Assembly: GCA_012519495.1 (NCBI GenBank)
Contig: JAAYQA010000062.1
Span: 1 to 64,000, forward strand
Origin: Tissierellia bacterium
GTDB taxonomy: Bacteria > Bacillota > Clostridia > Tissierellales > Peptoniphilaceae
Direction of reading: 5' to 3'
DNA: 64,000 nt
Numbering within the stretch: position 1 is the stretch's first letter; each line of letters begins with the position of its first letter. Below the pieces are notes generated by a model, which did not search any database, was not told the DNA's origin, and was given only the letters and a program-made list of their open reading frames with translations. Below are positions 1 through 64,000 of the stretch, piece after piece. Made by a program: the position numbers and the translations under genes.

Positions 1-145
1 GCGGAAGGATTGATATTTTGTAGCGGCGATCGTAGTGGCCGTGTTCCATATCGGCCACGCGCCAAACGTTCACCAAACAACGCGACCCACATTCTAATAC
101 CGCACACCTTCATACCCGTACCTCTTTTCTATCAATCCTTCCTCT
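1..145 (+). repeat. Dispersed hairpin repeat, copy A (cut by window start)
   Basis: This is a non-coding repeat whose core recurs at 11388-11481, 13698-13782 and 61366-61575. The core is a hairpin with arms GTGGCCG (35-41) and CGGCCAC (52-58) around a 10-base loop (42-51), followed by GCGCCAAACGT. In this copy a 13-base inverted repeat, 3-15 with 130-142, brackets the core. It shares extra sequence with copy D, both left of the hairpin (TTGTAGCGGCGAT) and right of it (CCTCTTTTCT). The function is unknown and nothing here looks coding. Confidence 0.8.
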
Positions 146-150
146 CCCAT

Positions 151-250
151 GGGCGCCTTCAGGCGTCTATTTCATAACCCGTGCAAGCGAAGCGATGCAC
201 GCAGTTATTTCACAGCGCGCAGCGCTATTTCATTGCACCTCAGGCGCTTA
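151..250. repeat. Modular ATTTCAT-spaced small hairpins
   Basis: ATTTCAT-type boxes lie at 169-175, 207-213 (ATTTCAC) and 227-233. They are separated by short palindromes: CGTGCA/TGCACG at 180-185/196-201, and AGCGC/GCGCT at 214-218/222-226. The same block style, TGAAATA next to GC-rich palindromes, recurs beside the other repeat copies near 11352-11410, 13620-13690 and 61660-61760. It sits just upstream of the promoter of the XRE-cupin gene. The role is unknown. Confidence 0.6.
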
Positions 251-254
251 TCTA

Positions 255-283
255 TTGCAATTGGTTCTTCTGGGCGTTATAAT
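255..283 (+). promoter_or_regulatory. Promoter of the XRE-cupin/GRE operon, with adjacent palindrome
   Basis: TTGCAA (255-260) and TATAAT (278-283) are separated by 17 bases. A perfect 12-base palindrome, ATATTTAAATAT (284-295), begins immediately after the -10 and would lie near the transcription start. It is a plausible operator for the regulator encoded just downstream. The operator role is inferred. Confidence 0.65.
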
Positions 284-325
284 ATATTTAAATATGTTAT
301 AGCGTTTTTAAAAGGGGGTGCTACC

Positions 326-874
326 GTGGTGGATCCTACACCGCGCATTGGGAAGGAGATCCGGCGTGTGCGGACGGAGCAGGGACTGACTTTGGAGGAG
401 GCCGCGCAGCGGTCAAATGTGAGCAAGGCGATGCTGGGGCAGATTGAACGCGGGGAATCGAATCCGACGATTTCGATACTTTGGAAGATTTCGAGCGGGC
501 TGCGGGTGAGTTTATCGACTTTGCTTTCGTTTGCACAGGAGGATTATGAGGTTATTTCGATTTCGGATCTGCCTGCGGTGCGAACGACGGACGGGAAAAT
601 GCAATTATATGATGTGTTTTCTTTTAATCCGATTTCCGGGTTTGAGTATTTTTATATCACTTTGGAACCGGGCGCGCGGCATGCGTCCAATCCGCATGAT
701 AATGCGTCCGGCGAGTATATTGTTGTCACAGAGGGGACGCTGACACTCCTGCTGGAGGATAAGGCGTTTGAACTGCGCGCGCCGGCGGCGATTCAGTTTC
801 ATCCGCTGAGCGGTCACGCGTATGAGAACCGCGGAAAGGAACGGGTTGTGTTTCAGAATATTGTACGATACTAA
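326..874 (+). CDS. XRE-family regulator with C-terminal cupin domain
   Basis: This is a 182-residue DNA-binding regulator. An N-terminal Cro/C1-type helix-turn-helix spans roughly residues 8-62 (TLEEAAQRSNVSKAMLGQIE region), and a cupin sensor domain follows at about 110-178. Family members bind a small ligand in the cupin and usually control adjacent catabolic genes. I chose GTG at 326 because AAAGGGGG sits just upstream; a reading frame opening further 5' runs through repeat DNA and the promoter. The GRE gene starts 16 bases after the stop, so this regulator most likely controls the GRE and activase. The ligand is unknown. Confidence 0.88.
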   Translation: MVDPTPRIGKEIRRVRTEQGLTLEEAAQRSNVSKAMLGQIERGESNPTISILWKISSGLRVSLSTLLSFAQEDYEVISISDLPAVRTTDGKMQLYDVFSFNPISGFEYFYITLEPGARHASNPHDNASGEYIVVTEGTLTLLLEDKAFELRAPAAIQFHPLSGHAYENRGKERVVFQNIVRY

Positions 875-890
875 TATCGGGAGGACGAAA

Positions 891-3260
891 ATGGCATTAA
901 CAGATCGTATCCGAAAGGCGAAGGATGCCTATATTGAGGCAAAACCGGCAATTTCTTATGAGAGAGCCCGCCTTTTCACGGAGAGTCACAAACAAACCGA
1001 GGGTGAGAGCATTCCGATTCGCCGGGCCAAGGCTTTTAAGCACACCTGTGAGAATCTGGTCACGCCGATTTTTGACGGAGAACTGATTGTCGGTGCTACG
1101 GGCGAATTTCGCAAATGCGGCATATTGACACCGGAGTTTTCCTGGACCTGGGTGGATCGGGAGATGGATAATTTCGACAAGCGGGTGCAGGATCCGTATG
1201 AAATGACGGATGAACAGCGCGCCTATGTGCGGGAGCATATCTTCCCGTACTGGGAAGGCAAGTCGCTGGAGGAGGCATTTTTGGCTCGCGTGGATCCGGA
1301 CGTGGCCAAGGTGGCCGTGGATACAGGGATTATCGACAATGATTCCAAATGGCGTCAGGCTGTGGGGGAAATTACGCCGGACTATGCAGGCGCTTTTCGC
1401 AAAGGATTTGGCGGGATTCTTAAAGAAGTAAAGGAAAGAACCGAAGCCTTGTCGCCTTCCAGACAGACAGATCGCAAAAAACGCGAATTCTATGAATCGG
1501 TCCGCCTGACGACAGAGGGCATCATCACGCTGGCAAACCGCTATGCCGATCAGGCAGAGCAAATGGCAGCACAGGAGACGGATACGGAAAGAATAGAAGA
1601 ACTGCTCGAGATTGCAGCGGTTTGTCGTAAAGTACCCGAGCATTCGCCGGAGAGTTTCCGCGAGGCTTTGCAGTTTGTCTGGTTTGTACAACTGGGCGGG
1701 ATTCTGTCCGAGAATCCGCTGGCACTGAATCCGGGGCGTTTTGATCAGTTTATGTTTCCGTATTATGAACGGGATATCGCTTCGGGAAAGGAAACGGATG
1801 CAAGTATTTTAGAGCTGATCGAATGCTATTGGCTGAAGCTTTCGGAATGGGTCTGGACGATTTCTGCCAATACGGCGGAATTTTTTGCCGGATATAATCA
1901 GTTTCAGAATCTGACCGTGGGCGGCAAAAAACGGGACGGTTCGGATGCAACGAATCCGGTTACGCTGCTTGCTTTGCAGGCGACGGCGGAATTGCAGACG
2001 CATCAGCCGGGTCTGTCTGTGCGGCTGCATCAGGACGCGCCGAAGGAGTTTGTGGACGCCGTAACGGATCTGGTCAGTCTGGGAACGGGATTTCCTGCGA
2101 TTCACAATGATCAGGCCGGTTATCAGATGCTGATCAATGCCGGCTATCAGCCGGAGGATGCACGCGACTGGAACAATTGTGGTTGTGTGGTTCCGCATTA
2201 TACGAATACCTTTGAATGGACATCGGCGGTAAATGTCAACTTTACGGCTGCCTTGGAGTATGCGCTGAATCAGGGTGAGAGCCGGCTTACCGGCGAGAAA
2301 ATGGGCCTTTCGGAAAAGGACCCGGCCGGTTTTTCCAGCTATGAAGAGGTGGAAGCTGCGTTTTTCCGCCAGTTTGACCGCCTGATTGCGATCGGGGTGG
2401 AGGTCAGTCTGCTGGCGCAGGAACTGCATACACAAATGGTACCGCGTCCGTTTTTGTCTTCTCTGAACGGGGACTGCCTCCGCGAAGGAAAAGACCTCGT
2501 GGATGGCGGTGCCAAGTATAATCTCGGTCCGGTGCTTACAGGCATCGGGCTGGCGGTAACGGCCAATTCCTTAGAGGCGATCCGCAAGTTGGTGTTTGAG
2601 GAAAAAGTGGTGGATATGCAGACGCTGATCCGCGCTTTGGATGCCGACTGGGAGGGCTATGAGACCTTGCGCGAAGCGTGTATCCATGCACCGAAATACG
2701 GCAACGATATCGAGAGTGTAGACAGCATTGCCAGAAAAATTGCCAATCACTATTATGCCGAAGTCCATTCCTATGACGATTACTACGGGAATCCGTTCAA
2801 TTCCGCTTTCATGGGCATATCCAATTATCTGCCTACGGGCAAGGTGATTGCAGCTACGCCTTGCGGAAGAAAGGCCAAAGAACCGTTGTCGGAAGGGGTA
2901 TCCCCGTTTGCGGGTTCGGATACATCGACGCCTTTGGCGGCGATGCGATCGGCAGCCAAACTGAATCAGGATATGCATTCGGGCGGTACGCTGCTGAATT
3001 TGCGGCTGCAGTCGGATCTGGTAGAAACAAAGCGTGGCCGCAGCAATTTAGGGGCCATGATCCAGGCGTTTTTCTCCCTGGGTGCATTTCATGTGCAGTT
3101 TAATACCCTGTCTACGGAAACCCTTTTGGATGCGCAGGCGCATCCGGAAAACTACCGGGATCTGCTGGTGCGGGTAGCCGGCTACAGCACACAGTTTGTG
3201 AATCTGTCCCGTTCCATGCAGGATGCGATCATTGCACGCAATGCGCATAATACCTTCTGA
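891..3260 (+). CDS. Glycyl radical enzyme of unassigned specificity
   Basis: This 789-residue protein has the length and architecture of the PFL/diol-dehydratase glycyl radical family. The C-terminal radical loop reads RVAGYSTQF with the radical glycine at residue 764. The thiyl-radical cysteine is Cys432 in NNCGCVVP, with a second cysteine at 430. Dehydratases and arylacetate decarboxylases usually carry GCVEP, and PFL carries CCVSP; here the acid-base Glu position is Val, so neither standard class fits. The start at 891 has GGGAGGA upstream. The radical-SAM activase follows one base after the stop. The enzyme would be anaerobic and cytoplasmic. The substrate is not predictable; a link to the neighbouring glutamate pathway is only suggested by position. 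Confidence 0.9.
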   Translation: MALTDRIRKAKDAYIEAKPAISYERARLFTESHKQTEGESIPIRRAKAFKHTCENLVTPIFDGELIVGATGEFRKCGILTPEFSWTWVDREMDNFDKRVQDPYEMTDEQRAYVREHIFPYWEGKSLEEAFLARVDPDVAKVAVDTGIIDNDSKWRQAVGEITPDYAGAFRKGFGGILKEVKERTEALSPSRQTDRKKREFYESVRLTTEGIITLANRYADQAEQMAAQETDTERIEELLEIAAVCRKVPEHSPESFREALQFVWFVQLGGILSENPLALNPGRFDQFMFPYYERDIASGKETDASILELIECYWLKLSEWVWTISANTAEFFAGYNQFQNLTVGGKKRDGSDATNPVTLLALQATAELQTHQPGLSVRLHQDAPKEFVDAVTDLVSLGTGFPAIHNDQAGYQMLINAGYQPEDARDWNNCGCVVPHYTNTFEWTSAVNVNFTAALEYALNQGESRLTGEKMGLSEKDPAGFSSYEEVEAAFFRQFDRLIAIGVEVSLLAQELHTQMVPRPFLSSLNGDCLREGKDLVDGGAKYNLGPVLTGIGLAVTANSLEAIRKLVFEEKVVDMQTLIRALDADWEGYETLREACIHAPKYGNDIESVDSIARKIANHYYAEVHSYDDYYGNPFNSAFMGISNYLPTGKVIAATPCGRKAKEPLSEGVSPFAGSDTSTPLAAMRSAAKLNQDMHSGGTLLNLRLQSDLVETKRGRSNLGAMIQAFFSLGAFHVQFNTLSTETLLDAQAHPENYRDLLVRVAGYSTQFVNLSRSMQDAIIARNAHNTF

Positions 3261-3261
3261 T

Positions 3262-4167
3262 ATGCCGGCCGGGAAAACCGTCGGCTATCTGATCGATGTA
3301 CAGCATTACAGTGTAAACGACGGAGACGGGATTCGCACCACGATCTTTTTTGCCGGCTGCAATATGCGCTGCCAATGGTGTGCGAATCCCGAGAGCTTTA
3401 CAACCTTTGACAAGATTCTGCACACGGAAAGCAGCTGTGTGCGCTGCGGACGGTGTACGCAGGTGTGTCCGTCCGGGGTCGGAATGAATCTGTCGGATCC
3501 TGCAGAACGAAGAAAATGCATCAGCTGCGGGCGCTGCGTCGCGGTTTGCCCGAGCGGCAGCCGCAAGTCGGCCATCCGGACGGTCACGATGCAGGAAATT
3601 GTGGACGAGGTGGAGAAGCACCGCCTGTTCTACCGTTTTTCCGGCGGAGGGATCACTTTTTCCGGTGGAGAAGCCTCCCGCCAGTTTCCGTTTTTGGATG
3701 CATTGTCGGGTGCATTGTACGATGCCGGCCACGATCTTTGTCTGGAAAGCAACGGGCATTTTTCATACGAACAGATGCAGCCGGTACTCAAGCGCCTGGC
3801 ACTGTGCTTTATCGACATCAAACATATGGATCCGCTTGTCCATCGCCGTTTTACCGGCATGGGAAACGAAAAAACGCTGGATACGATCCGGCGTATCGGA
3901 AAAACCGATCTGCCGCTGGTGGTGCGCGTGCCTGTGATTCAGACTGTCAATGCCGAGGATGCGCAGATTCGTGCCATCGCCCGCTTTGTCAAAGAAGCGG
4001 TGCGAACCCCCCGCATCGAACTGTTGCCGTATCACAGTTACGGCGAAGTGAAATATGCTTCTCTCGGTATGCGCCAACCCGACCCGCGCTTTTGTGCACC
4101 GGAAGAAATGCACCGTTTGGAGGAGATTGTGGAAGCGGAGGGTGTCAGAGTCGAACATTTTGCATAG
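3262..4167 (+). CDS. Glycyl-radical-enzyme activating enzyme (radical SAM)
   Basis: About 301 residues. The radical-SAM motif is CNMRCQWC (Cys33, 37, 40), which binds the 4Fe-4S cluster that cleaves S-adenosylmethionine. A two-cluster ferredoxin insert follows: Cys59/62/65/69 and Cys86/89/92/96. The SAM-binding GGE motif is at 134-137. This layout is typical of activases for non-PFL glycyl radical enzymes. The protein installs the glycyl radical on Gly764 of the upstream enzyme. I take ATG 3262, one base past the upstream stop, implying translational coupling; ATG 3241 is an alternative, and neither has a strong ribosome binding site. Confidence 0.92.
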   Translation: MPAGKTVGYLIDVQHYSVNDGDGIRTTIFFAGCNMRCQWCANPESFTTFDKILHTESSCVRCGRCTQVCPSGVGMNLSDPAERRKCISCGRCVAVCPSGSRKSAIRTVTMQEIVDEVEKHRLFYRFSGGGITFSGGEASRQFPFLDALSGALYDAGHDLCLESNGHFSYEQMQPVLKRLALCFIDIKHMDPLVHRRFTGMGNEKTLDTIRRIGKTDLPLVVRVPVIQTVNAEDAQIRAIARFVKEAVRTPRIELLPYHSYGEVKYASLGMRQPDPRFCAPEEMHRLEEIVEAEGVRVEHFA

Positions 4168-4238
4168 AAACATCGGCGCAATAAAACCGACCTTACGCCG
4201 TGTAGAATAAGGAAGTGGATTTTACGGGCATATATCCA

Positions 4239-4264
4239 ACAGGCGCTCTCGGGCGCCTGTTTTA
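4239..4264 (+). terminator. Terminator after the GRE activase
   Basis: An 8-bp stem, ACAGGCGC (4239-4246) with GCGCCTGT (4253-4260), has a 6-base loop and is followed by TTTATT. It separates the GRE transcript from the glutamate mutase transcript. Confidence 0.85.
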
Positions 4265-4281
4265 TTGCCCTTCCGGTTTTG

Positions 4282-4310
4282 TTTACATATAGGTGAACAA
4301 TTTGTATAAT
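4282..4310 (+). promoter_or_regulatory. Promoter of the methylaspartate operon
   Basis: TTTACA (4282-4287) and TATAAT (4305-4310) have a 17-base spacer, close to the sigma-A consensus. The leader to glmS is about 100 bases; I saw no cobalamin riboswitch in it. Confidence 0.8.
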
Positions 4311-4418
4311 GGTTGTGTAAAGGATTGCGAAAGCTTGACCTAATAACTGGTGGTTGCGAATGTATCGGGGAAGGGCTGGGTTATTACCTATCCAATAAAG
4401 ATGCACGAGGGAGGCAGC

Positions 4419-4835
4419 ATGGACAAACAGCAGGTAGTCATGGGAGTAATCGGGGCCGATGTGCACGCAGTCGGCATACGTATCCTTGATTACGCATACA
4501 CGGAGGCAGGGTTCTCCGTGCACAATTTAGGCGTGATGGTGAGCCAGGAAGAGTTTATTCAAGCGGCGGTGGAAACCGACGCTGTTTGTATTTTGGTCAG
4601 TTCATTGTATGGACACGGAGAACTGGACTGCCGTGGCCTGCGGGACAAATGCAGGGAAGCGGGGATCGGTGACATACTCCTGTATGTCGGAGGCAATATT
4701 GTCGTTGGCAAGCAACCGTTTGAGGAAGTAGAAAAACGATTTCTCGCCATGGGTTTCAATCGGGTGTTTCCGCCGGGTTCCACGCCGGAGGAAGGCATTG
4801 AAACCCTGAAGAAGGATCTGCAGATTTCGTCATGA
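4419..4835 (+). CDS. glmS: Glutamate (methylaspartate) mutase, small B12-binding subunit S
   Basis: This 138-residue protein has a B12-binding Rossmann fold. The DxHxxG motif is Asp14-Val-His16-Ala-Val-Gly19, with His16 at the position of the axial cobalt ligand in clostridial glutamate mutase. The downstream SSLYGHG and YVGGN segments match the cobalamin-tail pocket. With subunit E it rearranges L-glutamate to (2S,3S)-3-methylaspartate, the first step of the methylaspartate fermentation. ATG 4419 is preferred over ATG 4401 because GAGGGAGG precedes it. Its last four bases overlap glmL (ATGA). This symbol is also used for an unrelated glucosamine synthase. Confidence 0.96.
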
Positions 4836-6217
4836 CGCATCCGGTTCTGCTTATTGATTTCGGCAGTACGTATACGAAAATCACCGCGGTGGATACCGAT
4901 AGCGGCACGCTTTTGCAGACGGCGCAAAGCTTTACAACGGTAGAAACCGATATACGGGACGGATTGCAAAATGCACTGCAGAAAGCGGATGTAACGCTGG
5001 AGGACTTTGCTGCGGTATATGCCTGTTCGAGTGCGGCGGGCGGGCTGAGGATGGCGGTCAGCGGTTTGATGCCGGATCTGACATCCAAAGCGGCGCGCAT
5101 GGCGGCTTTGGGAGCCGGAGCGAAGGTGGTGCGCAGTTTCAGCCACGAACTGACGCAAGACGATCAGGAAGAGATCCGGGCGATTGCTCCGGATATTCTG
5201 CTTTTGTGCGGTGGAACCGACGGCGGCAACCGGACTTGTATTGAACACAATGCCCGCGTACTGGCAGATCTGGATCCGGCATTTCCCATCATTTTTGCGG
5301 GGAACCGTTCGGCAAAGGATACCTGCCGGACGATTCTAAAAGACCGGAATGTATATTATTGCGATAATGTGCTGCCTGCGCTGGATACGATCCGCGTGGA
5401 AGAAGTACAGCAGATTATTCGCGCGATCTTTCAGAAGAATATTGTACGCGGCAAGGGACTTTCGCAGGTAAATGAGATTCTGGACCGGATCGCCATGCCG
5501 ACACCGGGTGCGGTGCACCGGGCACTGGAGTTGCTTTCCGGTGGGACGAAGAATACAAAAGGCTGGGGCGAGCTGCTCGGAGTGGATCTGGGTGGGGCGA
5601 CAACGGATGTGTATTCCATGGCGGCAGGCGATCCGCAAATGGCCAATGTTACCTTAAAGGGTTTGCCGGAGCCGTTTTCCAAACGTACCGTGGAGGGCGA
5701 TATCGGGATGCGATACAGCCTTTTGGGCGTGGTGGAAGAGTCCGGCTACGAGCGTCTGGCAGAAATCAGCGGTCTGCCCTCTGCACAGCTTCCTGCGATG
5801 CTGGCGTCGCTGGATACGGAGAAGGCGTATTTGCCTTCGGACACGGCGTTTGCTGCTCTGGATGCAGCGGTTGCATCGGAGGCCTTGCGCATTGCGATCA
5901 GTCGGCATACGGGCCGTCTGGAAGAGTTTTATACGCCGATGGGCCGGCAGTATCTGCAGACCGGCAAGGATTTGCGCACGGTGAATACGCTGATTGCCAC
6001 CGGCGGTGCTTTGCTGCATGCAAAGGATCTGCCTGCGATTGTATCGCGCGCACTGTATACCGAGTCGGATCCGTCGCTGTTGTTACCTGAAACGATGGAA
6101 ATCTGGCTGGACCGAAACTATATTTTATCGGCTATGGGCGTTTTGTCGGAGCATGATCCCGATGCAGCGCTAGCAATTTTAACAAAGGAGCTTGTACATG
6201 TCCGAAATGAGCAATAG
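4832..6217 (+). CDS. glmL: Glutamate mutase accessory protein L (reactivase-like ATPase)
   Basis: 461 residues. The N-terminus, [15 protein letters not shown], is the phosphate-1 motif of the actin/Hsp70 ATPase fold, and [15 protein letters not shown] near the middle supplies the second nucleotide-binding segment. GlmL/MutL proteins lie between the S and E subunit genes in methylaspartate operons and are thought to protect or reactivate the B12 enzyme. The gene is coupled to glmS by a 4-base overlap and overlaps glmE by 20 bases. The family assignment is firm; the reactivation role is family knowledge. Confidence 0.94.
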
Positions 6218-7646
6218 ATTACAAAACGACGAATTTTTCCGATTGCGCGAAGAAGTCCTTACGCAGTGGCCGACCGGCGCCGATGTCGACTTTGACGAAG
6301 CGGTGGCGTTTCACAAGGCCTTGCCGGAGAACAAGCTGTTTTCGCTGCAGATGCAAAAAGCGGAGGAGGAAGGCCGTACGCTGATTCAGCCGCGGGCCGG
6401 TGTTCCGCTGGTGCGCGATCATATTGAACTTTTAACGTATCTGCAAAATGAAGGCGGAGCCGATTTGCTCCCGACGACCATCGACTCGTATACGAGACAA
6501 AACCGCTACAAGGAAGCGGAAATCGGGATCGAGGAATCGGTGCGCGAAAACAAGTCGATGCTCAACGGCTTTCCGGCGGTCAACCACGGCGTGGGCGCCT
6601 GCCGGCAGATCATTCAAAGCCTGGACCGTCCGGTACAGGTGCGCCATGGGACGCCGGAGTCGCGTTTGTTGGCGGAAATTACATTGGCCGGCGGTTTTAC
6701 CAGTTTTGAGGGCGGCGGGATTTCGTATAATATTCCGTATTCCAAAAATGTGTCGCTGGAAAAAACGATCACCGACTGGATGTATGTGGACCGGCTGGTG
6801 GGCCTGTATGAGGAAAAGGGCGTCTCTATCAACCGGGAACCGTTTGGTCCGTTGACAGGGACGCTGGTGCCGCCGTTTGTGTCGCATTGCGTTGCGATTA
6901 TTGAAGCGCTTTTAGCGGCCGAACAGGGGGTAAAGAATATTACCGTAGGCTATGGCCAGTGCGGCAATCTGATTCAGGATGTGGCCGCGATCCAGACGCT
7001 GAAATCGCTAACCGAAGAGTATCTGCACAAATTCGGTTTCTATGATGTGAATGTGACAACGGTCCTGCATCAGTGGATGGGCGGCTTCCCGCAGGATGAG
7101 GCGCAGGCATTTGCCGTTATCTCCTGGGGGTCGGCAGTGGCGGCCTTGTCCAAGGTGACAAAAGTAATTGTCAAAACCCCGCATGAGGCGATGGGTGTGC
7201 CGACACGACAGGCCAATGCACAGGGATTACTGTGCACCAAGCAGATGATCAATATGCTGCATGACCAGACATTGAACACGTTCTCTCTGAAGGATGAAAA
7301 AGTAATTATTGCATCGGAAACCCGGGCGGTGCTGGCACGCGTGCTCGAACTGGGCGAGGGCGATATTGCTTCCGGGGCGATCCGTGCTTTTGAAGCGGGC
7401 GTTTTGGATATCCCGTTTGCACCCAGCCGCTACAATGCCGGCAAATTGCTGCCTGCACGCGACAACGACGGCGCGATCCGCGTGTTCCATCCGGGCAATG
7501 TGCCTTTTACACCGGAACTGCGCGAATTCCACAATGAGAAGATACAGGAGCGGGCAGCCTTCGAAAACCGGAAACCTTCGTTCCAGATGGTGACCGATGA
7601 TGTGTATGCGATCAGCAAAGGACGTCTGGTTGGCCGGCCGAAATAA
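6198..7646 (+). CDS. glmE: Glutamate (methylaspartate) mutase, catalytic subunit E
   Basis: 482 residues, the usual length for the catalytic TIM-barrel subunit. It dimerises and binds two S subunits with adenosylcobalamin between them. Recognisable family segments include the substrate-site region around [19 protein letters not shown] and the stretch from [12 protein letters not shown] onward. ATG 6198 is chosen: AAAGGAG lies 8 bases upstream, within the end of glmL. The product, 3-methylaspartate, is the substrate of the next gene's enzyme. Confidence 0.96.
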
Positions 7647-7666
7647 ACCATCCTAAGGAGTGGGAC

Positions 7667-8908
7667 ATGAAGATAGAAAAAATTGTTTTGTCACAGGGAC
7701 GAACCGGGTTCTTTTTTGACGATCAGAAGGCGATTCGACTGGGCGCAAAAGCGGACGGAGCGGCCTATACGGGAGAACCTGCGCTTCCCGGTTTTACGGG
7801 TGTGCGACAGGCAGGGGAGTCGATTTCTGTGCAAATGGTATTGGAAGACGGGCAGATTGCACACGGCGATTGTGCGGCTGTGCAGTATTCCGGTGCGAGC
7901 GGCCGGGATCCCTTGTTTTTGGCGGAAGATTTTATCCCGGTTATAGAAGAACATGTGGTACCGGTTTTTGAACAGACGGAGATCACGGAATTTCGTGCGA
8001 TGGCAGATAAGCTGGATGCGATCCGCGTAGACGGAAAACCTCTGCATACAGCCATCAGTTACGGCGTCAGCCAGGCGCTTTTGGATGCGGTGGCCAAAAA
8101 GAACAAAAAAATGGTGTGCGAAGTGATTGCAGACGAATATGGGACCGACGTTTCCGCCACACCCATACCGGTTTTCAGCCAGACCGGCGACGACCGCTAT
8201 ATCAACGCGGATAAAATGATCCTCAAGCGCGTCGATGTCTTGCCGCATGCACTGATCAATCATGTGGAAACGAAGCTGGGTTTGCACGGTGAGAAGCTGT
8301 TGGATTATGTGAAATGGCTGTCTGAACGGATAGCGCTTTTGTCCGGTGAGGATACGTATCGTCCGGTGATTCATCTGGATGTATACGGAACGATCGGGCA
8401 GGTGTTCGGCGAACGTGAATACGAAAAAATGGCCGACTATCTGGCGGCTCTTTCAGAAGCGGCAAAACCCTACGCGCTGCGGATCGAAGGCCCGATGGAT
8501 GCGGGGGGACGCGAAGCACAGATCGAATGCATGGCGGGCTTGCGCCGCTGTCTGGATGAACGGGGGATTCCTGTCGAGATTGTCGCCGATGAATGGTGTA
8601 ATAATGTCGATGATATCCGTGCATTTGCCGATGCAAAGGCAGGGCATATGTTACAGATCAAAACTCCTGACTTAGGCGGCGTGCAGCATATTGCCGAGTC
8701 GGTTTTGTATTGCAAAGAAAAAGGGATCGGCGCGTATCAGGGCGGAACCTGCAACGAAACCGACCGTTCGACCCAGATCTGCATACAGATTGCCATGGCG
8801 GTTCAGCCCGATCAGGTGCTGGCAAAACCGGGCATGGGGGTCGATGAAGGCTTTATGATCGTGTATAACGAAATGCAGCGAATACTGGCATTGCGAAAGG
8901 TAAGATAA
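7667..8908 (+). CDS. mal: Methylaspartate ammonia-lyase
   Basis: 413 residues, enolase superfamily. It removes ammonia from 3-methylaspartate to give mesaconate. The catalytic lysine is in QIKTPDLGG and the partner histidine in INHVETK. The three magnesium carboxylates are in HLDVYG, RIEGPMD and VADEWC, in the expected order along the barrel. It starts 20 bases after glmE with TAAGGAGTGG ahead of ATG 7667. It is the second step of the glutamate pathway. No anomaly seen. Confidence 0.96.
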   Translation: MKIEKIVLSQGRTGFFFDDQKAIRLGAKADGAAYTGEPALPGFTGVRQAGESISVQMVLEDGQIAHGDCAAVQYSGASGRDPLFLAEDFIPVIEEHVVPVFEQTEITEFRAMADKLDAIRVDGKPLHTAISYGVSQALLDAVAKKNKKMVCEVIADEYGTDVSATPIPVFSQTGDDRYINADKMILKRVDVLPHALINHVETKLGLHGEKLLDYVKWLSERIALLSGEDTYRPVIHLDVYGTIGQVFGEREYEKMADYLAALSEAAKPYALRIEGPMDAGGREAQIECMAGLRRCLDERGIPVEIVADEWCNNVDDIRAFADAKAGHMLQIKTPDLGGVQHIAESVLYCKEKGIGAYQGGTCNETDRSTQICIQIAMAVQPDQVLAKPGMGVDEGFMIVYNEMQRILALRKVR

Positions 8909-8909
8909 T

Positions 8910-9851
8910 ATGAGTTATTCGGATCGAATGCAAAGAAATCATCTGGTCAGTATTTATCTGGCTCCGCGCGGATATCCGCGCATGGCGGATCAGGGCGAGC
9001 AGATCGGCCAGCTGTATTTAAGCCCGTTCGATCTTCTGATCGGCGTGATCGGGGATGCCGGCAGCGGCAAGAGCATGCTGATCAAGGGGATGTTTCCCGG
9101 TCTTGAACTGACAAACGATGACGAGGGGCTGAATGTGCGGCCCCTGCCGATTATGAGTGTGGAAGACGATGCGTTTTATTCGGCGCGCACCTATCATATC
9201 GACATGAATTTCGAGAGTGCGTTTTATCAGATGCATGATATCGTCGCTGCGATTCAGCGCGCCCTGGAGCTGAAAAAGCGGGTCGTGATCGAACATTTTG
9301 ACATGGTGTATCCGGCGTTGAAAAAGAATGCGGATCTGCTGATCGGGATCGGGGAGGAGATTATTATCACCCGGCCCACGGTATTCGGTCCGGAGCCGGA
9401 AGAGATCAAGCAAGTGGTGTTTCATTCGATCAAATACCGGAAGATGGCGCATACGGCAGAAGAACTGTTTCTTATTTCCCTGGAAAAACAGGGGTTTTAC
9501 GAGTACCGGCATTCGGAAGTGCGCCACGGTTTTCTGATTCTGTTTGATTCCAAGCCGGACATCGATATGGAACTCTTGCAAAAGGATGTGCAGGCGCTGA
9601 TCGATGCAAAGTTGCCGGTTACCTACAAGGACGACAATCATATCTATGTGGGAGATCGGGTGCGGGCGTGCCAGGGGCCACGGATGCATCTGAACAATAC
9701 CGGCGATATCCACGAATTTACACTGTATCCGGAGCTGACGCACGATCCTTTCACCAAGCGCTATATGCTTCTGGCGATTGTCGGTTCTGAAGAGATTGCA
9801 AGCATCAGCGTAGTCAATACGATTTTTGATCAGTACGGGGTGCGAAGATAA
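8910..9851 (+). CDS. P-loop protein with alanyl-tRNA-synthetase-like C-terminal region
   Basis: 313 residues. A Walker A motif, GDAGSGKS (48-55), follows a hydrophobic beta strand. EHFD at about 130 could act as Walker B. The C-terminal third (HIYVGDRVRACQGPR and onward) resembles the second additional domain of alanyl-tRNA synthetase, a name databases attach to proteins in methylaspartate operons. It begins one base after mal and overlaps the fumarase alpha gene by one base, so it is locked into the pathway. The function is unknown. A cofactor or metal-cluster maturation, or enzyme-assembly NTPase role, is an inference. Confidence 0.85.
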   Translation: MSYSDRMQRNHLVSIYLAPRGYPRMADQGEQIGQLYLSPFDLLIGVIGDAGSGKSMLIKGMFPGLELTNDDEGLNVRPLPIMSVEDDAFYSARTYHIDMNFESAFYQMHDIVAAIQRALELKKRVVIEHFDMVYPALKKNADLLIGIGEEIIITRPTVFGPEPEEIKQVVFHSIKYRKMAHTAEELFLISLEKQGFYEYRHSEVRHGFLILFDSKPDIDMELLQKDVQALIDAKLPVTYKDDNHIYVGDRVRACQGPRMHLNNTGDIHEFTLYPELTHDPFTKRYMLLAIVGSEEIASISVVNTIFDQYGVRR

Positions 9852-10696
9852 TGCGTAAGATACAGGTGCAGGCGATTGAAGAAGCGGTATACGAATTGTT
9901 TCTCCAAGCCAATTATTCGATCGAGCCGGGCATAGAAAAAGCGATTACCGAAGCGGTCGAACAGGAAACCTCCGATGCAGGGCGTTTTGTTTTAAAGCAG
10001 CTCAGCGAAAATTACCGGATTGCGCGCACGGAAAAAATGGCGATTTGCCAGGACACCGGTGCATCGATGGTATTTATGGATATCGGGCAGGAAGTGTATT
10101 TGGAGGGCGAATTGCCGGAAACCGCCGTAAACCGCGGCGTGAGACGGGCCTATACCGAAGGCTTTCTCCGAAAGTCCATGGTGAAGGATCCGTTGTTTGA
10201 CCGCACCAATACGGGCGATAACACACCGGCCATACTGTATACCCGCATTGTGGAGGGCGATCGTATTTCCCTGTCGGTGGCTGCAAAGGGGTTTGGCTGT
10301 GAGAATATGAGCCGAACGAAGATGCTTGTCCCGGGAGACGGCATAGACGGTGTGAAGGATTTCATACTTGAAACCATACGGATCGCGGGGCCTAATACCT
10401 GCCCGCCGTCTTTGGTGGGAGTGGGAATCGGCGGTACGATCGACTACGCAGCGATGCTGTCCAAACGTGCGTTGCTGCGGCCGGTCGGGGACACCCATCC
10501 GGATGCACGCTACGCGCAATTGGAACAGGAGCTCCTGGAGAAGGCAAATCAGCTGGGGATCGGGCCGGGCGGCTATGGAGGAAAGATGACGGCCCTGGCG
10601 GTAAAAATCGAATCCTATCCTACGCATATCGCGTCGATCCCGGTATGTGTGACGATGTGCTGCCATGCGTCACGGCATGCATCAAGGGTATTGTGA
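9851..10696 (+). CDS. Class I fumarase/mesaconase, alpha subunit
   Basis: 281 residues, N-terminal 4Fe-4S half of a class I hydro-lyase. The cluster cysteines are visible in CQDTG, GFGCEN and NTCPP. In this operon the heterodimer most likely hydrates mesaconate to (S)-citramalate, following methylaspartate ammonia-lyase; fumarase or tartrate dehydratase activity is also possible for the family. It overlaps the preceding stop by one base. The oxygen-labile cluster fits an anaerobe. Confidence 0.93.
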   Translation: MRKIQVQAIEEAVYELFLQANYSIEPGIEKAITEAVEQETSDAGRFVLKQLSENYRIARTEKMAICQDTGASMVFMDIGQEVYLEGELPETAVNRGVRRAYTEGFLRKSMVKDPLFDRTNTGDNTPAILYTRIVEGDRISLSVAAKGFGCENMSRTKMLVPGDGIDGVKDFILETIRIAGPNTCPPSLVGVGIGGTIDYAAMLSKRALLRPVGDTHPDARYAQLEQELLEKANQLGIGPGGYGGKMTALAVKIESYPTHIASIPVCVTMCCHASRHASRVL

Positions 10697-10701
10697 GGCG
10701 T

Positions 10702-11280
10702 ATGATGAAAGAAAAAAGACTGCAACTGCCTCTGGGCAACGAAGCGATTGAACAGCTGCGCGCCGGCGATTTTGTGCTGCTTTCCGGTATACTCTACACC
10801 GGACGCGACGCGGCGCATATCCGCATGCGCGATGCCATTGAAAAGGGAGAACCTCTGCCGGTGGATCTGACCGGCCAGGTGATTTACTATGTGGGGCCGG
10901 CTCCCGCCCGGCCCGGACAGGCTGTCGGCTCCGCCGGACCTACCTCCGCTTACCGGATGGACGGCATTGCGCCGCTGCTTCTGGACCGGGGACTCAAAGG
11001 GATGATCGGAAAAGGGCTGCGCGGTGCAGCCGTGATTGAGTCGATGAAAAAGAACCGCGCGGTGTATTTTACGGCCGTGGGGGGTGCGGCGGCACTGATT
11101 TCCAAGTCGATTGTATCCAGTGAGGTGGTTGCCTACGAGGACTTAGGTCCGGAGGCCATACACCGCTACGAAATACAGGATTTCCCCGTTTTCGTCACAA
11201 TCGATGCCAACGGCAACAATTTGTACGAAACAGGCCCCGCAGGCGCCTGCGGCGCAATGAAATCGGCCTACGGCCGGTGA
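10702..11280 (+). CDS. Class I fumarase/mesaconase, beta subunit
   Basis: 192 residues, C-terminal half of the split class I hydro-lyase. Typical segments are YYVGPAPARPGQ, GPTSAYRMD and KGLRG. Together with the alpha subunit it forms the mesaconase and closes the operon at citramalate. I take ATG 10702 (MMKEKRL); ATG 10705 is equally possible. No gene for a citramalate lyase follows: the next 200 bases are a long inverted repeat and a dispersed repeat copy. Confidence 0.93.
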   Translation: MMKEKRLQLPLGNEAIEQLRAGDFVLLSGILYTGRDAAHIRMRDAIEKGEPLPVDLTGQVIYYVGPAPARPGQAVGSAGPTSAYRMDGIAPLLLDRGLKGMIGKGLRGAAVIESMKKNRAVYFTAVGGAAALISKSIVSSEVVAYEDLGPEAIHRYEIQDFPVFVTIDANGNNLYETGPAGACGAMKSAYGR

Positions 11281-11281
11281 A

Positions 11282-11351
11282 ATCCAGCACGCAAACGATG
11301 TTGTTACTGTCAATCGAAGGAAACAACGCTTGAATCGTTTGCGTGCTGGAT
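11282..11351. repeat. Long nested inverted repeat at operon end
   Basis: Arms of 18 bases, 11282-11299 and 11334-11351, are perfect reverse complements. Inside them GTTGTT (11300-11305) pairs with AACAAC (11322-11327). The structure begins two bases after the fumarase beta stop and has no T-run, so it is not a standard terminator. It may act as a 3' mRNA stabiliser or a factor-dependent terminator, or be a mobile palindrome. Confidence 0.8.
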
Positions 11352-11481
11352 GAAATATCATCGCGTGTCGCTTCGCTCACGCTCGTTATGAAATACACGG
11401 CCTTCGCCGCGTGTGAAGCGGAAGGATGGATATTGTAGTGGCCGCATTCCATATCGGCCACGGGCCAAACGTCTGCCTATG
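11352..11481 (+). repeat. Dispersed hairpin repeat, copy B
   Basis: TGAAATA modules with short palindromes (11352-11410) lead into the core GAAGCGGAAGGATGGATATTG segment and then the hairpin GTGGCCG (11438-11444) / CGGCCAC (11455-11461). The loop is 10 bases ending in TTCCATAT, followed by GGCCAAACGTC. It lies between the plus-strand mesaconase operon and the minus-strand DUF1294 gene. Confidence 0.8.
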
Positions 11482-11498
11482 GATTATGATCCGACGTT

Positions 11499-11765
11499 TT
11501 ATGGTATAAAGCCCTTGTGCCGCAGGTAGAAGAGCAGGGCGATTTGGGCTGCGGCGAGCAGGGGGATCAGTAGGAAAAATTTGGGCTTTTTCGTTTTATG
11601 CCGGAATAAAAGCATGGCAAGATAGGCGCCGGGTGCGCCGAAGGCAGCCGCTGAAAGAAGCAGGATGCGTTCGGGTATGCGGCGTTTTTGTTTTTTGGAT
11701 CGGTATTTGTCGATTCCGAACAGGAAAAGAACCCACAGATTGTAAAAAATGATAAGATAAGGCAT
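11499..11765 (-). CDS. DUF1294 small membrane protein
   Basis: 88 residues with two to three hydrophobic segments and the family motif FGIDKYRSKK ... FGAPGAYLAMLLFRHKTKK. DUF1294 members are small inner-membrane proteins of unknown function. The start is the ATG complementary to 11763-11765, preceded by AAGGAG on the minus strand (11771-11778); longer readings of the frame run into the MFS gene region and lack support. It diverges from the MFS gene across about 66 bases that must hold both promoters. Confidence 0.88.
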   Translation of the reverse strand: MPYLIIFYNLWVLFLFGIDKYRSKKQKRRIPERILLLSAAAFGAPGAYLAMLLFRHKTKKPKFFLLIPLLAAAQIALLFYLRHKGFIP

Positions 11766-11831
11766 GCAAAACTCCTTTCGTACGCGAGAGAAAGTTACGC
11801 TATTATTGTACAACAAAGGTGGGTATTGGGG

Positions 11832-13058
11832 ATGCGGACTTTTTTTGGAAAACACTATGGCTGGGCGATCGTGGCGGCTTCTTTTGTGTATTTGTCGTTC
11901 ACATGGGGGATTGTATTCAACACAAACAGCCTGTTTTTGGTGCCGATTGAACAGTCTCTGGCTATCGGGCGGGCGCAGACAATGGTGGCTATCACGCTGC
12001 GCGGTGTCGCAATGGTGATCGGGGCATTTGTTTCCGGGTATCTGTATGACCGCTACGCGTTTATGCGGATTTTCCGGCTGTCGTCGATGCTGTTGGTCAT
12101 TACGTATGCTCTGATTGCCGCCGTTCGCACGCCGATGCAGTATTATATTCTTTCCACCTTGCATATTATGTTTATGGGGATTGCAGGTTTCATTCCGGTT
12201 ACCATGATGGTCAACCGCTGGTTCGCGGCAAAGACTGGTACCGCAATGGGTTTTGCTTTGCTGGGATCCGCCATCGGCGGAATGCTTTTGAGTCCGGTGG
12301 CAGGCTGGCTGATTCCTGTATGGGGCTGGCGGATGGTAAATCTTCTTTTTGCGCTGGCGATGTTTCTTGTGGTAGGGATATGCACATTTTTTGTGTTTGC
12401 AAAGGAGCCGGCTGATTTTGGTTTAACCCCATACGGGACAGCAAACGATGGCACAGATTCCTTTACCGACGTGATCCGTCCGGATCCGCAACCCTTGGGT
12501 CGGCTCGTTTTTGTTCTGATCATTATAGGCATTGTGCTGATGAATGCAAGCCTGACGCTTCTTATGACCAATACCTCTCCGCATTTGCAGGCGGAGGGAT
12601 TCAGCTTGGAAAAAACGTCTCTTGTGATGTCGATCATTATGTTTTCGATGGGGTTCGGAAAAATTGCGCTCGGCGTTTTGTACGATGCCGTCGGCATGCG
12701 ATTGGCAACTTTGATAACCGCTGCGGCTTTTCTTTTCGGTTACGGCGGATTACTGTATCCGCATTTGCCGTTTGCCATCTGGCTTTCCGCATTGGGCACG
12801 GGTTTTGGCTCTACCTTTAACTCCCTGGCTCCGCCGATTTTTGCCCGCGCACTGTACGGAGTCGGGCAGTTTACGCGGATCAATGCGTTTTTTCAGGCGG
12901 TGGGAGGGGTCGGGTCGGTGTTGGCGCCGGTCGTTGTGGGCGCTTTGTATGACCGGCACGGCGACTATACAGCCATCTTTCGCCTGTTCTTATTTTCCAT
13001 TGCCGTTACGATGCTTATCTGGGTTTTTGCGTTACCCGGTAAAGCAAAAGATGCTTAA
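11832..13058 (+). CDS. MFS transporter
   Basis: 408 residues with about 12 hydrophobic segments. The first-loop signature YDRYAFMR and the second-half YDAVGMRLATLI fit the major facilitator family, perhaps the OxlT/monocarboxylate branch. Solute unknown; a carboxylate linked to the nearby fermentation operon is possible but unproven. ATG 11832 has AAAGGTGG upstream. A single gene with its own upstream region, transcribed away from DUF1294. Confidence 0.9.
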   Translation: MRTFFGKHYGWAIVAASFVYLSFTWGIVFNTNSLFLVPIEQSLAIGRAQTMVAITLRGVAMVIGAFVSGYLYDRYAFMRIFRLSSMLLVITYALIAAVRTPMQYYILSTLHIMFMGIAGFIPVTMMVNRWFAAKTGTAMGFALLGSAIGGMLLSPVAGWLIPVWGWRMVNLLFALAMFLVVGICTFFVFAKEPADFGLTPYGTANDGTDSFTDVIRPDPQPLGRLVFVLIIIGIVLMNASLTLLMTNTSPHLQAEGFSLEKTSLVMSIIMFSMGFGKIALGVLYDAVGMRLATLITAAAFLFGYGGLLYPHLPFAIWLSALGTGFGSTFNSLAPPIFARALYGVGQFTRINAFFQAVGGVGSVLAPVVVGALYDRHGDYTAIFRLFLFSIAVTMLIWVFALPGKAKDA

Positions 13059-13107
13059 AATGTACAGGGATAAAGAAATTTTATCTCGTACTGATAATTA
13101 TTAACCA

Positions 13108-13136
13108 TTGAAGTATATGTGTTTTTATGGTATGTT
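13108..13136 (+). promoter_or_regulatory. Promoter of the small lipoprotein gene
   Basis: TTGAAG (13108-13113) and TATGTT (13131-13136) have a 17-base spacer, about 28 bases upstream of the start codon. Confidence 0.55.
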
Positions 13137-13164
13137 TAAACAAATACTAAGAAAGGAGCTTGTT

Positions 13165-13572
13165 ATGAAAAAATTTGCTTTCATTGCGGTATTGCTCTTG
13201 TTTATTGTTCTGCTTGCGGCGTGCGGGGGAGGCGATCCGGATGCGGTACAGCAGGCGAATGAGAATTATGATCCCGGCCAGGCGCGACTGGACGAAGGAA
13301 ATGTACAGGCGATTATGGACAAAACGAAAGAGGAATTCAGCAGAAATGACGTGAACTTCTTTACGTATCGCTTCAAAGACGGGAACCTTCGCATGAATGC
13401 ACGGCTGTTAAATGAAGAGATTGAAGAAGAATTCATTCAAACTTTTGCCGATGCGTTTCGTAATTCGCAGGCGGAAACACTGGAGATCGAGCTGAAAGAT
13501 CACGGCACCTACAATATTCCGCTGGCAGAAGAAACCGACGACTATTCGCAGTATTTTACACCCGCTGAATAA
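13165..13572 (+). CDS. Small secreted lipoprotein, function unknown
   Basis: 135 residues. A signal peptide (MKKFAFIAVLLLFIVLL) ends at lipobox LLAAC, with Cys at about 20, so the product should be lipidated and anchored outside the membrane. The mature part is acidic and rich in Glu, Asp, Asn and Gln. No family was recognised. GAAAGGAG precedes the ATG and a strong terminator follows the stop, so it is a monocistronic unit. Lgt (56197) would lipidate it. Confidence 0.85.
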   Translation: MKKFAFIAVLLLFIVLLAACGGGDPDAVQQANENYDPGQARLDEGNVQAIMDKTKEEFSRNDVNFFTYRFKDGNLRMNARLLNEEIEEEFIQTFADAFRNSQAETLEIELKDHGTYNIPLAEETDDYSQYFTPAE

Positions 13573-13580
13573 AACCATTA

Positions 13581-13610
13581 AGCGCATGAATCACTTAATG
13601 CGCTTTTTTT
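13581..13610 (+). terminator. Terminator after the lipoprotein gene
   Basis: AGCGCAT (13581-13587) pairs with ATGCGCT (13598-13604); a run of seven T follows. Confidence 0.88.
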
Positions 13611-13619
13611 GTGCCTACG

Positions 13620-13782
13620 AGGGAGGCGCCTAAGGCGCAATGAAATACCTCGCACGCGCGGCGCTTTGCGCGTCCGGCTTGTGCTCGGTGCAATATACGC
13701 GGTGTGCCCCGCGTGTTCAGGGGTAGGATTGATATTGTAGTGGCCGTATTCCATATCGGCCACGCGCCAAACGTCCGCTGAA
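13620..13782 (+). repeat. Dispersed hairpin repeat, copy C
   Basis: A GGCGCCTAAGGCGCAATGAAATA block (13626-13649), inverted relative to the one near 226-247, opens the region. A CGCGG/CCGCG hairpin (about 13698-13714) precedes the core hairpin GTGGCCG (13740-13746) / CGGCCAC (13757-13763), with loop TATTCCATAT and then GCGCCAAACGTCCG. After the repeat, 13783-13914 holds an imperfect AGGGGGT/ACCCCCT pairing and no gene. Confidence 0.8.
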
Positions 13783-13914
13783 CGACGCATAGGGGGTCGA
13801 AATACCATAGCTCCACGCAGCGGTGATTTAAAGATCGCCGAGCGAACCGAACCCCCTGTCCAATGGTTGGATTGTGTTACAAAATGCACAGCGATGCGCT
13901 TTTTTTGTGTGCTT

Positions 13915-13923
13915 TGTTATAAT
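13915..13923 (+). promoter_or_regulatory. Extended -10 element upstream of galU
   Basis: TGT directly precedes TATAAT (13918-13923), an extended -10. No convincing -35 is visible. The galU start is 28 bases downstream. Confidence 0.5.
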
Positions 13924-13950
13924 GGAACTAAGATGGCAAAGGAGATGAAT

Positions 13951-14823
13951 ATGAGAGTACGTAAAGCGGTGATCCCCGCCGCCGGTCTGGGGACGCGTTT
14001 TTTACCGGCTACGAAAGCGCAGCCGAAGGAGATGTTGCCGATTGTAGATAAGCCGACTTTGCAATATATTGTGGAAGAAGCGGTGGCATCGGGGATTGAA
14101 GAAATTCTTTTGATAACCGGGCGCGGCAAGGCATCTATTGAGAATCATTTTGACAAGTCTGTGGAACTGGAGATGGTGCTGGAGCAAAGCGGAAAGACAG
14201 AGCTGTTGGAACTGGTGCGAAAGGTCTCCGATATGGCCGATATCCACTATATACGGCAGAAGGAACAAAAGGGTTTGGGACATGCGGTATACTGTGCCAA
14301 GCATTTTGTCGGCAATGAACCTTTTGCGGTGCTTCTGGGGGATGATGTTGTATACAGTAAAACCGAACCGGCTCTGGCGCAGCTGATGCATGTTTATGAG
14401 AAAAAGCAGTGCAGTGTGCTGGGTGTTCAGGAAGTACCGGAAGAGCAGGTAAACAAATACGGCATTCTGAAAGGGATCCCGCAGGAGGACGGCACGGTTT
14501 TAGTAGAGGATTTGATTGAAAAACCCCGTCTTGCCGATGCGCCCTCGCGAACCGCGGTGTTGGGTCGCTATGTACTGACGCCTTCGATTATCGATGTGCT
14601 GGAGGAGACAAAACCCGGTGTCGGAAATGAAATCCAGCTGACGGATGCGATACTGACTTTAGCGAAGCGGGAAGCGGTTTATGCGAAGGCCTATGAAGGA
14701 CGACGCTATGACGTGGGTTCAAAAATGGGATTTTTGGAGGCAACGGTGGAGTACGCGTTGCGCGACCCGGCCTTATCTGCGGATTTCCGGGCGTATCTGC
14801 GCCGGATGTGCGCCGGGCAGTGA
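13951..14823 (+). CDS. galU: UTP-glucose-1-phosphate uridylyltransferase
   Basis: 290 residues, the normal GalU length. The nucleotide-binding signature is PAAGLGTRFLPATKAQPKEM; other conserved stretches are PFAVLLGDD and LIEKP. It makes UDP-glucose from UTP and glucose-1-phosphate for wall polymers or glycolipids. ATG 13951 has GCAAAGGAG at proper spacing; the ATG at 13945 is too close. rbgA follows after 10 bases, so the two are probably cotranscribed. Confidence 0.96.
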   Translation: MRVRKAVIPAAGLGTRFLPATKAQPKEMLPIVDKPTLQYIVEEAVASGIEEILLITGRGKASIENHFDKSVELEMVLEQSGKTELLELVRKVSDMADIHYIRQKEQKGLGHAVYCAKHFVGNEPFAVLLGDDVVYSKTEPALAQLMHVYEKKQCSVLGVQEVPEEQVNKYGILKGIPQEDGTVLVEDLIEKPRLADAPSRTAVLGRYVLTPSIIDVLEETKPGVGNEIQLTDAILTLAKREAVYAKAYEGRRYDVGSKMGFLEATVEYALRDPALSADFRAYLRRMCAGQ

Positions 14824-14833
14824 GAGGACGAAG

Positions 14834-15670
14834 ATGAATATTAACTGGTATCCGGGGCATATGAAAAAGACCCGCGAGATGATCCTGCAGGAACTGAAGC
14901 TCGTGGATCTGGTGTATGAAATGGTGGACGCGCGGATTCCTGTAAGCAGCCGAAACCCGGATATCGATGAACTGATCGGGGAGAAACCGCGCATACTTTT
15001 ACTGAACAAGGCGGATCTGGCAGATGCGGGGGGAACGAAGGAGTGGATGCGTTATTTTTCGGAGCGCAAGATCCCCTGTGTTGCGATTGATACACCCCGC
15101 AGAAAGGGCTTTTCCACTTTGTTTTCGTTGACGGAAGAGGCAATGCAGGCGAAAAAGGCGCGCGATGCAGGCCGCGGGATTAAAAATACGCGCACGCGCG
15201 TGATGGTGGCAGGGATCCCCAATGTGGGAAAGAGCAGTCTGATTAATCGGATTGCGGAAAAAAAGAGCGCCAAGACCGGCAATAAGCCGGGTGTCACAAA
15301 AAGCAAGCAGTGGATCCGTGCACAAAACCATATGGAACTGCTGGATACGCCGGGGGTTTTATGGCCGAAACTGGGCGAGGAGAAAACGGCTTTGCATCTT
15401 GCTTTTACCGGTGCAATCACCGACCGTATCCTGGATGAGGAAACGCTCGGGTACCGGCTTTTGGAGCTGGGAACCAGGCGGCGTTTTGCGGGAATGATCG
15501 ATCGGTACGGGGCACCGGAGGAGGACACGCTGGCCTATATGGAAAAAATCGGACGCGCGCGCGGCTATTTGCTGCGGGGCGGTTTGATTGATTACGAAAA
15601 AACCGGACAATTGCTTCTGGATGAATTTCGAGGAGGTCTATGGGGCGGCATTACGCTCGAGACGCCATGA
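14834..15670 (+). CDS. rbgA: Ribosome biogenesis GTPase (YlqF/RbgA family)
   Basis: 278 residues, a circularly permuted GTPase: the G4 motif NKAD (about 57-60) precedes the Walker A GIPNVGKSS (about 122-130), and G3 is DTPG. The N-terminus INWYPGHMKK is diagnostic. It acts in late 50S subunit assembly. The end of the gene overlaps rnhB by 31 bases, with the rnhB ribosome binding site inside it; the rbgA-rnhB pairing is common in Firmicutes. Confidence 0.95.
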   Translation: MNINWYPGHMKKTREMILQELKLVDLVYEMVDARIPVSSRNPDIDELIGEKPRILLLNKADLADAGGTKEWMRYFSERKIPCVAIDTPRRKGFSTLFSLTEEAMQAKKARDAGRGIKNTRTRVMVAGIPNVGKSSLINRIAEKKSAKTGNKPGVTKSKQWIRAQNHMELLDTPGVLWPKLGEEKTALHLAFTGAITDRILDEETLGYRLLELGTRRRFAGMIDRYGAPEEDTLAYMEKIGRARGYLLRGGLIDYEKTGQLLLDEFRGGLWGGITLETP

Positions 15671-16263
15671 AATGGGATGTGTCACTGGAATATAAATACG
15701 GAAAACTGATCGGCATAGATGAAGTCGGAAGGGGCTGTCTGGCCGGGCCGGTGGTGTCGTGTGCGGTGGTGATGCCAAGCAACAGTTTTATTCAGGGCGT
15801 GAGGGACTCCAAACGCCTCAGCTCGAAAAAAAGAGAGCAGCTTTCCCGCCTGATCCGGCTGACTGCGATCGGGATCGGTTACGGAATCGCGGAACCGGAA
15901 GAAATCGATCGAATCGGTATCCGGCCGGCGGTGCAGCTAACGATGCGGCGTGCGGTGGAGTCTTTGGTCGAAAGCTGCCGTATGCCTTGTCATATTGCGT
16001 GCGATTACGAGACCGTCCCTTTACCGATTCCGCAGACGGCGGTCATTCACGGGGATGATACGATGTATCCGATTGCCTGTGCTTCCATTCTGGCCAAGGT
16101 TTACAGAGACCGGATGGCCGCTGCCTGGGATGCACAGTATCCCGGTTATGCACTGGGACAGAACAAGGGTTACGGGACCGCGCAGCACCGGGCAGGGATC
16201 GACCGGCTGGGTCTCACACCGCTGCATCGACGCAGCTTTTGTAAAGCATGGAGCTTCGAATGA
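15640..16263 (+). CDS. rnhB: Ribonuclease HII
   Basis: 207 residues. The active-site segment IGIDEVGRGCLAGPV carries the catalytic Asp-Glu pair, and the third carboxylate is in HIACDYE; SILAKVYRD is the conserved substrate-contact stretch. It cuts RNA in RNA-DNA hybrids and misincorporated ribonucleotides. The start at 15640 follows AGGAGG closely; ATG 15667 is less likely. Its stop overlaps the next start (ATGA). Confidence 0.95.
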   Translation: MGRHYARDAMKWDVSLEYKYGKLIGIDEVGRGCLAGPVVSCAVVMPSNSFIQGVRDSKRLSSKKREQLSRLIRLTAIGIGYGIAEPEEIDRIGIRPAVQLTMRRAVESLVESCRMPCHIACDYETVPLPIPQTAVIHGDDTMYPIACASILAKVYRDRMAAAWDAQYPGYALGQNKGYGTAQHRAGIDRLGLTPLHRRSFCKAWSFE

Positions 16264-18761
16264 AAAAATGTGTGTATACAGATGCGCTTTTGCGGGCAAA
16301 CGTCCGGATTGTTTCAACCCGCTGGCAGGTGGAGGCATGTACGGCACAGGCAAGAAATCCTGCGGGGATTACCGCCGGACAAAACGCCTTAAGTCTCGAG
16401 TCGTTTGCCGCACAAATCCACCCGGCAGAAACGGTGGATCGCGCAACGGCGCTTTGGTTTTTGCGGGACTTATTGCGTACCATACCGGTCGGGCGCTATC
16501 AGCGTATTGCAAAGGAAGCGGGGTTTCCCGCCGTTTTGTTCGGATGGATCAGCACGCTGATCGGAGAAAAGATTGAACCGGATGCATTGGCCGGCCCGCA
16601 GAAGGATTTGCGGGCCTTGTATGCTGCGTATCTTTCGCGTTTAAAAGAAAGGGGTTTGCTCAGCCGGGAAATGGCCATTGCCGCTGCAGCGGAAAAGGCG
16701 GCGAAGGAAACCGTAGGGACGATAAACGTATCGGGTTTTATCGATTTTCGGGCGGTAGAGATGGATTTTTTGGACGCCTTGGCCGAGAAAAACGAGATTA
16801 CGGTCGTACTGCAAAAATATGGTGCCAATGCCTTTGTCAAAGCCCGGGAGGCGGCGTTTCGACGGCGTGGCTGGCAGGTGGAAGAACAGGCTGCTGTACA
16901 TAAGGAACCACCCAAACGGCTTTTGTCTGCACCTACGCATGCGCTTTCAGCCCGTGCGGCTTTAGGTGAAGCGGCAAGCGCTGCCCAACGGGGAGAGAGT
17001 TTTGATTTTGTCGTATCGGATGCACAAACCGCCCGCGCGCTGATGCAAGAGGCGGAAAATGCCCATCTCGTGTTGGCACGACCGCAGGCGGGAACGGCTT
17101 TGCAGACACATGTGGGGCGTGATGCACTTGCGCTGTTGCGTATGTGTCAGAGACCGGATGCAGCGACGATGGATAAAAGACGTGCCCTGCGGTCGTTTCC
17201 TTTGCTGGAAAAAGAGGAAACGGAAGAACCGGACGCCGAACGCCGATGGGCAGAAGAACGAAGGAACATGGTGGATCCGATTGCTTTTTTGCGACAGAAA
17301 ATTGCGGTGTTTCAGACAGAAGTATTTCCGGAACTGCTTCAGACATCGGACAAAGCAGCCGGTGAATGGCATGCGGCAGAAGCGGTTAAAAATGCATTGC
17401 GCAAAATGGATAATGGGGTCCGGGTTGATGGCAGAGAGGCGGAACTTTTTTTACACGATACGCTGGAAGATACCCCGGTTTTGCAGGGAGGTGCACAAAA
17501 AGGCGTGCGCCTGCTTTTGCTGCAGGAGAGTGCGAACCTGCAATCGGATCATCGGATTTTTGTCGGTTTTGACCGTGATTTTCCACCGGTTTCGTCGGAG
17601 AATTTTCTTTTGCGTGGCCGCTTTGCACAAAAAGGGGCGGTTCTTGCTTTGGACATACAGTTTTCCAAAGAAAAACTCCGCGTAGAAGATGCGCTGTTTC
17701 ATGCAAAAAAAGCAAGCTTTGTGTTGTTGCGCGGCGAAGAAGGTTTGTCGGTATCCCCTCTTTTGTCGGAGGTTCTGCCGGAAGGAGAAGACGCAAGTCT
17801 TAACTCGCGTTTGCCTGTTTCAGATAGGCTTTTTTCCGAGAAGGCTTTTCGTATGTTTGCCGCAGCACAGGGTACAGAAAACGATGTGTACGGAGCATAC
17901 CGAAAAAACCGCAACCGGTACGGAACGGCGGGCACAGGCACAGGCGGGCCGTATTCCGCCTCGTCTTTGAACACCTTTGTCCAATGTCCGTATCGCTATT
18001 GGCTGCAATATGTGCTGAAGGCGGAATCGTTTGAAAGCAATTTGTATATGGCGCGCGGCAATTGTATGCATGCAGTTTTGTCGGCTTATATGGACGAAAA
18101 ACGGGATGTGATCAATGCGCAGTTGGCGGCAGGGAAGGAACCGCAGATCGAAGAAGCGCGTGTCCGGGATCTTACAGAGTCTTTTGCCGAAGACGCCGAT
18201 CCCCCGATTCCGTCCGGCCTTTTGCGGGAAATGGCGGAGGAACTGATCGCGTATCTGCAGATGGATATGCGGCGTATAGCCTCTGTGCCGTATTACCGGG
18301 TCGGTCCGACAGAAAAGCCTTTTTCATTTTCTATCGGAGAAGGGGACGGCCGTATTTGGCTGGAAGGAAAAGTGGACCGTTCAGACTGCGGGGACAATAA
18401 GGAAAACGAGTGGATTGTTGACTATAAAACAGGTGGCACAATCGCAAAAACCGCTATAGAAAACGGCAAGGATTTTCAATTGCCTTTATACAGTATGAGC
18501 CGTACCCCAAATGCCTATGTGTATTACGGATATCTCAGAAAACCGGATATCGGCGCGGTATATATGCCTGAAGCGTATGATTACGGGAAGAAAAAACCCT
18601 TTAGCCAAGAAGAATGGGCCGAGGTACTGGAGCATACCGGGGACCGGATTTTCGCGATCGATCAGAGTATACGAAACGGACAGTTCGGGATTACGCCATC
18701 GGTTGCATCGTGTGCCTATTGCCCGTTTGCTCCGGTATGCCGCAAAGGAGAATTAGCATGA
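16260..18761 (+). CDS. addB: AddB-like helicase-nuclease subunit with Fe-S nuclease domain
   Basis: 833 residues. The C-terminal third is a PD-(D/E)XK nuclease with GKVDRSD and WIVDYKTGG as the catalytic core. One cysteine in FVQCPYRYW and three in CAYCPFAPVC form the expected 4Fe-4S staple. The N-terminal part is helicase-like but shows no Walker A, and the protein is clearly shorter than the roughly 1150 residues of Bacillus AddB. It is coupled by ATGA overlaps to rnhB upstream and addA downstream. With AddA it should process double-strand ends for recombination. The gene symbol is by analogy. Confidence 0.82.
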   Translation: MKKCVYTDALLRANVRIVSTRWQVEACTAQARNPAGITAGQNALSLESFAAQIHPAETVDRATALWFLRDLLRTIPVGRYQRIAKEAGFPAVLFGWISTLIGEKIEPDALAGPQKDLRALYAAYLSRLKERGLLSREMAIAAAAEKAAKETVGTINVSGFIDFRAVEMDFLDALAEKNEITVVLQKYGANAFVKAREAAFRRRGWQVEEQAAVHKEPPKRLLSAPTHALSARAALGEAASAAQRGESFDFVVSDAQTARALMQEAENAHLVLARPQAGTALQTHVGRDALALLRMCQRPDAATMDKRRALRSFPLLEKEETEEPDAERRWAEERRNMVDPIAFLRQKIAVFQTEVFPELLQTSDKAAGEWHAAEAVKNALRKMDNGVRVDGREAELFLHDTLEDTPVLQGGAQKGVRLLLLQESANLQSDHRIFVGFDRDFPPVSSENFLLRGRFAQKGAVLALDIQFSKEKLRVEDALFHAKKASFVLLRGEEGLSVSPLLSEVLPEGEDASLNSRLPVSDRLFSEKAFRMFAAAQGTENDVYGAYRKNRNRYGTAGTGTGGPYSASSLNTFVQCPYRYWLQYVLKAESFESNLYMARGNCMHAVLSAYMDEKRDVINAQLAAGKEPQIEEARVRDLTESFAEDADPPIPSGLLREMAEELIAYLQMDMRRIASVPYYRVGPTEKPFSFSIGEGDGRIWLEGKVDRSDCGDNKENEWIVDYKTGGTIAKTAIENGKDFQLPLYSMSRTPNAYVYYGYLRKPDIGAVYMPEAYDYGKKKPFSQEEWAEVLEHTGDRIFAIDQSIRNGQFGITPSVASCAYCPFAPVCRKGELA

Positions 18762-21700
18762 GATTTAATCGGCAGCAGCAGGAAGCGATACAAACGATCG
18801 ATAGGAATATTGCCCTTGTGGCCGGCGCAGGGACCGGGAAAACCGCGGTGCTGACGGAACGGTTTATCACTTTGCTTAAGAAAGGGACGCTTCCTAAAAA
18901 TCGGGCGCTGTCTTCTATTGCCGCTATTACTTTTACGGAAAAAGCGGCCGATGAGATGAAAAAGCGTATTCAGGACCGGCTCCAGACTGAACAGACGCAT
19001 TTGCCTCTGCGCGGTCAGCATGATTTTCGCATTTCCACTATCCACGGCTTTTGTGCGCGGATCCTGCGGGATGATCCGGCCGGAGCGGGTGTAGACCCGC
19101 TGTTTACGGTGCTGGAAGAAGCCGAGGCACAAAAAATGCTGACAGGCGCCATGACAGAGGCCTATGCGCGTCTGGTAATCGATGCAGATGAGGGTATGCT
19201 GATCCGCCACGCTTGGCATGCGCACAATGCGTTTCTATCCGATGCGGTTCAGCTCTACCATCGTTTGCGGGCCGGTGCCGCAGATCGCGAACGGGTACAT
19301 AAAAACAGCACGGCGTATCCGGGCTATGCAAAGGAGAGGGATTCGTGCCTGAAAGATAAACTCTTGCAGTATCTGAAAACGGCCGGCAAAAACCAGAAAC
19401 TGTATAAATTCCTTACAGAAAACGGCGGCGAAACAGAAATTACACAAAGCAAGGAAAGCCGCTTGAAACTGGTCTCGCTTCTGGTGCAGGCGGACCCGTT
19501 CGGTACAGCGAAGGGCGTGGCGGAGATAAAAGATATGGTGTACCATTGCGCGGCGGATTCGGAAACGGAGTTCAAGCAGGCCGGCGACTTTCTGTTTGCC
19601 CTTTTGGCCGAAGCGGGCCGAATCTACACGGCAGACAAAAAAAGAAAGGCCGGTCTGGACTATGATGATCTGCAGGAAAAGGCACTCTGCCGCCTGCGGG
19701 ATCCGGAGGCATTGCGCGCATGGCAGGATGAGATCCGCTATCTGATGGTGGACGAATGCCAGGATATAAACGATATGCAAAAGGAGATTTTCTACGCCCT
19801 CTGCACCAAAGAGAAGCCGCTGGACCGGAACAATCTTTTTGTCGTCGGGGATCCGCGTCAGTCTATCTACGGTTTTCGTTATGCGCGGGCGGAATTGTTT
19901 GAGCAGCTGCAAAAGGATGTGACGGATTCCGGCGGGGCGGTTTTGTCGATGAGCACCAATTACCGCTGCAGCCCGGAGATCATCTCTTATGTGAACGGGG
20001 TGTTTCGCCCGTATTTTCCGAAGCTGGAAGAGCTGCAGGCAGGTGGCGATGCAAAACACGTCTGTATCGAATGGTGCGCAGGCGAAGACAAAGAGTCGAT
20101 CACACCCGAAGCGGATGCGGCCCGCGTGTGCGACAAGGTGGCGGAACTGCTGCATAATGGGGAAGCACCCAATGATATCGGGCTGCTGTTTCGCTCATCG
20201 GCACGGATGCATCTGTACGAAAATGAACTGAAACGGGCCGGGATTCCCTGCGTGAACCTTTCTTCCAAATCGTTCTGGAACCGGCAGGAAGTGCTGGATC
20301 TGTTGGCGGCGGTGCTCGTAGCCACAAACAGCGCGGACACGGTGTGGTGGCTGGCGTTTTTGCGCTCGCCCTTTGCCGGTGTGTCCGACCGGGAATTGCT
20401 TAGCTGGAATGCCTATGGGGACAATTGGGAAGAGCGGCTGATCGGAGCAAAATATAAGGCGAAAAAGGCAGAGGCGGTTTTGGCCCGGATCCGCGAATAC
20501 AGAGAGCGGCTTCGTCTGGACAGTTTGCCCTGTCTGGTGACGGATTTGCGGCGCGAATACGATGTGTACTGCGCGGCAGAACCCGATGCGGAACGCAGAC
20601 TGGCGAATCTGGATGCCTTGCTTGCGTGGCTCTACGATCGCCAGGAGCAGGATAATCCTGCGCCGGAGCAGTTGGCTGAAGACTGGCTTTGGCATACCGG
20701 TGTGGAAGAAGAGGAAGCCGAACAGGCAGACACAGAAGGCGGGGCTGTGACGCTGATGACGATTCATAAGGCGAAAGGGCTGGAAAAGCGCGTCATTTTT
20801 CTTGTAGGCATTGATGCAAATACATCCGGTTTTTCGGATGCATTCCTGTATGACGAGAATCGCGTATACATTAAGGGTTCTGCCGGGCATGCACTGGCCG
20901 GGAAAAGGCAGCGTCAGCGGGAAGAAGAAGAGGAACGCCGCATATTGTATGTTGCCCTGACGCGGGCAAAAGAGTCCCTGTATCTGACCTCGCATACCGG
21001 AAAGAACCAGAGTTTTTATAAAACGCTGAAAGAAGCAGGCTACGACCCGGCCGGATTGCCCGCAATGCACACACAGAAACCGGCAGCTATGCCGCAAAGA
21101 AAAGCCCGTGTGCATGTCAAACCTGTGCGTTTTACTTTTCCTAACCCGCCCTTGCAGACACGGGCTTTTAGCGCATCGCAATGGATGCAGTTTCTTTCCT
21201 GCAAGCGCGCCTGGTATCTGCAGTATAAGCTTTTTATCCATGCAGATCCGCCGACGGTTTCCGTATTACCCGATGAGGAGGCTATAAACACGGACTACCG
21301 TTTGGCAGGGCATAAGAAGGGGAGTTTGTTTCATGCTCTGGCGGAAGCACCCGACGATGTGGATCCAGAGTCGCAAATCCATGCATTGGCCCGGCGATAC
21401 GGGGTAGAGCCGTCTGCTAAGGAGATCGCACAATTGAAAACGTGGCTGCATCATGTCCGGACATATCCCTTTCAGGGACAGACAGCACACGAACAGGATT
21501 TTGACTGGGAACGCAACGGTTTTTTGTGGACGGGGTCGGTAGATCTGGTAGAAGACGGTCCGGTGTTTCGGATTTATGATTTTAAGACCAATCAGAAAAA
21601 AGCGGGTTTAACCAAGTATATTCCGCAAATGCAATTGTATGCTTTGGCGATGCGCGCTCTAACCGGACGGGTGCCGGAGGCTGTTTTGTGGTGGCTGCCG

Positions 21701-21877
21701 GGAAACGAGCAGATTCCCGTGGATGTATCGGATGCGGCTTTGCAAAAAGCGGAAGAACAGATGGATGCTTTTACTTCCTATGTGACAAGGCAAACCGATT
21801 GGGCCGCTTATCCTTGTACCGAGAGTTGTCCCGCATATTGCCGAAGTAAAAATCTCTGCGATGCATTGTCCGAATAA
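18758..21877 (+). CDS. addA: AddA-like UvrD-family helicase-nuclease
   Basis: 1039 residues. Superfamily 1 motifs in order: GAGTGKT (23-29), ITFTEKAADEM, MVDECQD (Walker B), GDPRQSIYGFR, TIHKAKGLE and ALTRAKESLY. A C-terminal RecB-type nuclease carries GSVDLVEDG and IYDFKTNQ. Unlike Bacillus AddA, the nuclease is framed by cysteines: one in FLSCKRAWY and a cluster in CTESCPAYCRSKNLC, implying a second Fe-S cluster in the complex. ATG 18758 has AAAGGAG upstream and overlaps the partner's stop. Confidence 0.9.
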   Translation: MRFNRQQQEAIQTIDRNIALVAGAGTGKTAVLTERFITLLKKGTLPKNRALSSIAAITFTEKAADEMKKRIQDRLQTEQTHLPLRGQHDFRISTIHGFCARILRDDPAGAGVDPLFTVLEEAEAQKMLTGAMTEAYARLVIDADEGMLIRHAWHAHNAFLSDAVQLYHRLRAGAADRERVHKNSTAYPGYAKERDSCLKDKLLQYLKTAGKNQKLYKFLTENGGETEITQSKESRLKLVSLLVQADPFGTAKGVAEIKDMVYHCAADSETEFKQAGDFLFALLAEAGRIYTADKKRKAGLDYDDLQEKALCRLRDPEALRAWQDEIRYLMVDECQDINDMQKEIFYALCTKEKPLDRNNLFVVGDPRQSIYGFRYARAELFEQLQKDVTDSGGAVLSMSTNYRCSPEIISYVNGVFRPYFPKLEELQAGGDAKHVCIEWCAGEDKESITPEADAARVCDKVAELLHNGEAPNDIGLLFRSSARMHLYENELKRAGIPCVNLSSKSFWNRQEVLDLLAAVLVATNSADTVWWLAFLRSPFAGVSDRELLSWNAYGDNWEERLIGAKYKAKKAEAVLARIREYRERLRLDSLPCLVTDLRREYDVYCAAEPDAERRLANLDALLAWLYDRQEQDNPAPEQLAEDWLWHTGVEEEEAEQADTEGGAVTLMTIHKAKGLEKRVIFLVGIDANTSGFSDAFLYDENRVYIKGSAGHALAGKRQRQREEEEERRILYVALTRAKESLYLTSHTGKNQSFYKTLKEAGYDPAGLPAMHTQKPAAMPQRKARVHVKPVRFTFPNPPLQTRAFSASQWMQFLSCKRAWYLQYKLFIHADPPTVSVLPDEEAINTDYRLAGHKKGSLFHALAEAPDDVDPESQIHALARRYGVEPSAKEIAQLKTWLHHVRTYPFQGQTAHEQDFDWERNGFLWTGSVDLVEDGPVFRIYDFKTNQKKAGLTKYIPQMQLYALAMRALTGRVPEAVLWWLPGNEQIPVDVSDAALQKAEEQMDAFTSYVTRQTDWAAYPCTESCPAYCRSKNLCDALSE

Positions 21878-21941
21878 CCTTCAAATGGGTATATATGGGT
21901 CATAATTCTATACACGACTGAAACAAATGGAGGAGACACCG

Positions 21942-22796
21942 ATGAAATGGCAGGGTAGAAGACAAAGCAGCAATGTAGAGGACCGCAGGGGACAGCGTGG
22001 AGCCGGCGGCGGTCGCGGCATGCCCATGGTTCCGATCGGGGGCGGACTGGGCCTGATTATTATGGTTATACTCTTTTTCTTGCAAGGCGGACTGGGTGGC
22101 GGTACGCAACCGGCCCAGCAGCAACCGGCGAATCTGCCGACATCGGCAGAAGAAGAGCAGATGTACGAATTTGCAAAAGTCGTTCTGGCCGACACGGAAG
22201 ATGTCTGGCATGATCTGTTTGCGGAGCAGGGGTATGCGTACAGTGAACCGACACTGGTCGTATTTACAGACTCCGTACAATCGGCCTGCGGTGTGGCCGG
22301 TTCTTCCACCGGACCTTTCTATTGTCCGGGGGACCATAAACTGTATATTGACCTTTCTTTCTTCCATGAACTGTCCACCAAGTACGGCGCGTCGGGCGAA
22401 TTTGCCATGGCTTATGTAATTGCCCACGAGGTGGGGCATCATGTACAGACGCTTTTGGGCTTGACGGATCAGGTATTTTCCTTAAAGGACAGGATGTCTG
22501 AGAGTGAGTTCAACCGGTATCTGGTACGCTTTGAATTGCAGGCGGACTATTTTGCTGGCGTATGGGCGCATCATATCGGGCAAAAAGGGTATCTGGAAGC
22601 CGGCGATATCGACGAAGCATTAAATGCTGCGTATCAAATCGGAGATGATACGCTGCAAAAACGCAGCCAGGGCTATGTCGTTCCCGACAGCTTTACGCAC
22701 GGAACCTCCGAACAGCGCAGCGGCTGGTTTAAGAAGGGCTACGAATACGGCACGATTGCCGACGGCGACACCTTCAATATGGAAGACCCCCGGTAA
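21942..22796 (+). CDS. Neutral zinc metallopeptidase (YpfJ family)
   Basis: 284 residues. A Gly-rich cytoplasmic start is followed by one membrane segment (about 28-50, IIMVILFFL) and an outward catalytic domain. The zinc motif is IAHEVGHHVQ, with FELQADYFAG as the third-ligand region. Family members are membrane-anchored neutral metallopeptidases with unknown substrates. I take ATG 21942, preceded by GGAGGAG; an upstream ATG at 21927 overlaps that site. Confidence 0.9.
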   Translation: MKWQGRRQSSNVEDRRGQRGAGGGRGMPMVPIGGGLGLIIMVILFFLQGGLGGGTQPAQQQPANLPTSAEEEQMYEFAKVVLADTEDVWHDLFAEQGYAYSEPTLVVFTDSVQSACGVAGSSTGPFYCPGDHKLYIDLSFFHELSTKYGASGEFAMAYVIAHEVGHHVQTLLGLTDQVFSLKDRMSESEFNRYLVRFELQADYFAGVWAHHIGQKGYLEAGDIDEALNAAYQIGDDTLQKRSQGYVVPDSFTHGTSEQRSGWFKKGYEYGTIADGDTFNMEDPR

Positions 22797-22806
22797 GGAG
22801 AAAGGC

Positions 22807-23664
22807 ATGCGATATTTTACCGCCCGTATCAACGGCGAACACAAACCCGGAGTGGCCATGGGAAACAAGGCCGCTCTTTTTTCCGATTTGGGCATAGAGG
22901 AAAAGAGCCTGCTTGCCTGGCTGCAGAAGGAAGAAGCAGCCCCTTCTTTTCGTGAAGAATCCTTCCAAAGGGATTTGCAGGAGCTGGTACTTGCATCGCC
23001 GATTGTACACCCGCCGCATGATATTTTATGTGTCGGGAAAAACTATATGGAACATATCAAAGAACTGCGCGGGGATCTGGGTGAGGAACCGATCCGCCCG
23101 GTTCCGCATTATTTCGGAAAAAGATGCAGCGAGGCACTTGGTCCGACGGATGCGATCCGCGGGTTTTTTTCGCTGGATGCAGGCCTGGACTATGAAGTGG
23201 AACTGGCTGCGGTAATCGGAAAGACCGGCAGAGACATCCCACAGGACAAAGTCTGGGACTATCTGTTCGGTTTTACGGTGCTCAATGATTTGTCATCGCG
23301 CACCCTGCAGAATCATCATGTGCAGTGGTATCGGGGCAAGTCACTGGACGGTTATACGGTAATAGGACCCTGGATTGTAGATAAAGAAGCTTTCACTCGT
23401 CCGCTCAAGTTGGAACTTACCACGCATGTAAACGGCGAGCTGCGGCAAAAGGCCAATACGGAACAGATGATTTTTTCTCTGGAAGAGTTGGTGTCGGAGC
23501 TTTCGCAAGGGATCACACTCCGGCCGGGCGATATGATTGCAACCGGGACCCCGTCCGGTGTGGGGATGGGGTTTTCTCCGCCGCGCTTTTTGCAAAAGGG
23601 CGACTGTGTGCGCATGGAGATTGAAAACATCGGTGTATTGCAGAATCTCGTAACGGATGCTTGA
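22807..23664 (+). CDS. Fumarylacetoacetate hydrolase (FAH) family protein
   Basis: 285 residues. Conserved metal and substrate segments: ILCVGKNYMEH, DYEVELAAVIGK, NDLSSRT and GTPSGVGMG. FAH-family enzymes cleave or isomerise acylpyruvates or decarboxylate oxaloacetate in a divalent-metal site; the actual substrate is not clear. AAGGAGAAAGG precedes ATG 22807, 10 bases after the metallopeptidase stop. The stop codon lies within the -35 of the next transcript. Confidence 0.9.
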   Translation: MRYFTARINGEHKPGVAMGNKAALFSDLGIEEKSLLAWLQKEEAAPSFREESFQRDLQELVLASPIVHPPHDILCVGKNYMEHIKELRGDLGEEPIRPVPHYFGKRCSEALGPTDAIRGFFSLDAGLDYEVELAAVIGKTGRDIPQDKVWDYLFGFTVLNDLSSRTLQNHHVQWYRGKSLDGYTVIGPWIVDKEAFTRPLKLELTTHVNGELRQKANTEQMIFSLEELVSELSQGITLRPGDMIATGTPSGVGMGFSPPRFLQKGDCVRMEIENIGVLQNLVTDA

Positions 23665-23689
23665 CAATGCGGTAGCGGTACACTATACT
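23661..23689 (+). promoter_or_regulatory. Promoter of the T-box/metNIQ transcript
   Basis: TTGACA (23661-23666) and TATACT (23684-23689) with a 17-base spacer. The perfect -35 overlaps the stop codon of the FAH gene. Confidence 0.9.
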
Positions 23690-23694
23690 ACAGT

Positions 23695-23970
23695 TATTCT
23701 ATAGAACGACTGAGAAGAGGAAAGTAGGTCGGCGAAACTTCTGCAGAGAGCCCGGACACGGTGAAAACGGGCGAAGGGAAACCGTCTGAAAATGGCCTTG
23801 GAGTCTTGCGTTGAGATCTTCGGATTCAGGCGCAACGTGTGCACACGATAGCGTGCCGGGGTATGAATTCGTACCCGATGAGATCCGTTTTGTGAAAAAC
23901 GGATGAATATGGGTGGTAACGCGAGTTTCTCTCGTCCCATAACGACGGTTATGGGACGGGAGTTTTTTTA
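23695..23970 (+). ncRNA. T-box leader, probably methionine-specific
   Basis: The leader has T-box hallmarks in order: an AGAGAG element (about 23744-23749), a stem I apical region with GGTGAAAAC, the specifier stretch TGAAAATGGCC followed by TTGGAGT, and the T-box sequence GGGTGGTAACGCG (23911-23923). A terminator closes it. The likely specifier is ATG at 23792-23794, matching the methionine importer downstream; reading AAT (Asn) one base earlier cannot be excluded by eye. Uncharged tRNA binding would favour the antiterminator and turn on metNIQ. Confidence 0.9.
23929..23969 (+). terminator. T-box regulated terminator
   Basis: A 15-base-pair stem (23929-23943 with 23948-23962, one G-U wobble) with a 4-base loop is followed by seven T. 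It lies just before the metN ribosome binding site. In the antiterminated state the T-box competes for the 5' arm. Confidence 0.93.
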
Positions 23971-23982
23971 TTGGGAGGATGT

Positions 23983-24981
23983 ATGCTGGAAGTAAAGAAT
24001 GTGAGCAAGGCGTTTCCTGTGAAAGACGGAAAGCTGCACGCGGTGCGCGATGTCAGTTTCCGGGTGGCACAGGGAGAAATATACGGGATAATCGGCCTGT
24101 CCGGTGCGGGAAAGTCGACCCTTTTGCGTTGTATCAACGCTTTGGAGCGGCCGGATACCGGAGAGATCCTCTTCGACGGGGACAATCTGCTGACGATGAA
24201 AGAGGAGGCGCTGCTGCAAAAAAGAAAAGAAATCGGCATGATTTTTCAGGGTTTCCATCTCTTAATGCAAAAAAATGCTTTGCAGAATGTGCTGCTTCCG
24301 TCCCGTTTCCATCATGCAGACAAAAACATGGCTATGGAAAAAGCCCTCGAAATGCTGGAACTCGTCGGATTATCCGAAAGAAAGGACGCGTATCCGGCGA
24401 ATCTGTCCGGCGGGCAGAAGCAAAGGCTGGCCATTGCCCGTGCTCTGGTTATGTCTCCGCGCCTGTTATTGTCCGATGAAGCAACTTCCGCCCTGGATCC
24501 GCAAACCACCGAACAGATACTGCGGCTGCTGAAGAAAATTGTCCAGACCTACGGCCTGTCCATTGTGATGATTACCCATCAGATGGAGGTGGCCAAAGAG
24601 ATTTGCGATACGGTGGCCGTCATGGAAAACGGCACGATTATTGAACAAGGCCCGGTACATGATATGTTTTTGCGGCCGAAGAAAAAAAGAACGCGCGAAA
24701 TGATTTTAGGTTTATCGGAAGAAGAATCCGAACCGTCCCCCACAAACGGGCGTACGGTGTACCGTTTGGGCTTCGAGCAATACACAGCCACAAGCCCCGT
24801 GATATCGCGCGCAGTGCGGCAGTTTGATGTGGATATCAATATACTGGCCGGAAATATTCATCAGCTGAAAGAAGAGCAGATCGGCATGCTGTATGTGGAG
24901 ATATGGGGTGATACGGCACAAGTGGACAAAACCCTCGCCTATCTGACCGAAAACGGAATCAGCTGGGAGGTGAGTGCATGA
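23983..24981 (+). CDS. metN: Methionine ABC transporter, ATP-binding protein
   Basis: 332 residues. Walker A GLSGAGKST, signature LSGGQKQR, Walker B LLLSDEATSALD and switch HQ are all intact. The C-terminal ~80 residues form the NIL/ACT-like domain that binds methionine and inhibits transport when it is abundant. GGGAGGATGT precedes ATG 23983. It overlaps metI by 4 bases. Both the T-box and the NIL domain give methionine feedback, at transcription and at activity. Confidence 0.95.
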   Translation: MLEVKNVSKAFPVKDGKLHAVRDVSFRVAQGEIYGIIGLSGAGKSTLLRCINALERPDTGEILFDGDNLLTMKEEALLQKRKEIGMIFQGFHLLMQKNALQNVLLPSRFHHADKNMAMEKALEMLELVGLSERKDAYPANLSGGQKQRLAIARALVMSPRLLLSDEATSALDPQTTEQILRLLKKIVQTYGLSIVMITHQMEVAKEICDTVAVMENGTIIEQGPVHDMFLRPKKKRTREMILGLSEEESEPSPTNGRTVYRLGFEQYTATSPVISRAVRQFDVDINILAGNIHQLKEEQIGMLYVEIWGDTAQVDKTLAYLTENGISWEVSA

Positions 24982-25619
24982 ATCTGATGCTTACAGCCCT
25001 TTTGCAGACGGTCTACATGGTACTGGCATCGACACTGATTGCCGTTGTGCTGGGATTTCCCTTGGCGGTAATCCTTTTGTTTACCCGGCCGGGCGGTTTG
25101 CGGCCCAATGAAGCGGTGTATACGATCGTAAATACGCTGGTGAATGTGTTTCGTTCGTTTCCGTTTATCATTCTGATGATCGTCCTGATCCCTTTGGGGC
25201 AGGCGCTGATCGGAAAGTCGACGGGAACCACCGCCACCATTATTCCGCTATCGATAGCGGCGGCACCGTTTGTGGCCCGCATTATTGAACAGAGTCTGCT
25301 GGAAGCCGATCCGGGTTTGGTGGAGGCGGCACGCTCCATGGGCGCGAACCCTATGCAGATCCTGTTTCAGGTTTTGCTGCCCGAAACGACCCCGTCTTTA
25401 ATTCTGGGGATAACGACTTCGGTGATCAATATCATCGGCTATTCCGCTATGGCCGGTGCGATTGGCGGAGGAGGACTGGGCGATGTAGCGATCCGTTTTG
25501 GCTTGTATCGAAGAAGCCAGCCGGAAATGCTCTGGGGTTCGGTGCTATTGATCTTATTGTTTGTACAACTTGTACAGTGGATGGGGAATTTTCTTTCCCG
25601 CAAATTGAATCATGCGTAA
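24978..25619 (+). CDS. metI: Methionine ABC transporter, permease
   Basis: 213 residues with five to six membrane segments. The EAA-type coupling loop reads EAARSMGANPMQILFQVLLP, the contact site for MetN. Family permeases import L- or D-methionine and sometimes other thioether amino acids. It is coupled to metN by ATGA and followed by metQ 15 bases later. Confidence 0.95.
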   Translation: MNLMLTALLQTVYMVLASTLIAVVLGFPLAVILLFTRPGGLRPNEAVYTIVNTLVNVFRSFPFIILMIVLIPLGQALIGKSTGTTATIIPLSIAAAPFVARIIEQSLLEADPGLVEAARSMGANPMQILFQVLLPETTPSLILGITTSVINIIGYSAMAGAIGGGGLGDVAIRFGLYRRSQPEMLWGSVLLILLFVQLVQWMGNFLSRKLNHA

Positions 25620-25634
25620 GGCAAGGAGGAAAAA

Positions 25635-26429
25635 ATGAAAAAGTTTCGTTGGATCGTATGGGGATTGGTATTGGTGCTGGCGTTAGCTGCCTGTGGCACC
25701 GAGCAGGAAGAGACCGTGGTGAAAATCGGTGTTTCGGAAAAACCGCATAAGGATATCGTGGATCAGGTCGTGGAAGATCTGGAAAAAGAAGGCATCAAAC
25801 TGGAGATCACTGTTTATTCGGACTATATCGTACCGAATCTGGCGCTGGACCAGGGCGATATTGATATTAACTACTTCCAGCACCGTCCGTATCTGGAGAG
25901 CTTCTCGGTAGAGAGAAATCTGAATCTGGAAGAATTGGGCGGGGTGCATATTGAACCGATGGGCGTGTATTCCAAGGAATACGACAGTCTGGATGCGATT
26001 CCCGATGGGTCCGAAATCTATTTTCCCAATGACCCCACAAACGGCGGGCGCGCTCTTTTGCTTCTGGAAAAACAAGGGCTGATTACCCTGGCCCCCAATG
26101 CCGGGGTCAACGCAACCGAGCAGGATATACTGGAGAACCCGAAAGCGCTGACCTTCACTCCGCTGGAAGCGGCGATTATTCCCACATTGTACGAGGATGT
26201 TGCCGCAGCCGTGATCAACGGGAACTATGCCATTGAACATGGCCTGAACCCTGTGAACGACTCCATTGCGATTGAAGATGCGGAATCTCCGTATGTGAAT
26301 ATACTGGCGGTTCGCGAAGGTGATGCCGAAAACGAAACGTACAAAAAGGTTCTGGATGCAATCCGTAGCGACAAAGTGAAACAGTATATCGAACAGGAAT
26401 ATGACGGCGCCGTGGTTCCGGCGTTTTAA
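25635..26429 (+). CDS. metQ: Methionine-binding lipoprotein
   Basis: 264 residues. Signal peptide with lipobox LALAAC (Cys near 23) and the NlpA/MetQ fold: KIGVSEKPHKDI, QGDIDINYFQHRPYL, IYFPNDPTNGGRALLLLE. It captures methionine outside the membrane and delivers it to MetNI. GGCAAGGAGG precedes the ATG, and a terminator closes the operon 10 bases after the stop. Confidence 0.95.
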   Translation: MKKFRWIVWGLVLVLALAACGTEQEETVVKIGVSEKPHKDIVDQVVEDLEKEGIKLEITVYSDYIVPNLALDQGDIDINYFQHRPYLESFSVERNLNLEELGGVHIEPMGVYSKEYDSLDAIPDGSEIYFPNDPTNGGRALLLLEKQGLITLAPNAGVNATEQDILENPKALTFTPLEAAIIPTLYEDVAAAVINGNYAIEHGLNPVNDSIAIEDAESPYVNILAVREGDAENETYKKVLDAIRSDKVKQYIEQEYDGAVVPAF

Positions 26430-26439
26430 GAAAGAAGAG

Positions 26440-26478
26440 CCCCCGGAGTATGTTTGTCGTGCTTCAGGGGGTTTTTTT
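26440..26478 (+). terminator. Terminator after metQ
   Basis: CCCCCGGAG and CTTCAGGGGG form a stem with one bulge; seven T follow. Confidence 0.85.
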
Positions 26479-26570
26479 GTGCGAAAAGGAAACGCTTTGC
26501 AATGTTTGCGTTTTTTCTTTCAATTTATACGTTCATTTGGTATCATAAAGGGTAGAGTAGGTGGATTGGC

Positions 26571-27401
26571 ATGAGTTTGATAAAACGAGGGACAGGTTCC
26601 CTGCTGCATGGCCTGGCGGTTGTGCTGGATTCGGTTTTTGAAGGCATAATCGCGATACTAGAAACCGTAGTGATTCTTGCGGAGACTTTGCGGGCGGGCG
26701 TGTTGCAGCTTTTGGTTGCGGGAGGCTGCCTGCTTGTTTTTCTGCTCATGAATCCGATCGGTTGGCTGTTTTTGCTGCAGCCGGAAGTGTTGCTGTTCCT
26801 GTTTATCATTTTTGGCGTACCGTTGCTGGGTCGTTCTTTTATTTCTCTGTTAAAATACGGAGAATATGTGACGACCGAATACCTGAACGACTACGCGGAC
26901 TATCTGAAAACCGGCAAGAACCGTACGTTCCGTTCGTTTGGGGAGTACGGCCGCAAGTATGTCCGCATGGAACAGGAGAAGGCCGAACGCGCCCAGCGCG
27001 CCCGGCGGGAAGCGGAACAGCGTATGTGGGAAGAACGCTTCCGTGCCTGGTATCAGCATCAGGAGCAGCAGAGCCGCTACGGGAATCCTTACGGCCGGAC
27101 CGGGCAGGGTCCATATGGCGGGTACGGATCCTACGGGCAGGCAGGGCAAGCGCCCCCTTATACCAATCCCTACGATGATTTTGTAAAGAAGTACGAAGAA
27201 TCCGCTAAGATACTGGGGGTACCGGCAGATACCGATGAATATCAGGTACGGCTGGCCTACCGTAAATTGGCAAAAAAGGTGCATCCGGATATCAACAAGG
27301 CACCGGATGCGACCCAACAGTTTCAAAAGCTCTCGGATGCTTATGACTTTATGAGCAAAGAGAATATCGAACGCTATCGGTCCATTAAAAAGGGACGATA
27401 G
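26571..27401 (+). CDS. Membrane-anchored J-domain protein
   Basis: 276 residues. Two long hydrophobic segments occupy about 45-90. A charged, Arg/Glu-rich helix follows (KAERAQRARREAEQRMWEERF), then a Gly/Tyr/Gln-rich linker (about 165-200), and a C-terminal J domain with YRKLAKKVHPDINK, the HPD motif intact. The order is reversed compared with classical DnaJ, and there are no zinc or peptide-binding domains. It should recruit DnaK to the membrane. Substrates are unknown. A zincin gene follows 9 bases later. Confidence 0.88.
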   Translation: MSLIKRGTGSLLHGLAVVLDSVFEGIIAILETVVILAETLRAGVLQLLVAGGCLLVFLLMNPIGWLFLLQPEVLLFLFIIFGVPLLGRSFISLLKYGEYVTTEYLNDYADYLKTGKNRTFRSFGEYGRKYVRMEQEKAERAQRARREAEQRMWEERFRAWYQHQEQQSRYGNPYGRTGQGPYGGYGSYGQAGQAPPYTNPYDDFVKKYEESAKILGVPADTDEYQVRLAYRKLAKKVHPDINKAPDATQQFQKLSDAYDFMSKENIERYRSIKKGR

Positions 27402-27410
27402 AAAGGAGCG

Positions 27411-27818
27411 ATGTCCTTGTCATTTCCTACGATCGATGAAGTACATGACATGCTGGACACCATTGCAGAAGGCATACCCCAGGCGATTTTCAAAGAGCTG
27501 AACAAAGGGATTGTCCTTTTGCCGCAAGTAAAGCTCCATCCTGAATCCGACCCATCACAGGTTTTGTATATCCTGGGGGAATATACGTCGAATCGCACGG
27601 GGCGACAAATCGTACTGTATTATGGTTCGTTCCGGCAGAGCTTTCCCGGCCGATCCCGGGAACGCTTATACAAAGAGCTGAAAAACACTTTGTACCACGA
27701 GTTTGTCCACCATCTGGAAGGGCTTGCGGGCGATTACGATCTGGAAGTAGAAGACAGAATCAGTCTCGAACGATACAAACAGAGGCTGCGAAGTGCACAA
27801 GAATCGAAAGGAGAATGA
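27411..27818 (+). CDS. Zincin-like metallopeptidase family protein
   Basis: 135 residues. The HExxH motif is in TLYHEFVHHLEG, the form seen in the PF06262-type small zincins. Proteolytic activity of the family is unproven. GAAAGGAG precedes ATG 27411. It is sandwiched between a J-domain protein and an orphan gene, suggesting a protein-quality unit. Confidence 0.85.
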   Translation: MSLSFPTIDEVHDMLDTIAEGIPQAIFKELNKGIVLLPQVKLHPESDPSQVLYILGEYTSNRTGRQIVLYYGSFRQSFPGRSRERLYKELKNTLYHEFVHHLEGLAGDYDLEVEDRISLERYKQRLRSAQESKGE

Positions 27819-27823
27819 GTATT

Positions 27824-28318
27824 ATGCATCCCATGTTACAAAAATTGGTTACATCCGAGTTTATGAACGAGAATCAGGCAAAGGTGATTCAGGAAGCCGT
27901 TGACAACAAAGACACCGTGATCGCTTCCGGCCACCGTTCGGCAGCGGTTCGTCCGTTATTGGCAACCCTGATGACCATGGCAAAAGCAAATGACACAAAG
28001 CAAGTGAAAGCCATGGAAGATATTACCGATGATACCGAGTATATCCTGCTTCCGGGTCTGGGTGTAGACAATTTTGAAGAATATGTACAAAAAGCCTTTG
28101 AAGCAAAGCCGCCGATGATTACGATCAAAGAACCCGAGCATCCTTATTCCATGATGAAGGTCATGAAACTGGCTGCGAAAGCATCCGGCAATACCGACAA
28201 GCAAACCTGGCTCCTGGAATGCCGCAAAGTGGATAATATTCCGCGATTGGTGGAGATTCACCGCTTCTATTACAATGAAAAAGGAAAAGTCACACTGGAA
28301 AAACAGACCAGAGACTAA
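27824..28318 (+). CDS. Conserved-looking orphan, possibly a decayed P-loop ATPase domain
   Basis: 164 residues, no family recognised with certainty. Segments such as AKVIQEAVDNKDTVIASG followed by HRSAAVRPLLATLM and KAMEDITDDTEYIL follow the spacing of the secretion/pilus ATPase fold (strand, Walker A, helix, ED box), but the Gly-Lys-Thr of Walker A is missing. No signal peptide or membrane segment. I take ATG 27824 rather than 27815 because AAAGGAG is 10 bases ahead of the former and 1 base ahead of the latter. A terminator follows. Confidence 0.75.
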   Translation: MHPMLQKLVTSEFMNENQAKVIQEAVDNKDTVIASGHRSAAVRPLLATLMTMAKANDTKQVKAMEDITDDTEYILLPGLGVDNFEEYVQKAFEAKPPMITIKEPEHPYSMMKVMKLAAKASGNTDKQTWLLECRKVDNIPRLVEIHRFYYNEKGKVTLEKQTRD

Positions 28319-28325
28319 TTGCACA

Positions 28326-28355
28326 AACAAAACGCGGAGCGATCCGCGTTTTGTT
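28326..28355. terminator. Strong bidirectional-type terminator hairpin
   Basis: A perfect 13-bp stem, 28326-28338 with 28343-28355, around a GCGA loop; AAAA/TTTT flanks make it work in either direction. Confidence 0.88.
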
Positions 28356-28405
28356 ATGCTATCATGCGCAAATTCATTGTGCCAAATCCTGTTTTGTGGT
28401 GGCAT

Positions 28406-28428
28406 TATACCCCGTGGGGGTATATAAT
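28406..28428 (+). promoter_or_regulatory. CsoR operator overlapping the -10 of the copper operon
   Basis: A perfect palindrome, TATACCCC (28406-28413) / GGGGTATA (28417-28424) around GTG, matches the G-tract dyads bound by CsoR-type repressors. The -10 TATAAT (28423-28428) overlaps its right edge, so bound repressor would block RNA polymerase. No good -35 is visible. Confidence 0.88.
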
Positions 28429-28445
28429 GTCTATGAGGTGAACCA

Positions 28446-28739
28446 ATGAAGAAAGAGTGCAAGCATCCGACACAGGAGGCGGCGCGTCTGCAAAAGCCGA
28501 TGCTGTCGCGTTTGAACCGGATCGAAGGGCAGATACGCGGCGTGAAACGGATGATCGAAGAAGACGCGTATTGCGACGATATTATTCATCAGATATCGGC
28601 GTCCCGCGCGGCGTTGCGCGAGGTGCAGAATCTGCTATTGGACAATCATATCCGTCATTGTGTGAAAGAACAGCTTTTTCACGGAAAAGACAATGTCATA
28701 GAAGAACTGGTGCACACCGTGCGCAAGATGACGCGCTGA
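28446..28739 (+). CDS. csoR: CsoR-type copper-sensing repressor
   Basis: 97 residues, all-helical CsoR/RcnR family. The copper ligands Cys43, His68 and Cys72 keep the Cys-x24-His-x3-Cys spacing of characterised CsoR proteins. It represses its own operon through the upstream G-tract palindrome and releases DNA on Cu(I) binding. GAGGTGAACC precedes the ATG. copA follows 24 bases after the stop. Confidence 0.94.
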   Translation: MKKECKHPTQEAARLQKPMLSRLNRIEGQIRGVKRMIEEDAYCDDIIHQISASRAALREVQNLLLDNHIRHCVKEQLFHGKDNVIEELVHTVRKMTR

Positions 28740-28763
28740 CGGCACAGGAAGGAACTCGGATCG

Positions 28764-31307
28764 ATGAAACAACAATATGATGTAATGGGAATGACCTGCT
28801 CTGCCTGCCAGGCGGCAGTGGAACGGGCCGTGCATAAAGTCCCCGGCACCGACAATGTGCAGGTGAATCTGCTCACTGGGAAGCTGCATGTGGAAGCCGA
28901 TGAAACGATTTCGGATCAGATTATTGCGGCGGTGGAAAAAGCGGGTTACACAGCAAGCAGTACAAGCCGGGAGAAGACTGCTCCGTCGGTACAGAAGGCA
29001 GAGGAGAATCAGTTTAAAAAAGAAGCAAAGGAGTTAAAAAAGCGCCTGTTGTGGTCGCTCGCCTTTATGCTGCCTTTAATGTATATTGCCATGGGGCATA
29101 TGGTGGGTGCGCCTTTACCCGCCGGGCTTACGGGCACAGAAAATCACGCCAACTTTGCTCTCACGCAGTTTTTGCTCACCATCCCGGTGCTTTTTATCAA
29201 CCGTGGGTATTTTATACGCGGTTTCAAATCGCTGTATCACCGGGCGCCCAATATGGACAGCCTGATCGCTGTAGGCTCGGGGGCGGCGGTTCTCTACGGG
29301 ATTTACGCTTTGTATCGTATCAATACGGCGATGGCTGCGGGCGACTGGGAGACCGTGCATGCGATGGGCATGCAATTGTATTTTGAATCCTCGGTGATGA
29401 TACTCACCCTGATCACCTTGGGTAAGTTTTTGGAGGCACGAGCCAAAAGCCGGACAACGGATTCGCTGACAAAGCTGATGGATCTGGCACCGAAAACCGC
29501 CCGCGTAGTGCGGGATGACACAGAGATTGTGGTGGCAGCGGAAGATCTTAAGGCCGGTGACTGGATCCGTATCCGACCGGGCGAACGGCTGCCTGTGGAC
29601 GGTGTGGTGGTTGCAGGGAGCAGTTCTGTGGATACTTCGGCGATTACCGGGGAGAGTATACCGGTTTTGGTGGAAAAAGAGGACAAGGTGACTTCCGGTA
29701 CGGTGAATCTCACGGGAACGATCGACTTTCGCGTCACGCAGGTCGGGTCGGATACGACATTGGCCCAGATTGTTCGCCTCGTGGAAGAAGCCAATGCCAC
29801 CAAGGCTCCGATTGCCAAATTAGCCGATAGGATCAGCGGTATCTTTGTGCCGATTGTGCTTGTTATCGCGCTGTTAACCTTTACTATCTGGATGCTTGCA
29901 GGCAGCGGTCTGGAATTTTCCCTGACCAATGCCATTTCCGTTTTGGTTATTTCCTGTCCTTGCGCATTGGGACTGGCAACGCCTGTCGCCATTATGGTGG
30001 GTACGGGAAAAGGCGCCGGCGAAGGTATTCTGATCAAGTCGGCGGAATCATTGGAAGTTCTGCACGATGTGGATACGGTTCTTTTGGATAAAACCGGAAC
30101 GATCACCCGGGGAGAACCGGTTGTAACCGATGTGGTAACGACTGGCGATATCAGCGAGAAGGAATTTCTGACAATTGCAGCCACGCTTGAATCGGCATCG
30201 GAACATCCCCTGTCACGGGCGATACTCCGCCATGCGAAACAGCAAGGTATACAGGCGGGGATAGCGGAGGATTTTCAGGCGGTTTCGGGCTTCGGGATTG
30301 AAGGACGGATCGATGGAACGCATTATTTGGCCGGGAACCGTCGCTTTTTGACCAAACGGCAGATAAAGGGACTTGAATCACTGGATATACTGGATACCTG
30401 GGCCGAAGAGGGAAAAACGCCGATGCTTTTTTCTGACCCGGAGCGGGTCATCGGGATGATGGCCGTACAGGATCCGATTAAGAAGAGCAGTGTAGAGGCA
30501 ATCCGTGCGTTGCATGAAGCCGGTATGGAAGTGATGATGCTCACCGGAGACAATGAGAAAACCGCACAGGCTATCGCAAAGGAAGCCGGATTGGACCGCG
30601 TGTTCGCCCAGGTATTACCGGCAGACAAAGAAGAAAAAGTGCGCGAGCTGCAGGAAAGCAAAAAGAAGGTCGCAATGGTGGGCGACGGCATTAACGATGC
30701 ACCGGCACTGGCGCGTGCCGATGTCGGCGTGGCGATCGGCGCCGGGACGGATATTGCCATGGAATCAGCCGATATCGTACTGGTCAGAAGTGCGCTGACC
30801 GATCTGGTTGCAGCGATCGATCTAAGTCGTGCTACGATCCGCAATATTAAACAGAATCTGTTTTGGGCGTTTTTCTACAATACATTGGGGATTCCCATTG
30901 CAGCGGGTTTACTCTATAAGAGTACCGGGATTCTTATGAATCCGATGCTGGCAGCCGGTGCGATGAGCGTGAGTTCGGTTTTTGTTGTAACGAATGCATT
31001 ACGACTCAACCGTTTTCAAAAAAGATCATTCGCATCAGATGTATCGCAGTCGCAAGCAGAGGAAGACACCGTGACAGAAAACAGAATACAGGAGGGTATC
31101 ATGGAAAGAACATTGCATGTAGAAGGTATGACCTGCTCACATTGTGAAGCGCGGGTTAAGAAAGTATTGGAAGCAGTTGAGGGTGTACAGAAAGTGGAAG
31201 TGGATCTGGAAGCGCATACTGCGCGGGTGCAGGGGGAATCCCTGGAGGATACACAATTGACTGCCGTGGTGGAAGATGCGGGGTATGAAGTAAAAGAGAT
31301 CGTCTAA
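28764..31307 (+). CDS. copA: Cu(I)-exporting P-type ATPase with C-terminal CopZ-like fusion
   Basis: 847 residues. N-terminal heavy-metal domain with GMTCSAC (Cys12, Cys15); the actuator TGES; the transmembrane metal site SCPCALGLATP; the phosphorylation site DKTGTIT; SEHPLSRAI; and GDGINDAP. It pumps Cu(I) out of the cell at the cost of ATP. Unusually, after the last membrane helices and a short linker (about 752-779), a second heavy-metal domain with GMTCSHC forms the C-terminus. It looks like a copZ gene joined in frame; see the internal start at 31101. It is regulated by CsoR. Confidence 0.95.
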   Translation: MKQQYDVMGMTCSACQAAVERAVHKVPGTDNVQVNLLTGKLHVEADETISDQIIAAVEKAGYTASSTSREKTAPSVQKAEENQFKKEAKELKKRLLWSLAFMLPLMYIAMGHMVGAPLPAGLTGTENHANFALTQFLLTIPVLFINRGYFIRGFKSLYHRAPNMDSLIAVGSGAAVLYGIYALYRINTAMAAGDWETVHAMGMQLYFESSVMILTLITLGKFLEARAKSRTTDSLTKLMDLAPKTARVVRDDTEIVVAAEDLKAGDWIRIRPGERLPVDGVVVAGSSSVDTSAITGESIPVLVEKEDKVTSGTVNLTGTIDFRVTQVGSDTTLAQIVRLVEEANATKAPIAKLADRISGIFVPIVLVIALLTFTIWMLAGSGLEFSLTNAISVLVISCPCALGLATPVAIMVGTGKGAGEGILIKSAESLEVLHDVDTVLLDKTGTITRGEPVVTDVVTTGDISEKEFLTIAATLESASEHPLSRAILRHAKQQGIQAGIAEDFQAVSGFGIEGRIDGTHYLAGNRRFLTKRQIKGLESLDILDTWAEEGKTPMLFSDPERVIGMMAVQDPIKKSSVEAIRALHEAGMEVMMLTGDNEKTAQAIAKEAGLDRVFAQVLPADKEEKVRELQESKKKVAMVGDGINDAPALARADVGVAIGAGTDIAMESADIVLVRSALTDLVAAIDLSRATIRNIKQNLFWAFFYNTLGIPIAAGLLYKSTGILMNPMLAAGAMSVSSVFVVTNALRLNRFQKRSFASDVSQSQAEEDTVTENRIQEGIMERTLHVEGMTCSHCEARVKKVLEAVEGVQKVEVDLEAHTARVQGESLEDTQLTAVVEDAGYEVKEIV
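31101..31307 (+). CDS. copZ: Probable internal start giving free CopZ copper chaperone
   Basis: In frame within copA, ATG 31101 follows CAGGAGGGTATC, a near-perfect Shine-Dalgarno at ideal distance. Translation from it would give a 68-residue heavy-metal-associated protein (MERTLHVEGMTCSHC...) of exactly CopZ size. No stop separates it from copA, so both a fusion and a free chaperone may be made. The alternative is that the site is a relic of a formerly separate gene and is now silent or weak. Confidence 0.6.
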   Translation: MERTLHVEGMTCSHCEARVKKVLEAVEGVQKVEVDLEAHTARVQGESLEDTQLTAVVEDAGYEVKEIV

Positions 31308-31436
31308 AAAATCGGCTCCTTTTCTTTCGATTGTCTGTCTATTGGCATTCATTTCCGATTCGGGCTGTTTTTACCGATTTTTTGCTGCGATCATGGGTAA
31401 ACAATGAAATAAGGAAGGGAAGAAAGGAGCCTTGTT

Positions 31437-32291
31437 ATGACAAATGGTCAAATACGGCAAGAGGCCTTAGCGAAACTGAAAAGGAACTTTCTTTATTACA
31501 TCAAAGGAGGCATTCCGCGATTTGTCTTTTTTCTGCTCTTGTTTATTGCAGGAGGGAGCTGGTTTTTCCGCAGCGTGATACGAATGTCTGCCGACCCGTT
31601 TTCCGGTATTGGCTCTTTTTTGGGAGGCTTTGTCCTGAGCAACCTGGTAGCTGCAATCGGAGCCGGATTATTGAATTACGGATACCAGATTTATCTGCTT
31701 CGTTTGCTGCGGTACGGAGAAACGGATATGCAGAATGCGCTGTCCGGCTTTTCGTATTTGGGCGTACGCTTTCTTGGCATGATGATTCCCATTGCCTTGA
31801 TTCTTGCGGCGGTTAGCGGAGCCTTGCAGTATCTACTGACAAGTGCCGGCGCAGAAGATACCGGGTCGTTTATCGGTTTGATTCTTACTTTGATTGTCGG
31901 TTTGGTTTTGTGGATTATCCCGTATCTGATCCACGATCATCCGGAGATGTCGGCGGGGAAAGTATTGCGCCTTGCATGGGATAAAATGCGCGGACACAAA
32001 TGGAATTTTTTTAAGCTGCAGATTCCGCCCATACTGGTTTTGATTGTGTTTTTTCTCGTGCTGATAATGGGAGCGGTTTTTATGATGATTCCGATCATTG
32101 ACAGTCTGCTTCGCACCGGAGATTTCAGTGCACTGTTTGCTCCGAGTATGCTTATATTTCTCATTTTGTATTTTGTAGCCGGTATTGTAATTGACTTGTA
32201 TTTTGTAACGCTTCACATTACGTATTATGAAAACCGATTAGCGACACCGCCGGGCGATGAAATCTATTATACAATCGATCCGGAAAGCTGA
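31437..32291 (+). CDS. DUF975 integral membrane protein
   Basis: 284 residues with about six membrane segments. The start (RQEALAKLKRNFLYYI), the GYQIYLLRLLRYGE stretch and HPEMSAGKVLRLAWDKMRGHKW are typical of DUF975. The function is unknown in the family. GAAAGGAGCC precedes ATG 31437. It is separated from copA by 129 bases without a visible terminator. Confidence 0.85.
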   Translation: MTNGQIRQEALAKLKRNFLYYIKGGIPRFVFFLLLFIAGGSWFFRSVIRMSADPFSGIGSFLGGFVLSNLVAAIGAGLLNYGYQIYLLRLLRYGETDMQNALSGFSYLGVRFLGMMIPIALILAAVSGALQYLLTSAGAEDTGSFIGLILTLIVGLVLWIIPYLIHDHPEMSAGKVLRLAWDKMRGHKWNFFKLQIPPILVLIVFFLVLIMGAVFMMIPIIDSLLRTGDFSALFAPSMLIFLILYFVAGIVIDLYFVTLHITYYENRLATPPGDEIYYTIDPES

Positions 32292-32319
32292 TTTGGAGCG
32301 GATGATCCGAACAAATCGT

Positions 32320-32355
32320 ACCGCCTGTGCAGGAAACTGTGCGGGCGGTGTTTTT
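32320..32355 (+). terminator. Terminator after the DUF975 gene
   Basis: ACCGCC (32320-32325) pairs with GGCGGT (32344-32349), with an inner CAG/CTG pairing around GAAA; a T6 run follows. Confidence 0.75.
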
Positions 32356-32415
32356 TGTTCGCAATGCGGACACGGATTCGGTATAATAGACCAAGTGATA
32401 AAAAGGGGGATTCCT

Positions 32416-33852
32416 ATGCAGCGAAAAGACATGACTGAAAAAATACTCTATGGATCTCTCTGGAAGAGCATACTATTTGTTGCGCTTCCCTTAATGCTGA
32501 ACAATCTGATTCAAACTCTTTATAATCTGGCGGATGCGCTTTGGGTCGGGCGCCTCGGCCCGGAAGAATTTGCCGCGACGAGTTTTGTCTGGCCGGTTCT
32601 GTTTTTGTTTATCTCGGTCGGGATCGGGGTTTCCATGGCGGGCACATCCATCCTGTCGCAATTGATTGGGGCAAGTAAGTACAAAGATGCGTCGGAATTT
32701 GCCTCCCTGATTTACCGGTTGGCCTTGGGTTTTGCCCTGTTGATTGCGGCACTGGGGTATTTTGTAACGCCTTCTCTTATTCATTGGATGGGTGCACGCG
32801 GCCATTTTGCCCGTTTGAGTGCGGACTATCTGCAGATTCTCTTTTTGGGTATGCCCTTTCAGTTTTTAGCTTTTGCGACCAATGCCGTTTTTCAGGCGCA
32901 GGGGATTACCATGCTGACGACTACCCTTAGCGCGGTATCGGCAGGCCTGAATATGGTATTGAACCCGTTTTTTATTTTCTCCCGTATACCCGGCACACAG
33001 ATTGCCGGTTTGGGCTGGGGCGTAGCCGGCGCGGCCTGGGCTACGGTTTTGGCCCAGGGGGTCCTGGTTGTCATCGGCTTTTTATTTGTGCGGTATAAGT
33101 CGGTGCATATTACGGTACAATGGCGTCGCGTACCCTGGAACAAGGAACGCATCTTTTTGATCGGACGAATCGGTATTCCGTCTGCGATCGGACAGTCGGG
33201 TGCTGCGTTTGGTTTTATTATTTTAAACGGCATCATTGCGGCGTTTGGAACCGATACGCTGGCGGCGTTCGGATTGGTAAACCGCGTATCCGGTATCGGG
33301 ATGCTTCCTGCGATGGGAATCGGCGCCGCGTTAACCACGGTTGTGGGACAGAATATCGGGCGGGGGCAGATCCCGCGTGCCAAAGACTCTCTCCGCTGGG
33401 GATTTCTCATGACCCTCGCCGTTACAGTAACGCTTACGATACCCTTGTATCTGTTCGATTATCCGATCCTGAACTTTTTTATGCCGGCCGAACGGACATC
33501 GCCCGTCATGGTTCTGGCGCTGCACTTTTTGCTGTACGCGGTTTTTTTGAATCCGTTAATGGGGTTTTTCAGTGTCTTGCAGGGCTTTTTCCAGGGAACG
33601 GGACACACGCGTTACTCCATGATGATGGAAGTGATCCGCTTATGGGGTATACGATTGCCGATGATCTGGATTTTGCAGGCCTTGCATGCCTGGACGCGGG
33701 ACGGGATCTGGTATGCGATGATTGTCAGCAATCTGCTTGTCGTTGTATTGGGCCTTTGGTTCTATCGAAACGGGAAGTGGAAAACACGGGTCATGAAAGA
33801 AGAATTATCGGACAATCCGGTATTGCTTGAGATAGGAAAGGAAGTGGAATAA
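32416..33852 (+). CDS. MATE family efflux transporter (1)
   Basis: 478 residues, 12 hydrophobic segments in two homologous halves. Typical motifs are PLMLNNLIQTLYNLADALWVGRLGPEEFAATSF at the start and GIGMLPAMGIGAALTTVVGQNIGRG in the second half. MATE proteins export cationic or other compounds using a Na+ or H+ gradient; the substrate is unknown. AAAAAGGGGGA precedes ATG 32416 and a TATAAT lies at 32382-32387. zupT follows 2 bases after the stop. Confidence 0.93.
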   Translation: MQRKDMTEKILYGSLWKSILFVALPLMLNNLIQTLYNLADALWVGRLGPEEFAATSFVWPVLFLFISVGIGVSMAGTSILSQLIGASKYKDASEFASLIYRLALGFALLIAALGYFVTPSLIHWMGARGHFARLSADYLQILFLGMPFQFLAFATNAVFQAQGITMLTTTLSAVSAGLNMVLNPFFIFSRIPGTQIAGLGWGVAGAAWATVLAQGVLVVIGFLFVRYKSVHITVQWRRVPWNKERIFLIGRIGIPSAIGQSGAAFGFIILNGIIAAFGTDTLAAFGLVNRVSGIGMLPAMGIGAALTTVVGQNIGRGQIPRAKDSLRWGFLMTLAVTVTLTIPLYLFDYPILNFFMPAERTSPVMVLALHFLLYAVFLNPLMGFFSVLQGFFQGTGHTRYSMMMEVIRLWGIRLPMIWILQALHAWTRDGIWYAMIVSNLLVVVLGLWFYRNGKWKTRVMKEELSDNPVLLEIGKEVE

Positions 33853-33854
33853 TA

Positions 33855-34691
33855 ATGGAAGGGAATTTTACGATTGCATTTATTGTAACCGCGCTGGCGG
33901 GTTTGTCCACCGGTTTCGGTTCTCTGATCGCGTTGGTCGTAAAACGGACAAATATGAAGTTTTTGTCCGCCGCGCTGGGCTTTTCCGCCGGGGTTATGAT
34001 TTTTGTATCCTTCGTGGAGATTTATCCCAAAGCGCTGGAAGCTCTAAGTGCCGTCTATCCGGATCGCACGGCAAATCTGATTACGATGGGAGGATTTTTC
34101 GGGGGCATGCTCCTGATCGCCGTGATTGACAAACTGGTACCGGATTTTGAAAACCCGCATACGATGCACTCGCAGGAAGAACTCGACGAATTACGGGAAG
34201 ATGTGGAAGAAGGTATCGACAAATCACCGGAACAGAACAAGGACGCATTGTACCGCATGGGCATATTGTCCGCCATTGCGATAGCGATTCACAATTTTCC
34301 GGAAGGATTGGCTACCTTTACGGCAACATTACGTGACCCGAGCCTCGGGATTCCCATTGCGGTTGCGATTGCCATTCACAATATACCGGAAGGGATTGCT
34401 GTTTCGATCCCCTTGTATTATTCAACCGGAAGTAAGCGAAAAGCCTTTTTGTACTCGTTTTTGTCGGGACTGGCCGAGCCGGTGGGGGCTTTGGTCGGAT
34501 TCTTACTGCTGTCGCGTTTCTTTAACGATCTGACCTTCGGCATTATGTTTGCTGTCGTTGCAGGGATCATGGTGTATATCTCTTTGGATGAACTGTTACC
34601 CGCATCGGAAGAATACGGAGAGCATCATATCTCGTTGTACGGGCTCATCTCCGGGATGCTGGTGATGGCGGTTTCCCTGCTTGTGCTGTAG
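33855..34691 (+). CDS. zupT: ZIP-family metal transporter (ZupT-like)
   Basis: 278 residues with eight membrane segments. The metal-site motifs HNFPEGLATF and HNIPEGIAVS on helices IV and V are intact, and an acidic cytoplasmic loop (EELDELREDVEEG) lies between helices III and IV. ZupT proteins import zinc, iron or manganese. The gene starts 2 bases after the MATE gene, so the two are cotranscribed; the thioesterase follows 7 bases later. Confidence 0.92.
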   Translation: MEGNFTIAFIVTALAGLSTGFGSLIALVVKRTNMKFLSAALGFSAGVMIFVSFVEIYPKALEALSAVYPDRTANLITMGGFFGGMLLIAVIDKLVPDFENPHTMHSQEELDELREDVEEGIDKSPEQNKDALYRMGILSAIAIAIHNFPEGLATFTATLRDPSLGIPIAVAIAIHNIPEGIAVSIPLYYSTGSKRKAFLYSFLSGLAEPVGALVGFLLLSRFFNDLTFGIMFAVVAGIMVYISLDELLPASEEYGEHHISLYGLISGMLVMAVSLLVL

Positions 34692-34698
34692 GTGTGAA

Positions 34699-35403
34699 AT
34701 GCAGACTTTCACGATGCAGATTCCGGTGCACTTTTCCGATTCGGATGCATCCGGCCGCATGTCGCCTACTTCGGTGATGCGGGCCATGATCGAGAGTTCC
34801 ATGCGGCATTCAGATTCGGTGGAACAGGCGGATTTTCCCGGCTTCTGGGTCTTGTATCAATGGGATGTCGACTTTCATTCTTTCCCGAAGCCCGGCACGA
34901 CCTTGCAGGCAACGACATGGACGACCGGCTTTTACAAGTTTTATGCCTACCGGCAATTCCTTTTGGAAGAAAACGGACAAACGGTAGCCGAGGCGCGCAC
35001 CAGCTGGCTATTGCTTTCCCATTCCGATCAAAGACCTCTGCGCGTACCGGAAGCCTTTGCGGCCCGTTACGGGTCGGAGCTTTTAACCAAACAGCTAAAA
35101 ACGGAAAAAGAACCGGAATCCTTTTTGCCGGTGCACAAAGAAGACATTCGCGTACGCAGCTATCACATCGACGCCAATCAGCATGTAAACAACCTCGTAT
35201 ATGCTGACTGGGTTCTGGAAGCTATACCGCCGGTGTTTCGCGGTGCCCATGCACTGAAAAAGATGGTGCTCACCTACAGAAAACAAATCTTTTACCCGGA
35301 TACGGTGCAAACCGTCGCCACACAGGAAGGGGCAGAAATCGCTCATCGCATTGTAGATAGCAAAGGGGAAACCCGCGCCTGGGCGCGAACCCGTTGGGAG
35401 TAA
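34699..35403 (+). CDS. Acyl-ACP thioesterase
   Basis: 234 residues, the double hot-dog fold of bacterial FatA/FatB relatives. The catalytic region DANQHVNNLVYADWV contains the Asn-His-Asn pattern, and HFSDSDASGRMSPTS opens the first hot-dog. It releases fatty acids from acyl carrier protein. It lies 7 bases after zupT with a GTAGGTGTGAA site before the ATG. A terminator follows. Confidence 0.9.
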   Translation: MQTFTMQIPVHFSDSDASGRMSPTSVMRAMIESSMRHSDSVEQADFPGFWVLYQWDVDFHSFPKPGTTLQATTWTTGFYKFYAYRQFLLEENGQTVAEARTSWLLLSHSDQRPLRVPEAFAARYGSELLTKQLKTEKEPESFLPVHKEDIRVRSYHIDANQHVNNLVYADWVLEAIPPVFRGAHALKKMVLTYRKQIFYPDTVQTVATQEGAEIAHRIVDSKGETRAWARTRWE

Positions 35404-35420
35404 GTCTGACCTTATTTTGA

Positions 35421-35459
35421 GATCCTCCGATTTGATCCTCCGTCGGAGGATCTTTTTTT
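35421..35459 (+). terminator. Terminator with duplicated left arm
   Basis: GATCCTCCG occurs twice (35421-35429, 35434-35442), and either copy can pair with CGGAGGATC (35444-35452) before seven T. Confidence 0.82.
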
Positions 35460-35490
35460 GTGCAGAAAAGGGGAAAATTGTCGCTGTGGC

Positions 35491-35519
35491 TTGAAAGCAG
35501 GTAAAAAATCGGGTATAGT
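35491..35519 (+). promoter_or_regulatory. Promoter of the mraZ (dcw) operon
   Basis: TTGAAA (35491-35496) and TATAGT (35514-35519) with a 17-base spacer, directly ahead of the MraZ boxes. Confidence 0.85.
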
Positions 35520-35527
35520 AGAGTCAA

Positions 35528-35551
35528 GTGGAAGAAAGTGGTACGAAGTGG
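35528..35551 (+). promoter_or_regulatory. MraZ binding boxes (three GTGG repeats)
   Basis: GTGG occurs at 35528, 35538 and 35548, an exact 10-base period, between the -10 and the mraZ start. Tandem GTGG-type repeats one helical turn apart are the known operator of MraZ, which autoregulates the division cluster. Confidence 0.88.
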
Positions 35552-35578
35552 AACAAATTCCATAAAAGCGGGTGCGCC

Positions 35579-36016
35579 ATGAGCATGTTTATCGGAGAAT
35601 ACCATCATTCGTTGGATGACAAAGGACGAGTGAGTATGCCGGCCAAATTCAGAGAAGACTTAGGGGTTGTCTTTTACATTACAAAGGGGATGGACAGCTG
35701 TCTTTTTGTGTACGACAAAGAAGAATGGGAAAAGGCGGAAGAAAAAATCAATAATCTACGGCTCACCCGAAAAGACGCACGCGCCTTTTCTCGTTTATTC
35801 TTCGCCGGTGCATCGCAACAGTCCCTGGACAAGCAGGGGCGTGTTGTCATCCCACAGAATCTGCGGGAATATGCGGATCTTTCGCGGGATGTGGTTATAA
35901 TCGGTGTTTCCAATCGCGTGGAAATCTGGGATCGCGAAAAATGGGAAGCATACAATTCTTCGGAAGAATTCACCTATGACGCCCTGGCGGATCATATGGA
36001 TGATATAGATTTTTAG
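35579..36016 (+). CDS. mraZ: Division/cell wall cluster regulator MraZ
   Basis: About 145 residues with two AbrB-like half domains. The paired DxxGR motifs, DDKGRVSMP and DKQGRVVIP, are intact; they contact DNA in an oligomeric ring. It represses the dcw operon through the three upstream boxes. The start could be ATG 35579 or 35585; neither has a strong ribosome binding site. rsmH follows 9 bases after the stop. Confidence 0.95.
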   Translation: MSMFIGEYHHSLDDKGRVSMPAKFREDLGVVFYITKGMDSCLFVYDKEEWEKAEEKINNLRLTRKDARAFSRLFFAGASQQSLDKQGRVVIPQNLREYADLSRDVVIIGVSNRVEIWDREKWEAYNSSEEFTYDALADHMDDIDF

Positions 36017-36025
36017 AGGTTGCTT

Positions 36026-36949
36026 ATGAAACATATACCGGTACTCTTGCAGGAAGTATTGGATGGATTACAAATAAAGCCGGAAGGGATTTATGTAGAC
36101 GGCACCGTAGGAATGGGCGGTCATTCCTATGCAATTGCCAAACGCCTGACTTCCGGTCGTTTAATCGGAATTGACCGCGACCGGACGGCCCTGCAGGAAA
36201 GCGCAAGACGGCTGCAGGAATTTGGAGACCGGGTTCTTTTGCTACACGGTAATTTTACCGCGCTAAAAACGATTTTAGCGGAACAGCAGATTACCAAAGT
36301 AGACGGGATTCTGCTGGATATCGGAGTATCTTCCCCGCAGATTGATCAGGCCGAACGGGGTTTTTCGTATCTCAAAAACGGCCCTTTGGATATGCGCATG
36401 GACGCGAGTCAACAAACGAGTGCAGCGGATATTGTGCGGGAAGCCGATGAAAGCGAATTGGAAGAAATATTCTGGAAGTACGGGGAAGAGCGCTGGGGGC
36501 GCAAGATCGCGCAGCGAATTGTTCGCGAACGAACCCGACAACCCATTACTACGACGCTGGAACTTGCCGATATTGTGGAACAGGCGGTGCCCCGGAGAAA
36601 TCAGCGGGACGGACATCCCGCCAAGCGGATCTTTCAGGCGCTGCGCATAGCGGTCAATGACGAATTGGACGCCCTAACATCGGCATTGGAAGATGCCATG
36701 GAGCTTTTGCTGCCCGGCGGCCGGCTGTGTGTGATTACTTTTCACAGTCTGGAAGACCGCATTGTAAAACAATTTCTTGTGGAACAAAACAAGGACTGTA
36801 TCTGCCCGAAAGAATTTCCGGTTTGCGTTTGCGATCATCAGCGGATCGCGCGCATTATCACACGAAAACCGATCACGGCAGGACGCAAGGAGTGCGAGGA
36901 AAACCCACGTGCTGCCAGCGCGAAGCTGCGCATTGGAGAAAAACTATAG
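36026..36949 (+). CDS. rsmH: 16S rRNA (cytosine-1402-N4)-methyltransferase
   Basis: 307 residues. The SAM-binding motif is VDGTVGMGGHS; LDIGVSSPQIDQAERGFSY and ITFHSLEDRIVK are family signatures. It methylates C1402 in the decoding region of 16S rRNA. ATG 36026 has AGAGG upstream. Second gene of the dcw operon. Confidence 0.96.
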   Translation: MKHIPVLLQEVLDGLQIKPEGIYVDGTVGMGGHSYAIAKRLTSGRLIGIDRDRTALQESARRLQEFGDRVLLLHGNFTALKTILAEQQITKVDGILLDIGVSSPQIDQAERGFSYLKNGPLDMRMDASQQTSAADIVREADESELEEIFWKYGEERWGRKIAQRIVRERTRQPITTTLELADIVEQAVPRRNQRDGHPAKRIFQALRIAVNDELDALTSALEDAMELLLPGGRLCVITFHSLEDRIVKQFLVEQNKDCICPKEFPVCVCDHQRIARIITRKPITAGRKECEENPRAASAKLRIGEKL

Positions 36950-36960
36950 GAGAATCCGCT

Positions 36961-37374
36961 ATGGAAGCCCGCATAAGACGTAAAAAGAATCGATACAAGC
37001 GCAATCTCGCTAAAGGGGCGGGTGTTTTCTTATGCATTCTCTTTCTTGCCATGCTGGCTGCGTTTATTTTTCGCTATACCGAGATTGCCGGACTGGGGAG
37101 AGAAGCAGCCGAACTGGATACACGGATTGCAGAATTGACGGCTCGTAAAGACGCGCTGATTCATCAGCTGAATCCGTTCACAAAAAAAACCCATGTGGAA
37201 GAAATTGCGAAAAACGAGCTCGGAATGCAGTATAATAAGGAGAGAGTACCTATAGCAGAAAGGGTAGCCGAAGCGGAAGCGGATGGGGAATTGGAAGCAC
37301 CGGCTGTACCCGCACAGAATCCGACCCTGTTTGGGCAGCTGTCCGTTTTTGTGTTCAGTTTGCTCTACCGCTGA
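36961..37374 (+). CDS. ftsL: FtsL/DivIC-like septum protein
   Basis: 137 residues. Basic cytoplasmic N-terminus, one membrane helix (about 20-40), then a coiled coil (ELDTRIAELTARKDALIHQL) and an ELGMQYN-type element where FtsL proteins pair with FtsB/DivIC. The tail is Ala/Glu/Pro-rich. Sequence similarity in this family is weak; the call rests on position between rsmH and the PBP plus topology. AGGAG lies upstream of the ATG. Confidence 0.8.
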   Translation: MEARIRRKKNRYKRNLAKGAGVFLCILFLAMLAAFIFRYTEIAGLGREAAELDTRIAELTARKDALIHQLNPFTKKTHVEEIAKNELGMQYNKERVPIAERVAEAEADGELEAPAVPAQNPTLFGQLSVFVFSLLYR

Positions 37375-37387
37375 TAAGAGAGAATCT

Positions 37388-39259
37388 ATGAAAAAGACCA
37401 TTCATGTAAAACGACGGATAAGCGTTCTGCTTGGGCTATGCGCACTGATTGTAGCGCTGATTGCGGGACGCTTGTTTTATTTGCAGATTTTGAATCCCGA
37501 ATACCGACAGAAAATGCTCGAATTGATGCGTAAAACAATCGAGCTTTTTCCTACGCGCGGATCCATTACCGATCGTGACGGATACATCCTCGCGTATGAC
37601 GAGAATGCGTATGTCCTGTATCTGTTTCCTGAGGAAATAGAGGATAAAGAGGCGCTGCGACAGCAGATTATGGAGATCCTGCCGGCAGATCAGGAAACCG
37701 TGGATACCTGGCTGAACGGGGAGGGCACGATAACAGCCGATATAGACATCTCCCAGGAACAGGCGGATGCCCTTATGGCGATAGAAGCCCGGGGATTGTC
37801 GGTAATTACCCAGAATCAACGACGGTATGCGGAGAGTCTGTCTGCAGGCAGCCTGATCGGGTTTACGGGCCAGGATCATCGCGGTGCAGTCGGACTGGAA
37901 GCGTATTACGAGGATCTTTTAAAGGGAACGCCGGGAAAAATGCGCCTGTTTTCCTACTCGGGCGGGATTCCCGTTCCGTATGAGCAGGAAGTGCAGTATC
38001 CAAAAAAAGAAGGATATTCCTTGTCTTTAACGATCGATTCCGCCTTGCAGGAGATTGTAGTGGAAAAAGGACGCAAGGGATTTGAACGCATGCAGCCCCG
38101 GAAGATGTCGATATTGGCAATGGATCCAAATACCGGAGAAATGCTGGCATGGGCCGATTTTCCCCTGTTGGATGCGGCCAATCCACGGCGGGGCCGTACC
38201 GAACAGGAAATCGCCGAATTGGCACAGATGACCGAAGAAGAACGGGTTGACCGATATTATTCCATGTGGCGAAGTTTCAGTGCACAGGATGTTTACGAGC
38301 CGGGCTCGGTTTTTAAGGTGATCACGGCGGCGGCCGCTTATGAAGAGGGCACCGCAACCGATGAAACCGAATACTATTGCGACGGTGCCATACGGGATAT
38401 TCCGGGTGTTCTGATCCGCTGCTGGTCGTATGACGAGCCGCACGGGCATCTGACCTTTACCGAAGCCATGGATGAATCCTGCAATCCCTCATTTGTGCAA
38501 ATGATCCGCGCTTTAGGTAAAGAAAACAGCAAAGAATATATTGATGCCTTCGGTTTCGGAGAAAAGACCGGTGTCGGATTTCCGTCGGAGGAAGAGGGAA
38601 TTGTACCGCCCGATCCGGAAGAAATCAACGAGGCGACTTTTGCGACCAATAGCTACGGTCACGGGATCGCGGTGACACCGCTGCAAATGATCCGTGCCAT
38701 TGCGACTACCGTAAACGGCGGGGTTTTGTATCAGCCGCAGATTGTTAACCGTATTACCGATGCAGACGGCGAGACGGTACAGTCGTTTGCGCCCAAACCC
38801 TTACGTACCGTAATATCGGAGAATACTTCTGCCCGCATGCGGGCACTGTTGGAACACGGTGTGGAACACGGCACCGCTGACGGCGGCAGAATTCCCGGTT
38901 ATCGGGTGGGCGGAAAGACAGGCACTTCGGTTAAATTTGTCGACGGTGCATACAGCACTGAAACGGTGGTGGGTTCTTACGTTGCCGTATTTCCCGCCGA
39001 TGCACCGGAGCTGGTTCTTCTTGTAGTGGTGGATGAGCCACAGGACCGGTTTAGCGGAAATTCGACAGCGGCGCCGGTGGCAAAAGAGATACTGGAAGCC
39101 TATATTGCGCTGAATGGAATGGAACCGGTTACGGATACCGACACAAACGATAAAGAGGAGCCGCAAACCGAGAACACACTGACCTGGCCGGCGGATCCGG
39201 ACGGGGAAGAAGAGGAAGTTGACGAAGAAGCGCGCACCGCAGGATGCAATAGAGTATAA
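37388..39259 (+). CDS. Class B penicillin-binding protein (FtsI/SpoVD type)
   Basis: 623 residues. One N-terminal membrane anchor, a dimerisation domain (RGSITDRDGYILA), and a transpeptidase domain with SVFK (catalytic Ser307, Lys310), SCN and KTGTS. It crosslinks septal peptidoglycan with FtsW (41587). There is no PASTA domain; the tail is acidic. It starts 13 bases after ftsL. Division FtsI versus sporulation SpoVD cannot be separated here, but the position favours division. Confidence 0.93.
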   Translation: MKKTIHVKRRISVLLGLCALIVALIAGRLFYLQILNPEYRQKMLELMRKTIELFPTRGSITDRDGYILAYDENAYVLYLFPEEIEDKEALRQQIMEILPADQETVDTWLNGEGTITADIDISQEQADALMAIEARGLSVITQNQRRYAESLSAGSLIGFTGQDHRGAVGLEAYYEDLLKGTPGKMRLFSYSGGIPVPYEQEVQYPKKEGYSLSLTIDSALQEIVVEKGRKGFERMQPRKMSILAMDPNTGEMLAWADFPLLDAANPRRGRTEQEIAELAQMTEEERVDRYYSMWRSFSAQDVYEPGSVFKVITAAAAYEEGTATDETEYYCDGAIRDIPGVLIRCWSYDEPHGHLTFTEAMDESCNPSFVQMIRALGKENSKEYIDAFGFGEKTGVGFPSEEEGIVPPDPEEINEATFATNSYGHGIAVTPLQMIRAIATTVNGGVLYQPQIVNRITDADGETVQSFAPKPLRTVISENTSARMRALLEHGVEHGTADGGRIPGYRVGGKTGTSVKFVDGAYSTETVVGSYVAVFPADAPELVLLVVVDEPQDRFSGNSTAAPVAKEILEAYIALNGMEPVTDTDTNDKEEPQTENTLTWPADPDGEEEEVDEEARTAGCNRV

Positions 39260-39287
39260 TAGATAAGCGAAAAGGAGAGTGGATTAT

Positions 39288-40259
39288 TTGAGCATAGAAT
39301 TTGCAGGAATCCCTGCTTTATTTATGAGCTTTATTGCAACCGTGGTGCTTTCGCGGATCGGGATCCCGATTATCCGGGCCAAAAAAATGGGGCAGCCGAT
39401 CCGCGACGACGGACCGGAAAGCCATCATGCGAAAAGCGGAGTACCGACAATGGGCGGTATTCTGATGGTGATACCGGTGCTGCTGATTGCTTTGGTATTC
39501 GGTGGCGACCGGTCCGGGTGGCTGGTTCTTTTAGGGATGCTCTTTTTAGGGGCGGTCGGTTTTATTGACGATTATGAAAAGCTGACAAAAAAACAATCCT
39601 TGGGTCTGGATGAGCGCCAAAAGATCATTTTGCAAGTGTCTCTGGCGGCGGTGCTGGTTGTTCTCTATGGGCTGCTTACCCAACAGCCGCATCTGCAGTT
39701 TATTCCTTTCAGCAGGCAGGCGATCGACTTTTCTGTTTTTGCTTATCCCCTGTATCTGTTTGTGATTGTGGGCTGTGTGAATGCAGCCAATCTGACAGAC
39801 GGTCTGGACGGGTTAAACAGCCTGGTGTCTTTGTTTGTGTTTTTTGCTTATGCATGGATTGCGCATTTGCAGGGACAGGTAGGGGCCATGGTCGGTGCCC
39901 TGAGTTTTGCCGGTGCCCTGATCGCTTTTTTGTTTTTCAATGCAAATCCGGCTTCCATTTTTATGGGAGATACCGGGTCGATGGCAATCGGTGGGGCGGT
40001 CGCCATGCTGTCCATCGTTACAAAAACCGTTTGGTTTTTGCCGATTATCGGGATCATTTACGTAATAGAAGCCGCATCGGTTTTGATACAAACGTTTTAT
40101 TATCGCCGTACCGGTGGCAAGCGGATCTTTTTGATGAGTCCGATTCATCATCATTATGAACTGAAAGGCGTGCCCGAACAGAAAATAGTCATATGGTTCG
40201 GCATGATCAGCCTGTTGGCGGCTCTTCTTGGTGTTTGGATGTATCGAGGTGTTCTATGA
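39288..40259 (+). CDS. mraY: Phospho-N-acetylmuramoyl-pentapeptide-transferase
   Basis: 323 residues, about ten membrane helices. Signature stretches: HHAKSGVPTMGGI, GFIDDYEKL, NLTDGLDGL and GDTGSMAIGG. It makes lipid I from UDP-MurNAc-pentapeptide and undecaprenyl phosphate. TTG 39288 is the best start: AAAGGAG lies 10 bases before it, while GTG 39279 is only one base from that site. It overlaps murD by 4 bases. Confidence 0.95.
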   Translation: MSIEFAGIPALFMSFIATVVLSRIGIPIIRAKKMGQPIRDDGPESHHAKSGVPTMGGILMVIPVLLIALVFGGDRSGWLVLLGMLFLGAVGFIDDYEKLTKKQSLGLDERQKIILQVSLAAVLVVLYGLLTQQPHLQFIPFSRQAIDFSVFAYPLYLFVIVGCVNAANLTDGLDGLNSLVSLFVFFAYAWIAHLQGQVGAMVGALSFAGALIAFLFFNANPASIFMGDTGSMAIGGAVAMLSIVTKTVWFLPIIGIIYVIEAASVLIQTFYYRRTGGKRIFLMSPIHHHYELKGVPEQKIVIWFGMISLLAALLGVWMYRGVL

Positions 40260-41590
40260 AAATCAGTACCCTGTCTGTTCTGATTATGGGGGGCGGTGTT
40301 ACGGGAAAAGCGGCGGCGGAAGCGTTGCTGCCTGCAGCCGGACGCGTTGCCATTTATGACGAAGGAAAAGAGAAAGCAATGGAATTGAAAGCGGCGTTTC
40401 CGGATGTGGCTGTATACGATACGGTGGAGACGGTTCCTTTTTCTGAATTTACGCTACTATTGAAAAGCCCGGGGATCCAGCCGGATCATCCGCTTTTGCT
40501 TCGCGCGGAACAAGCCGGGCTACCGGTTTGGAGCGATGTGGAACTGGCTTACCGCCTGTTTCCAGAGCGAACCATCGCCGGTGTAACCGGGACAAACGGT
40601 AAAACGACGACCACAGCCCTTTTATGTCATATCGCCGCGCAGGAAAAAACCGTACACTGTTTGGGCAATATTGGGGTCGGTGTGCTGCCGGCGTTTTTTC
40701 AGGGATCCGATGCGGATCTGTATATTATTGAACTGAGCAGTTTTCAGCTTACACACAGCCCGAGCCTGCGCGTGTCGGTTTCCGGAATACTCAATTTGTC
40801 GCCGGACCATATCAACTGGCATAAGTCGATGGAGGCTTATGTGGCGGCAAAAGCACGACTGCTCTTGCAGCAGGAGGCAGAGGACACGGCCGTGATCAAT
40901 CGGGATGAGCCTCTTTTGCAGGAGATTGCCCAACAGACGCGCGCAAAAATCCTGCCGATCTCCTTGCAGGAACCGGTAGACGGCTATTATAAAGAAGGCG
41001 AGCAGATGATGCGGCGGGGCAAACCGTTTTTTGCTTTTTCCGAGCTGCAGATACCGGGGCTTCATAATCAGCAAAATGCACTGGTTGCTACTGCCATGGC
41101 AGAGAGCCTCGGCATTTCCGATGAAGCCATCAAAGAAGGATTGCGTACATTTGCCGGCGTGGCGCACCGAATGGAATACATCGGGGAGAGCCATGGGATT
41201 CGCTTTATCAACGATTCCAAAGGAACCAATGTGGATGCGAGCATAAAAGCTGTGGAGGCGTTGCCGTATCCGATCCGTTTGCTGGCAGGAGGGATGGACA
41301 AGAAGGTTTCCTATTTGCCGCTGATTGAGAAACTGGAAGGAAAAGTCGAAAAACTGTATTTATACGGGGAAACGGCAGCACTGATCCGGGATACGGCATT
41401 GGAATTTGGTTTTACCCGCATAGAGATGTTTCCCGGTCTGGAAGAAGCGGTTAAAAAAGCCTATGCCGACAGTGCGCCGAATGATCAGATTCTTTTGTCG
41501 CCGGCTTCTGCCAGTTGGGACATGTATCCCAATTTTGAAACGCGGGGCGAGCATTTTCGCAGCATTGCAAAGGACCTCGGGGTCAAATGA
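40256..41590 (+). CDS. murD: UDP-N-acetylmuramoyl-L-alanine--D-glutamate ligase
   Basis: 444 residues. ATP-binding GVTGTNGKTTT, NLSPDHINWHKSMEAY and FINDSKGTNVDA mark the three Mur-ligase domains. It adds D-glutamate to the nucleotide precursor in the cytoplasm. Start and stop overlap mraY and ftsW by 4 bases each (ATGA), so the block is translationally coupled. murE and murF, usual neighbours, are absent here. Confidence 0.96.
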   Translation: MKISTLSVLIMGGGVTGKAAAEALLPAAGRVAIYDEGKEKAMELKAAFPDVAVYDTVETVPFSEFTLLLKSPGIQPDHPLLLRAEQAGLPVWSDVELAYRLFPERTIAGVTGTNGKTTTTALLCHIAAQEKTVHCLGNIGVGVLPAFFQGSDADLYIIELSSFQLTHSPSLRVSVSGILNLSPDHINWHKSMEAYVAAKARLLLQQEAEDTAVINRDEPLLQEIAQQTRAKILPISLQEPVDGYYKEGEQMMRRGKPFFAFSELQIPGLHNQQNALVATAMAESLGISDEAIKEGLRTFAGVAHRMEYIGESHGIRFINDSKGTNVDASIKAVEALPYPIRLLAGGMDKKVSYLPLIEKLEGKVEKLYLYGETAALIRDTALEFGFTRIEMFPGLEEAVKKAYADSAPNDQILLSPASASWDMYPNFETRGEHFRSIAKDLGVK

Positions 41591-42711
41591 AAGGCTTTCG
41601 CACGAAATCCGATCTGCGTCTTTTGCTATTGACCCTTATACTTTGTGTTATCGGACTGGTCATGGTGTTCAGTGCCAGTTTTCCGTATTCCTTGCGTCTG
41701 CACGATGTATCCTATGAGATTTTTTTGAAGCAGCTGCTGTTTTTCGGGATCGGGTTTGTCCTCATGATCCTCGTATCCAATATCCCGCTTCGTTTTTACC
41801 GGAAGCATGCCTATCTTCTGTTGCTTGTGGCGCTGTTTTTGTCGGGACTGGTGTTTACACCGCTGGGGACCAATCTGGGGACTTTTTCCCGGCGCTGGAT
41901 TGATCTGCGCTTTACAACCCTTATGCCGTCAGACATTATCAAGGGAGCGAGCATTCTGGCAATGGCAAGGTTTATAGCGGGGAACCGGCGGCCGCAGAGC
42001 TTTCGGCATGGAACGCTGCCCGCTTTTGTACTCATTGCCCTGTGCTGTATACCGGTGATGCTGCAACCGGATACCTCAACCACCTTTATTATCGGCGCGG
42101 TCCTGTTTGCTTTATACGCCGTCTTTGCGATGAATCTCAGGCATTTGCTGCCGGGAATCGGGGTCGTAACGGGGCTTCTTGCCTTGTATATCGGTGCGGA
42201 TCCCTATCGTTGGGAACGGATTACCGCCATGTGGAATCCTTTGAAGGATTATTACGGATCCGGCTGGCAGCTGGCACAATCCCTGTTTGCGGTCGCATCG
42301 GGTGGCGTGTTCGGACGGGGTTTGGCTAAAAGCGTGCAGAAATTTTCGAATCTGTCCGAAGCACATAATGACTTTATCTTTGCCGTACTGGCAGAAGAAT
42401 TCGGATTTATCGGATCCATGCTTGTCGTTATACTATATGTATTGCTCATTATGCGGATATTGCAGATCGCACTGAATCATCCCGACCGCTTTGCACAGGT
42501 CACAGGTACCGGTATTGCGGCTCTGATTGCCCTGCAGGCCATGGTGAATATCCTGGTGTCTTTAGGGCTGGCACCGCCGACCGGCGTTACCCTGCCGTTT
42601 ATCAGTTATGGCGGTACATCGCTGATGATGTTTATGGGACTGATCGGTGTGGTCCTTCAGATATCCCGAAAAGAACGGAGGGAAACAACAGCAGATGAAA
42701 GTACTGATTAG
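41587..42711 (+). CDS. ftsW: SEDS peptidoglycan glycosyltransferase
   Basis: 374 residues with ten membrane helices. VMVFSAS at the start, the QPDTSTT stretch (catalytic-type Asp region) and PPTGVTLPFISYGGTS near the end are SEDS signatures. It polymerises lipid II at the septum with the class B PBP. Position between murD and murG favours FtsW over RodA. The last 17 bases overlap murG. Confidence 0.94.
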   Translation: MKGFRTKSDLRLLLLTLILCVIGLVMVFSASFPYSLRLHDVSYEIFLKQLLFFGIGFVLMILVSNIPLRFYRKHAYLLLLVALFLSGLVFTPLGTNLGTFSRRWIDLRFTTLMPSDIIKGASILAMARFIAGNRRPQSFRHGTLPAFVLIALCCIPVMLQPDTSTTFIIGAVLFALYAVFAMNLRHLLPGIGVVTGLLALYIGADPYRWERITAMWNPLKDYYGSGWQLAQSLFAVASGGVFGRGLAKSVQKFSNLSEAHNDFIFAVLAEEFGFIGSMLVVILYVLLIMRILQIALNHPDRFAQVTGTGIAALIALQAMVNILVSLGLAPPTGVTLPFISYGGTSLMMFMGLIGVVLQISRKERRETTADESTD

Positions 42712-43795
42712 CGGTGGCGGCACCGGCGGCCACATCTACCCGGCGCTGGCTATCGCAGAGGAATTGCGCCGCCGGGATCCTTCCCTGGAATTATTATATG
42801 TCGGCACGAAAGACGGAAGAGAAAACGATCTCGTTCCGCGGGCAGGATTGCCTTTTGCCACGATCGAGATTCAGGGGATGCCGAGAAAAATCTCCCCGGC
42901 GATGTTTCCTTTCGGGGTGTATCTGCTTCGGGGTCTGGCACAAGCCGGGCGGATACTCCGTACATTCAAACCGGATTTTGCGATCGGCACCGGGGGATTT
43001 GTCAGCGGTCCGGTTTTGTACCGGGCTGCACGAGGCGGGCATTATACGCTGATCCATGAGCAAAACAGTTATCCCGGCATTGCCAACCGGATTCTTTCCC
43101 GGTATGTGGATGATATTGCCGTAACCTTTGAAGAGTCGATTCCTTATTTTTCCGATCATGCAAGAAAAACCCTGACAGGCAATCCGATTCGTTCCGTTTT
43201 CTTTTCTCTGCAGCGTGAGGTGTCGCTGTATGAAAAATACGGTCTGGATCCCAATCGAAAAACCGTCTTTGTTTTTGGCGGGAGCAATGGACATGACAGC
43301 ATCAACGAAGCGGTGGCCGGTATGAAAGAGGCCTTTGTTGCCACACCGTATCAGATGGTTCTGGTGACCGGACCGGATCATTACGATTCGATGAAAGATC
43401 GGTTTGCAGAAGACGGAAATATCCGTTTATATCCTTATTTGTTTGACATCCATGAGATGTATGCCATTGCGGATCTGATGGTGACAAGCAGCGGTGCGAT
43501 CACCCTGGCAGAGATACAGGCTGCGGGACTTGCGTCGATACTGATTCCAAAAGCGTACACAACCGAAAATCACCAGGCAAAAAATGCCTTTGCTGTCCGG
43601 GACAAAAAGGCGGCGGAAGTTTTGGAGGAGAAGAATTTAGACAAGGAGAGTCTCTTTCTTGCCATCGAATCGCTTCTGAAAGATGAAAAGAAACTGGAAG
43701 AAATGAAAAAGGCAAGTAAAAACTTAGGCATGCCACATGCCGCAAAAGAGATTGTCGACCTTGCATGGGCCGGTTGGGAGCAAAAAATGCGATAG
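42695..43795 (+). CDS. murG: UDP-GlcNAc:lipid I N-acetylglucosaminyltransferase
   Basis: 366 residues, GT-B fold. GGGTGGHIYPALAIAEEL at the N-terminus, HEQNSYPGIANR, and the donor site SSGAITLAEIQAAGLASILIP are diagnostic. It converts lipid I to lipid II on the inner face of the membrane. CGGAGGGAAAC precedes ATG 42695. A terminator 20 bases after the stop ends the mraZ-murG operon before ftsZ. Confidence 0.96.
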   Translation: MKVLISGGGTGGHIYPALAIAEELRRRDPSLELLYVGTKDGRENDLVPRAGLPFATIEIQGMPRKISPAMFPFGVYLLRGLAQAGRILRTFKPDFAIGTGGFVSGPVLYRAARGGHYTLIHEQNSYPGIANRILSRYVDDIAVTFEESIPYFSDHARKTLTGNPIRSVFFSLQREVSLYEKYGLDPNRKTVFVFGGSNGHDSINEAVAGMKEAFVATPYQMVLVTGPDHYDSMKDRFAEDGNIRLYPYLFDIHEMYAIADLMVTSSGAITLAEIQAAGLASILIPKAYTTENHQAKNAFAVRDKKAAEVLEEKNLDKESLFLAIESLLKDEKKLEEMKKASKNLGMPHAAKEIVDLAWAGWEQKMR

Positions 43796-43817
43796 GCGCA
43801 GAATACAAATCAGTAAA

Positions 43818-43847
43818 AACAGGCGGACTGTGATCCGCCTGTTTTTT
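43818..43847 (+). terminator. Terminator after murG
   Basis: AACAGGCGGA (43818-43827) pairs with TCCGCCTGTT (43834-43843), followed by more T. Confidence 0.9.
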
Positions 43848-44113
43848 ATGAGAAAGAAGGAAATTTTTGTATGAAGATACCACAGGTTCATGAAGTGAAA
43901 AGATTGAAGAAGAGACAATCGGTAGAAACAAGCCATATAAAGAGATGGAATGCATTGTACTAAAAGTACACAGAAATATAAAGTACAAATAATGCGTACA
44001 AAAAATGAAAATTCATACTTTGCGAACAATTAGAAAGAGGCCTTATAAACGTTGAATTTCAAACATCTAAAAAATAAAATCTTTGAAAAAGGCTTCCATT
44101 TTTATTGTAAGAT
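43848..44113. other. AT-rich gene-free tract between murG and ftsZ
   Basis: About 270 bases, purine-rich on the plus strand and clearly richer in A+T than the flanking genes. The only frame with a plausible start is a 30-codon one at 43871-43963 (MKIPQVHEVKRLKK...), with a weak AAGGA site and no recognised family. AAAGTACA-type words repeat (43963-43988). In many Firmicutes ftsA, ftsQ or sepF would lie near here; I see no remnant of them. Confidence 0.5.
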
Positions 44114-44122
44114 TGGTATAAT
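44114..44122 (+). promoter_or_regulatory. Extended -10 promoter of ftsZ
   Basis: TGG directly precedes TATAAT (44117-44122), 46 bases ahead of the ftsZ start. No clear -35, as expected for an extended -10 promoter. Confidence 0.65.
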
Positions 44123-44168
44123 GAATTCACGTAATTGAACGAGCAAGCACTGCAAGGAGGATGACCAT

Positions 44169-45218
44169 ATGTTTGATGTGGATTTACAACAGGATGATTT
44201 AGCCAAGATCAAGGTAATCGGTATTGGCGGCGGAGGCAATAATGCGGTTGAACGCATGATTGACAATGAAGTGAAAGGCATCGAGTTTTCGGTCGTAAAT
44301 ACCGACCGGCAGATTCTCAATATGTCCAAAGCACAAAACAAATTGCAAATCGGAACAAAGCTTACAAAAGGTTTAGGCGCCGGAGGAGACCCTGAGGTGG
44401 GACAGAAGTCGGCCGAAGAAAGCAAGAACGAAATTTCCGAGCTTTTGGAAGGCGCTGACATGGTCTTTATAACAGCCGGCATGGGCGGCGGCACCGGAAC
44501 GGGTGCAGCACCGATTATTGCAGAAGTCGCGCGGGATATGGGAATTCTGACCGTGGGTGTCGTAACCAAACCTTTCCTTTTTGAGGGAATGAAACGCAAA
44601 AAACAGGCGGAAGCAGGAATCGAAGCGTTAAAAGGAAAAGTGGATACACTGGTTATTATTCCGAATGACCGTCTTTTGGAAACCGCGGAAAAGCGCACGA
44701 CCATCGTTGAGGCCTTTACCATGGCGGACGATGTTCTACGCCAGGGGATCCAGGGTATTTCCGACCTGATCGCTGTACCGAATCTGATCAATCTGGACTT
44801 TGCCGATGTAAAAAGCATTATGGCAGATCAGGGTGTGGCACATATGGGTATCGGTAAAGCCGGTGGCGAAAACCGCGCGGTGGACGCGGCAAAAGCAGCC
44901 ATTAAGAGCCCCTTGCTTGAAACCTCGATCGACGGTGCGCAGGCGGTTCTCATTAATATTACCGGTGGCCGGGAATTAGGACTGTTTGAAGTGACCGAAG
45001 CCGCCGATCTGATTCGCGAAGCCGTGGATACCGAAGCAAATATTATCTTTGGTGCCGGTATCGATGAAAGCCTGAAAGATGATATCAAGATCACGGTGAT
45101 TGCTACGGGTTTTAATGCTGAACGCATGCAGGAAGATCGCATGGAGAAAGAAAAGAAACAGATTCTGTCGAATCAGGAACTTTTTGTCCCGACCTTTATC
45201 AATAAGCTGAATTCGTAG
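44169..45218 (+). CDS. ftsZ: Cell division GTPase FtsZ
   Basis: 349 residues. The tubulin signature [24 protein letters not shown] and NVDF-type NLDFADVK are intact. It polymerises into the Z-ring. The linker and tail are short, ending in [11 protein letters not shown], which contains the conserved tail peptide that binds FtsA/SepF-type anchors. CAAGGAGGATGACC precedes the ATG. It is transcribed from its own promoter, separately from murG. nrdR follows 9 bases later. Confidence 0.97.
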
Positions 45219-45227
45219 GAGCACGGT

Positions 45228-45689
45228 ATGCGATGTCCGTACTGTAGTTCGATGGACACCCGTGTCAGTGACTCCAGGCCGACGCATGATGGTGATTCGG
45301 TGCGACGCCGCAGGGAATGCAATCACTGCGGCGCGCGTTTTACCACCTACGAAATCTACGAGAAAAGAAGCCTGATCGTACTGAAACGGGACGGAAACCG
45401 CGAAGTTTTCAATCGGACAAAAATGCTGGGCGGCATGATCAAATCCTGTGAAAAACGCCCCGTCCCGGTGGTGACACTGGAAAAGGCGGCAGAAGAGATT
45501 GAATCGGAACTGCTGACGCTGAATAAAAAAGAAATCCGTTCCACCGAGATCGGAGAACGCGTGATGCACAAGCTGCAAGCGATCGATCAGGTGGCCTATG
45601 TCCGTTTTGCATCGGTCTACCGGGACTTTAAGGATGTGGATTCCTTTTACGAAGAATTACAAAAGTTACGTGATCAACAGGATGGGTAA
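45228..45689 (+). CDS. nrdR: Ribonucleotide reductase repressor NrdR
   Basis: 153 residues. Zinc ribbon CPYC ... CNHC (residues 3-34), then an ATP-cone domain (VLKRDGNREVFNRTKMLGG). It senses ATP/dATP and represses ribonucleotide reductase genes. The 9-base gap to ftsZ indicates cotranscription. A terminator follows immediately. Confidence 0.96.
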   Translation: MRCPYCSSMDTRVSDSRPTHDGDSVRRRRECNHCGARFTTYEIYEKRSLIVLKRDGNREVFNRTKMLGGMIKSCEKRPVPVVTLEKAAEEIESELLTLNKKEIRSTEIGERVMHKLQAIDQVAYVRFASVYRDFKDVDSFYEELQKLRDQQDG

Positions 45690-45724
45690 ACATCGCGATG
45701 CGGATTTTCGTCGCGATGTTTTTT
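45690..45724 (+). terminator. Terminator after nrdR
   Basis: ACATCGCGA (45690-45698) pairs with TCGCGATGT (45711-45719) before a T-rich tail. A TATAAT for the next gene lies at 45732-45737. Confidence 0.85.
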
Positions 45725-45763
45725 ATTCGTGTATAATAGCGGTAAGTGAACGAGGAGGTACCT

Positions 45764-46855
45764 ATGTATCCGAGAGTGATTATCCATTTACAGAAATTGC
45801 AGGAGAACGCAGCGCGGCTGGTCGGGTTCTTGGCCGAAAAAGGTATACAGACCGTTGCGGTCACCAAAGTTTTCGGGGCGGATCCCCGGATTCTTAAGGC
45901 ATATTATGACGGTGGTATCCGACATTTTGCCGATGCCCGTATACAAAATCTGGCGCGTATTTCTCCGGCATACGGTTCGCGCATGCTTTTGCGCATCCCC
46001 ATGCAGTCGGAGCTGCAGCAGGTGATTACCCATGCGGATATTTCCTTGCAGTCGGATATCCACACGATCCGCAAGCTGAACGAAGAGGCAAAACGACAGG
46101 ATAAAACGCATCAGATCCTTCTGATGATCGATCTGGGAGACTTGCGCGAAGGCGTATACGAACGCGGAGAAATGCGTGAAATGGCAAAAGAGATTGCGTC
46201 TTTGTCCCATATCGACTGGATCGGTACCGGTACGAATCTGACTTGCTACGGCGGTGTACTGCCCACAAAGGAAAACCTCACGCAACTTCTGGAAACAACC
46301 CGTTGGTTACGCGAAGAAACCGGTCTTTCCTTGCCGGTAATTTCTGCCGGGAATTCGTCCTCCTTATATCTTACCGAGGAGGAAGGATGGCCGGAGGGTT
46401 TGAATCAGCTGCGTATCGGGGAGGCATTGGCTTTGGGTACAGAAGCCGCCTACGGGCGTCCGTTTCTGCATCTGCATACCGACTGCTTTGAACTGGAGGC
46501 AGAAATTGTTGAGAGTCGTGTGAAACCCTCCATGCCGATCGGCACCATCGGTAAAAACGCATTCGGGGAAACGCCGGTATTTGAAGATAAAGGGGATCGT
46601 CTGCGAGCGATTGTGGCGGTCGGCAGGCAGGATGCCGATGCAGCGGATTTGGTACTGCAAAGTCCTTGTATGCAGATACTGGGGGCTTCGTCGGATCATA
46701 TGATACTGGATGCAGGCAGCTGCGCCAACGCACAGCTCGTAGAGGTCGGTAAAACACTGCGCTTCTGGATGAATTACCGCGCGGTGCTGCGGGCGTTTAC
46801 CAGTGAATACGTAGACAGATACTATGAGGAACCAAACGATGAACGTACAAATTAG
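45764..46855 (+). CDS. Alanine/ornithine racemase family PLP enzyme
   Basis: 363 residues, alanine-racemase-like TIM barrel. The PLP lysine is in AVTKVFG; SAGNSSSLY and RIGEALALGTEA fit the ornithine racemase-like branch rather than the classical wall Alr, and the C-terminal domain is short. It probably racemises an amino acid such as ornithine in fermentation, though alanine is possible. CGAGGAGGTACC precedes ATG 45764. It overlaps the next gene by 17 bases. Confidence 0.9.
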   Translation: MYPRVIIHLQKLQENAARLVGFLAEKGIQTVAVTKVFGADPRILKAYYDGGIRHFADARIQNLARISPAYGSRMLLRIPMQSELQQVITHADISLQSDIHTIRKLNEEAKRQDKTHQILLMIDLGDLREGVYERGEMREMAKEIASLSHIDWIGTGTNLTCYGGVLPTKENLTQLLETTRWLREETGLSLPVISAGNSSSLYLTEEEGWPEGLNQLRIGEALALGTEAAYGRPFLHLHTDCFELEAEIVESRVKPSMPIGTIGKNAFGETPVFEDKGDRLRAIVAVGRQDADAADLVLQSPCMQILGASSDHMILDAGSCANAQLVEVGKTLRFWMNYRAVLRAFTSEYVDRYYEEPNDERTN

Positions 46856-47123
46856 CGAAGCGGCCCTGGCGTATCTGCGCAAAAAAGGGGCGGATACGAT
46901 CAGCGTAGTGTATGACATACCGGGTATCAGTGAATCGATTGCTGTTGAGGCTTCTGTGCAGATCGGTCCGCCCAAAATACAGGCCCGCTATCAGAAAATT
47001 CCGGTAGGGGAGATCACCGTCTATGTCGATTCCATTATCGAGGTAAAAGACGTTTTGGAGATTGATGTGAATCGGATTTTCGGTTTTTACCGTTTTGTCG
47101 TATCCGGCTATCGCATCGCATAA
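46839..47123 (+). CDS. Small HesB/IscA-like protein without cysteines
   Basis: 94 residues. The opening NVQISEAALAYLRKKGADTISV and alternating beta strands resemble HesB/IscA-fold proteins, but there is no cysteine, so it cannot bind Fe-S in the usual way. Starts are possible at 46824 or 46839; GAGGA lies before the second. The overlap with the racemase gene suggests coupled translation. The function is unknown and the fold call is tentative. Confidence 0.7.
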   Translation: MNVQISEAALAYLRKKGADTISVVYDIPGISESIAVEASVQIGPPKIQARYQKIPVGEITVYVDSIIEVKDVLEIDVNRIFGFYRFVVSGYRIA

Positions 47124-47197
47124 AAAGAGCATTTAGAAGGGAGACAACCCGAATACTCTGTACAAAAAAGGAGCGGATTTTGTCCACCGTATCAACG

Positions 47198-47228
47198 AAA
47201 AAGGAGGCAGCTTGGCTGCCTCCTTTTT
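47198..47228. terminator. Bidirectional terminator between convergent genes
   Basis: A 14-bp perfect stem (47198-47211 with 47215-47228) with A5 on one side and T5 on the other. It serves the racemase operon (plus) and the G5/3D gene (minus). Confidence 0.92.
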
Positions 47229-47253
47229 CAAAGGGGAAAAGAGGGTGATACGG

Positions 47254-48282
47254 TTAATTCAGAATTCGCACGCGCACGGAGCGAACCCCGAAATTGATAG
47301 CTTCCTGATGGGAAGAAAGGAATATATCAATCTTTCTTCCGTTAATGGCACCGCCGGTATCTTCGGCACTGTAAACGCCGTAACCTTCTACTTCAACGGT
47401 GGATCCCAAAGGAATAACACTCGGGTCTACCGCGATGACACCCACACGTGCGGGGGTTCCCATACGGGTCGTATCGCCGACGGTCGGGTCATAAGCGGTT
47501 GCGGTGAAGTCCATCCAACCGCCCGCATTGCTGTAACTTGCTTCTGTCGCGGCGGATTCGGTATAGGAAGAGCTGCTGCTTGAACTTTGTGCTTCCTGTA
47601 CAGGCTCTACATATACGAGGGTGCCTTCTTCAATGATATGGGTAACCGGCTCTTTTGTGATGATTTCCTGTGTATTGGCCGAAACTCTTCGGCCATTGTG
47701 CCGAATGGTTTGTGTGATAAACTGTCGGGTTCCGTCTTCACCTTCCTGTGCAACGCGTGTTTCGCCTTCGTACAGATCATCGGTTGCCCGGTATTCCGTT
47801 TCGTACGGAATGGATTCTTCTTCCACTTCTTCTTCGGTTACGATGGTGTCGACGGTGACCGTCATGTGATCCTTTACAGGGGTCTGCAGATCGGGATAAA
47901 CGAGGTCGTTTTCTCCGGCTGTGAAGCCCTGTTCATCCAGGAACTCGCCGACCGTGTTTGCCTGGGTGTGGATTTCCTTGGAAACGCCACGCAAATGCAG
48001 TTCAACGGTGTTTTTTGTTGTTACGACGATTTCCATATAGTCGGTTATTTCGGCATCGGCCGGCATATTCAGAATGGTTCGATCGCTGGCTATGTAGCCT
48101 AATTCGTCGAGCAATTCCCCCACAGTATTGGCTCGTGTTGACACTTCGTGTACTTCATTATCTTTAAGAACGGTCAGTTCTTTTTGTCTTGTCATGGCTG
48201 CGTAGGAAGTAACCCCTGTTGTCAGCAAAGTGACGACAACCAGCATGGCAATAGACTGTTTTAGCTTTGACTTCTCTGTCAT
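47254..48282 (-). CDS. Secreted G5 and 3D domain protein (YabE/RpfB-like)
   Basis: 342 residues. Signal/anchor segment (about 10-28), two DUF348 repeats (each with ANTVGELLDELGY or ANTVGEFLDEQGF), a G5 domain (EEEVEESIPYETEY ... GTRQ), a Ser-rich linker, and a C-terminal 3D domain with the three Asp of FTATAYDPT, GVIAVDP and EDTGGAINGRKIDIF. The 3D domain resembles MltA-type lytic transglycosylases, so a wall-remodelling role is likely. TTG-free ATG start with AAGGAGG on the minus strand. Confidence 0.92.
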   Translation of the reverse strand: MTEKSKLKQSIAMLVVVTLLTTGVTSYAAMTRQKELTVLKDNEVHEVSTRANTVGELLDELGYIASDRTILNMPADAEITDYMEIVVTTKNTVELHLRGVSKEIHTQANTVGEFLDEQGFTAGENDLVYPDLQTPVKDHMTVTVDTIVTEEEVEEESIPYETEYRATDDLYEGETRVAQEGEDGTRQFITQTIRHNGRRVSANTQEIITKEPVTHIIEEGTLVYVEPVQEAQSSSSSSSYTESAATEASYSNAGGWMDFTATAYDPTVGDTTRMGTPARVGVIAVDPSVIPLGSTVEVEGYGVYSAEDTGGAINGRKIDIFLSSHQEAINFGVRSVRVRILN

Positions 48283-48313
48283 TCAACATCCTCCTTGTCT
48301 AAATCCATAACTA

Positions 48314-48341
48314 ATTATACGTGTTAGTTTTTGTTCGTCAA
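48314..48341 (-). promoter_or_regulatory. Promoter of the G5/3D gene (minus strand)
   Basis: On the minus strand TTGACG (48336-48341) and TATAAT (48314-48319) have a 16-base spacer. Confidence 0.8.
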
Positions 48342-48816
48342 TCATTAAGCTGATTTTAGATTGTTATTTGTGGCCATTCGCAAAAAATGATTAGGACTTT
48401 TGCACAAATATTACGGAATAGACACAAAACGACTTTTAGGAAGCGTTGAAATCATAAGGTTACAAAAAAGTAACAAGAAAAACGCCGAAAAAAGGAATAA
48501 AAAAGAAGAAATAGACATATAAAAGCGTGGATTATCAAGACTCTTATGAAGAATGGCGGAAAACGATGCACTTCTCCAATAAAAAATTGTAAGGTGCGTA
48601 AAAACGAAGACATCGAAAGAATAAAGGGCAAATAACGAAAAAGAGGGAGTAAAAAGAGTTATACCGGATATGGTTTTGGTGTCTGCGTACAATGACGCAA
48701 TGAGAGAAAATCAAATGCTTGGGTCGTATAGCGTATGAATAAAAGAAAAACACCTTCGTTTGCGTTATGAAAAAGACCCCGGTTTCCTTCTGTGTAATGA
48801 GCGTCTGATACAAATA
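48342..48816. other. AT-rich gene-free tract between the G5/3D and PBP1A genes
   Basis: About 475 bases, A/G-rich on the plus strand, with runs such as GAAAAAAGGAATAAAAAAGAAG. Open frames on the minus strand here encode only Phe/Leu/Ser-rich low-complexity peptides without ribosome binding sites. I see no gene or known RNA. The composition matches the tract at 43848-44113. Confidence 0.5.
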
Positions 48817-48851
48817 AAAAGGACGGCAAGATGTGCTCTTGCCGTCCTTTT
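48817..48851. terminator. Terminator of the PBP1A gene
   Basis: A perfect 15-bp stem (48817-48831 with 48837-48851) with T/A tails on both strands; on the minus strand it follows the PBP1A stop within 4 bases. Confidence 0.9.
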
Positions 48852-48854
48852 ATT

Positions 48855-51800
48855 CTATTCGTCTCCGTCTGCCGGCGGATCGGTCTGCGGCGGATCGGTC
48901 TGCGGTGGTTCCGTTTGCGGCGGATCGGTTTGCGGTGTGTCGGTGTCCGGTTCCGTGGTTTCTTCGGTTTCCGCGGGTTCGGTTTCCGGCGGTTCGGTCT
49001 GTGCGGGCTGTGTATGCACATGGCAGTACGTGGTAGGCAGTGTATAGGCCCAGTCATCGGGCAGTATGCCTTCATTTTCTGAGGGGACATAGGGTTTCGG
49101 TCTTTTCACGAAGACCCGGTTTACGACAAGATTTTCCGGACAGAACTGCGTGGCCAGGCGATTGGTAGATCGGTCTACCCGTGCGCTTACGTGCGCATCG
49201 CATTCTTCCACGGGTTCGGTACCTCGGACAAAGTATTCGGTTCGCACGGTCCCGCGCGGGTCTGCGTAGCAGAGGGAGGTAGGTTTCTTTCCGCTTTGCG
49301 TACAAACCTGTGCTTCCACGATGCCTTCCGGAATATCGAAGGTTTTGTCTTCATAGCCTTCGTGCATACTGCGCATCACAATGCCCCAGAATCGGACAGC
49401 ATAGGATGAGACTTCATCGATGAACACATTATTCGGGTCGTCGGATCCAATCCAAACACCGGCGGTCAGATACGGGGTGAATCCCACAAACCAGGAGTCG
49501 ATATTGCGTGTGGTTGTACCGGAGGTACCGGTCTTGCCGGCGGTGTCGATCCCGTCGATCTTAACGGTCTGTATGACGCTGGCATCGGTCAGATTACGCA
49601 GGATATCCTTCATGATAAACGCGGTTTGCGGGGATACGACTTCAGTGCGTTCGGGCTGATTGTCCAGTATGAGATTTCCGCGTGTATCTTCGATTTTGGA
49701 AAACGAGACCGGCTCCACATACGTTCCGTCGTTAGCGATGCTGTTATAGGCCGAGGTGAGTTCCAGATTGGTGAATCCGTGCACCATCCCGCCCAGGCCC
49801 ATGGCTGCAAGGTTTTCATCGTTGGCATACGGGTCTTCATCCCGCGTCACGAAATTGTCGTTTTCCGGATGAATCGGGTCGATGAGATGCATTTTCTGCA
49901 GATAGCTCTGCGAGGTTTGCAATCCTACATCTTCCAGGGTCCGTACGGCATTGACATTCATGGAACCGATAATGGAGGTTCGCAGCGAGACGATACCCTG
50001 ATAGCGGAAGTCCCAGTTGGTGGGCCAGCGCTGTCCGTCTTCTTCGCGATAATAGGGCACATCATCGATCGGGGTAGCTGCCGTATAGCCGTTGTCCAAA
50101 GCCGGTAGATAAGTGGCCAGGGGTTTCATGGTGGAACCCGGCTGACGGGGAGACTGCGTGGCCCGGTTGAGTATGCTGGAGCCGGTTGTTCCGCGGCCGC
50201 CCCGCATCGCTTTGATCTGCCCGGTCGTTTGATCCATTATGACGGTGGTGACCTGCGGTTGCAGTACACCGATCTCATCGTAGGAGAAGTAGTCGGTGGA
50301 GATCAGAAGGCTGCCTTCTTCGTTTATTTCATAGAAGTCGGGGTTTTCATCCAGAAAACGCTGCGAGATGGTGATAACGCCCTCTTCGTTTTCCGAGACA
50401 TCGCCTTCATCGAATTCATAGCCGCCAACCCGATGGGTGACCAGATTGTTCTCCTCGCTGCGGGTCCAGACATCGGCGATGTCGATGGTATTGTTTCGCA
50501 GCACCATTTTGTCGGAGTCAATATGCAGACCGTTTTCGATCCGGTAGCTTCCTTCGGAGAGATACGCGCGATTGTCTTCGGTAAGCAGATTGTCCTTATG
50601 GAAATAGGCAATATTATTGTTTGCATTCAGGATATTGCCGCTATCGGTCTGATTCCAGCGGATGAAACCGGGTTCACTCCAGTTCAGATAATCACCGGAG
50701 AGCAGCAGCTCGGTAAATTCATCGTAGAGCATATCCAGCTTTTGCTGCATGTCTACATCGATAGTTGCAGTAATTACCAGACCGCCGTTGTACAGTTTGT
50801 CTACGGCCTCTTCGCGTGAATAACCGAGTTGATCCATCAGTTCCTGTACAACCTGCTGTTTGACAAAGTCGGTAAAGTAGGAAGACACCTCCTCGGTTTT
50901 TCGTTCCGGCGGATCGAGGGCGACAAACATATCTTCTTGCAGGGCGGCATCGTGTTCTTCCTGGGTGATCATTCCCTGTTCGAGCATATTGGAGAGTACA
51001 TACTGGCGGCGTTCTTCTTGGTCAGGATTGTATACCGCTATGTATTTTTCGTTTTCGATCAGGATCTCTCCGACCACGCGATCGCCTTCTTCCACCTGGG
51101 AAGGGGCAATGGTTTTATACAGGGCATTGTTGGAAGGCGAGTTGATGATACTTGCGAGTGCCGCCGATTCACCGATGGTAAGATCTTTTGCGTGTTTGGA
51201 AAAATAGATCTGTGCCGCCGCTTCCACACCGTAGGCTCCCTGTCCCAGAAAGATGCGGTTCAGATAGGCTTCCAGTATCTTGTCTTTCGGCATGGCTTCG
51301 GTGAGCTGTACGGCCAGATACGCTTCCTTCAGCTTCCGTTCAATCGTCTGTTCGTCGGACAGATACATCAGCTTAACCAGCTGCTGGGTAATGGTACTTC
51401 CGCCACGTACAATGTCACCGGCGCGGAAGTTGTCGATCGCACTTTTGACAATCCCTTGCGGATCGACCCCCATATTGCTGTAAAACCGTTCGTCTTCAAC
51501 GGATATAACGGCTTTTTTCAAATGATCGGGCATTTCGTCAATCTCGATAATGCGGCGGAATTCTTCCGTTTGGATCAGCTCCAGTTGCCGGCCGGAGGGA
51601 TCGACGATAACGGAGTTTTCCGTCAGCATGCTGTTTATATTTTCCGTGCTGATGTCCGGTGCATCCTGCACGATATTCAGGACGGCTATGCCCAGGCTGC
51701 CCGCGCCTAAAAGCAATACGATCAGTAAGGCCAGAAAGATAACTTTCAGAAACTTGGATAGTATGCTTCCGGGTGAGCGCCGTCTGTTTTTCTGTGTCAT
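48855..51800 (-). CDS. Class A penicillin-binding protein (PBP1A-type)
   Basis: 981 residues. N-terminal membrane anchor (about 15-45); a GT51 glycosyltransferase domain with EDERFYSNMGVDPQG, GGSTITQQL and KILEAYLNRIFLGQGAYGVEAA; then a transpeptidase domain with STMK (after RQPG), SMN and KTGTSG. It polymerises and crosslinks peptidoglycan. The middle contains an insert of about 130 residues rich in Asp, Asn and Glu (from WSEPGFIRWN onward). The last ~60 residues are a TEPPQTDPP-type repeat tail. Minus-strand start with AGGAGGTC. Confidence 0.95.
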   Translation of the reverse strand: MTQKNRRRSPGSILSKFLKVIFLALLIVLLLGAGSLGIAVLNIVQDAPDISTENINSMLTENSVIVDPSGRQLELIQTEEFRRIIEIDEMPDHLKKAVISVEDERFYSNMGVDPQGIVKSAIDNFRAGDIVRGGSTITQQLVKLMYLSDEQTIERKLKEAYLAVQLTEAMPKDKILEAYLNRIFLGQGAYGVEAAAQIYFSKHAKDLTIGESAALASIINSPSNNALYKTIAPSQVEEGDRVVGEILIENEKYIAVYNPDQEERRQYVLSNMLEQGMITQEEHDAALQEDMFVALDPPERKTEEVSSYFTDFVKQQVVQELMDQLGYSREEAVDKLYNGGLVITATIDVDMQQKLDMLYDEFTELLLSGDYLNWSEPGFIRWNQTDSGNILNANNNIAYFHKDNLLTEDNRAYLSEGSYRIENGLHIDSDKMVLRNNTIDIADVWTRSEENNLVTHRVGGYEFDEGDVSENEEGVITISQRFLDENPDFYEINEEGSLLISTDYFSYDEIGVLQPQVTTVIMDQTTGQIKAMRGGRGTTGSSILNRATQSPRQPGSTMKPLATYLPALDNGYTAATPIDDVPYYREEDGQRWPTNWDFRYQGIVSLRTSIIGSMNVNAVRTLEDVGLQTSQSYLQKMHLIDPIHPENDNFVTRDEDPYANDENLAAMGLGGMVHGFTNLELTSAYNSIANDGTYVEPVSFSKIEDTRGNLILDNQPERTEVVSPQTAFIMKDILRNLTDASVIQTVKIDGIDTAGKTGTSGTTTRNIDSWFVGFTPYLTAGVWIGSDDPNNVFIDEVSSYAVRFWGIVMRSMHEGYEDKTFDIPEGIVEAQVCTQSGKKPTSLCYADPRGTVRTEYFVRGTEPVEECDAHVSARVDRSTNRLATQFCPENLVVNRVFVKRPKPYVPSENEGILPDDWAYTLPTTYCHVHTQPAQTEPPETEPAETEETTEPDTDTPQTDPPQTEPPQTDPPQTDPPADGDE
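48870..49010 (-). repeat. 15-base coding repeats in the PBP1A tail
   Basis: Imperfect 15-base units encode PPQTD/PPQTE five-residue repeats, followed by looser Glu/Thr/Pro repeats. The unit number is likely to vary between strains by slippage. The tail lies outside the membrane and may act as a wall-spanning spacer. Confidence 0.8.
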
Positions 51801-51828
51801 TTTGACCTCCTTCAGGCGTCATATTCGT

Positions 51829-51837
51829 ATTATAGCA
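51829..51837 (-). promoter_or_regulatory. Extended -10 of the PBP1A gene (minus strand)
   Basis: On the minus strand TGC directly precedes TATAAT (51829-51834). A plus-strand TATAAT for hflX lies at 51869-51874, so the two genes diverge from this short region. Confidence 0.6.
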
Positions 51838-51896
51838 CAGCCGATGGAAGCCATGGCACCGGATTGGGTATAATGGGAAAAAGAGGTGGTTAAGAA

Positions 51897-53156
51897 TTGG
51901 AACGGGTTATTGCCGTCACTGCATATGAAAGAAATTCCGAAAACAATATAAAAGAAAAGACGGAAGAATTCGTCTCGTTAATTGAAGCCGCCGATGCTGA
52001 AGTGGTGATACAGGTGGAACAGGCTCTGCAAAAGATGCATCCTGCCACCGTGATCGGAAGCGGAAAAGTCGATGCAATCAAAGCTCTGATTTCCCCGCAT
52101 GCGATCGACGCCGTTTGTTTCAATGTGGAGCTGTCCGGTTCACAGATACGGAATCTGGAAGAGGCTCTGGGGTGTAAAATTATTGACCGGACGCATGTGA
52201 TCCTGGATATATTTGCAAATCGCGCTAGCGATCGGGAAGGGAAGCTGCAGGTTAAACTGGCGCAATTGCGCTATCGTCTGCCGCGTTTAACCGGTTATCG
52301 CTCGTATTTGTCCCGAACCGGAGGCGGAATCGGGACAAGAGGACCCGGGGAGCAGCAATTGGAAACCGACCGCCGCCATATTCAAAGAGAAATGCAGCAA
52401 ATCAAACGCGCCCTGTCTGGGGCGGAGAAAACCCGTCGCATAAAAAGTGGACGCCGGCGCAGGGGACCTCTGCCGGTTGTCGCACTGATCGGTTATACAA
52501 ATGCAGGAAAGTCGACGGTTTTAAACGGACTGCATGCCTTGGGAGGCGGCCCTGAAAAAAAGGAAGTGTCGGCACGAAACCGCTTGTTTGAAACCTTGAG
52601 CACGGCTCATCGGCACGCCGTTCTCCCCGGAGGGGCTTCCTATGTATTAATGGATACGGTCGGATTTGTCAGCGATCTGCCAACGGAGTTTATTGAAGCG
52701 TTTCAATCCACACTGGAAGAAATCGTCCATGCAGATCTGATACTACATGTTATCGACGGATCTTCAGAGACCATAGAATTGCAAATTGATACAACAATGG
52801 ACATGCTGCGGCGCCTGGACAGCATCGGTATTCCCCGCATGACCCTGATCAATAAAACAGACCGGATCGACAGCGAGTACAGCATAGCAGACAAACGGCT
52901 CCCCAATCGCTTGTGGATTTCCGCCAAACAGGAGGCGGATATCCGGCGGGTAGCCGAAAAGATCGAAAGCATGCTGTATCCGGAAGGCGCCTATGTCTGG
53001 CATGTACCGTATGCTCGGCAGGAGGATTTTTTGCGCCGATTTCATCATATGGACTTTTTTACCGTAGACTATGAAGCAGAGGGCGCACGTTTTTGTGCCT
53101 ATCTGACAAACAGTCAAAAGGCCAGGCTGAAACGCTGGGAGCGGGAGGAGCGATGA
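51897..53156 (+). CDS. hflX: GTPase HflX
   Basis: 419 residues. An N-terminal HflX domain with ATVIGSGKVDAIK and RTHVILDIFANRA, a glycine-rich stretch (RTGGGIGTRGPGEQQLETDRR), and the G domain: GYTNAGKST, DTVGF and NKTD. It splits stalled or hibernating ribosomes under stress. The start is TTG 51897 after AAGAGGTGG; no ATG fits. It overlaps yigZ by 4 bases. Confidence 0.95.
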   Translation: MERVIAVTAYERNSENNIKEKTEEFVSLIEAADAEVVIQVEQALQKMHPATVIGSGKVDAIKALISPHAIDAVCFNVELSGSQIRNLEEALGCKIIDRTHVILDIFANRASDREGKLQVKLAQLRYRLPRLTGYRSYLSRTGGGIGTRGPGEQQLETDRRHIQREMQQIKRALSGAEKTRRIKSGRRRRGPLPVVALIGYTNAGKSTVLNGLHALGGGPEKKEVSARNRLFETLSTAHRHAVLPGGASYVLMDTVGFVSDLPTEFIEAFQSTLEEIVHADLILHVIDGSSETIELQIDTTMDMLRRLDSIGIPRMTLINKTDRIDSEYSIADKRLPNRLWISAKQEADIRRVAEKIESMLYPEGAYVWHVPYARQEDFLRRFHHMDFFTVDYEAEGARFCAYLTNSQKARLKRWEREER

Positions 53157-53803
53157 AAGACAGCTATAAAACGGTAGCAAAAAAAGGAGTCGCTTCATTT
53201 ACCGTACAGAAATCCCGCTTTATCGGTCTGGTGGATCGGGTGGAAAACGAAGCGGCCTGCAAAGCGTTTATTGAAGAATGCAAGGAACAGTATCCGCAGG
53301 CGCGCCATTATTGCAGCGCATGGATTATCGGAGAAGGGGGCATTCACAAGCGGGCGGACGATGACAGAGAACCGCAAGGAACCGCCGGCCTCCCGATGCT
53401 TGCCGTATTGGAAGGAAGAGGCATCACCAATGTCTGCTGTGTAGCCGTCCGGTATTTTGGCGGGGTTTTACTGGGTACGGGCGGTCTGGCCCGCGCCTAT
53501 TCGCATACAGCGGCGATTGCCTTGAATGCATCCGGCCTTGTTTTGCGGGTCCCTGCTATAGAGAGGATTGTCAGACTGGATTATGGATACTGGGGGAGTT
53601 TGCAGTATAAACTGGAAACCGCCGGTATACCGATTGCAGATATTATTTACACCGAACAGGTGGAAGTCCGGTTCTATGTGGAATGGCAGGAGATTGCCGC
53701 ATGGGATCAGGAAATTGCATCGATCACCGCCGGCACGGCCCTTGTCCGGGAAGGGGAGCCGGTTTGGCTGAATAAACCATTGAAAGGAGACGATGATGAA
53801 TAA
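53153..53803 (+). CDS. YigZ/IMPACT family protein
   Basis: 216 residues. The N-terminal UPF0029 domain has FTVQKSRFIGLVDRVENE, HYCSAWIIGE, DREPQGTAGLPMLAVLE and VRYFGGVLLGTGGLARAYS; a ferredoxin-like C-terminal domain follows. Bacterial YigZ binds nucleic acid or ribosomes in an ill-defined way. It is translationally coupled to hflX (ATGA) and overlaps the CoA-binding gene by 11 bases, a grouping consistent with translation stress. Confidence 0.92.
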   Translation: MKDSYKTVAKKGVASFTVQKSRFIGLVDRVENEAACKAFIEECKEQYPQARHYCSAWIIGEGGIHKRADDDREPQGTAGLPMLAVLEGRGITNVCCVAVRYFGGVLLGTGGLARAYSHTAAIALNASGLVLRVPAIERIVRLDYGYWGSLQYKLETAGIPIADIIYTEQVEVRFYVEWQEIAAWDQEIASITAGTALVREGEPVWLNKPLKGDDDE

Positions 53804-54197
53804 GGACGAGATGCTTCAACTCAGAAATTGGGCGATTATTGGCGTAACGCCAAAAAAAGACCGGTACGGTTACAAAATATGGAGACAAATGAAAGAAAAA
53901 GGCTATACTGTATATGGTGTGAATCCGAATTATGAGGAAATCGACGGAGAAAAGATATTCGCATCTTTACAGAACATATCAGAACCGATCGATGCGATCG
54001 ATATCATCATCGGACCGTCACATGTGCCGCCGATACTTGAAGCGGCCAGAGAAAAAGGGATCCGGAATCTCTTTTTCCAGCCGGGCAGCTATGACAGGGA
54101 GATCATAGAGATGGCGGAAGAAATGGGCTTCAATTATATTGAAGGCGATTGTGTGTACGCTTCCTTATTAAGGAAAGACTATCAAATTTGTGACTGA
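53793..54197 (+). CDS. CoA-binding (Rossmann) domain protein
   Basis: 134 residues, a single CoA-binding domain like that of succinyl-CoA synthetase alpha: WAIIGVTPKKDRYGYKI, VYGVNPNYEEI, and IGPSHVPPILEAAREKGI. Small stand-alone members (YccU type) bind CoA; their role is unknown. GAAAGGAGACG precedes ATG 53793. yebC follows after 11 bases. Confidence 0.9.
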   Translation: MMNKDEMLQLRNWAIIGVTPKKDRYGYKIWRQMKEKGYTVYGVNPNYEEIDGEKIFASLQNISEPIDAIDIIIGPSHVPPILEAAREKGIRNLFFQPGSYDREIIEMAEEMGFNYIEGDCVYASLLRKDYQICD

Positions 54198-54208
54198 GAG
54201 GAAAACAG

Positions 54209-54940
54209 ATGGCAGGACATTCCAAGTGGAACAATATTAAGAACAAAAAGGGAAAAGAAGATGCGCGCAGGGGACAGATCTTTACGAAATTGTCCCGTAT
54301 GATTTCTGTGGCGGTGAAAGAAGGCGGAACCGATCCTTCCTACAATCCGGCGTTACAGTCGGCGATCGACAAGGCGAAAGCCGAAAATATGCCCAATGAT
54401 AATATCGAACGCGCGATTAAGCGGGCAGCAGGAGAAGATGCCGATACGCATTATGAAGAAGTATGGTATGAAGGTTATGGACCGGAAGGGGTCGCCGTGA
54501 TTGTACAGTGCCTGACCGATAACCGAAACCGGACCGCGCCGGATATTCGTCACGCCTTTGACAAATACGGCGGCAATCTGGGCCAGACGGGTTCGGTAAC
54601 GTTCCTCTTTGAACGAAAAGGTGTGTTGATTGCCGATGAAAAGAGCATGCCGGAAGATGACTTTTTTATGCATGCGATCGACGCCGGCGCCGAAGATGTG
54701 CTGCATGAAGAAGGGTATTACGAAGTACAGACCGATGTGGAGCATTTCAATGCGGTCAAACAGCAGCTTTTGTCTGCAGGGATCGAATTTGAGCGTCTGG
54801 ATCTTGCGTTTCTGCCGACGACATCCGCCGTTATTCAGGATGAAAAAAACCGGATCAATATGGAAAAACTGATTGATGTACTGGAAGAAAACGACGATGT
54901 GCAGGAGGTCTATCACAATTGGAATCCCGAAGAGGCATAA
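54209..54940 (+). CDS. yebC: YebC/PmpR family protein
   Basis: 243 residues, full family length. It starts MAGHSKWNNIKNKKGKEDARRG and has the three-domain layout with EGYGPEGVAVIVQCLTDNRNRT. Some members regulate transcription; YebC-type proteins have also been linked to relief of ribosome stalling at proline runs. The latter would fit the company of hflX and yigZ. GAGAGGAAAAC precedes the ATG. It overlaps the next gene by 22 bases. Confidence 0.95.
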   Translation: MAGHSKWNNIKNKKGKEDARRGQIFTKLSRMISVAVKEGGTDPSYNPALQSAIDKAKAENMPNDNIERAIKRAAGEDADTHYEEVWYEGYGPEGVAVIVQCLTDNRNRTAPDIRHAFDKYGGNLGQTGSVTFLFERKGVLIADEKSMPEDDFFMHAIDAGAEDVLHEEGYYEVQTDVEHFNAVKQQLLSAGIEFERLDLAFLPTTSAVIQDEKNRINMEKLIDVLEENDDVQEVYHNWNPEEA

Positions 54941-55578
54941 GAACAGCGGGGGTTCTATTCGGCACCGGGGCCATTATATTGGCGCTGGTGCTCAGTTTTT
55001 GGCTGAATTTTTCGGATTTAGGCTTTTATCGCGCGTTTCGGGCCGACCGAAATGATTATGCCTATATCGGAAAAGATGCACAGGAGCTGGAGATCATTAC
55101 CAAAGATCTGATTCGCTATATACAGATCGGCGGCGAGGAGCGTCTGGAAAAACACTTCAATGAACGGGAAATCCATCATATGCGCGATGTGCGTTTGTTG
55201 ATTCTTCTCACATTGCCACTGGCGGGTATCGGGCTGCTTTTTTGCTGGCTGTCTGCCCGATTTGCACAAAAGAAAAAGGGCCTGTACCGCTTTCGCCGTA
55301 CCGCTATGGCAAGTATCGGTGTTCTCCTCTTATTGCTGGGAGCCGGCGGCGTTTGGATGGCGCGCTCGTTTGACACGGCCTTTGTGCGTTTTCACGAAAT
55401 ATTTTTTTGGAATGATTTGTGGATACTCAATCCGCAAACCGATATGATGATACGAATGCTCCCGCAGGACTTGTTCATTTATCTGTTCGGGAGAATACTG
55501 GCGCTGTTTCTCATTTTCTGCGCCCTTTGGATGGCAGTTCTTTACAGGAGGAATCATGGACTTACGAAGAATGATTGA
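54919..55578 (+). CDS. lit: Lit-like lipoprotein intramolecular transacylase (DUF1461)
   Basis: 219 residues with four membrane helices. The family histidines are in HHMRDVRLL (His87) and FVRFHEIFFWND (His159), matching the two essential His of characterised Lit proteins, and LNPQTDMMIRMLP follows as in the family. Lit moves an acyl chain from the glycerol to the N-terminal Cys of lipoproteins, making the lyso form that dampens TLR2 sensing. The start is TTG 54919: AGGAGG lies 10 bases upstream inside yebC. lgt lies one gene downstream. Confidence 0.85.
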   Translation: MESRRGIRTAGVLFGTGAIILALVLSFWLNFSDLGFYRAFRADRNDYAYIGKDAQELEIITKDLIRYIQIGGEERLEKHFNEREIHHMRDVRLLILLTLPLAGIGLLFCWLSARFAQKKKGLYRFRRTAMASIGVLLLLLGAGGVWMARSFDTAFVRFHEIFFWNDLWILNPQTDMMIRMLPQDLFIYLFGRILALFLIFCALWMAVLYRRNHGLTKND

Positions 55579-56200
55579 TCATACTTTATTAAAACCCGAG
55601 GCGACGGCGGCGGATATCCGCGCGCTGTGCGAAGAAGCAAAAGAACGGAACTTTAAAGCCGTGTGTATACCGCCGCGCTTTGTTCCGCTGGCAAAAGAAC
55701 AATTGCAAAAAACCGATACGGTCGTATGTACGGTGATCGGCTTTCCGTTGGGCTATAACACAACGGCTCAGAAAGCGGCAGAAGCCAGGGAAGCTGTGGA
55801 GGCAGGCGCCGATGAAGTGGATATGGTGCTTGCCGTAGGCGCTTTAAAAGAAGGCGATACAGCCTATGTGGAAGAAGATATCCGCGCGGTGCGTGCGGCG
55901 AGTGAAGGGCGCATACTGAAAGTGATTTTGGAAACCTGCTTATTGACCGAGGAGGAAATACGGACCGCATCGCGTATGGCCGTCGAGGCCGGCGCAGACT
56001 TTGTAAAAACATCCACCGGTTTTTCCACCGGCGGCGCAACCGTAAACGCTGTGCAGTGGATGAAAGAAACGGTGGGAGCTCAAGCCGAAGTAAAAGCATC
56101 CGGAGGGATCCGGGATAAGGAGACGGCCATAAAGATGATCGAAGCGGGCGCCACCCGCCTGGGTACATCCAGCGGCATGGCTCTTACGGAGACGGTATGA
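55556..56200 (+). CDS. deoC: Deoxyribose-phosphate aldolase
   Basis: 214 residues, class I aldolase barrel. DHTLLKPEAT opens it; the Schiff-base lysine is in DFVKTSTGF and the second lysine in VKASGGIRD; EVDMVLAVG is conserved. It cleaves deoxyribose-5-phosphate to glyceraldehyde-3-phosphate and acetaldehyde in nucleoside breakdown. AGGAGGAATC precedes the ATG within the end of lit. It overlaps lgt by 4 bases. Confidence 0.96.
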   Translation: MDLRRMIDHTLLKPEATAADIRALCEEAKERNFKAVCIPPRFVPLAKEQLQKTDTVVCTVIGFPLGYNTTAQKAAEAREAVEAGADEVDMVLAVGALKEGDTAYVEEDIRAVRAASEGRILKVILETCLLTEEEIRTASRMAVEAGADFVKTSTGFSTGGATVNAVQWMKETVGAQAEVKASGGIRDKETAIKMIEAGATRLGTSSGMALTETV

Positions 56201-56991
56201 TCGCTTTTATCACACCGCCCGCCAATCGGGTGATCTTTTCCCTGTTCGGCATCGACATCATGTGGTATGGCGTATTGATTGCGGTCGGTATCTTTCTGGG
56301 TGTCTTTGTCGGCGGAAAAATGGCAGAACGTTTTGGGGTATCCGAAGATGACTTCTCTTCCATGATGATTTGGGCTATCGTGGCGGCGATCATCGGGGCG
56401 AGGCTCTATTATGTATTGTTCAGCCTGGATTATTATCTTGCACATCCTGCACAGATTATCAATATACGCGAAGGCGGCCTGGCTATTCACGGCGGTATAT
56501 TGGCAGCTGTACTGGTTGCGTATCTGTATGCCAGAAAAAAGAAGCTGCCCTTTTTGAACCTTGCCGACGCGGCGATGCCGGGCCTTGCTTTAGGCCAGTC
56601 GATCGGACGCTGGGGGAACTTTTTTAATCAGGAAGCTTATGGCGGTCCTACAGACCTCCCTTGGGGGATGTGGATCAACGGAACGACAGTTCATCCCACT
56701 TTCTTGTATGAATCCATCGTCACCTTTGCTCTGTTTGTGTTTTTGTGGTGGTACGGAAAGAACAAAAGAAAACACCCCGGGGAGCTGATGGCGATTTACG
56801 GCATTGTATACGGCACCGCCCGTTTCTTTATCGAAGGCCTGCGTACCGACAGCCTGTACTTTTTCCATCTGCGCATTGCGCAGCTTGTCAGTCTGGTGTT
56901 TGTGATTCTCGGTATCGCCGGACTCATTTTGCTGAGGAGGAAACCTGTTGAACCCGAAAGAAAAAGAAAAAAGACTAAAAGAACTAAATGA
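56197..56991 (+). CDS. lgt: Prolipoprotein diacylglyceryl transferase
   Basis: 264 residues with seven membrane helices. [10 protein letters not shown] and the Lgt signature [17 protein letters not shown] are intact, as is [14 protein letters not shown] near the end. It transfers diacylglyceryl from phosphatidylglycerol to the lipobox cysteine, the first lipoprotein maturation step, and would act on MetQ and the lipoprotein at 13165. It is coupled to deoC (ATGA) and overlaps msrB by 44 bases. Confidence 0.96.
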
Positions 56992-57391
56992 ACTGCAGTA
57001 TAGAGTCACCCAGGAAGAAGGGACGGAAGCCCCGCATTCCCATGCGTACAATCAGTTTGGAGAAGACGGCATTTATGTAGACATTGTATCCGGGGAGCCG
57101 CTGTTCTCTTCGCGGGATCAATATGACGCCGGCTGCGGCTGGCCGAGCTTTACCCGACCCATCACAGACCTGGTGGAAAAAGACGATCACAAATTGTGGC
57201 AGCGGCGTACGGAGGTGCGCAGCAAAGAAGGCGACTCGCATCTGGGACATGTCTTTCCCGACGGACCCCGGGACCAAGGGGGATTACGCTACTGTATCAA
57301 TGGCGCCGCATTGGACTTTGTACCCAAAGACCAAATGAAAGAACGGGGATATGAAGCCCTTCTGGAGCTGTTTAGCGACGAAAACGCATAG
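56948..57391 (+). CDS. msrB: Peptide-methionine (R)-S-oxide reductase
   Basis: 147 residues. [25 protein letters not shown] and the catalytic-cysteine stretch [10 protein letters not shown] are all present; the paired CxxC zinc sites of some MsrB proteins are absent. It repairs methionine-R-sulfoxide. The start is TTG 56948 behind GAGGAGGAAAC, deep inside lgt, an unusually long overlap that still leaves both frames intact. Confidence 0.95.
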
Positions 57392-57398
57392 AGAATAA

Positions 57399-57430
57399 AA
57401 CCCGGCTTCTTTTTATGAAGAAGCCGGGTT
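57399..57430. terminator. Bidirectional terminator between convergent genes
   Basis: A 13-bp perfect stem (57399-57411 with 57418-57430), A-rich and T-rich flanks; it ends the hflX-msrB run and, on the minus strand, the two-component operon. The minus-strand arm overlaps the kinase stop region. Confidence 0.9.
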
Positions 57431-58771
57431 CTTTTCTTGCCCGGGCCAGTAGAGGGGCAGGGTAATCGTAAACCGGCTGCCTTCTCCGGGCGTGCTCTCT
57501 ACGCGAATGGTACCGTGCAGAGACTGGATATGCGATTTGACGATGGCGAGACCTAAACCGGTTCCGCCTTTTTTTGTGTTCCGGGCCGTGTCCGCGCGAT
57601 AGAAGCGGTCGAATATATGCGGAAGATCCACCGAACGAATCCCGATGCCGTCATCCGCAACGGTCAGAACAATATCCTTTTTCGTTTTGTGTCCTTCGAT
57701 CCGGATCCGGCCGCCCTGGTCGACCGCTTTTTTTGCATTGGACAACAAATTATAGAGTATCTGCCGGAGCTTTTCCTTGTCGGTTTCTGTGACAAGTTCA
57801 GCGGGAACAGAGAGTGTAATCTGCACCCGGTCTTTGTTCAGCATGGGACGCAAAGAGTCGGCCAGTTCGTTAAGCAGTGCGGTGCAGTCAACCGATTCGA
57901 TATGGATCCGGTCGGTACTTTCCTGCGCATCAAAGGTGGACTTCAGCATTTCGGTCATGCGGTTTAAGCGGGTAATTTCATAGCGGATCGCTCGGAGATT
58001 TTCCTCATTGGCAGGCAATATGCCGTCTAACATGGCTGATACATGCAGATTCAGCGCCGTGACGGGCGTTTTCAGCTCATGGGCGATATCCTGGGCGTAT
58101 TTTTTACGGGAGCTTTCCTGTGTTTTCAGGGTGTCGGACAGCGTATTGATATTGTCTGTGAGTTGATCGAATTCGACGGCAAACCCCTGCGGTGCGGGAC
58201 GCAAGGAAAAATCGCCCTGCCGGATTTTCTCCGTTTGTGCCATAATTTCTTCCACCGGCCGGGTGATCCGCCGGCTGATATAGAAGCTGCTGAAAAAGGC
58301 CATCACAAAGGCAGCGAGCATGGCGAGCAGGGTGGAGACGGTAAGGGAGCGCGTGAAATTGGCGGCGGTCTGACTCAAAAGGGAATGATCCCAATAGCCG
58401 ATCTCCATGGTGCCGATCTGCTGCCGATAGGTATTCAGTACAGGAACGGTGTTTTCCACATAATGGCCATGCATGGTACTTTCTGATGGAATTCCGTCAT
58501 ACGACTGCAGGAGATTGCCGTCTGTATCGTACAGGCGCAAATAGATGTGTTCGGCTTCAGCCAGCCGTTCCAGCTCCCGGGAGGAGGGGGCGTTGTTCAG
58601 ATAGACGGTCTGGATTTCTTCTACCAGATTAGCCATTTGCAGTTGCTGTTCGAGCATGAGATAGCGCTCAAAGTTTTTATGCACCCGAACCATCAGAATG
58701 GCGCCCAGAAGAAAGATCGAACCGAGCACGCCGGCCAGGATGGAGACGAGGATTCTATTTCGCAGTGTCAT
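57413..58771 (-). CDS. Sensor histidine kinase
   Basis: 452 residues. Two membrane helices (about 8-30 and 155-180) bracket an extracellular sensor. HAMP domain (ISRRITRPVEEIMAQ), phospho-acceptor HELKTPVTAL, N box NLLSNAKKAV, G1 ADDGIGI, F box and G2 GTGLGLAIVKSH all intact. The start is the ATG complementary to 58769-58771, overlapping the regulator by 17 bases with a poor ribosome binding site, so translation is probably coupled. The signal is unknown. Confidence 0.94.
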   Translation of the reverse strand: MTLRNRILVSILAGVLGSIFLLGAILMVRVHKNFERYLMLEQQLQMANLVEEIQTVYLNNAPSSRELERLAEAEHIYLRLYDTDGNLLQSYDGIPSESTMHGHYVENTVPVLNTYRQQIGTMEIGYWDHSLLSQTAANFTRSLTVSTLLAMLAAFVMAFFSSFYISRRITRPVEEIMAQTEKIRQGDFSLRPAPQGFAVEFDQLTDNINTLSDTLKTQESSRKKYAQDIAHELKTPVTALNLHVSAMLDGILPANEENLRAIRYEITRLNRMTEMLKSTFDAQESTDRIHIESVDCTALLNELADSLRPMLNKDRVQITLSVPAELVTETDKEKLRQILYNLLSNAKKAVDQGGRIRIEGHKTKKDIVLTVADDGIGIRSVDLPHIFDRFYRADTARNTKKGGTGLGLAIVKSHIQSLHGTIRVESTPGEGSRFTITLPLYWPGQEKNPASS

Positions 58772-59456
58772 AGGGAGTACCCGCCTTGTAGCCGGTTCCG
58801 TATACGGTTTTGATGATTTCCGGATGCCGGGGGTCGTTTTCCAGTTTGGCGCGGATGTTTTTGATATGGGTGTCGATAGCGCGGTCGTAGGCATCGTATT
58901 CCATACCGAATGCCAGGGAAATTATTTCTTCGCGTGTGAACACTTTGTTGGGATTGGACAAAAGGGTATTCAGGATTTTGAATTCATTGGTGGTCAGAAA
59001 AATGTCTTCTCCGTCTTTGGTGACGCGCATGGTTTCGGGGTAGACGAGAACCGTTCCGTCTAATAAGGCAATCACGGCGGCCTTGGGCTGGCCGCGGCGG
59101 GCGCGCCGGAGCAGGGCGCGGATTCTTTCGATCAATTCACGGGGCTCAAAAGGTTTGGAGAGATAATCATCGGCTCCCAGCTGGAAGCCTGCAACTTTGT
59201 CATCCAGATCGCCCTTGGCTGTAAGCATGAGAATCGGCAGATCGGAGCGGCTCCGGATACGGGAACAAACCTCTTCACCGGGAATCTTCGGCAGCATCAA
59301 ATCCAGAATAACGGCGTCAATCGGTTGGGATCCGAAAAGTTGCAGCGCTTCTTCGCCGTCAAAAGCCTGCAGTACCGTATAGTTTTCCTTCTCCAGATAA
59401 GCGCGCACAATATCGGAAATGCCGCGTTCGTCTTCTACAAGTAAAATGGTTGCCAT
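58755..59456 (-). CDS. OmpR/PhoB-family response regulator
   Basis: 233 residues. Receiver domain with the acidic pair VEDE, phospho-acceptor Asp in VILDLMLP, Thr in LMLTAK and Lys in LSKPFEP; C-terminal winged helix (LTTNEFKILNTLL ... GTGYKAG). It would be phosphorylated by the kinase encoded just downstream. AGGAGGTAAGCGG precedes the minus-strand ATG. The target genes are unknown; the divergent MATE gene 87 bases away is a candidate. Confidence 0.95.
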   Translation of the reverse strand: MATILLVEDERGISDIVRAYLEKENYTVLQAFDGEEALQLFGSQPIDAVILDLMLPKIPGEEVCSRIRSRSDLPILMLTAKGDLDDKVAGFQLGADDYLSKPFEPRELIERIRALLRRARRGQPKAAVIALLDGTVLVYPETMRVTKDGEDIFLTTNEFKILNTLLSNPNKVFTREEIISLAFGMEYDAYDRAIDTHIKNIRAKLENDPRHPEIIKTVYGTGYKAGTPYDTAK

Positions 59457-59543
59457 CCGCTTACCTCCTTTTGTTTACTATACCATAGGCGATGGGATTT
59501 AATCTTGTCAGAATTGTGTATAATGAGTTGCGGAGGTTTTTCA

Positions 59544-60899
59544 ATGACACAGAACGATTTGACCAAGGGGCCGATCCTTTCGCGGATTGCCAGGCTTTCT
59601 TTGCCGATTATGGCAACGGGCTTTATACAAATGTCGTATCAGCTGCTGGATATGTTTTGGCTGGGGCAAGGCTCAACCGAATGGGTGGCGGCAGCGGGCA
59701 TGTCCGGTTATGTGCTATGGATTGCCAATTCTTTGGCGCTGATTGCCCGCATCGGTACAGAAATCGGCGTCGGACAGTATACAGGAGCCAAAAATGAAAA
59801 AATGCTGGGCCGCTGGATTGCAAGCGGTCTTGTTATGGCGTTATTGGGTTCCCTTTTGTATGTGCTGCTGCTATTGCCGGGCAGTACGCAAGTCATCGCT
59901 TTTTTTGCGATAGAAGACCCGGAAGTCAACCGTCTGGGTTTGCAGTATTTGCGGATCGTGGCGCTGGGGATTCCCTTCTCTTTTCTGAACTCCGTTTTCA
60001 CGGGGATTTTTACGGGTGCCGGCAATAGCCGAACCCCGTTTATACTGAATTCCATCGGCTTGGTAACCAATATTGTATTGGATCCGATTCTGATTTTTCT
60101 GGCCGGCTGGGGCGTAGCAGGGGCTGCAGTTGCAACGGTTGTGGCACAAGGTGTAATTACGCTTTTGTTTTTGTACCGCGCCTGGCGGGATAAGTTCGGA
60201 GTGCACAATGCATTTTTTCGCATACGCGTTTCGGCGGTGCGAAAAATTGCCGGTTGGGGCTTGCCGGCTGCCTTGCAGTCGATCTTTTTTGCCATGGTCT
60301 CGGCGCTATTGTCCAGGCTGGTGGCTGAATATGGTGCCGGTCCCTTTGCCGCATATGGCGTCGGTGTGCAGATCGAATCGGTCGGCTGGTTGTCTATGAT
60401 GGGTCTTTCCAGCGGCTTAACGGCCTTCACTGCACAAAACTACGGAGCCGGACAATATGAAAGAGTGCGGGGTGGCTTGCGTATCGGGACCTTGGTCGGC
60501 TGCGGGGTGGGTTTGTTTGCCAGCATCCTTTTGATCGGGTTTGCCAATCCTTTAATGCGTTTGTTTGTCGCTGACAATGCCGAAGCCTTGCGGGCCGGCG
60601 CTTTGTATATGATCATTGCCGGTCTCTGCCAGATTCCCATGAGTCTGGACTATACCGCGACAGGCGTGTTTCAGGGAATGGGAAACACCATTATTCCCAG
60701 TGCGGGGGGGATTCTTGGCAATGCACTGCGTGTACCGCTTGCGTTCGGATTGCGCAGATTGTTCGGTCTGGCGGGGATTTTCTCTGCGATTGCGTTAACG
60801 GCATCCCTGAAGGGATTTGTCTTATTCCCTTTGTTGTTCCGGGAGTTTCGTAAAAAAGGAGTTACACACAAGAACCAGTACAAAACGTCCCATGAATAA
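59544..60899 (+). CDS. MATE family efflux transporter (2)
   Basis: 451 residues, 12 membrane segments. MATGFIQMSYQLLDMFWLGQGS opens it, and SMMGLSSGLTAFTAQNYGAGQYERV marks the second half. It is distinct from the MATE at 32416. GCGGAGGTTTTTC precedes ATG 59544; a TATAAT is at 59519-59524. It is divergent from the two-component system, a common arrangement for regulated drug or metabolite efflux. Confidence 0.93.
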   Translation: MTQNDLTKGPILSRIARLSLPIMATGFIQMSYQLLDMFWLGQGSTEWVAAAGMSGYVLWIANSLALIARIGTEIGVGQYTGAKNEKMLGRWIASGLVMALLGSLLYVLLLLPGSTQVIAFFAIEDPEVNRLGLQYLRIVALGIPFSFLNSVFTGIFTGAGNSRTPFILNSIGLVTNIVLDPILIFLAGWGVAGAAVATVVAQGVITLLFLYRAWRDKFGVHNAFFRIRVSAVRKIAGWGLPAALQSIFFAMVSALLSRLVAEYGAGPFAAYGVGVQIESVGWLSMMGLSSGLTAFTAQNYGAGQYERVRGGLRIGTLVGCGVGLFASILLIGFANPLMRLFVADNAEALRAGALYMIIAGLCQIPMSLDYTATGVFQGMGNTIIPSAGGILGNALRVPLAFGLRRLFGLAGIFSAIALTASLKGFVLFPLLFREFRKKGVTHKNQYKTSHE

Positions 60900-60944
60900 C
60901 AAACTCTGCTGTGGGTATATATGATCCAGAGGAAGGTGACATCG

Positions 60945-61358
60945 ATGGCTATACGACCGGCATCCATATTGGATCGCTTGCGCCCGCGCGCGCAAAAAAT
61001 ATACAACGATCGTGACAAAATGGAAGAGCTTTTGCGCGATTCGGAAGGAAAAAGCCGTAAATTAGGCATACGACAAATGTATGCGGACATAAAAGTATTG
61101 ATCAGCCTGCTTTCCGACTATAAAAAGGGAAGCTATCGCGATATAAACAAGGGTTCTGTCCTGTTTATCATAGCAGGCCTCGTGTATTTGGTATCGCCGA
61201 TTGACCTCGTGCCGGATTTTATCTTCGGACTGGGCTTTCTGGATGATGCCATGATACTCGGCTATATTCTGAAACAACTTTACGAGGTATTGGACCGGTA
61301 CAAAATCTGGAAGTACACAAAGGAAACCGTACCGATCGAAACAACAAACAAAGAATAG
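60945..61358 (+). CDS. YkvA-like (DUF1232) protein
   Basis: 137 residues. The DUF1232 core AGLVYLVSPIDLVPDFIFGLGFLDDAMILGYIL spans about 72-105, a hydrophobic hairpin in an otherwise charged protein. Members are small membrane-associated proteins without known function. GAGGAAGGTGAC precedes ATG 60945, 45 bases after the MATE stop, so it may be cotranscribed with it. Confidence 0.88.
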   Translation: MAIRPASILDRLRPRAQKIYNDRDKMEELLRDSEGKSRKLGIRQMYADIKVLISLLSDYKKGSYRDINKGSVLFIIAGLVYLVSPIDLVPDFIFGLGFLDDAMILGYILKQLYEVLDRYKIWKYTKETVPIETTNKE

Positions 61359-61365
61359 TGAGGGG

Positions 61366-61575
61366 CCTGCGGCGTGCCCCGCGGGTGAAGAGGAAGATTT
61401 GTACTTGTAGCGGCGATTGTAGTGGCCGGTCCTGTTGCAAGCCTTGCGCGTTTTGATGCTTTTCAAAACGCAATGCAAGACTCATGCAAAGCTTCTCCAA
61501 GAGCACAGTGTATTTCTGCGATTGGCTAAGAAGCGATTGCCCGGCCACGCGCCAAACGTCCGTCAAACTACGTAA
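61366..61575 (+). repeat. Dispersed hairpin repeat, copy D with expanded loop
   Basis: The first hairpin (CTGCGGCGTGCCCCGCGG, 61369-61386) and the core arms GTGGCCG (61422-61428) and CGGCCAC (61542-61548) are conserved, with GCGCCAAACGTCCG after them. The 10-base loop of the other copies is replaced by 113 bases (61429-61541) that fold on themselves: GCGTTTTG at 61447-61454 pairs with CAAAACGC at 61463-61471. Copy D keeps the left extension TTGTAGCGGCGAT shared only with copy A. Confidence 0.8.
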
Positions 61576-61612
61576 TACATTTCCAAAAAACCGCCTCTTT
61601 TCTGATCCGAAC

Positions 61613-61633
61613 GCCCGCGAAAGCGGGCTTTTT
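61613..61633 (+). terminator. Terminator downstream of the YkvA-like gene and repeat D
   Basis: GCCCGC, GAAA tetraloop, GCGGGC (61613-61628), then TTTTT. It places repeat D in the 3' part of the upstream transcript. Confidence 0.88.
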
Positions 61634-61659
61634 ATATCTTTTCTATACATCTCTTCCTG

Positions 61660-61775
61660 TTGAATAGGCGTCTATTTCATCCGGCATGCAAACCATCTGC
61701 GAGCTACTTCTTCGGCGGACAGCGATAAACGCAAACGCGTGCCGGATTTCATGGTGCCCGAGGCGTCCCCTCCGG
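61660..61775. repeat. ATTTCAT-bounded inverted repeat and GC hairpin upstream of trkA
   Basis: ATTTCATCCGGCATGC (61674-61689) and GCGTGCCGGATTTCAT (61737-61752) place inverted arms CCGGCATGC/GCGTGCCGG inside two direct ATTTCAT boxes. A CCCC/GGGG hairpin follows (about 61766-61777). It resembles the modules at 151-250. AGGCGTCTATTTCAT is shared word for word with copy A's neighbourhood. Confidence 0.65.
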
Positions 61776-61782
61776 GGGTGTC

Positions 61783-61811
61783 TTGCTGTTGGCTTTGCGG
61801 CTTGATATAAT
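61783..61811 (+). promoter_or_regulatory. Promoter of the trk operon
   Basis: TTGCTG (61783-61788) and TATAAT (61806-61811) with a 17-base spacer; TGA directly before the -10 makes it extended. The leader is only about 20 bases, so no riboswitch fits. Confidence 0.8.
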
Positions 61812-61837
61812 GCGAATCATACGGAAAGGAGATCATT

Positions 61838-63193
61838 ATGCATATAATGATTATCGGGGGTGGAAAGGTCGGAGAAACCCTGATCGAACATCTGTCGGAA
61901 GAAGGCAACGATATCACGCTGATTGATAAAAATCCGCAGGTGGTGGAAACCCTGACAAATTCATATGATATTATCGCATTTGAAGGAACCGGTACGAACT
62001 ACGATACTTTGCAGGATGCCAATGTGGCAACCTCCGATATGTTTTTGTCGGTGACGGAATCCGATGAAATCAATATTATCTCCGCATTCATGGCCAAGCA
62101 GATGGGGGCGGGATTTGCGATTGCGCGGGTACGCAGTCCGGAATATTCGGAACATTTGGAGTTTATGATAGAAAAGCTCGGCATCGATCTGGTCATTAAC
62201 CCCGATCAGGCGGCCGCGATTGATATTGAACGCATTCTGAAGTTCCCGCAGGCGCTGGATGTGGAAATCTTTGCCGGCGGGCGCGTACAGATGGTGGAAA
62301 CCCGGGTAGAAAAAGACAGCCTCTTGGACGGCAAGTCACTCAGTCAGTTGCCCGGATTAGGCCTTCAGATTCTTGTTTGTATCGTGACACGCGATGGCGA
62401 TGTAACCATTCCGCGCGGTGATTTTGTTCTGCAGGACGGCGATGAAATCTATGTCACCGGCAGCACAAAGGCGCTGTACGAATACAGCCGGGCCCTGGGA
62501 TTCAGCAAAGAACGGATTCAGGGTGTTTTTATCGTGGGCGGCGGACGGATCACCCAGTATATTACCAAGCGGCTCTTGCGCGCAGGCAAACGAGTGAAGA
62601 TCCTGGAGATGGATAAGGATCGGGCCGAGGAACTGGCCGTCGTCTTTCCCGAAGCGGTTATTATTCGCGGAGACGGAACGAATCAGGAACTTCTGGACGC
62701 CGAGGGGATTGAACACTACGATGCGGTTCTGGCTTTAACGGGAATCGATGAAGAGAATATTCTCTTGTCCATGTATGCGGCCAGCAAGGAAGTGCCGCGG
62801 ATTATCACGAAGGTGAATCGTACTTCTCTGCTCAAGATATTGCATGATGTCGGACTGCAGACCATTGTGACACCGAAAAACCTGATGGCAAATCTGATTG
62901 TCCGTGCGGTCCGTGCGCATGATCACCGTCCCGGCAGCGAAATTCTCACTTTGTATAAAATGGTGGATAACCGGGTCGAAGCACTGGAGTTCCAGATAGG
63001 CGAAAATGCCGGTATTACCAATATACCGCTTAAAGATCTGAATATTTCACGCGACAGCCTTTTGGTGTATGTGGTACGAAAAAGAGAGATACTCTTTCCA
63101 ACCGGAGAAATGAAACTGCATCCCGGTGACCGGGCGATCCTGGTTACGAGCAAATCCGGCGTGAAAGACATACGGGAGCTCATTGACGATTAA
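61838..63193 (+). CDS. trkA: Trk potassium uptake NAD-binding protein
   Basis: 451 residues, two tandem RCK units. Each has a Rossmann NAD(H) site (IIGGGKVGETL near residue 5 and FIVGGGRITQYI near 230) followed by a TrkA-C domain. It is the peripheral gate of the K+ channel TrkH. GGAAAGGAG precedes the ATG. trkH follows 14 bases after the stop. Confidence 0.96.
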   Translation: MHIMIIGGGKVGETLIEHLSEEGNDITLIDKNPQVVETLTNSYDIIAFEGTGTNYDTLQDANVATSDMFLSVTESDEINIISAFMAKQMGAGFAIARVRSPEYSEHLEFMIEKLGIDLVINPDQAAAIDIERILKFPQALDVEIFAGGRVQMVETRVEKDSLLDGKSLSQLPGLGLQILVCIVTRDGDVTIPRGDFVLQDGDEIYVTGSTKALYEYSRALGFSKERIQGVFIVGGGRITQYITKRLLRAGKRVKILEMDKDRAEELAVVFPEAVIIRGDGTNQELLDAEGIEHYDAVLALTGIDEENILLSMYAASKEVPRIITKVNRTSLLKILHDVGLQTIVTPKNLMANLIVRAVRAHDHRPGSEILTLYKMVDNRVEALEFQIGENAGITNIPLKDLNISRDSLLVYVVRKREILFPTGEMKLHPGDRAILVTSKSGVKDIRELIDD

Positions 63194-63207
63194 GATTAGG
63201 GGGGCGT

Positions 63208-64000
63208 ATGAATAAGCGGATGATCGTCCATACGATTGGGCGTATACTGCAAATCCAATCGCTATTGTTTTTATTGCCCCTGTTTGTTTCGTTGTTTTAC
63301 CGGGAAGGTACGGCAGGGAGCTGGTTGTTGTGCAGTCTGGCTACGCTTGCGATCGGTAAACTCCTGTCGTTTCGCCCGCCGGAAAAAAAAGTGCTGTATC
63401 CGAAAGACGGTCTGATTATTGTCACCCTTGTGTGGATCGCGCTTTCTGTTACCGGCGCGTTTCCGTATATGCTAACCGGCACCCTGACGGGATTTACCGA
63501 TGCGTTTTTTGAGACGGTGTCGGGGCTTACAACGACAGGCTCTTCTATGATTGCCGATGTGGAAGCGCTTTTGCCTTCCATCATGTTTTGGCGCAGCTTT
63601 ACCCAGTTTATGGGTGGCATGGGGATTCTTGTTTTTGCCTTAGCCATTATGCCCCGTGTGAATAAGCGATCGTTTCAGATCCTTCGTGCGGAAGTGCCGG
63701 GACCGACGGTCGGAAAACTGGTCAGTCGGATCGGGACAACGGCAAAAATCCTGTACTCGATTTATATCGGGCTGTTTTTACTGCAGATCGTCTTTTTGTT
63801 ATTGGGAGGCATGGATTTTTTTGAGAGCGTCCTGATTTCGTTCGGCAGTGCAGGGACCGGGGGATTTGCCATACGAAATGCCAATGTGGCACACTATAAC
63901 TCCACGTATCTGGAAATGGTGATCGCCGTTTTTACCTGGCTGTTCGGGGTAAATTTTCAGCTGTTTTTTCTCCTCCTTCTGCGGCGGTTTCGCGTCGTGG
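63208..64000 (+). CDS. trkH: Trk potassium uptake protein, membrane subunit (truncated by window end)
   Basis: 264 codons are visible; the gene runs off the window. The first selectivity loop reads ETVSGLTTTGSS and the second GSAGTGGFA, the paired pore signatures of TrkH/KtrB. The N-terminal helices (LLFLLPLFVSLFY) precede them. It forms the K+ path gated by TrkA. TTAGGGGGGCGT precedes ATG 63208. The C-terminal half, with two further pore loops, is missing only because of the window edge. Confidence 0.95.
   Translation, partial: MNKRMIVHTIGRILQIQSLLFLLPLFVSLFYREGTAGSWLLCSLATLAIGKLLSFRPPEKKVLYPKDGLIIVTLVWIALSVTGAFPYMLTGTLTGFTDAFFETVSGLTTTGSSMIADVEALLPSIMFWRSFTQFMGGMGILVFALAIMPRVNKRSFQILRAEVPGPTVGKLVSRIGTTAKILYSIYIGLFLLQIVFLLLGGMDFFESVLISFGSAGTGGFAIRNANVAHYNSTYLEMVIAVFTWLFGVNFQLFFLLLLRRFRVV

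Follow-up and report, generated by a model that had tools for sequence, protein, structure and literature searches.

The stretch of DNA analysed here (the window) comprises 64,000 nucleotides of a contig from a Tissierellia bacterium (JAAYQA010000062.1) and carries an operon for the methylaspartate route of glutamate fermentation on its forward strand. The operon contains glmS, encoding the B12 subunit of glutamate mutase (4425..4832; NF002612, 218.8 bits against a cut-off of 110), glmL, encoding the mutase accessory protein (4832..6217; NF040745, 573 bits, cut-off 475), glmE, encoding the mutase E subunit (6192..7646; TIGR01503, 770 bits, cut-off 390), mal, encoding methylaspartate ammonia-lyase (7667..8908; TIGR01502, 594 bits, cut-off 286), and the genes for class I fumarase alpha (9851..10696; NF004885, 376 bits, cut-off 276) and beta (10645..11280; NF005310, 273 bits, cut-off 238), which are putative mesaconase subunits. 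Between mal and the mesaconase alpha gene, on the same strand, lies an open reading frame for a protein of 313 amino acids (8910..9851, from ATG to TAA) without a database family, which we describe below as a TsaE-like ATPase with a SAD domain. The stop codon of mal occupies 8906-8908, so that the single base 8909 separates the two genes, and the last base of the TAA of the open reading frame (9849-9851) is also the first base of the mesaconase alpha start codon (9851). The spacing given in the earlier note, one base from mal and a one-base overlap with the mesaconase alpha gene, is borne out by these coordinates.

The glm genes are preceded by an HTH regulator gene (149-871), and a glycyl radical enzyme and its activase (822-3257 and 3223-4164) stand at the head of the glm operon. 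The closest solved relative of the glycyl radical enzyme is choline TMA-lyase. In the GCVEP motif the Glu is catalytic; here the motif reads GCVVP, and the reaction is therefore probably different from that of choline TMA-lyase, as judged from the sequence. Downstream of the mesaconase genes, the window encodes an MFS transporter (11281-13055) where a sister metagenome-assembled genome (L034, 1-9356) has citC, citX, citD, citE, and citF directly after the mesaconase genes. The citF of the window's own genome was located at the end of another contig (C86). No Rfam element reached the gathering score in positions 1-20000 of the window.

Homologues of the 313-aa protein are 42-79% identical to it and lie in gene neighbourhoods of the same kind, and the gene is under purifying selection, with a dN/dS of about 0.07 (from two pairs with a computable dS; several dS gave no number); hence the gene is real and chance is excluded. 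None of the phage records of the collection encodes the protein at E 0.001. The gene is also present in Prevotella nigrescens and Peptoclostridium acidaminophilum, where it is annotated as a hypothetical protein. Outside the sampled phylum, Spirochaetota and Bacteroidota have loci with the gene (L033, L060, and L073).

When the 313-aa protein alone was compared with Pfam and NCBIfam, no family was found at E <= 0.01. Pfam TsaE was not matched even at E <= 10, and the NCBIfam model T6A_YjeE was matched at E 0.1 with 12.5 bits, below the cut-off of 60.1. Among 77 homologues, Pfam TsaE (PF02367) matched 25 at E <= 0.01 (best 3.4e-5), and Pfam tRNA_SAD likewise matched 25 (best 3.4e-5). Sequence searches of the PDB with the protein or with the 77-row profile gave mainly P-loop noise and were set aside. 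An AlphaFold2 model built with the 77 homologues had a pLDDT of 90.9 and a pTM of 0.88, and its two domains were compared with known structures using VIA-align. For residues 11-161 (8940..9392, forward strand), the scores were Z 10.4 for B. subtilis YdiB (5np9; rmsd 3.5, 128 aligned residues), Z 10.2 for HI0065 (1htw), and Z 10.2 for T. maritima TsaE (6n9a), while ABC and clamp-loader (RFC) structures reached Z 7.5 or less, below all three TsaE structures, which indicates a TsaE fold. For residues 174-292 (9429..9785, forward strand), AlaX, AlaRS, and ThrRS chains gave Z 11.4-13.6 with rmsd 2.5-4.7, indicating a SAD fold of the AlaX/AlaRS/ThrRS editing type; the same region was also matched by the designed scaffold 3rhu (Z 13.7) and by mitoribosome chains (Z 8.8-10.5).

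Profile-profile comparison (hhalign) matched the C-terminal domain to the AlaRS SAD with a probability of 96.7 and to the ThrRS SAD with 97.3, and the P-loop domain to TsaE with 94.7 over 106 columns. On the whole P-loop domain, an ABC-transporter profile outscored TsaE (96.6, over 61 columns around the P-loop only, versus 94.7), as it did in a second comparison (86.3 versus 71.0). Beyond the P-loop all profile signals were weak (TsaE E 0.029; ClpX 0.063 over 11 columns; ABC 0.2), and the TsaE assignment therefore rests mainly on the fold and on three aligned motifs. As modelled, the protein is thus a TsaE-type P-loop ATPase domain joined to a SAD editing-type domain. The earlier note had described a Walker A motif coupled to a C-terminal region resembling the SAD of alanyl-tRNA synthetase, and the structure model and profile matches agree with this; its generic P-loop part is now narrowed to a TsaE-like domain by the fold comparison.

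To count conserved residues, we aligned the window protein with 76 of 78 non-redundant rows, drawn from 146 of 154 loci that passed a length filter; the L125 fusion and L162, the disrupted copy of genome G167, were left out. The eight loci failing the filter were L113, L122, L142, L161, L163, L164, L165, and L166, among which L142 (genome G341) is open over a 300-aa frame and was counted as full-length. In the Walker A motif GDAGSGKS (residues 48-55; 9051..9074), G48, G51, G53, K54, and S55 are invariant in all 77 rows; the loss of Walker residues in most orthologues, which the earlier note had named as an argument against its own proposal, is not what the family shows. Two further motifs, also read from the forward strand, are the YHID of residues 95-98 (9192..9203), the counterpart of the TsaE YH-x-D, with Y95, H96, and D98 in 77/77, and E128-H129 (9291..9296), the counterpart of E108-W109, both in 77/77. 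In the alignment with TsaE, K54/S55 correspond to the Walker Lys-Thr, D98 to the Asp of H-x-D, and E128/H129 to E108/W109. Lys54 and Glu128, which align with catalytic residues of TsaE, are invariant, with Ser replacing the Walker Thr and His129 replacing the Trp. In the table of E. coli YjeE mutants in PMC4330362, as far as its entries go, ADP binding is disabled in T43A and ATP binding in E108A, and T43A, E108A, and W109A are entered as 'lost' in the adjacent column, cited here without its head.

The protein therefore shares with TsaE (YjeE/YdiB, of the t6A TsaBDE complex) the fold of residues 11-161 and the aligned Walker A Lys-Thr/Ser, YH-x-D, and I/V-E Mg-binding glutamate, all invariant in the 313-aa family. 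Unlike TsaE, apart from the Ser and His129, it has extra invariant residues (N69, D71, R77-P78-x-P80, and G160-P161) and is fused to a SAD domain. A genuine TsaE is encoded elsewhere in the same genome (G000:C82, E 4.9e-36), which makes it unlikely that the 313-aa protein works with TsaB and TsaD on tRNA A37.

In the SAD domain, the forward-strand motif H-T-A-E-E (residues 181-185; 9450..9464) is the counterpart of H-x3-H, with the second His replaced by Asp/Glu: H181 and E184 are found in 77/77, and position 185 is D in 73, E in 3, and N in 1 of 77. The counterpart of C-x3-H is C-x5-H (residues 254-260; 9669..9689, forward strand), with a two-residue insertion near the invariant R258; C254, P257, and R258 are found in 77/77 and H260 in 76/77. 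The four metal-site positions (H181, 185, C254, and H260) thus form H-x3-D/E ... C-x5-H in place of the canonical H-x3-H ... C-x3-H, with Asp/Glu at the second and the insertion before the fourth. R155 and R177 are likewise invariant (77/77). With AlaX and the SAD of AlaRS/ThrRS (PF07973), the domain shares the fold, the H...C...H motif, and the TGEI...F signature. It differs from all of them in the second metal ligand and in the longer spacing with an invariant Arg, has a shorter stretch before the Cys than AlaRS/ThrRS, and is joined to an ATPase, not to a synthetase. Judging by these residues, the SAD pocket is conserved but is not an AlaX pocket. Three other SAD-bearing frames (881, 671, and 388 aa) were found in the window's own genome.

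The distribution of the gene was assessed in 398 genomes drawn evenly from the phylum, in which the 313-aa protein had 75 initial matches. Removing G165 and G433 (P-loop noise) and G105 (a broken copy) left 72 clear matches, 68 of them full-length and open. Four copies were incomplete or disrupted. That of G270 is cut by the contig end, that of G167 is disrupted from about residue 107 onwards, and that of G228 has a stop codon in frame near residue 20. The copy in G190 (L163, 9726-10181) is 165 aa long and comprises just the TsaE-like domain, in which one glycine of Walker A is changed; it lies near RNase PH, two genes from a partly degenerate GlmE-like gene. Among close relatives of the window genome, only 2 of 101, the genome itself included, carry the gene, and the operon is therefore patchy and was probably gained by transfer. 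In G216 (L115) and G419 (L118), two tandem copies lie upstream of RNase PH. At L125 (290-1567), the protein shares an open frame with part of DUF4387, which may be a fusion or an assembly error; with only about 60 DUF4387 residues in a genome that is 63% complete, it was dropped as evidence.

As 323 of the 398 genomes had no match, the gene is not a general housekeeping gene, and the same figure speaks against a small-molecule kinase or transferase unrelated to GlmE and inherited with the locus. Such an enzyme could account for the P-loop with the further invariant residues N69, D71, R77, D98, E128, R155, and R177, for a weak match to a uridine kinase model (E 0.079), for a phosphoribulokinase/uridine kinase chain at E 0.48, which is also at Foldseek rank 35, and for the very slow evolution of the gene even where its GlmE-like neighbour drifts. 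Nucleoside kinases with TGS/SAD domains also carry a P-loop and a SAD domain in one chain, with the domain order reversed relative to the 313-aa protein, which, unlike them, has no kinase family match at E <= 0.01. The fold, however, is closest to TsaE, an ATPase, among the structures compared, a comparison that leaves space for kinases absent from the set, and we consider a kinase or transferase highly improbable.

Gene neighbourhoods were examined at 71 loci of the phylum sample and at the 80 nearest loci, which came from contigs of named genomes of Clostridia, Treponema, other spirochaetes, and Leptolinea. At least one pathway gene was found in the stretch fetched at 65/71 and 72/80 loci, respectively. 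The gene therefore belongs to the methylaspartate neighbourhood, as the earlier note had proposed, and a family mostly outside methylaspartate operons, which would have spoken against that proposal, is not seen. Gene calling recovered the gene in 137 of 156 loci, among which there was no single operon order, the gene adjoining mal, DUF4387, fum, cit, or glmE. AtuA (DUF1446)/DUF4387 was found at 66 and CitDEF at 24 of 151 loci (L034-L187), and both together at none; the two thus exclude each other beside the gene. AtuA/DUF4387 may take the place of citramalate lyase in the pathway. An AtuA search of the window's own genome gave no match, nor did its control.

RNase PH was the next gene in 49 of the 137 called loci, and membership of an rph-rdgB housekeeping block was considered and dropped: at the other 88 loci RNase PH was not the next gene on the same strand, and L189 and L191-L193 have rph-rdgB and a GlmE-like gene without the 313-aa gene. 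Four sample loci (L115, L117, L147, and L180), where the gene stands by RNase PH and no pathway gene lies in the stretch fetched, keep such membership from being fully excluded. The order at L189, L191, and L193 (genome family f65) is murI, glmE-like, hgdB-like, hgdC-like, rph, rdgB, without GlmS, Mal, or the 313-aa gene, and the mapped GlmE active-site residues are largely kept there.

A GlmE homologue was present in 86 of the 398 genomes and in 71 of the 72 with a clear match (67 of the 68 full-length), a co-occurrence with a Fisher p of 3.7e-58 (calculated from the uncleaned 75/86/398 table). The exception was G358, a 63% complete genome in which the gene sits on a short contig next to pieces of AtuA/DUF4387. 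In 67 of the 72 genomes the gene was on the same contig as the GlmE homologue, in 66 of these 67 within 20 kb (median 4.7 kb), demonstrating its linkage to the pathway. When protein distances were compared given RNase PH at 21 loci, the partial correlation was 0.44 with GlmE (permutation p 0.001), 0.10 with Mal (p 0.15), and -0.03 with GlmL (p 0.61); that with FumA was 0.01 over 17 loci. The regression weights on 73 loci were 0.58 for GlmE, 0.34 for GlmL, and -0.09 for Mal. Correlations of this kind can also arise from similar rates of evolution.

The gene was absent from 15 of the 86 GlmE genomes, ten of which have GlmS, GlmL, GlmE, and Mal. A profile search of these ten did not find the 313-aa gene, and nine of them are at least 92% complete (G382, 61%). 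The gene is therefore not universally required for the pathway; it is not essential, and glutamate mutase can work without it. Nor can it be a maturation step needed wherever the route operates.

The presence of Mal and GlmS was checked in 80 of 87 genomes of interest. Mal was missing from 11 of the 64 tested genomes with a clear match: nine that have the gene at full length, G190, where it is truncated, and G358, which is incomplete. All but G358 had only weak B12-domain matches in place of a true GlmS. A diverged GlmE-like protein (31-40% identity) was the partner in six genomes of f49 and in one each of f33 and f93, and Pfam MutE recognised the three f49 copies scanned at E 2.2e-62 or lower. 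For the active site we used residue numbers and roles that we take to be those of the structure literature, mapped via alignment, leaving out the truncated GlmE-like copy of L121. All five alignable f49 copies had lost the mapped arginines except the first, together with the adenosyl-contact residues; the f33 copy had lost most of the site and the f93 copy part of it, while three f60 copies kept most. Most mapped catalytic residues are thus gone from the GlmE-like neighbour in at least six of the nine genomes with a full-length gene but no Mal or true GlmS. In four f49 pairs, the 313-aa gene was 74-88% identical and its GlmE-like neighbour 59-67%. At L133, L141, L142, L145, and L154 (f49) and L160 (f33), the GlmE-like protein is solo, with an open frame, no GlmS, GlmL, or Mal nearby, and most mapped mutase active-site residues lost.

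As the gene stays full-length beside a GlmE-like neighbour without Mal or a true GlmS, mesaconase and citramalate lyase are not its constant partner; GlmE, or a protein resembling it, is. The earlier note's interpretation is thus supported in part, namely as far as the tie to the pathway neighbourhood goes. GlmL, an ASKHA protein, was considered on account of TsaE acting on an ASKHA protein, and was dropped as an obligate partner: no member of the GlmL family scores above the cut-off in G132, in G174, or in six of the f49 genomes, and GlmL is an additional partner at most.

These results also bear on whether the protein matures a downstream enzyme or loads its cofactor, which would be the [4Fe-4S] cluster of mesaconase or the prosthetic group of citramalate lyase. 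The position of the window gene between mal and fumA would suit such a role, as would the fumA (19) and citX-like (13) genes downstream among the 137 called loci and the order citC, gene, citX in Peptoclostridium acidaminophilum. Service to citramalate lyase, which that order had suggested, was dropped, as CitDEF is found in the stretch fetched at 0 of 71 phylum-sample loci. FumA is absent from the stretch fetched at 50 of the 71, f49 loci have neither cit genes nor fumA, and the distance data point to GlmE and not to FumA. Maturation of either enzyme is accordingly very doubtful in our estimate.

The reading we tentatively favour, while holding it at somewhat less than an even chance, is that of a TsaE-like switch ATPase dedicated to GlmE, whose editing domain would have been repurposed. 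In its ATP state, the TsaE-like domain would dock on GlmE in the way that TsaE does on TsaD-TsaB, and would be released by hydrolysis. According to the passages of PMC4330362 and PMC9654439 used here, TsaE binds TsaD-TsaB in the ATP-bound form, and in PMC9654439 it leaves after hydrolysis. The SAD pocket, instead of editing tRNA, would bind a small molecule, which may be an acidic amino acid held by the invariant Arg258, and this ligand would gate the ATPase cycle; the likely output would be assembly, reactivation, or ligand-dependent regulation of GlmE. A link to GlmE is supported by the G190 copy, which is cut to the TsaE-like domain and is still near a GlmE-like gene, but the loss of a Walker A glycine from that copy counts against it. 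The high conservation of the gene in f49, where the GlmE-like neighbour is degenerate, weighs against a GlmE chaperone; degenerate partners argue against pure reactivation and leave room for regulation or a tRNA-side function. MeaB and MMAA, chaperones of B12 mutases without a SAD domain, may serve as a functional analogy only, that of a P-loop switch serving an adenosylcobalamin-dependent mutase; unlike their case, the B12 subunit GlmS is not a constant partner of the 313-aa protein. MMAA is described as a G-protein (PMC10356863), unlike the 313-aa protein.

Another reading is a ligand-sensing regulator, in which the SAD pocket would sense glutamate or a pathway acid and the state of the ATPase would set pathway expression or activity. 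Amino acids are ligands of SAD editing domains (L-serine in AlaX, by the title of 1wnu), R258, H181, and E184 are invariant, and a GntR-like gene, the GlmE-like gene, and the 313-aa gene stand in a row at four f49 loci (L133, L141, L142, and L154). However, no DNA-binding domain was recognised in the 313-aa protein, and regulators are already at hand, with a GntR-like gene at 22 of the 80 nearest loci and the HTH gene at 149-871 in the window. We regard such a sensor as decidedly unlikely.

A tRNA-side function would take the form of ATP-gated trans-editing or tRNA quality control: an acidic non-protein amino acid wrongly attached to tRNA, such as 3-methylaspartate, would be removed by the SAD domain, with the binding or release of tRNA under the control of the TsaE-like ATPase. 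Each domain has relatives that act on tRNA (the editing domains of AlaX, AlaRS, and ThrRS for one, TsaE of the t6A complex for the other), the metal site keeps three of its four positions, with Asp at the remaining one in 73/77, and the frequent next gene, RNase PH, encodes a tRNA 3'-end enzyme. Methylaspartate, an isomer of glutamate, is the product of glutamate mutase and is made by the mutase of the same operon. An editing factor against methylaspartate would therefore fit the operon, but not the genomes unable to make it by this route: the gene is retained at full length in the nine genomes that have neither Mal nor a true GlmS, and those of them in the alignment show the same invariant residues, so methylaspartate cannot be a general substrate. 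The Asp in H-x3-D, the insertion in C-x3-H, and the missing stretch of the AlaRS/ThrRS SAD also count against editing, as does the rph-rdgB order found without the gene, and we know of no trans-editing factor that uses ATP. On balance trans-editing appears unlikely. Its boldest form, an ATP-gated machine whose TsaE-type switch controls an AlaX-type hydrolase clearing wrongly charged acidic amino acids from tRNA, is in our judgement quite improbable; the substrate would be 3-methylaspartate where glutamate mutase works, with the hydrolase encoded in the operon that makes it. Were it true, it would to our knowledge be without precedent, both as an editing factor linked to a fermentation operon and as one driven by ATP.

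Both folds were already known, and no description of the family or of the TsaE-like and SAD combination was found in the literature or family libraries searched. PMC4682846 maps these clusters and labels neighbouring genes, and the 313-aa protein is not described in the sections of its text consulted, figures aside. Glutamate fermentation by the methylaspartate route is textbook knowledge, yet part of the route may be missing from current schemes: a conserved, family-less protein accompanies a homologue of its first enzyme in nearly all gene-bearing genomes of the phylum sample (71/72). This protein joins two folds with separate tRNA-linked careers and is retained even where the adjacent mutase-like protein appears to have a degenerate active site. 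It could be a new chaperone or switch serving a B12 mutase, or else a new factor in tRNA editing, and both possibilities can be put to concrete tests.
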